Below, piece by piece: positions 1 through 20,085 of a stretch of 20,085 nucleotides of DNA. The DNA is taken from positions 1-20,085 of the IMG/VR virus record IMGVR_UViG_3300024518_000317; one strand, 5' to 3'. Origin of the DNA: a virus. The notes beneath the pieces were generated by a model. The model was not told where the DNA came from. It did not search any database and was given only the letters and a program-made list of their open reading frames with translations. Position numbers and translations under genes: made by a program. Numbering within the stretch: position 1 is the stretch's first letter; each line of letters opens with the position of its first letter.

Positions 1-3000
1 TTTCCAATTAGGTCATCTATATCCATGCCTTCTTCAATATCAATCAACCCTGATGAAACGGCATTTAGTGCGTTTGGAAGGTCTTCTGCATATGTTCTTA
101 AACTTTTCAAAGACCCGTTTATTTCTTCTATTCCTGCTTTAGCAATAGCAATTCCCTCTGTGTCGTCCCGACCCATAGCCATCCCCAAGTCTGTTTCCCA
201 TAACGCAAGGGAATTTTCTAGTTGGTCTTTTGCTGTTTCCATGGATTTTGGATCAAGGAAATCAACTGCTGCAAGGTTATCATCTGTTGCTTTGTTTATT
301 CCCTCTACAAACTCTTCTCCTTTTTCTTTTCCGAGTTCCATATTTACGCTTGACTTAAAACTATCGATAATTCTTTCTTGGAATTGAATTGTTTGATCGT
401 CTCCCCAATCATCTCCATACAATGTCTGCGCTTCCTTTAGGGCATCATTTGATGAATATTCGCTACGCAATTTGGCTAATTCTGCAAACTGGTTCTTTGC
501 TTCTTCTGCATTAATTGCTTCTGTTGCAAGTGCCTCTGCAATTGCTGCTTCACCCTCTTCAATTATTTTAAGGTCTTGAATAGCAGACTCTGCTGCTTGT
601 GGTGCAAAAAGATCAACAGTACCATCACCCTTTGCTATCATAAATACTTGTGTATACCATGATAGACCATCCCATTGTAATCCAGCATTGTTCATTGCTT
701 CTTCCATGTCCCAACCACTTGTTAAAAGTTCTGTTGTGATTCGCAAAGGATCTTTTAGATAATCATTTCCATTGGGGCCAAGAATTTCATTTACGTTCAT
801 AATAGAATCTATTGCTATATCTTGATCTCCAACTGCATTTGCAACCTCATAAGAAATAGCATTAGCAAGACTTTCGCTAATGGTTCCTGCCCCAATTTGT
901 CTTGCTAGGTTTTGCGCCAACGACCTTGCCGCTTCGTCTGCTCCACCATTAGACTGTGCAGACTTAACTCTTTCAATTAGTTCTTTACCTACCTCTGCCT
1001 CTATAAATCCTTTTGCCTCAGACAAACTCTCTTCATCAACAGACTCTCCTGTTTCTCTTTGTACTTTTCTTTGTGCCTCTTTTTCAATATTAGACAGGTT
1101 TCCAAATTGGTCTGAATATTTCTGAATGTCTTCTCTTGCACCCATCATTGTCTTTGCATATTTTGCTGATGCTTCTGCTGCCTCTTGTGTGGTCTTATTT
1201 AAATACCAGATTCCCACGCCAGCGGCGACGACGGCAGCAGCAAGAGCAACCCAAGGATTCTTTAGCAATGGAAGAAGTTGTTGAACAGCCATTAATCCAA
1301 ATGTCGCAGGCATGATCTGTTGTGATAGTTCTTGTAACGGACCAGGAATCATAGATGCCGCAAATACTACACCTGTCATTGCTCCTGTTGCAGCGGATAG
1401 TTTTCCACTACCTTTAAGCAATGCCTTACCAAATCCTTTAGCACCCTTAGCAACATTAGTCATTGCAGCAGATGCAACGTTTGTTACTGTGGCAAATCTA
1501 TTTTGTGCTGCAACCTGCCTATTGCTTGCTGCCACAACCTTTTGATCCGCAACTATTGCTTGCTGTGTTGTTCCTGCCCTTTTATTCTGTAGTGCTTCAA
1601 GTCTTTTATTTGATTGGCTAGGAGATCCAGCCAAACCTTCTGATTGCTTTGCATCTGTGTATGGGTCAGAACCCTCTAAGGCTGCCCTTCGTGATGCTTC
1701 ATATGAATCAGCATCATCTGCCCCATCAATAGCCGCTTGTGGATGTGGACTGTTTCTATCTCTTGCTGCTAAGTATGGGTCACTTCCCTTCAATTCTTGT
1801 TGCAGACCTTTCTCATATGCTTGTGCTGCTGCCTTGCCTCGTTGAGTCATTGCAACTGTTTGATAGTTGGTAACACCAGCAGAGTTACCCCGACGACCCC
1901 TGTCTGGTAGGGCACCCGCTGCTGTCGATGTTCTCCTATTTGCAACCTTTCCATGTGAAGTTTGGAACACACCATCTGACTTTGTTCCAAACCCCTTTGC
2001 CTTTGCAATTCTCTTTCCTTCTTCTGTCAGGGACAGTCTTATGTTTTTGCCCCCCTTCTTAATTTCATTTTGGAATTCTTTAAATGCACCCTTTGTATTC
2101 TGTGTTGATTTTTCATATACCTTATTTAGAGCGACTGTATTTTCACCAAGGTCAGTAGTTGCTTGTTCAACAACAATTGCATCGTCAGAAATATTGCGAA
2201 TATGCTGTTCATATTCTGCTTGTGCAGCATCAATTTGTGCAAACCCAGAGTCAATTTCCTGTTGAGACAAATTCATATCAGTAGAGTAGTTTGCCCATTG
2301 CTCTTTTTGCGTATTGAAAGTATTTGCTAATACGTCTGGGTCTAACAAGGCTGTCTTTGCTGCCTTACCAGACATTTGCCCCCCACCCTTTAGACTTTGG
2401 TTTACTGCCGATGGAAGATCTAATACTGCGTCTCCAAGTTGTTCAACCTTAACATTTGATGCTCCAACTGCATCAATAAGTTCCAGTTGTGCCTTACCAG
2501 CCTTAGTAGCCTGATCACCGCTTGCTCTAATAGATTCTGCGTAAGCGTCCACTTCTTTTGTGCTAAGTCGGATGGGGTCCATAACGTGAGACTTTTCTGT
2601 CCAAAGTTCCCCATCTTTATTATACTTTTGTCTTGATCCAAGACCTTCTCGCCCCAACTCTTTTGCCATACCCTCTGATACTTGCTTGGTGCCCTCTTTA
2701 CTGCTCATTCCCTGAGTGACACCCTGCTCAACAGATTGTGCAATAATTCTTTCTATGTCTGCTTCCGAAACTCCCCACTCTAACGCCTTTGCAATCTTTT
2801 TTTCCAATGCACGAGTGTCTAATGCTCCTATATCAAATCCTACTGGAACGGTTCTACCGCCAACCTGTACTGACCCCCCTTCATTAAAGCCTTTAACTGA
2901 TCCACCATTAAGTGCCGATAAGAATCCACGGTGCTTGTCTGCCTGACTCTTCTTTACAACAAACTCACCAGGAGTCAAGAGTGCAGGAACCCTATCTCCC

Positions 3001-4964
3001 GTGCCTGATCCTGGTACGTTACCTCCTGTAGCCATCTTTACTGGTGGCTTTCCTGCTGGGCCTGCCCCGCCAGGTACACCTCTCATGCTAGTTGCTAGTG
3101 CATTGTATTGACCAACTAGGTTTCCTACAATTGTTGCTTGTGCACTTAAAGTGCTATTGAGAACTGACTCTTGTGTATTCAATTGTGCCGCTGCATTTGC
3201 TGCCTCTAGTTGTTCATTGGATAGGTACTCAGCACCTCCACCCAAATTCCTAAGTGCTGGAACAAGGTTCAGTATGGTTTGGAATCCTTTTAGCAGAATA
3301 CCTGTCAAGTTACCCATCAAACCAATAAACATAACTAGACCAGGGATAACTACACCGATACCTACTGTAAGAAAACCTAGGGCTTTCTTTGCATTATCTC
3401 CAAGGTCATTAAACCAGTTTGCAACTTTTGTACCGAACTCAAGAACTGGTGTAATAAGTTTTAATACAGCCTCGCCAATTGGAGCAATAGCAACTTTAAG
3501 TTGTTCTAGTGCAGAGGTGAATCTCATTGTTGAAGACCCTGCAATTTCACCTAACTCTCTGTCTGCTAGTGCTGCAAGTTCTGCGGTAGATGTGGTAGTC
3601 AATTCAATAACTCGTTGTGCCTGTGATGCGTCATCAGCGATGTTAGTAAAGAGAGCACCCATCCTAGCAAACTGACGCTTACCAAATAGATCAGATAGTA
3701 GTTTCTGGGTATCTAAATCAGACAGACCCTCCATGGCCTGAGCCAAAGAATTAATCATGCCCATGAGGTCTCCCTCATTATCTTCTACGATTGCATTTAG
3801 GTTGATGCCTAGTTCCCCTGCTCTATCCCGTGCCGCCTTTGCTGGGGTGATCAACCGTGCTAGAGATGTTTTGAGTGCGTTGGCTGCCTCATTTGCTCCA
3901 ATGCCGCCCTCACGCATAGCGGTAAGCATAACTGCTAGGTCTTGAATGTCGCCACCAAGACCCTGAATAACAGGAGCAACTAAAGGAATAGACTCTGTAA
4001 CGTCAGAGAGTGCTAAGACAGTTTGGTTCTCAACAGCGTTGAGGAAGTTTACGGTGTCCTCTAGTTCTTGACCCTGAATCTTAAATGCAGAGTTTAGAGA
4101 GATCATTGTGTTTAGGGCTTGATCCTGACTAATCATACCCAAGGTAGCCAAATTGGTTGCTTGCCTTGTTACGTTAAGTAGTTCATCTCCTACCAAACCT
4201 GTAGCGGCTGCGTCTGCTGCTAGACCTGTGGTTTCTTTTGCTGTGAAGCCTAGGCGAGTCATCTCAATTGCTAATTCTTGTACGGCATCTGCCATTGCGT
4301 TGGTTTCATTAATAGAAGTATCAAAGTCACCATAGACCCTCTTGAAGTTAATAACCTCACGCTCAAGATCCATAAATGCTTTGGCTGCCAGACCTGCGGC
4401 AATAGTCAAAGGAACGGTAAAGCCAACCATCAACTGACGGCCTGCCCATTGCATGTTCTTACCCCAGTTGAGAATAGAGGTAGATCCCTGCTGCAATGCC
4501 CTGTTAAAGATAGACAAACGCTGTGTGGCAATTTGCGAATCCGTCGCCATGCTCTTAATTGGTGAACTTCTGACAACTGTAGACATTCCATCAAGGTTTC
4601 TGCCTACCTCTTTGTATTTCCTATTTAGGAGATTTGCTTTTTGTACCGCCAAATCATAGGCTGTACCAGTTTTTGTAATGGACTGACGCATCGTGGTAAA
4701 TGAATCAGAGATACCTCGTGATGCCCCTGCAAGTGATTTGTCCAACAACTTTGTGTTGGAGGCCATTGTAACAATTTCATTATTAAAGCCTTTAAGTTGG
4801 GGCATGGAGGCTGCTAAACCTGCTCCTGCTACCCCCATATTTGCCATGGAGGTACCCGCCATGGTCTTCTGTAGAGTTGCTACCTGAGTCTGCAACGCAC
4901 GGAGTTGAGCCTGCGCTTTGGCAGTCTCAATATTGATTCTGATATTAGCGTCTGTATCACTCAT
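1..4964 (-). CDS. Tail tape measure protein (C-terminus beyond the window)
   Basis: This protein sets tail length inside the growing tail tube and normally spans the tube lumen. The reading frame is open from ATG at 4964 to the left edge, giving at least 1,654 residues with no stop. Residues 1-110 are alanine- and glutamine-rich and probably coiled coil. A TP901-type tape measure core follows, with a hydrophobic stretch near residues 175-195 (GFTVPLTIAAGLAAKAF). Further hydrophobic segments lie near 530-555 and 1236-1254 (around W1238). VPALLTPGEFVV at 659-670 is a motif common in siphophage tape measures. GSDPY occurs twice in a hydrophilic linker near 1055-1105. The gene follows the tail assembly chaperone, the classic order. 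It has its own promoter-like motif 23 bases upstream, and a GGAG about 11 bases before the ATG. The family assignment is firm; the full length is unknown. Confidence 0.95.
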   Translation of the reverse strand, partial: MSDTDANIRINIETAKAQAQLRALQTQVATLQKTMAGTSMANMGVAGAGLAASMPQLKGFNNEIVTMASNTKLLDKSLAGASRGISDSFTTMRQSITKTGTAYDLAVQKANLLNRKYKEVGRNLDGMSTVVRSSPIKSMATDSQIATQRLSIFNRALQQGSTSILNWGKNMQWAGRQLMVGFTVPLTIAAGLAAKAFMDLEREVINFKRVYGDFDTSINETNAMADAVQELAIEMTRLGFTAKETTGLAADAAATGLVGDELLNVTRQATNLATLGMISQDQALNTMISLNSAFKIQGQELEDTVNFLNAVENQTVLALSDVTESIPLVAPVIQGLGGDIQDLAVMLTAMREGGIGANEAANALKTSLARLITPAKAARDRAGELGINLNAIVEDNEGDLMGMINSLAQAMEGLSDLDTQKLLSDLFGKRQFARMGALFTNIADDASQAQRVIELTTTSTAELAALADRELGEIAGSSTMRFTSALEQLKVAIAPIGEAVLKLITPVLEFGTKVANWFNDLGDNAKKALGFLTVGIGVVIPGLVMFIGLMGNLTGILLKGFQTILNLVPALRNLGGGAEYLSNEQLEAANAAAQLNTQESVLNSTLSAQATIVGNLVGQYNALATSMRGVPGGAGPAGKPPVKMATGGNVPGSGTGDRVPALLTPGEFVVKKSQADKHRGFLSALNGGSVKGFNEGGSVQVGGRTVPVGFDIGALDTRALEKKIAKALEWGVSEADIERIIAQSVEQGVTQGMSSKEGTKQVSEGMAKELGREGLGSRQKYNKDGELWTEKSHVMDPIRLSTKEVDAYAESIRASGDQATKAGKAQLELIDAVGASNVKVEQLGDAVLDLPSAVNQSLKGGGQMSGKAAKTALLDPDVLANTFNTQKEQWANYSTDMNLSQQEIDSGFAQIDAAQAEYEQHIRNISDDAIVVEQATTDLGENTVALNKVYEKSTQNTKGAFKEFQNEIKKGGKNIRLSLTEEGKRIAKAKGFGTKSDGVFQTSHGKVANRRTSTAAGALPDRGRRGNSAGVTNYQTVAMTQRGKAAAQAYEKGLQQELKGSDPYLAARDRNSPHPQAAIDGADDADSYEASRRAALEGSDPYTDAKQSEGLAGSPSQSNKRLEALQNKRAGTTQQAIVADQKVVAASNRQVAAQNRFATVTNVASAAMTNVAKGAKGFGKALLKGSGKLSAATGAMTGVVFAASMIPGPLQELSQQIMPATFGLMAVQQLLPLLKNPWVALAAAVVAAGVGIWYLNKTTQEAAEASAKYAKTMMGAREDIQKYSDQFGNLSNIEKEAQRKVQRETGESVDEESLSEAKGFIEAEVGKELIERVKSAQSNGGADEAARSLAQNLARQIGAGTISESLANAISYEVANAVGDQDIAIDSIMNVNEILGPNGNDYLKDPLRITTELLTSGWDMEEAMNNAGLQWDGLSWYTQVFMIAKGDGTVDLFAPQAAESAIQDLKIIEEGEAAIAEALATEAINAEEAKNQFAELAKLRSEYSSNDALKEAQTLYGDDWGDDQTIQFQERIIDSFKSSVNMELGKEKGEEFVEGINKATDDNLAAVDFLDPKSMETAKDQLENSLALWETDLGMAMGRDDTEGIAIAKAGIEEINGSLKSLRTYAEDLPNALNAVSSGLIDIEEGMDIDDLIG

Positions 4965-4986
4965 TATTCAGGCATCTCCATGGTTC

Positions 4987-4997
4987 ATTATACCATA
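4987..4997 (-). promoter_or_regulatory. Extended -10 promoter motif before the tape measure gene
   Basis: The minus strand reads TATGGTATAAT, one mismatch from the TGTGGTATAAT motif repeated through the window. It lies between the chaperone stop (5006) and the tape measure ATG (4964). No TTGACA-like -35 element is seen at 16-18 bases. Transcription would begin near the A at 4981. Confidence 0.65.
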
Positions 4998-5005
4998 GAG
5001 AGTTT

Positions 5006-5739
5006 TTATCCTAAGGGATTTGAGGGAGCATTTTCATCGCCTTGAGTGAACCTTGCATATCCCATATCTTTGCCCATTTGGAAACCTTTTTGTGCTCCGT
5101 ACCTTCCCTGCAAAGAAAGAATGTCATTAGCATCTTTAGCCGCACCACCCGATGAAACACGAGCCTGAATGTCCTCAAAGGTGGATGCTTTCTTTTGTTC
5201 TGCTTTCTTTGGCTGCGGCCTTCTACCTGTCTCTTTATCTAGATCAACTCCCTGCATGGCTGCCGCAAACTTTTTATCATTGTACTCCTGCTCACGCATA
5301 CTTTCCAATATCATAATAAGTTCAGCCATGCATAGGCTGTCTTCTAACTCTTCAAAGTTTTTCCATATACCTGATAGGAAAACTTGCGACTCTAACTCAG
5401 CGAGATCTAGTTCGTCCCAGGTAGTCCCGCCGCTGGGTTTCCCACTTCATCAAACTTAATGCCTGATGCGGCTTCTACAACCTTGTAGACAGAGGGTAGG
5501 TCAATTGAATCTTCTAGACGCTCACGGTCATCAGAGAGATCAGGAGAGTATTGCTTCATAGCAATCTGGACACAATCAAGTAGAACATCCATGCTCTTGT
5601 CGTTATCATCTGCAACCTCTGCGATCTCACCAAACTTCTTCATAAACTCACGAAGTAGTGAAATCTTGAGTGGACGCATAGAAATCTTGGTGCCGTCAAG
5701 CAACTCAATCTCAGTTGTTTCATAAACTGTTGTAGCCAT
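5006..5739 (-). CDS. Tail assembly chaperone, long form made by -1 frameshift (G-GT type)
   Basis: The predicted product has 244 residues: 101 from the first frame, then 143 after a -1 slip at GGGAAAC (5437-5443). The junction reads DEVGN then PSGGTTWDELDLAELE, and the protein ends in NAPSNPLG. By analogy with lambda G and GT, the long form binds both tube subunits and tape measure during tail assembly and is absent from the virion. The second frame also contains an ATG at 5329, which gives a 107-residue reading. However, good protein-like sequence continues upstream of it to the slip site, and no strong ribosome binding site precedes it. The C-terminal extension is charged and rich in Q, K and D (for example GRRPQPKKAEQKK). 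The position between tail tube and tape measure is diagnostic. Confidence 0.85.
5407..5739 (-). CDS. Tail assembly chaperone, short form (G type)
   Basis: This is the unshifted 110-residue product, beginning MATTVYETTEIELLDGT and ending GLPGTN. It starts at the ATG at 5739, which has AAGGA 6 bases upstream. A longer in-frame start at 5967 is rejected because it would overlap the end of the tail tube gene and read through the hairpin and promoter. The protein is small, helical and acidic, as expected for the abundant form of a siphophage tail chaperone. It is identified mainly by its place between tail tube and tape measure and by the slippery site 8 codons from its end. Confidence 0.85.
   Translation of the reverse strand: MATTVYETTEIELLDGTKISMRPLKISLLREFMKKFGEIAEVADDNDKSMDVLLDCVQIAMKQYSPDLSDDRERLEDSIDLPSVYKVVEAASGIKFDEVGNPAAGLPGTN
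5437..5443 (-). promoter_or_regulatory. Programmed -1 ribosomal frameshift site GGGAAAC
   Basis: The heptamer is in the required phase (G GGA AAC) in the chaperone frame. The -1 frame has a TGA at 5447-5449 just upstream, and the zero frame ends with TAG at 5407-5409, so the shift must occur in a window of about 40 bases that contains this heptamer. A weak CCCAG/CTGGG stem (5433-5437 with 5416-5420) overlaps the last base of the site; no strong pseudoknot is obvious. Confidence 0.88.
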
Positions 5740-5761
5740 TTTATTCCTTAAAGTAGTAGTA

Positions 5762-5777
5762 TAGGCTTTTTTGCCTA
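5762..5777 (-). other. Short stem-loop in the chaperone mRNA leader
   Basis: TAGGC and GCCTA form a perfect 5-bp stem around a six-A loop in the transcript. If transcription starts about 7 bases past the -10 motif at 5783-5793, the stem sits at the extreme 5' end of the mRNA, about 23 bases before the start codon. A role in mRNA stability is inferred only. Confidence 0.45.
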
Positions 5778-5782
5778 CCCCC

Positions 5783-5793
5783 ATTATACCACA
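5783..5793 (-). promoter_or_regulatory. Extended -10 promoter motif before the tail chaperone gene
   Basis: This is an exact TGTGGTATAAT on the minus strand, immediately downstream of the GC-rich hairpin at 5796-5830 and 44 bases before the chaperone ATG. No -35 box is evident. Confidence 0.7.
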
Positions 5794-5795
5794 CA

Positions 5796-5830
5796 CCGAA
5801 ACCCCCGCCCAATAGGGACGGGGGCTGCGG
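5796..5830 (-). terminator. Hairpin terminator after the tail tube gene
   Basis: On the minus strand CCCCCG, a bulged T, CCC, a TATT loop, GGG and CGGGGG form a 9-bp GC stem. An outer CCG/CGG stem lies beyond a 3x3 internal loop. Only three T residues follow, so the U-tract is weak. It lies 22 bases past the tail tube stop and directly before the next promoter motif, fitting a terminator that separates the abundant tube message from the chaperone message. Confidence 0.65.
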
Positions 5831-5851
5831 TTTATTATGTTGTATGTTTTA

Positions 5852-6688
5852 TTATGAAATTGTTGGTACACCTGAAATTGAGTAGGTGCGGTCGATGATA
5901 CGTCCGTATGAACCATTGTTTGCAGGTAGCAAACGGAAGTTGGCATCGAATGTTGATGCAGCGTCACGAGAAACTGAGACGGTTACTGCATCCATGCTAA
6001 GTGCACGGAATGCAACGTAGATACGCTCAATCTCGGAACCTACCTCACAGTCACCTGTGCCTGGTCCAACGGCGCAAAGAGCACGCTCAATTGGGCACTC
6101 ACCAAGGTTACCAGCGTTGATTTCCAACATGTCTAGACCGTCAGTAACGCCTGAGACGTAACCTGCGGTTGCTGCAACTAGACCCTCACCCTCTGTTGAG
6201 GCTGAGATACCTGCTGCACCAACACCAGTGCTATCATGCTGACCATCGTTAAGGGAGTCGTCACGGACACCTGAGTAAGTATCAGGTAGACCTGTGTCGG
6301 CATCCCTTGCGGTAAGACCGTAGTTAAGATCGGCTGGGCTTGCGGCGATTGCGTAGAGAAGGTTCTCTAGAGTAGCCTCTGCGAAGGTTGTGTTAAGCAT
6401 AACCTCCATACCCTGCTTGAAGATCTTAGCGGAGTCTAGCAACTGATCAACCTCAACCTCACCGAAGTCAGGTGTGATGGTGATTTCCATACCATTTTGG
6501 GTGTATCCAACGTTGCGCCACTTCTCGCCACCTGTGCTCATCAGAGTATCCTTGTAGGACTCATCTGCAAAGGCTGGCATGTCAGCGGTAGCGGGATCGG
6601 GTAGCGGACCACTTGAATGAACAAATAGTGCTGCTGCACCGACGATGATGTTCTTGGAGTCACCACGCTTGTACGAATTTACTGCCAT
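5852..6688 (-). CDS. Major tail tube protein
   Basis: This 278-residue protein begins MAVNSYKRGDSKNIIVGAAA. It is the probable subunit that stacks into the tail tube. Support comes from position (after the connector genes, before the frameshifted chaperone and tape measure), from its own promoter and a strong GAGGTG ribosome binding site 9 bases before the ATG, and from a beta-rich composition. The N-terminal part (for example GMEITITPDFGEVEVDQ, residues about 66-82) resembles tube proteins, in which an offset or baseline value is followed by a beta sandwich. The acidic, glycine- and alanine-rich middle (about 120-180) is probably a loop or an inserted domain. No sheath gene precedes it. The family call is by context and general character; sequence identity to a known tube protein was not tested. 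Confidence 0.8.
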   Translation of the reverse strand: MAVNSYKRGDSKNIIVGAAALFVHSSGPLPDPATADMPAFADESYKDTLMSTGGEKWRNVGYTQNGMEITITPDFGEVEVDQLLDSAKIFKQGMEVMLNTTFAEATLENLLYAIAASPADLNYGLTARDADTGLPDTYSGVRDDSLNDGQHDSTGVGAAGISASTEGEGLVAATAGYVSGVTDGLDMLEINAGNLGECPIERALCAVGPGTGDCEVGSEIERIYVAFRALSMDAVTVSVSRDAASTFDANFRLLPANNGSYGRIIDRTYSISGVPTIS

Positions 6689-6759
6689 AATTTTTTCACC
6701 TCTTTTATTGTGTAATGTATTGGAGATACACTACGGTTAGGGGTGTTTCCTCGTTGTAT

Positions 6760-6770
6760 ATTATACCACA
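6760..6770 (-). promoter_or_regulatory. Extended -10 promoter motif before the tail tube gene
   Basis: This is an exact TGTGGTATAAT on the minus strand, 3 bases after the stop of the upstream gene (6774). TTGCTT occurs 17 bases upstream of TATAAT, making this the copy with the best -35 candidate. The predicted leader is about 65 bases and ends with the strong GAGGTG site. Confidence 0.7.
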
Positions 6771-6773
6771 ATT

Positions 6774-7295
6774 TTATCGGTTAAGCAATGCTTTGCGTTC
6801 ATTGTAATGAAATTCTGTTTCAATGATGAACTTACTTACATAATACTGACTTGTGGTGTAGTTCCTCTGTGCCCCTGAACTTGAGATCTGCGTAGAGGTT
6901 TGGAATACCCGAACGTGATGGAAGAAGATTCCGTAGTCCTTGTCCTTATTGTAAGCATTGATATCCTGTGCTACATCGTCCATGCCGTCAAGAATGTACT
7001 GTACGGCAGAACCTAGGGCCATAGAGTCTGATGGATTTGCTTTGAGAGCGTAGTGGATCTGCTCCTTCTTGATGGGGTAGAATGGGTTAGGATTGATAAC
7101 CATCATTCGGTCATATACAAATGTAGGCAACTCTTCCCAAGGAGTACCGCCAGATGCACTCTCGCCAAGGGGAAAGAATGGCTGTACGCCATTGTATTCT
7201 AAAACAAAGTCTGGGTCTAGTTCTGCTATTTTGCTCCAAAGGTATCTATTAACGGGTACCGCTGGAACCATAGGAACCATATCTTTTAATGCCAT
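6774..7295 (-). CDS. Probable tail terminator (tail completion) protein
   Basis: This 173-residue protein begins MALKDMVPMVPAVPVNRYLW. It is the last gene of the connector block, directly before the tail tube gene, where siphophages encode the tail terminator that caps the finished tube. The sequence alternates predicted helices and strands, with an acidic helix DGMDDVAQDINAYNKDKDYG (about 104-123) and a beta-like C-terminus (YYVSKFIIETEFHYNERK). It begins with a TAATG overlap with the preceding gene's stop, so translation is probably coupled. The role is inferred from gene order and size; no catalytic motif is expected or seen. Confidence 0.6.
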   Translation of the reverse strand: MALKDMVPMVPAVPVNRYLWSKIAELDPDFVLEYNGVQPFFPLGESASGGTPWEELPTFVYDRMMVINPNPFYPIKKEQIHYALKANPSDSMALGSAVQYILDGMDDVAQDINAYNKDKDYGIFFHHVRVFQTSTQISSSGAQRNYTTSQYYVSKFIIETEFHYNERKALLNR

Positions 7296-7957
7296 TATCC
7301 AATACCTCCCTTAATTGTAGCATACTTCTTGCCTTGCCTTTTACCAGATGAATAAGACATGCCCCTTCTCCATCCACGAAAAAACTCGTCTGCTGTTGAA
7401 AAGTCTCTTAGCAATTCCTGTACCAAAACTCTGTCTAGATAATTGTTGAAGAACTCACGGAACACCTGCTCATATCCACCCTCTGTCTCTGGACCGCCTG
7501 GACTTTGTACTGTTACACTATTGGGGGTAAAAACCATCTCTCCATCTTCCCCCTCAAAAGCAAGAACACTACCCTCTTGTGGCTCAATCGTTACAGCAAT
7601 ACCCTCTTCCATGATTCGTGCTTTGTCGTAAAATGGGGTATTTCCTGTTGGTGGGATTGACTCACTTGGTAGAAACTTGGATACAAACCTAATGAAACCA
7701 GAACCAATGAATGCGTCAAGATCAAACAGACGAGCACCTGGGCTTCCAGTCTGACCCCATTCGTATACATGGTGCAAAGATGCTGGATCTAAGCGTGCAG
7801 AAGAATCAACATACTTGTAGAATGCTTGCTTTGTTACCTCTGCTATTTGACGCAACATCATTTGCTCTTGGGACTGTACACCATTGAGAAATCCATTTGA
7901 GTATTGGATAGCATTGTTTATTACTTTATTGAAGTCAGTTGCATCTACACTTATCAT
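7295..7957 (-). CDS. Probable head-tail connector or neck protein (gp10-like)
   Basis: This 220-residue protein starts with MISVDATDFNKVINNAIQYS. The N-terminal third is helical. The middle carries proline- and glycine-rich loops (SPGARLFDLDAFIGSG; PSESIPPTGNTPF), and the C-terminal part is helical and aromatic, ending with a basic glycine-rich tail (GKRQGKKYATIKGGIG). The ATG overlaps the upstream stop as ATGA, and the next gene starts in a TAATG overlap, so it is embedded in a tightly coupled block. Its position between the stopper-like and terminator-like genes suggests the HK97 gp10 or minor tail completion role. I cannot assign the family from residues alone. Confidence 0.55.
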   Translation of the reverse strand: MISVDATDFNKVINNAIQYSNGFLNGVQSQEQMMLRQIAEVTKQAFYKYVDSSARLDPASLHHVYEWGQTGSPGARLFDLDAFIGSGFIRFVSKFLPSESIPPTGNTPFYDKARIMEEGIAVTIEPQEGSVLAFEGEDGEMVFTPNSVTVQSPGGPETEGGYEQVFREFFNNYLDRVLVQELLRDFSTADEFFRGWRRGMSYSSGKRQGKKYATIKGGIG

Positions 7958-8502
7958 AGCATCCCCTGGTCATCGGCACGCTCTAATAGCATCTTGTAAT
8001 ATTCAATCTCGTTCCAAGGATTAATAAAAGGATCAACACTCATAACCTCAAAGATGATAGGGCTACCGTCCTCGTTTAGGTGAAGTTCCTTTCCTGTTGC
8101 TGTGTCCTTGATGTTTGTAATAATCATATCTGTGAATGGGTGGTACTCTCCTGTACTATCTACCCGTGGATCTACATCACCCATAAACCTACCATTCAAC
8201 CTTTTCTTATATTCAAATTCTCTGTCCGCTGAGAGGTCTTGGAGATTTACGGTGCCCATGACGTTCCAGTAGGCTTTCTTTTGCGTCCTATCCATGTACC
8301 AGACCTTTATTGCCTCACCGTATTCATTCTGCCCCGCACCACCAGTCACGACGTTTTCTTGTGGTAGTGGGTTGCCAAACTCATCTTGAAACTGTCCTGA
8401 TGGAACAAGGATTGACTCTGGCTCTTGATCTAAGTAGGTGTATGTACAATAGTAAACATCGCATTGCATTCCACCTAGGAAGGCTGGAAGTTGCACGCCC
8501 AT
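7954..8502 (-). CDS. Probable head closure (stopper-like) connector protein
   Basis: This 182-residue protein starts with MGVQLPAFLGGMQCDVYYC. The sequence is rich in short strands and aromatic residues (KVWYMDRTQKKAYWNVMGTV, about 66-85), suggesting a small beta barrel followed by a C-terminal helix. Stop and start are adjacent (TAAATG) with the preceding adaptor-like gene. In siphophages the second gene of the connector set usually encodes the stopper that closes the packaged head. That role is inferred from order and size only; the protein could also be another neck component. Confidence 0.5.
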   Translation of the reverse strand: MGVQLPAFLGGMQCDVYYCTYTYLDQEPESILVPSGQFQDEFGNPLPQENVVTGGAGQNEYGEAIKVWYMDRTQKKAYWNVMGTVNLQDLSADREFEYKKRLNGRFMGDVDPRVDSTGEYHPFTDMIITNIKDTATGKELHLNEDGSPIIFEVMSVDPFINPWNEIEYYKMLLERADDQGML

Positions 8503-9483
8503 TTACAACACCCCAAGACGACGGAGTTGTGGCTTCTTGTTTAGGTATTTCTTTAGGATCATATCAACAGGCTCACTACCTGTAGAACCAAATCCACCTA
8601 ACGCCTTGCTCCTATCTCCATACACTAACTTGAATTGGTCTGTGGAGTATTCCTTGATGTAGTCATCCATTACGTTACCGCCGATGTGTCCTGTATCAAT
8701 CCAGTTCCGCAAAAGGATTAGTGCTGCTAGAATAATGTCGTCGGGGACATTCTTGTACCCTCCACCTAGTATCCAGTTGTAGTAAAAGTTTTTGGGAAAG
8801 AATGGTGAATGACGATCATAGTTTCTGTATGAATCAGACCTTGGACGCTTGTACCTTGGCTCATGACCTGCCTCAAACCTACGCTCTCCCCACACCGTAG
8901 TAGCGGCTGTGCGGTCTTGTGTCAGTTCGTAAGACCTCCAGTTTGTCCACTCTTCTCCTTCTTTTGGATACTTCTTGTAAACGTGGATGTTGTTCTCCCA
9001 TACGTCTAGGATCTCCGACAATCCCCCTTGTGCGTATGGCTCATTATCCATACCGTTCATTCCTGGGAGGGCAAAGAAATCAATACCTAGCCCCTGTCCC
9101 TCAAACGGCATACGGGTGTAATAGAATCCACCAGTAATGGCATCAATAAGTGCCCGAATAAGTTCTTCTCCTTGTGGATCAAAGTCTGGATTGTTTGGGT
9201 CTATGTAGGGGTGAACAATTGTTAAATCTTCTACAAAGTCTGTTTTGGAGTCATTCCATGTGTAACCTGCCGCCACCTCTTGTACGGAGAGATCGTATGT
9301 TTCATCAAACATATTAAATGGATAGTCTGGAAGATCAAAGACAATATTCCCAGAAGCGTCTGAGGTAATCGCATCCCCCCAAGTTGTGAAGTTGTTTACA
9401 ACAGCAACATCATATTCTGTAAATGGCTTTCCGTCTGGAATAGTTACAGTTATGGGCTTGGGGGGATTACGATATACCTTCAT
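8503..9483 (-). CDS. Probable head-tail adaptor with an extra N-terminal region
   Basis: This 326-residue protein starts with MKVYRNPPKPITVTIPDGK. The C-terminal part (about residues 240-326) resembles head-tail adaptors that dock under the portal: a helix DIILAALILLRNWIDTGHIG, a second helix ending in KEYSTDQFKLVYGD, and a last helix EPVDMILKKYLNKK with a basic tail. The first 230 residues are not expected in a small adaptor. They contain strand-rich segments and an aromatic-rich region (NNIHVYKKYPKEGEEWTNW). The start overlaps the preceding stop as TAATG; upstream AAGGGA may serve as a weak ribosome binding site. The adaptor call rests on the C-terminal pattern and gene order; the N-terminal function is unknown. 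Confidence 0.55.
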   Translation of the reverse strand: MKVYRNPPKPITVTIPDGKPFTEYDVAVVNNFTTWGDAITSDASGNIVFDLPDYPFNMFDETYDLSVQEVAAGYTWNDSKTDFVEDLTIVHPYIDPNNPDFDPQGEELIRALIDAITGGFYYTRMPFEGQGLGIDFFALPGMNGMDNEPYAQGGLSEILDVWENNIHVYKKYPKEGEEWTNWRSYELTQDRTAATTVWGERRFEAGHEPRYKRPRSDSYRNYDRHSPFFPKNFYYNWILGGGYKNVPDDIILAALILLRNWIDTGHIGGNVMDDYIKEYSTDQFKLVYGDRSKALGGFGSTGSEPVDMILKKYLNKKPQLRRLGVL

Positions 9484-9965
9484 TACATTCTACGTCCCTT
9501 TGGGCCTACCAGTTGCCCTGGCTTAATACCAGAAGCCTGTGCCCTAGCAAGTTCATCCTTAGATGCTGCACGAACATCTGGAAGTCGAACCCACATTACT
9601 GCAAGATCTTTCTTTACGATGTTGTACCCTAGATCTAGTTTACCCAACTTAGAAGAGGAGTAACGACGCTCAGAGTAAATACAAACCTTGTCGTCTTGTG
9701 CGGTTGGCTTGTTAGCATTTACGACGAGTTCATCTAGACGGATATCAATTTCTTCTTGCTCTCGTGCTGCACGAGCATCCTCTGTAGGTGCTGTTATGAC
9801 ACTAGGGGTCTCAGGCTCGGCATCAAAAGTGATCTCTTCTGATGGTGCCTCTGTTGCTTCTAGAATAGCAACAATGTCTGCCTTTTTCGTTGCGCTCTGC
9901 AACTTAATACCGTTGGTCTTTGCGTATTCCCGCAACTCCCGAATTGGCATATCTTTAAAATTCAT
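9483..9965 (-). CDS. Phage protein with N-terminal helix-extension-helix (SAP/Rho-N-like) domain
   Basis: This 160-residue protein starts at ATG 9965 (MNFKDMPIRELREYAKTNG), with AAGGAG 7 bases upstream. A longer frame from 10043 is rejected because it would run through the terminator and promoter. Residues 4-36 (PIRELREYAKTNGIKLQSAT followed by KKADIVAIL) match the helix-extension-helix pattern of SAP, HeH and Rho-N domains, which bind nucleic acid or act as protein interaction modules. Residues 38-75 are an acidic, proline-containing linker. The C-terminal half is folded and mixed. It is the first gene of the connector block, just after the capsid gene, so a head-completion or capsid-associated role is likely. 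The exact function is unknown. Confidence 0.75.
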   Translation of the reverse strand: MNFKDMPIRELREYAKTNGIKLQSATKKADIVAILEATEAPSEEITFDAEPETPSVITAPTEDARAAREQEEIDIRLDELVVNANKPTAQDDKVCIYSERRYSSSKLGKLDLGYNIVKKDLAVMWVRLPDVRAASKDELARAQASGIKPGQLVGPKGRRM

Positions 9966-9993
9966 AGTTGTCTCCTTCACTACTATTGACACT

Positions 9994-10004
9994 ATTATAC
10001 CACA
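9994..10004 (-). promoter_or_regulatory. Extended -10 promoter motif before the connector block
   Basis: This is an exact TGTGGTATAAT on the minus strand, 10 bases after the capsid terminator hairpin. The predicted leader is about 22 bases and contains the AAGGAG site of the 160-residue gene. No -35 box is seen. Confidence 0.7.
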
Positions 10005-10014
10005 AATGCTTGAA

Positions 10015-10038
10015 GGGGGAGAGCCGTAGCCCTCCCCC
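10015..10038 (-). terminator. Strong hairpin terminator after the major capsid gene
   Basis: In the transcript GGGGGAGGGC pairs with GCUCUCCCCC (10 bp with one G-U) across a UACG loop, an exceptionally stable UNCG-type tetraloop closed by C-G. It begins 17 bases after the capsid stop. The following UUCAAGCAUUUG is only mildly U-rich. It probably ends or reduces the capsid message and protects its 3' end. Confidence 0.75.
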
Positions 10039-10055
10039 AACATAGCGCATATGAA

Positions 10056-11396
10056 TTATGCTGTGTACTCGGTGTATGCAACTGCATCCAACTCTTCCCA
10101 GGCAATACCGAACCGCATGAATACTGTGTATTCAATTGTGTCCTTCTTGCTCTGGTACTCACGGTTGACCGTGATATCACGCTGAATTCCCCAGATACGG
10201 TTCTGTGGGAATGTTAGTTCAACGTAATCTTCTGGGAAGTAAGGTACCTCAAGAACGGGCACACCAAGAACTCGGGTAGCCTGTGGCCCACCGAATTCCT
10301 GGCCGTTTCCATTGAGGTATGCGTTTGCATACTCGTAGGAAGCAGGCCATTGTCCTGTGTTGGTTCCTGTGCCATTAGCAGCCACGATCTTAGCAAAGGT
10401 ATCGCTACCTGCGTAGAAACGTAGACCACTCTTGATGGCACGGTACTTACGAGGCATTGCTAGGATGATCTCCTGCATGACCTCGGTGTCCCATGTTGGG
10501 TCGCCTGCGGCAACTGCAACTGGATCTTGTGCTCCACCCTCATTGATGAAACGATCCCAGTCACCTACTGGCTGTGCATTCTGATCTAGAGTATCTGCGC
10601 CACCTGCGGCACCTGCGGCGGTTGCGAATACTGGTGGAACTGCTGCGTGAGCCTTGTTCTGCACCTGTACATGGAAACCGTCCATGATACCCAAGAATGG
10701 ATCCGTAGTCTTACCTAGGTCACCATTAATGGCTAGATCCTCAATGTCATTAGCAAATGCTGCTGTCATCAAACGTACTAGGTGATCTTCTAGTGCTGCA
10801 CCTTCGATATTATCTTCAAGTGCCTCAGTTGAAACCTCCCAGTCAAGACGCAACTTCTTGGTAGAAAGGTCTACCTTAGTGAATGTTGCCCCTGCGTTCT
10901 CGTATGAACCATCAGCCTGTGCTGCGGCACGGAGAACTCGTTGACCAACGTTGATCTTTTCTAGTTCAACGGTGTTTGCACGCATTGTGATGCGTCGACC
11001 GTCCTTTGCAAGAACGGTTCCATCCCAAACGTAATCAATGAACTGACGAGCCTGATCTGGGTTAAGGACACCACCACCAATCTGACCAGATGGATTAATA
11101 TCTAGTGGACTGGCTTCCCCCATTGCCTGAGGATTGAGTGCTTGCCCCATGTTTCCATAGTTAAGTGCCTCGCCATCGTTCTGCTGTCCAACACCACCAA
11201 CACCAATGTATCCTGATGCGTGATGTGTGTTTGGGTTACCAACGTTTTCAGTGGTGCCTGGGTTACCAGTTGCGTTCTGAACTGGGTTAACACCTGGGTT
11301 GACTCCCTGACGATCTGCGGCACCTTGTACCTGATCACCAGCGGCCTTCTTTAGGCTAACGTCTGAAAACTCTTCTGTAGTAATTTCGTCTGACAT
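10056..11396 (-). CDS. Major capsid protein, HK97 fold
   Basis: This 446-residue shell protein starts at ATG 11396 (MSDEITTEEFSDVSLKK), chosen because a near-perfect AGGAGGTG lies 9 bases upstream; an in-frame ATG at 11516 is inside the protease gene. Residues 105-446 show the HK97-family pattern: LNPDQARQFIDYVWDGTVLA at 111-130, a VEL/RVLR strand region, a helix with ALEDHLVRLMTAAFANDIED, a GSDTFAKI P-domain segment, and a closing strand VFMRFGIAWEELDAVAYTEY. Residues 20-104 are unusual: rich in N, G, Q and P with NPG, VNP, GNPG and GNPN repeats, rather than the helical delta domain normally found. The gene follows the protease-scaffold gene by 34 bases without its own promoter motif and ends before a strong terminator. 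Confidence 0.92.
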   Translation of the reverse strand: MSDEITTEEFSDVSLKKAAGDQVQGAADRQGVNPGVNPVQNATGNPGTTENVGNPNTHHASGYIGVGGVGQQNDGEALNYGNMGQALNPQAMGEASPLDINPSGQIGGGVLNPDQARQFIDYVWDGTVLAKDGRRITMRANTVELEKINVGQRVLRAAAQADGSYENAGATFTKVDLSTKKLRLDWEVSTEALEDNIEGAALEDHLVRLMTAAFANDIEDLAINGDLGKTTDPFLGIMDGFHVQVQNKAHAAVPPVFATAAGAAGGADTLDQNAQPVGDWDRFINEGGAQDPVAVAAGDPTWDTEVMQEIILAMPRKYRAIKSGLRFYAGSDTFAKIVAANGTGTNTGQWPASYEYANAYLNGNGQEFGGPQATRVLGVPVLEVPYFPEDYVELTFPQNRIWGIQRDITVNREYQSKKDTIEYTVFMRFGIAWEELDAVAYTEYTA

Positions 11397-11405
11397 AATT
11401 CTATT

Positions 11406-11413
11406 CACCTCCT
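11406..11413 (-). promoter_or_regulatory. Strong Shine-Dalgarno of the major capsid gene
   Basis: AGGAGGTG on the minus strand, 9 bases before ATG 11396, decides the capsid start and predicts very high translation. It lies in the 34-base gap after the protease-scaffold stop. Confidence 0.9.
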
Positions 11414-11430
11414 GATTTTTTTTCTGTAAT

Positions 11431-11913
11431 TTAGAATAGGTCGGACTTCTTGAGGAAACGACCGTCCCATAGTGATTTCTCAACCATTGCTGGCTGAGAC
11501 TGCATGATTTCTCCAAAATCAGCAGACTTTCGGAAAGCAGTATCTTTTTCTACTGCGTCAACACGCTTTCCAAACTCTTGATCTTGTGCCCTGAGGGTGA
11601 CAAACTCGCTATTAAGTGTAGCGACTGCCTTGGAGACCTCAGATACCTGTGAATAAACCTTTGTAACTGCATCAGCAAGAGCCTTGATTTCAAGAATCTG
11701 TGTTGAGATATCGGCTACTGCTGTAGTCAATGCCTCGATTTTCATCTCTACTGTATCAATCTCTTCGGCCTGCTCTTCGGTTGCCTCTTCTGTTGTTTCC
11801 TCTACAACTTCCTTGACTTCCTCTACGGCCTCTTCAACTTCTGCCTTCACTTCTCCAACGGCTTCTTCTACTGCCTCGGGGGTTTCAGGAGTGGCTTCTG
11901 TATTTTCGGACAT
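11431..11913 (-). CDS. Nested in-frame scaffold protein
   Basis: An internal ATG at codon 244 of the protease gene (MSENTEATPETPEAV) is preceded by AAGGAGGT with 7-base spacing, far too good a ribosome site to be expected inside a gene. It would yield a separate 160-residue protein identical to the protease C-terminus. Residues 10-57 are almost entirely E, V, A, T and K. Residues 57-125 form a heptad-like coiled coil (for example MKIEALTTAVADISTQILEI). The end (SLWDGRFLKKSDLF) is basic and aromatic, typical of a capsid-binding tail on a scaffold. Lambda Nu3, nested in the protease gene C, is the classic precedent. The protein would direct shell assembly and be digested by the protease. Confidence 0.75.
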   Translation of the reverse strand: MSENTEATPETPEAVEEAVGEVKAEVEEAVEEVKEVVEETTEEATEEQAEEIDTVEMKIEALTTAVADISTQILEIKALADAVTKVYSQVSEVSKAVATLNSEFVTLRAQDQEFGKRVDAVEKDTAFRKSADFGEIMQSQPAMVEKSLWDGRFLKKSDLF

Positions 11914-12642
11914 ATTCTCTACCTCCTTATTTTTCCTTACTGTGGTTAGAATGCCCTTAACCATCTGTGCCTTGTCGGGGTCGTTCGACTCAACAAAGCC
12001 GATGTTTTCCATTGCTTCGCTACAGCGAGGACAGGCTGACTTCACGGTAGATGACAGTTGAACCACATCATCGTGACCGCAATAGTACACATTTTCGATT
12101 AGTGCCTTAGCAAGCATACCCGTTACATCGCCGTTCTTCTGAATAGATAGAACGTTAGCAAACTGATTTGCTGGAACATCCACAAGAGACAACTCACTTA
12201 GAGTAAACTCTTTGATAACACGGACGCTCTTTTCAAGGTCACCATCATACATAGTGTCCTCTTCATCAATACTACCTGCAATAGAAAATCCTGTGAGAGT
12301 GCCGTCAAGAATCTTTTCCCAAGTGTCTTGAGCACCCTTTGAAATATAAGCAGATACATAAACTCCTGCGTACATTTTATTTGCATCTGAGTCAAAATAG
12401 GTATCTTCCTTGAAGTCTACCATTTTGCCTACCGCTTTCTTTGCGTCATGCTGTTCACGGATATTGCCTGCAAAGTTGTGAAAAGCATTTACTGATGCTT
12501 CCTTTGTTACAATATCGCCTTGTCGATCTAGATTATCAAGAGATGCAAAACCGCTTACAGTTCGCCTTTCTTCATCTACCTTGGCGATGGGCATAGAAAC
12601 CCGTACAGCATTATTGTCTAATGAGAAATTTGCCTTTTCCAT
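11431..12642 (-). CDS. Prohead protease fused to scaffold (S78/XkdF-like)
   Basis: This 403-residue protein starts at ATG 12642 (MEKANFSLDNNAVRVSMPIA). Residues 15-170 form the capsid maturation protease: VSGFASLDNLDRQGDIV near 29-45, the likely catalytic H65 in REQHD, S120 in TGFSIAG, and E150 in ELSLVDVPAN, giving the expected His/Ser/Glu order. Residues 188-207 contain C188, H190, C204 and C207, a possible zinc ribbon not typical for this family. Residues 244-403 are an acidic repeat and coiled-coil scaffold that also appears to be made separately from an internal start. The protease would cut the scaffold and the capsid N-terminus after shell assembly. The start codon has no ribosome binding site and lies 10 bases from the promoter motif. 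The next in-frame ATG (M17) has none either. Confidence 0.88.
   Translation of the reverse strand: MEKANFSLDNNAVRVSMPIAKVDEERRTVSGFASLDNLDRQGDIVTKEASVNAFHNFAGNIREQHDAKKAVGKMVDFKEDTYFDSDANKMYAGVYVSAYISKGAQDTWEKILDGTLTGFSIAGSIDEEDTMYDGDLEKSVRVIKEFTLSELSLVDVPANQFANVLSIQKNGDVTGMLAKALIENVYYCGHDDVVQLSSTVKSACPRCSEAMENIGFVESNDPDKAQMVKGILTTVRKNKEVENMSENTEATPETPEAVEEAVGEVKAEVEEAVEEVKEVVEETTEEATEEQAEEIDTVEMKIEALTTAVADISTQILEIKALADAVTKVYSQVSEVSKAVATLNSEFVTLRAQDQEFGKRVDAVEKDTAFRKSADFGEIMQSQPAMVEKSLWDGRFLKKSDLF
11921..11928 (-). promoter_or_regulatory. Internal Shine-Dalgarno for the nested scaffold
   Basis: AAGGAGGT on the minus strand lies 7 bases before the in-frame ATG at 11913, within the protease coding sequence. 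It is among the best ribosome sites in the window. Confidence 0.8.
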
Positions 12643-12652
12643 AGTGTACCCT

Positions 12653-12663
12653 ATTATATCACA
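12653..12663 (-). promoter_or_regulatory. Extended -10 promoter motif before the protease gene
   Basis: The minus strand reads TGTGATATAAT, one mismatch from the consensus but still TGnTATAAT. Only 10 bases separate TATAAT from the protease ATG, so the transcript would have a leader of roughly 3-5 bases. TTAAAA lies about 17 bases upstream as a poor -35 candidate. Confidence 0.65.
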
Positions 12664-12687
12664 TTTTTGTAACGTTTTAATTTTTTT

Positions 12688-12701
12688 GTTAAAATTTTAA
12701 C
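12688..12701. repeat. Perfect 14-bp AT-rich palindrome
   Basis: GTTAAAATTTTAAC is a perfect inverted repeat one base after the portal stop codon and about 25 bases upstream of the protease promoter motif. On the minus strand it is followed by seven A residues, not T, so it is not a standard terminator for these genes. It could be a protein-binding site or an UP-like element. Confidence 0.45.
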
Positions 12702-12702
12702 A

Positions 12703-14259
12703 TCACTCAGTTTTAGTACCCTCACCCTTGGGATTTCTGCCATCTACTGTGGCTACTCCGTCGCTTTGGGAGTTTGTCCTTTCACGCTGACGGGCAGAAT
12801 TTCCTTCTGCATTTTGACGCTGACTTGCTTGTTGTTGTGATGACATTTCAACCATTTTATCGCTACCCTTGCGTGCTGGCAAGCCAAGAATCTCACGAAC
12901 CTCATTGGGAGTCATTGCTTGGTTTCGTAGGTAACGCTCGTGGATCTGAGACATAGCAATTTCATCAGTCAATGTTGCCTCTTTGAACATCAACTCAACA
13001 ACATCTGTCTTTTCCTTAGTTATTTGAGAGATTGTTTTTTGCAGATGCCGTTGGGCTGGGCGGGTGACTTGCTCCTTGAATGTGCGGTCTTGAGAAAGAG
13101 CAGCAGCAATAGCAGATGCATCCACACCACCTAGTTTAGACAAAGGAACCTGATGAGCCATTAGGATATCGTCACGGTTTTGCTTACGATAGTCCTTGAA
13201 TGATCCATCCTGTACTGTGTTTTCTACGGGATGCATTTCAAAATCAACCTTGTTGCCATCGGCATCAGAGGGTAGAGGCACATACAAGGTACGGTGATTC
13301 TGTCCCTTTAGCCCTGTTTGTAGGAAGCGGAACAGACGCTCTTCACTCTCTGGGGATAGTTGAGCACCCTTGACTGTTACGATGTAACGAGGCACAGCCT
13401 TGTTTTCAAAATAGTCAATGTTGTATTGTGCGGCAAACTGCTCTCCCTTAATTGCCTGCAAAGCAGAAATAACATCAGGGATGCCGTAGTAAGTATTGAG
13501 GGGTGAGTATTCCTTGAAGTGAATAATCTCATTGGGTCGTGGATCATCGGTAACAGGGTTTGGATTCGTTGCCCCGAACTTTCGGAAGTAAACAACCTTC
13601 TCTGCTACGATCTGGATATATCCATCGTGCAAACGACGAGCACGCATTGTGGGTGCTGGAACGTGTCCAAGGTATCCAATCTCGCCTGTTGTGGTTCGAC
13701 CGATCTCCAAGTATCCATTACCTGTAGCAAGCATATCGGTGAGGACACGCTCCATTGTTCCTGTGAATGTAGAATCATTATTTAGGCTTTCTAACCAATC
13801 TTCCATGGTTGCCTTCAAACGATCAATCTTCCTGTGGATAAAGTCTAGTTTTTCTCCTGTCTCATCTTCTACCTTTTGCATAGTAGCAGAAGTCATCTTC
13901 CAGTCATAACCAAGACCAACGATGTTCTCTACCTTAGCGTCAATAGCAGCATGGTTAGCAAAGTTAGAGTCATAGAAGTTTGCTAGTTCTACAAGATCAT
14001 AGGGTGGTTGAATAACATCAAAAGTTGCATAACCCTTTCCCTGCCGTGAGTTTAGTGACTTTCTACCAGCGTCATCTCTACCTGTTGCTCGTGATTTGGA
14101 GTCTTCCAAGTATCCTTTTACTACTCGTGAAGTACGACGCTTGAAGTTTGTATCTAGGCCACGCATATCTTTAATCTCATCCCAAGACTTTTGGAATGGA
14201 TCGTAAAACTGTGGTCCCTCTTCTTCAAAGTCAAATGTCTTTGCTACGATATTAGCCAT
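12703..14259 (-). CDS. Portal protein (PBSX/HK97-like family)
   Basis: This 518-residue subunit of the dodecameric ring at the packaging vertex starts at ATG 14259 (MANIVAKTFDFEEEGPQFYD), with AGGA upstream. A longer frame from 14307 would only extend into the previous gene. Typical portal features are a wing-like N-terminal domain, LADML-type helices (VLTDMLATGNGYLEIGRT, about 183-200), the NEIIHFKEYSPLNTYYGIPD segment followed by VISALQAI near residues 240-267, and the long crown and stem helices with RNQAMTPNEVREILGLP (about 450-466). The last 50 residues are polar and probably disordered. The start overlaps the preceding gene's stop by 8 bases (ATGGCTAA), implying coupled translation. Terminase, usually upstream, is not in the window. 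Confidence 0.93.
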   Translation of the reverse strand: MANIVAKTFDFEEEGPQFYDPFQKSWDEIKDMRGLDTNFKRRTSRVVKGYLEDSKSRATGRDDAGRKSLNSRQGKGYATFDVIQPPYDLVELANFYDSNFANHAAIDAKVENIVGLGYDWKMTSATMQKVEDETGEKLDFIHRKIDRLKATMEDWLESLNNDSTFTGTMERVLTDMLATGNGYLEIGRTTTGEIGYLGHVPAPTMRARRLHDGYIQIVAEKVVYFRKFGATNPNPVTDDPRPNEIIHFKEYSPLNTYYGIPDVISALQAIKGEQFAAQYNIDYFENKAVPRYIVTVKGAQLSPESEERLFRFLQTGLKGQNHRTLYVPLPSDADGNKVDFEMHPVENTVQDGSFKDYRKQNRDDILMAHQVPLSKLGGVDASAIAAALSQDRTFKEQVTRPAQRHLQKTISQITKEKTDVVELMFKEATLTDEIAMSQIHERYLRNQAMTPNEVREILGLPARKGSDKMVEMSSQQQASQRQNAEGNSARQRERTNSQSDGVATVDGRNPKGEGTKTE

Positions 14260-14611
14260 CTTGTATTCCTGCCGCCTTCTTTGCGTCTGTAACTGCGTTG
14301 AAGTCATTCATGGTTGGTAGTAGCCCTGACTTCATTCTTTCACGCTGTTCTGTGTACTCTTCATCTGTGGCTCGTTGGATACCAGGAATAAAGTATGGCC
14401 TGCCCTCTGGCTCACCGTAATGGGCAGCGGCATTGGTAATCTGAGCCATCTTGTCCATATCGTATTGTCGGGATGGAATGTTAAGTAGGTTATGATCTTC
14501 ATCCATAAACAAACTTCCATCTGCCTTCTTCCAAGCGTAAATACCCCAACCTGGATTCTCGTCTACTACAGTTACTCGTGGTTTCTTTAGTGCTTTCCTT
14601 TTATTTGACAT
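14252..14611 (-). CDS. Unknown 119-residue protein coupled to the portal gene
   Basis: I do not recognise this protein (MSNKRKALKKPRVTVVDENP at the start). It has a basic N-terminus, then a segment GWGIYAWKKADGSLFMDEDH that looks like a small beta hairpin, a helix with MDKMAQITNAAAHYGEPEGR, and a polar C-terminus. Its stop overlaps the portal start, so it is made alongside the portal and may be a virion or packaging accessory. The start at 14611 is preferred over 14695 because the promoter motif lies only 6 bases before it; ATG 14617 (MVMSN) is an alternative that would touch the -10 element. No Shine-Dalgarno precedes either, consistent with a leaderless message. Confidence 0.75.
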   Translation of the reverse strand: MSNKRKALKKPRVTVVDENPGWGIYAWKKADGSLFMDEDHNLLNIPSRQYDMDKMAQITNAAAHYGEPEGRPYFIPGIQRATDEEYTEQRERMKSGLLPTMNDFNAVTDAKKAAGIQDG

Positions 14612-14617
14612 AACCAT

Positions 14618-14628
14618 ATTATACCACA
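14618..14628 (-). promoter_or_regulatory. Extended -10 promoter motif for the 119-residue gene and portal
   Basis: This is an exact TGTGGTATAAT on the minus strand. Exactly 6 bases separate the last T of TATAAT from the A of ATG 14611, so the expected start of transcription is that A. No ribosome binding site can fit between them. Confidence 0.68.
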
Positions 14629-14651
14629 AGTTATAGTTTGCGTGACGGAAC

Positions 14652-14673
14652 AAGACCAGATTATGAAGGTCTT
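14652..14673 (-). terminator. Weak hairpin at the end of the LamG-like gene
   Basis: AAGACC and GGTCTT form a 6-bp stem with a 10-base loop that includes the stop codon at 14661-14663, followed by GTTCC. It precedes the next promoter motif by 23 bases. The stem is short and the U-tract poor, so termination is uncertain. Confidence 0.35.
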
Positions 14674-17540
14674 CTATCAAATGTTTTCCACTCAACGCCA
14701 GTAGCCATGGTTGTGTTCATTTCCCCTACCTTGAGTGGTGGATCTTCTGAGCCTACGCTGGTGGTATTTCCACCTGTAAATATCTTATAAATCTGTGTTG
14801 GATCAACGGGGTACTGTAGGTATGCTCGTGAAGAAACGAGATCTGCAAAGGTTTCAACAGATGGGTCATTAACCCAGTCTCCCCAAGTCTGAATCCTTAC
14901 ACCTTCCCAAAGCCTAACGATAGCGGTGCTCTCTACCTGTGTTTCTGATAGTGCTGACACAGAGATGTTTTGATAGACTGCCCCCTCATTTAAAATAATC
15001 TTATATAAGGTAGAGACAGAGAAGTCAAGTGGTTCACCAAACTCCACGCCCACCATTGTCCACTTATCTACATCGAATGTAAACTCTGTAACCTCTTCAC
15101 CATTCTGATATAGGGCAACATACTCAATGGGAAGATCATTTCTACGCAACACCCAACCAGTACCGTTGTGCTTTATATCCATTACTCCGTTACGAGATAC
15201 AATAGAGAACAGGGTGTTTTCGGTATCCATAAGGATATTGGGCTTAATAAACATATTAAGGTTACCAACCAAATATGGGAAATTACCGTTAGGGTTGATT
15301 GGCGTATTAACAGGGCCGTCTAGTGGCTCTATGCCGCTGTCTTTTGTTAGATATAGATATGGTGTATTCTCTTTGTATATAGCAAAGTTGTCTGTTGATG
15401 ATAGTTTGTTCCCGAACCTAGTTCCAACCTCTGCCTCATCCTTGTACGCCTGCGAGGACATAGAAAGTTGTTTTACAGAGAATGGAGAAGATATTACGGC
15501 TTCTGCATAAACATCAAAATGTACAACTATTTTCCAAGAATCGTAATTTTGTGGAGGCACAACTACTGTACCATTTATCCATTCAAATTTTGTAATAGCA
15601 AGATCTGGGGCTGTCATTCCACTTACATCAATTATTCTGTTTTTAGGTAGGCTTTGTGTTGATGTAAACTCTCTTAGCAACTTATTATTCTTTGCCTCTA
15701 ATGGTTGGAAAGTTATGTAGCACTTCATTTCACTACCACCCACATCATAGCCATTATCTCTAATCTTGTACAATCCGTCGTACCCGATGTTTAGTTGCAA
15801 CAAGTCAAGTTTTGATTCGTAGGTTCCATCATCTTTTTGGAAGTTCCTACCAAAGTAAGATAGAGGAATTGCATCCTCCCAGAATCCTCCTGCCTCAATG
15901 TCAAGATAGAAGTTTCCATATCTTATGAAGGGTCTAATGACATAGGTACCCTTTGACGTAGCCATGTTGTGATAAGGATTAGCAATGCCGCTTGGGAAAT
16001 ATTGCACCAGTTCTTCACGAGCAACCATTGCTGTATCACTAAGACCAACACGATAAATTAAACCAGAGAATGTGCTTTCTCCATCACCACCAACAAACAC
16101 CTCAACATCAGCAAGGCTTGTAAGGAAGTTCTTAAACTCAACACTCTCTTTTACAATCGCATTCAAATCAAGACCCACAGTAAAGGGAACATCATCCTGC
16201 ACAGGGAAAGAATACTTTACATCACCGTTATATATATAGTGAACGTTGTTTCCCTGTATCACAATGTCGATAACATCATCGGTATACCGTTTCACAAATC
16301 TGAAAAGTGGTTGAGGGTCGGTGCTAGTTTCGTACCAATGCTTAGAAAAGACTCCATAGATAATCTGCGGGGGAGACTCTAGTTTCTCAATGCTATCAAA
16401 GTAGAAGTATGAGTTTTGCGTCCAGTCAAATTCAGGCTTGAAGGAGAATCCAGGGCTTACTGTTTCTGTTGAGTTGTTGAATAGGTTTTCTTTGTATAAG
16501 TTTTCTAACTTTCTACCCTGGATAAAAATTTCTGGAAGTTTGTAGTTTGGTGTCTTTACATATCCACGGCTTGTAACCAATCCGCTAATGTATCCTGTGT
16601 CCCAATTGAAAACATCTGGGTAGATAGCGGAAGTTGCGTAATTTGCAAACGACCAGTCAATGTATGTGGTAGAGTTTTCGAAGAATGTGGAGAATGATGC
16701 TGCGTCGGATAGACCTTGACCCCATACAAACCTACGTTTACATACTTCATCAGGAACAATGTAGGGGAAGATAGAGAAGCAATCAACCTCAAACAAATCA
16801 ATCTCTGGGTATCCCATGAATCCAAGCAGACCTTCACCAGTCACCTCATCGTTAATAGGATCAAAGTTAAACTCTTCTGGATTAAGATCAAGAGAGATAA
16901 CCTCTTGTCCGTTTATAAGAAGCCTTGCCTGGTTTGATGTGTATGTTACATTCAAGAGCATTGGCCTAAACCAATTTTCGATAGCAAAAGACTTGTACTT
17001 GTTTCCTACTGCTAAAGTTATGTAATTGTCTTTGACCCAGATGCCGTCCAATGTAGTTAGTGTGCCCCAGATCTTACGAGGAACATCTACCCTTGGATTA
17101 ATGCGGGTCCAAAACTCATATGTGTATTTGTTGTATTTGCCACCGTTGGTGAACATGCCGTAACCGTTATGCTCAATTCCTGCCTCACCAAACTCAATTA
17201 CGAAACGCTCTTCCTCTAGCAATTCCTGAAATGTAATGTTCTCGTTGTACCAGAACTTCCAATCTACTACAAATCCTGTATTTGAGTATGTCTTTACTTG
17301 TGACCATAACCGATCTTCTGTTTCAATAATGATACCCGTGCTGTCTGATGTTACCCCAACTGATTGACTAGAACCATAAACAAGAGGCAAACCTGTTGTA
17401 TAGCCGTCGGCAACAATTGCTGGGAAGTCGTCAGAGAAATACTGCAAAGAGGCGTTAGAGGTGATATCATCTAAAGTCCATGTAGCAATTGGGTGCTCTC
17501 CAAAAAGTCTTGCTGCATATAGATTAATGTCTCTAGCCAT
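14661..17540 (-). CDS. Large LamG-like (concanavalin-fold) virion protein
   Basis: This 959-residue protein begins MARDINLYAARLFGEHPIATWTLDD. The GEHPxAxWxLDD opening and the spacing of strands resemble LamG/jelly-roll phage structural proteins. Three beta-sandwich-like segments can be seen: about residues 140-230 (KYTYEFWTRINPRV ... RLLINGQEVISLDL), 395-505 (QIIYGVFSKHWYETS ... FSGLIYRVGLSD), and 765-870 (MFIKPNILMDTENTLFSIVS ... VDKWTMVGVEFG). LamG domains bind sugars or proteins, so a surface appendage or host-binding role is plausible. The position between the ribonucleotide reductase and portal genes is unusual for a tail fibre and leaves a head decoration role open. It has its own promoter motif 8 bases from ATG and no ribosome binding site. 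Function is inferred. Confidence 0.75.
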   Translation of the reverse strand: MARDINLYAARLFGEHPIATWTLDDITSNASLQYFSDDFPAIVADGYTTGLPLVYGSSQSVGVTSDSTGIIIETEDRLWSQVKTYSNTGFVVDWKFWYNENITFQELLEEERFVIEFGEAGIEHNGYGMFTNGGKYNKYTYEFWTRINPRVDVPRKIWGTLTTLDGIWVKDNYITLAVGNKYKSFAIENWFRPMLLNVTYTSNQARLLINGQEVISLDLNPEEFNFDPINDEVTGEGLLGFMGYPEIDLFEVDCFSIFPYIVPDEVCKRRFVWGQGLSDAASFSTFFENSTTYIDWSFANYATSAIYPDVFNWDTGYISGLVTSRGYVKTPNYKLPEIFIQGRKLENLYKENLFNNSTETVSPGFSFKPEFDWTQNSYFYFDSIEKLESPPQIIYGVFSKHWYETSTDPQPLFRFVKRYTDDVIDIVIQGNNVHYIYNGDVKYSFPVQDDVPFTVGLDLNAIVKESVEFKNFLTSLADVEVFVGGDGESTFSGLIYRVGLSDTAMVAREELVQYFPSGIANPYHNMATSKGTYVIRPFIRYGNFYLDIEAGGFWEDAIPLSYFGRNFQKDDGTYESKLDLLQLNIGYDGLYKIRDNGYDVGGSEMKCYITFQPLEAKNNKLLREFTSTQSLPKNRIIDVSGMTAPDLAITKFEWINGTVVVPPQNYDSWKIVVHFDVYAEAVISSPFSVKQLSMSSQAYKDEAEVGTRFGNKLSSTDNFAIYKENTPYLYLTKDSGIEPLDGPVNTPINPNGNFPYLVGNLNMFIKPNILMDTENTLFSIVSRNGVMDIKHNGTGWVLRRNDLPIEYVALYQNGEEVTEFTFDVDKWTMVGVEFGEPLDFSVSTLYKIILNEGAVYQNISVSALSETQVESTAIVRLWEGVRIQTWGDWVNDPSVETFADLVSSRAYLQYPVDPTQIYKIFTGGNTTSVGSEDPPLKVGEMNTTMATGVEWKTFDRRPS

Positions 17541-17548
17541 AATAGTTC

Positions 17549-17559
17549 ATTATACCACA
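17549..17559 (-). promoter_or_regulatory. Extended -10 promoter motif at the LamG-like gene
   Basis: This is an exact TGTGGTATAAT on the minus strand. Only 8 bases separate TATAAT from ATG 17540, predicting a leader of one or two bases. The motif is abutted on its upstream side by the hairpin at 17558-17585, whose last bases it shares. Confidence 0.7.
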
Positions 17560-17585
17560 GATGCCCCCTCTTGGGGGGCAATCTG
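17558..17585 (-). terminator. GC-rich hairpin between two tandem promoter motifs
   Basis: CAGAT, a bulged T, GCCCCC, a CAAGA loop, GGGGGC and ATCTG form an 11-bp stem on the minus strand. No U-tract follows; the next bases belong to the promoter motif at 17549-17559. It probably ends transcripts coming from the reductase gene or from the promoter motif at 17633. Confidence 0.6.
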
Positions 17586-17632
17586 CAGCAGACCTATCCT
17601 AACCACAGTTGAAGGTTCTGTCTCCTAAATTT

Positions 17633-17643
17633 ATTATACCACA
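17633..17643 (-). promoter_or_regulatory. Extended -10 promoter motif overlapping the reductase stop
   Basis: This is an exact TGTGGTATAAT on the minus strand. It overlaps the last codons of the ribonucleotide reductase gene; the TAA within TATAAT is that gene's stop. It would transcribe the 93-base gap before the LamG-like gene and meet the hairpin at 17558-17585. Confidence 0.6.
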
Positions 17644-19688
17644 ACTGTATCGGCAATATCAGATGTGATAATCTGTGGCATCTCGCAAACATCGGTAGTG
17701 CAGTAGCGATCTCCCTCTGCGTCGAATGACTCCTCTCCCTCATAAATGGGAGTAAAGTCAATCTTCATAATCTTACCAACATACTTATTGTATTCCTCTT
17801 CTGTTATTTGTGTATACGGTTGTTGGGGGTAGGTACTATTCGACATAGGCAAGAACGAAACTGCCTTAAGTTGTCCCTCATACATGTGGAGCGAGGGTGC
17901 GATATGTTTCTTTTCTGTTTCTGCATCAAACGATAACGTGACAGATACTCCATTATCACTCCAATACTTCTGTGTAGTCGCAGCAAGACCAATCTTCTCA
18001 AACAGAGAAACATCCTTCTCGCTACGCTCGTGGTCTGACTTTACTGGGAAGTAAACCACCTTTGTATTTGCTGATACTATATCTTTTTCTACCTTGTACC
18101 CTGCTGCCTTGAATAGTGGAAGCATTGGGTCTTGGTCGCTAAAACGAATGGCCCGTAGGAAGTGCTTGCCTCCTGGCCCCCAATGGACTCCTGGTGTTTC
18201 ACCTGATAGGATAGACACAGAGCCAGAGGGCTTTACGGTTGTAGCACGCACAGACTCACGGATACAAAGCCACTCAGAGTATTGTGTATCACATTCACGC
18301 ACACGATTGTATCCCTCATCTTGCCATTCCCGTAGTGTGGGAAGACCCTTGCTATCGGCAAAGGAAGCAAGACCTGTGAGTGATGTACCGATACGACGGT
18401 TACGCTGCATGATAGCGTTTGTCTGCTGCCAATGAGTAGGTAGCAAGGTTACAGTCTTGCCGTAAAGGTAAGCAAACTTGAGAGTGCGTAGGAAGTCTTC
18501 CTTGCTCTCGTGCTGGTTCATGTGAACCTCAACTAGTGTACACAGTTCGTATGACTCTAGTGGTTGTTCCGCACATGGGTTGAATCCCATAACCCGTGCA
18601 TCTTTGCCATCTGGTGCATCTCCTGTACGTCCGTAGTTGCGAGATACGTCAAGCCAAATGAAACCTGGCTCACCATTGTCCGTAATAAGGTCAACATAGT
18701 CCTCATATTTTGTACCCACCTCCGCTGCAATAGAGTTGTTGCTCATCCAAGCCCAACCTGGATTCTCTGGGTCGAATGAGTTACGTTCTGGGAACTCTTC
18801 TGCATTTTTAAGATTAGCAAATAAAGAATCGTTAGTTTTACCTAATGCTAGGGTCGCAGAGCGTCTAACATTTCCAGCCACTACGCAAGTACCAATAAGG
18901 TTAACAATATCTACCACGGCCCTGCTGTCTAGTTTTTCGCCTACTCTGCTACCCACTACCCTGCGGATTGTCTCGTGCATGGTGATAAGTGGCTGTGGGC
19001 CTGATGCTGTTCCTCCAAAGCCCTTGATGGGAGATCCGTAGGGACGAATCAATTCGTAGTTAAACTCTTGTCGTGGCTTTTTTGGTGTAAGGAAAGAATT
19101 GATAAGCAAGCGAACACTCTCTACCCATCCTTCACGGCTATCAGGAATTGTGTAGATATTTACCTCTTCTGTTGTGGGGTAGATATCCATTTCCTTCTCT
19201 GCCCCCAAAGTATCAAAACCAACACCAACGCCAAGCATCAAGGCATCCATTGTCCAAGCAAACAAAGCACCTGGATCGTACTTGTCGATATCTCGTGTGC
19301 TTACGAAAGCACAGTTTTGGAGAGCAGCACTATTGCGATTCTCCATAACCATATCTGCCCCCATCATCCATAGACCACGACCAGGAGGTGTCCACTTCAA
19401 GTTGAACATACGATCAAAGGCTTCCTGTGCGGAAGCATGTGCCTTGCGGTCATTCCAAGGTAGTCGGTTAGCCTTGCAATGATCCTTCTGAATGGTGTAC
19501 ATGCCATTGATAACACGTTGGCATACTTCCCACCACTTCTCTTTTGTACCGTCCTCTTTCTTACGAGAGTAAGTGCGGATAAAGGTGATCTCTCCTAGTG
19601 CGTTTGTGCCTGCGTCACGAAAGCCAAATGGAACCTCACGATCCTTATACTGATTAATAAAGTCGTCGGTTAAGCGGAAACTAAACAT
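17634..19688 (-). CDS. nrdJ: Adenosylcobalamin-dependent ribonucleoside-triphosphate reductase (class II)
   Basis: This 684-residue enzyme reduces ribonucleotides to deoxyribonucleotides for phage DNA synthesis, using a cobalamin-generated radical. The sequence carries the class II monomeric (RTPR-type) signature: C126 in LQNCAFVS, the active-site segment N370-P-C372-A-E374, and C383 eleven residues later in ELCTLVEV, the same C-x10-C spacing as in the Lactobacillus enzyme. PSGSVSILSGETPG (487-500) is the typical barrel loop. A C-terminal C-x4-C pair (C663, C668 in YCTTDVCEM) can relay electrons from thioredoxin. No activating subunit or radical protein gene is adjacent, as expected for class II. 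The start at 19688 has AAGGAG 10 bases upstream. The stop lies in a promoter motif. Such a metabolic gene inside the virion block is noteworthy. Confidence 0.93.
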   Translation of the reverse strand: MFSFRLTDDFINQYKDREVPFGFRDAGTNALGEITFIRTYSRKKEDGTKEKWWEVCQRVINGMYTIQKDHCKANRLPWNDRKAHASAQEAFDRMFNLKWTPPGRGLWMMGADMVMENRNSAALQNCAFVSTRDIDKYDPGALFAWTMDALMLGVGVGFDTLGAEKEMDIYPTTEEVNIYTIPDSREGWVESVRLLINSFLTPKKPRQEFNYELIRPYGSPIKGFGGTASGPQPLITMHETIRRVVGSRVGEKLDSRAVVDIVNLIGTCVVAGNVRRSATLALGKTNDSLFANLKNAEEFPERNSFDPENPGWAWMSNNSIAAEVGTKYEDYVDLITDNGEPGFIWLDVSRNYGRTGDAPDGKDARVMGFNPCAEQPLESYELCTLVEVHMNQHESKEDFLRTLKFAYLYGKTVTLLPTHWQQTNAIMQRNRRIGTSLTGLASFADSKGLPTLREWQDEGYNRVRECDTQYSEWLCIRESVRATTVKPSGSVSILSGETPGVHWGPGGKHFLRAIRFSDQDPMLPLFKAAGYKVEKDIVSANTKVVYFPVKSDHERSEKDVSLFEKIGLAATTQKYWSDNGVSVTLSFDAETEKKHIAPSLHMYEGQLKAVSFLPMSNSTYPQQPYTQITEEEYNKYVGKIMKIDFTPIYEGEESFDAEGDRYCTTDVCEMPQIITSDIADTVVV

Positions 19689-19727
19689 AAATGTATTACT
19701 CCTTATAAATTGTATTGTTGGTTTTAC

Positions 19728-20085
19728 TTACTTTGGTGTTAAAGATTTTACTTTGTGCCCGACGATTGTGTCGGTTGGTTCGCCATCACGATAGACACGA
19801 ATAGCAGCGGCAGGGGAATCAGGTGTTCCTGTAATAGTCAAAGAAGAGTTAGGAACGCTGTAAGACCCGTTGTTGATAACACGAAGAACCTTACCCGATG
19901 CCCTACCACCTGATGAGTTCCAAGATACCATCTGTCCTACTTTGACTGACTCTGCCTTTTGGAATGAGAATGCGCTACCTGACCACAATGCCTTCTGTGA
20001 TCCCTTGATAGCATTACGCTTTGACTGTGCCCATGCTGCACCACTATCGCCACCCCAAAGGAGCCAAGCAATAAGACCGTTGGAT
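19728..20085 (-). CDS. C-terminal part of a phage protein ending in a Tudor-like domain
   Basis: The frame is open to the right edge, so the N-terminus is outside the window; the 119 visible residues begin with SNGLIAWLLWGGDSGAAWAQ. A TTG at 19988 is not needed as a start because coding-like sequence continues upstream. The C-terminal half (VKVGQMVSWNSSGGRASGKV, then IRVYRDGEPTDTIVGHKVKS) resembles the hypervirulence-associated Tudor family, a small SH3-like barrel in which a GGxxxGxV strand pair is diagnostic. The upstream segment with the WLLWGGDSG motif is unrecognised; comparable WGGD-type tails occur on phage virion proteins. The gene lies 39 bases before the reductase gene without a promoter motif, so the two probably share a message. 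Confidence 0.7.
   Translation of the reverse strand, partial: SNGLIAWLLWGGDSGAAWAQSKRNAIKGSQKALWSGSAFSFQKAESVKVGQMVSWNSSGGRASGKVLRVINNGSYSVPNSSLTITGTPDSPAAAIRVYRDGEPTDTIVGHKVKSLTPK

Follow-up and report, generated by a model that had tools for sequence, protein, structure and literature searches.

An extended -10 motif without a -35 element as the probable late-gene promoter class of a putative aquatic actinophage

Two phage proteins are known to act on domain 4 of a host sigma factor. AsiA of T4 binds it and shifts promoter choice, gp39 of Thermus phage P23-45 displaces it, and remodelling by either protein spares extended -10 promoters, defined by the motif T-R-T-G-n-TATAAT (PMC7403470). 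The middle and late promoters of P23-45 are, like those described here, a late class of extended -10 promoters, serving a phage whose host belongs to a different phylum; P23-45 has gp39, whereas the present phage has a candidate switch protein only, and many of its copies are fused with a start codon. In the middle promoters of T4 a MotA box replaces the -35, while here no upstream element at a fixed offset stands out among 17 late copies. The general TRTGn class is built from the same elements; here they form a near-invariant string along one gene class, with no -35. The kind is thus already known from the late promoters of P23-45, and what is new is the near-invariant, -35-less and often start-codon-fused variant. 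A literature search for the 11-mer returned, by title, nothing on phages among its matches (PMC2412878 concerns Thermotoga promoters).

The window, that is, the whole stretch of 20,085 nucleotides that was analysed, carries six exact copies of TGTGGTATAAT on its minus strand (5783, 6760, 9994, 14618, 17549 and 17633) and two with one mismatch (TATGG at 4987 and TGTGA at 12653). All eight are where the initial annotation had placed them, and the plus strand has none even with one mismatch allowed. The copies and the neighbouring features, with leaders as predicted, are:

17634..19688, minus strand, ribonucleotide reductase (RNR) gene (phrog_367)
17633..17643, minus strand, TGTGGTATAAT copy overlapping the RNR stop codon
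17560..17626, minus strand, candidate small structured RNA, the ~67-nt spacer between tandem copies, with a terminator-like hairpin at its end
17563..17579, minus strand, GC-rich terminator-like hairpin 3 nt upstream of the 17549 copy, occupying the place of a -35
17549..17559, minus strand, TGTGGTATAAT copy, with the ATG (17540) of a 959-aa gene 8 nt past TATAAT
14618..14628, minus strand, TGTGGTATAAT copy, N6 then ATG at 14611, a leaderless geometry
14252-14611, gene before the portal gene (phrog_9394), starting at the N6 site of the 14618 copy
12703..14262, minus strand, portal gene
12653..12663, minus strand, TGTGATATAAT copy, N10 then ATG at 12642, head maturation protease
11431..12642, minus strand, head maturation protease gene
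10056..11396, minus strand, major head protein gene (phrog_1623, phrog_10), start codon approximate
10015..10038, minus strand, GC-rich terminator-like hairpin upstream of the 9994 copy, kept in L013, L015, L016 and L021
9994..10004, minus strand, TGTGGTATAAT copy, 28-nt leader with aaggag, ATG at 9965
6760..6770, minus strand, TGTGGTATAAT copy, 71-nt leader with an SD-like sequence, ATG at 6688, Ig-domain protein (phrog_2175)
5802..5824, minus strand, GC-rich terminator-like hairpin upstream of the 5783 copy
5783..5793, minus strand, TGTGGTATAAT copy, 43-nt leader, ATG at 5739
4987..4997, minus strand, TATGGTATAAT copy (TRTG with R=A), 22-nt leader, ATG at 4964, tape measure protein
3..4964, minus strand, tape measure gene, continuing beyond the window

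Dinucleotide shuffles of the window gave 0.01 exact copies against the six found, and 0.05 matches to TRTGRTATAAT against eight. The initial annotation had proposed searching the whole phage genome for the motif and looking for it in relatives. We searched G002, a contig of 78,439 bases that matches the window at 20,078 of 20,085 bases and was taken as the same phage; 84 of its 86 kept ORFs are on one strand. TGTGGTATAAT is the commonest 11-mer of this contig (12 copies), and with up to one mismatch it occurs 28 times, always on the coding strand and never in reverse, in keeping with the claimed direction along transcription; a reversed control gave zero. Each window copy is intergenic or touches the end of a gene (the major capsid gene, which follows the head maturation protease, has no copy of its own), so the claim that no copy is found inside genes holds for all eight, counting the one that overlaps the RNR stop codon. 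It fails genome-wide, as one-mismatch copies lie inside ORFs of G002 beyond the window at 16827, 42187, 47995 and 53205.

Among the 17 late copies of G002 the second base is G in 13 and A in four, the fifth is G in 16 and A in one, and all other positions are invariant. The motif is also kept at orthologous intergenic places in kin, with a G/A swap at the R position: TATGG appears at the place of the 9994 copy in L016 and of the 17633 copy in L015. The copies share the motif only and not the flanking sequence. The extended -10 form recognised earlier agrees with the TRTG-n-TATAAT consensus (PMC7403470), and the absence of a shared -35 was borne out for the late copies, where no upstream column stands out. 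The 'extra conserved TG' has to be reinterpreted: it is the T-R of the known TRTG motif, because the R position swaps between G and A among the late and the orthologous copies. Judged by its sequence, the 11-mer is very probably the textbook TRTG-n-TATAAT extended -10 promoter without a -35, used as a late-gene class; this degree of confidence applies to the promoter class and not to the switch discussed below.

By protein comparison, portal (48%) and protease (~40-41%) are nearest to those of Streptomyces phages of the Stanwilliamsviridae, such as LilMartin. The phage is probably an actinobacterial one, distantly related to that family, and its hosts are probably aquatic actinobacteria. We distinguished two groups of kin, one marine and close (portal 80-97%), the other freshwater and large (portal 61-63%); 'marine' and 'freshwater' are working names and not habitat records, and the kin counted are related genomes that are not phylogenetically independent. 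Alignment of the portal to bacterial genomes returned five MAG bins of mixed phyla, including one of Actinomycetota at 66%; the phage motif is rare in that MAG, which may not be the host. TGnTATAAT-N6-ATG is very rare in the sampled family of the same MAG (1 in 41 genomes), which means that the host itself may make little use of such promoters. A host search with the RNR in bacterial genomes found no relative.

The presence of a -35 was compared with other viral contigs, fetched by TRTGGTATAAT followed at 6 or 12 nt by an ATG. The matches listed comprise 300 distinct TRTGGTATAAT sites, 40% of which have five or six of the six TTGACA bases at 16-18 nt, and their mean TTGACA score is 3.89, as opposed to 2.52 at random positions. 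Since a -35 accompanies 40% of the listed sites, the string marks promoters in viruses generally. The late copies of G002 (n=17) never reach 5 or 6 and have a mean score of 2.65, while for the marine-kin copies (n=25) the mean is 2.48, with 8% at 5; together they differ from the 300 listed sites at p=2.8e-8. As the late copies score like random positions, the missing -35 is a feature of this series. Protein comparison of 15 of the comparison contigs found no close kinship to G002. Among viral contigs, L337, L342, L347, L352 and L417 have several TRTGGTATAAT copies with a TTTACA or TTGACA -35.

Promoters of the form TTGACA-N17/18-TATAAT do occur in the same phage: G002 has ten, nine of them past 50 kb, and these early promoters lie outside the window and are seen only in G002. 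According to PHROGs, the first 50 kb encode protease, endolysins, tail fibre, RNR, portal, capsid and tail genes, and the region past 50 kb encodes helicase, primase, SSB, DNA polymerase, recombinase and nucleases, as well as dCMP deaminase and thymidylate synthase. In the late block the ratio of -35-less extended -10 promoters to -35-bearing TATAAT promoters is 19:1, as opposed to 3:12 elsewhere in G002 (p=6e-6), with a regional boundary at 50 kb that was chosen after the sites were seen; the split of P23-45 type, extended -10 promoters late and -10/-35 promoters early, is thus found in G002 by gene function. Three -35-less TGnTATAAT sites are exceptions in the early part (64173, 52128 and 69648). 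The first of them, a -35-less TGTGATATAAT, lies 24 nt before gene 64208, which is followed by the terminase large subunit (TerL), and the terminase is a late-type gene. The freshwater relatives retain the promoter layout; of two of them, G016 shows the same class split significantly (p=0.004), and in G012 the tendency falls short of significance (p=0.11). The series had been described as one of virion genes; it is indeed tied to a gene class, which is that of late genes generally, for it serves also endolysins, protease, tail fibres, the RNR neighbourhood and terminase. The division between early and late promoters, as read from the sequence, suggests a built-in early-to-late switch.

Leaderless mRNAs make up nearly a quarter of mycobacterial transcripts (PMC4633059), and in leaderless actinobacterial genes the ATG is likewise at or next to the start, which here is predicted from spacing only. 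An ATG stands exactly 6 nt past TATAAT in 10 of 51 cases in G002 (p=2e-7) and at 7 of 24 distinct marine-kin sites (p=6e-8); the pooled test in freshwater kin is weak (p=0.04). Because TATAAT-N6-ATG is enriched, several mRNAs are probably leaderless or nearly so, provided that transcription begins 6-7 nt past the -10. Among the matches listed, the ATG opens an ORF in 61 of 116 cases at N6 and in 32 of 111 at N12 (p=4e-4). Within the window the gene-proximal spacings are N6 at 14618, N8 at 17549 (predicted short or no leader) and N10 at 12653, and the others are longer, mostly with SD-like leaders. The mRNAs of some late genes would accordingly begin at or next to the ATG, and those of others would carry a leader with an SD-like sequence. 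N6 is no exclusive mark of the late class, as it is found also at TTGACA promoters of G002 (61998, 66871, 70061 and 77752). In LilMartin the late region has five TAnnAT-N6-ATG among 118 hexamers; this is only a hint of leaderless spacing, because the same number, out of 202, comes from its 60-132 kb region. The left-arm genes of LilMartin (L113 1-17000, minus strand) share a TAGACT -10-like box and an SD-like leader, an arrangement that differs from that of its late genes. Downstream of the RNR, freshwater kin (L118-L193) have TGTGGTAAAAT at the place of the 17549 copy, many of them with an ATG at N9.

Folding energies of -12 kcal/mol or below were found at 5 of 18 late sites and at 8% of random places (p=0.013). 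Strong terminator-like hairpins precede only three of the window copies (17549, 9994 and 5783), which supports the existence of some insulated units and not the seven separately dosed units proposed before. The hairpin at 17563..17579 is kept in kin, with a changed loop and a T-run. The predicted transcript from the 17633 copy would contain first the conserved ~67-nt spacer and after it the next copy. In six sequences, two pairs of this spacer are changed on both sides, and its z-scores range from -2.2 to -3.7; a comparison with Rfam gave no credible family, and no structured spacer RNA was seen downstream of the RNR in the freshwater kin inspected.

What reads these promoters is most likely the host housekeeping sigma factor, sigmaA, acting independently of a -35, a reading drawn from the consensus match and from the fact that the searched contigs yielded no phage sigma. 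Domain 2 of sigmaA would read TATAAT and domain 3 TRTG, so that the contact of domain 4 with a -35 would not be needed. The late copies would fire late in infection; TTGACA-N17/18-TATAAT serves the phage's early and replication genes. If an early phage protein occupied or displaced domain 4 of sigmaA, the -35-dependent promoters would fade and the -35-independent ones would remain. We advance this general form of a switch tentatively, as our preferred account of the timing, with less than even confidence in it.

The best candidate for such a protein, and a plausible one by its sequence, is encoded in the early block:

G002 68312-68611 (L100:8612-8911:+), WhiB-like protein (Pfam Whib, E=1.5e-12, over the cut-off)

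LilMartin and most of the near-complete kin contigs encode a counterpart. In G002 it keeps the four cysteines (C-Xn-C-X2-C-X5-C) and the GVWGG motif (G[V/I]WGG), and all five residues by which WhiB1 contacts sigmaA domain 4, W3, F17, F18, V59 and W60 (PMC7363131), are kept as well. It thus shares cysteines, G[V/I]WGG and contact residues with the Wbl proteins WhiB1, WhiB7 and WhiD, while its binding is only predicted. The WhiB-like protein of TM4 is dispensable (PMC3203893), which weakens the switch idea. That an early WhiB-like iron-sulfur protein takes domain 4 of sigmaA and so draws the host's RNA polymerase away from host and early promoters that depend on a -35, towards the -35-less and often leaderless late class, is, in this specific form, a rather unlikely proposal, though one that can be tested.

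The explanation that best competes with a switch shares its reading of the promoters and differs on timing alone: these may be plain strong extended -10 promoters of host sigmaA, timed by the order of DNA entry, by replication or by antitermination. We give it about an even chance. Extended -10 promoters work without a co-factor (PMC7403470), and their compact form allows terminator hairpins to abut the promoter; however, this explanation offers no reason for a -35 at the early but not at the late genes of one genome, and it leaves unexplained the -35 retained by 40% of the identical motifs from other viral contigs. A sigma factor or RNA polymerase encoded by the phage would account for the sharp split between gene classes, and a search for an ECF-type region 4 gave, in kin and LilMartin, small HTH proteins that weakly resemble Sigma70_r4_2, all below the curated cut-off. 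Yet no protein with Sigma70_r2 or r4 was found in 12 contigs, possibly incomplete, in which positive controls were detected, and the motif is a host-type consensus, which together make such a reader improbable, even though G002 may be incomplete and the gene could lie outside it. A search for a single-subunit RNA polymerase carries no information, its positive control having been silent. Still less probable is an element of RNA processing or translation start, like the Start-Associated Sequences of Cluster K mycobacteriophages. The motif does lie near start codons, but its distance to the ATG varies from 6 to 71 nt, the TATAAT core is exact and is accompanied in other viral contigs by properly spaced -35 elements, and the G/A change among orthologues falls on R. 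Chance or a dispersed non-regulatory repeat is refuted by eight copies where 0.05 were expected, by flanks that are not shared and by the conservation of orthologous intergenic places.

Host sigmaA reading -35-less extended -10 promoters would amount to an early/late code that can be read from the promoters of aquatic actinophages, a large group that is for the most part uncultured, and by which their genes could be timed from sequence. The WhiB-like candidate adds a testable proposal for the role of phage Wbl proteins; if true, such a switch would be the actinobacterial counterpart of sigma appropriation by AsiA and gp39, and would explain why actinophages carry Wbl genes. If the late mRNAs are leaderless, the series is also relevant to the use that phages make of leaderless translation in actinobacteria.

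Some further observations concern individual genes. HTH ORFs of 54-90 aa with sub-cut-off matches to Sigma70_r4_2 were seen in six of eight records (G016:17780, G021:61017, G022:70014, G023:74924, G024:43487 and W01:65552). Two endolysin-type genes of G002, both phrog_880, lie close together (5338-6243 and 6698-7603), and in the early block two tryptophan halogenase-like genes (phrog_2928; 72639-74162 and 75523-77019) flank thymidylate synthase.
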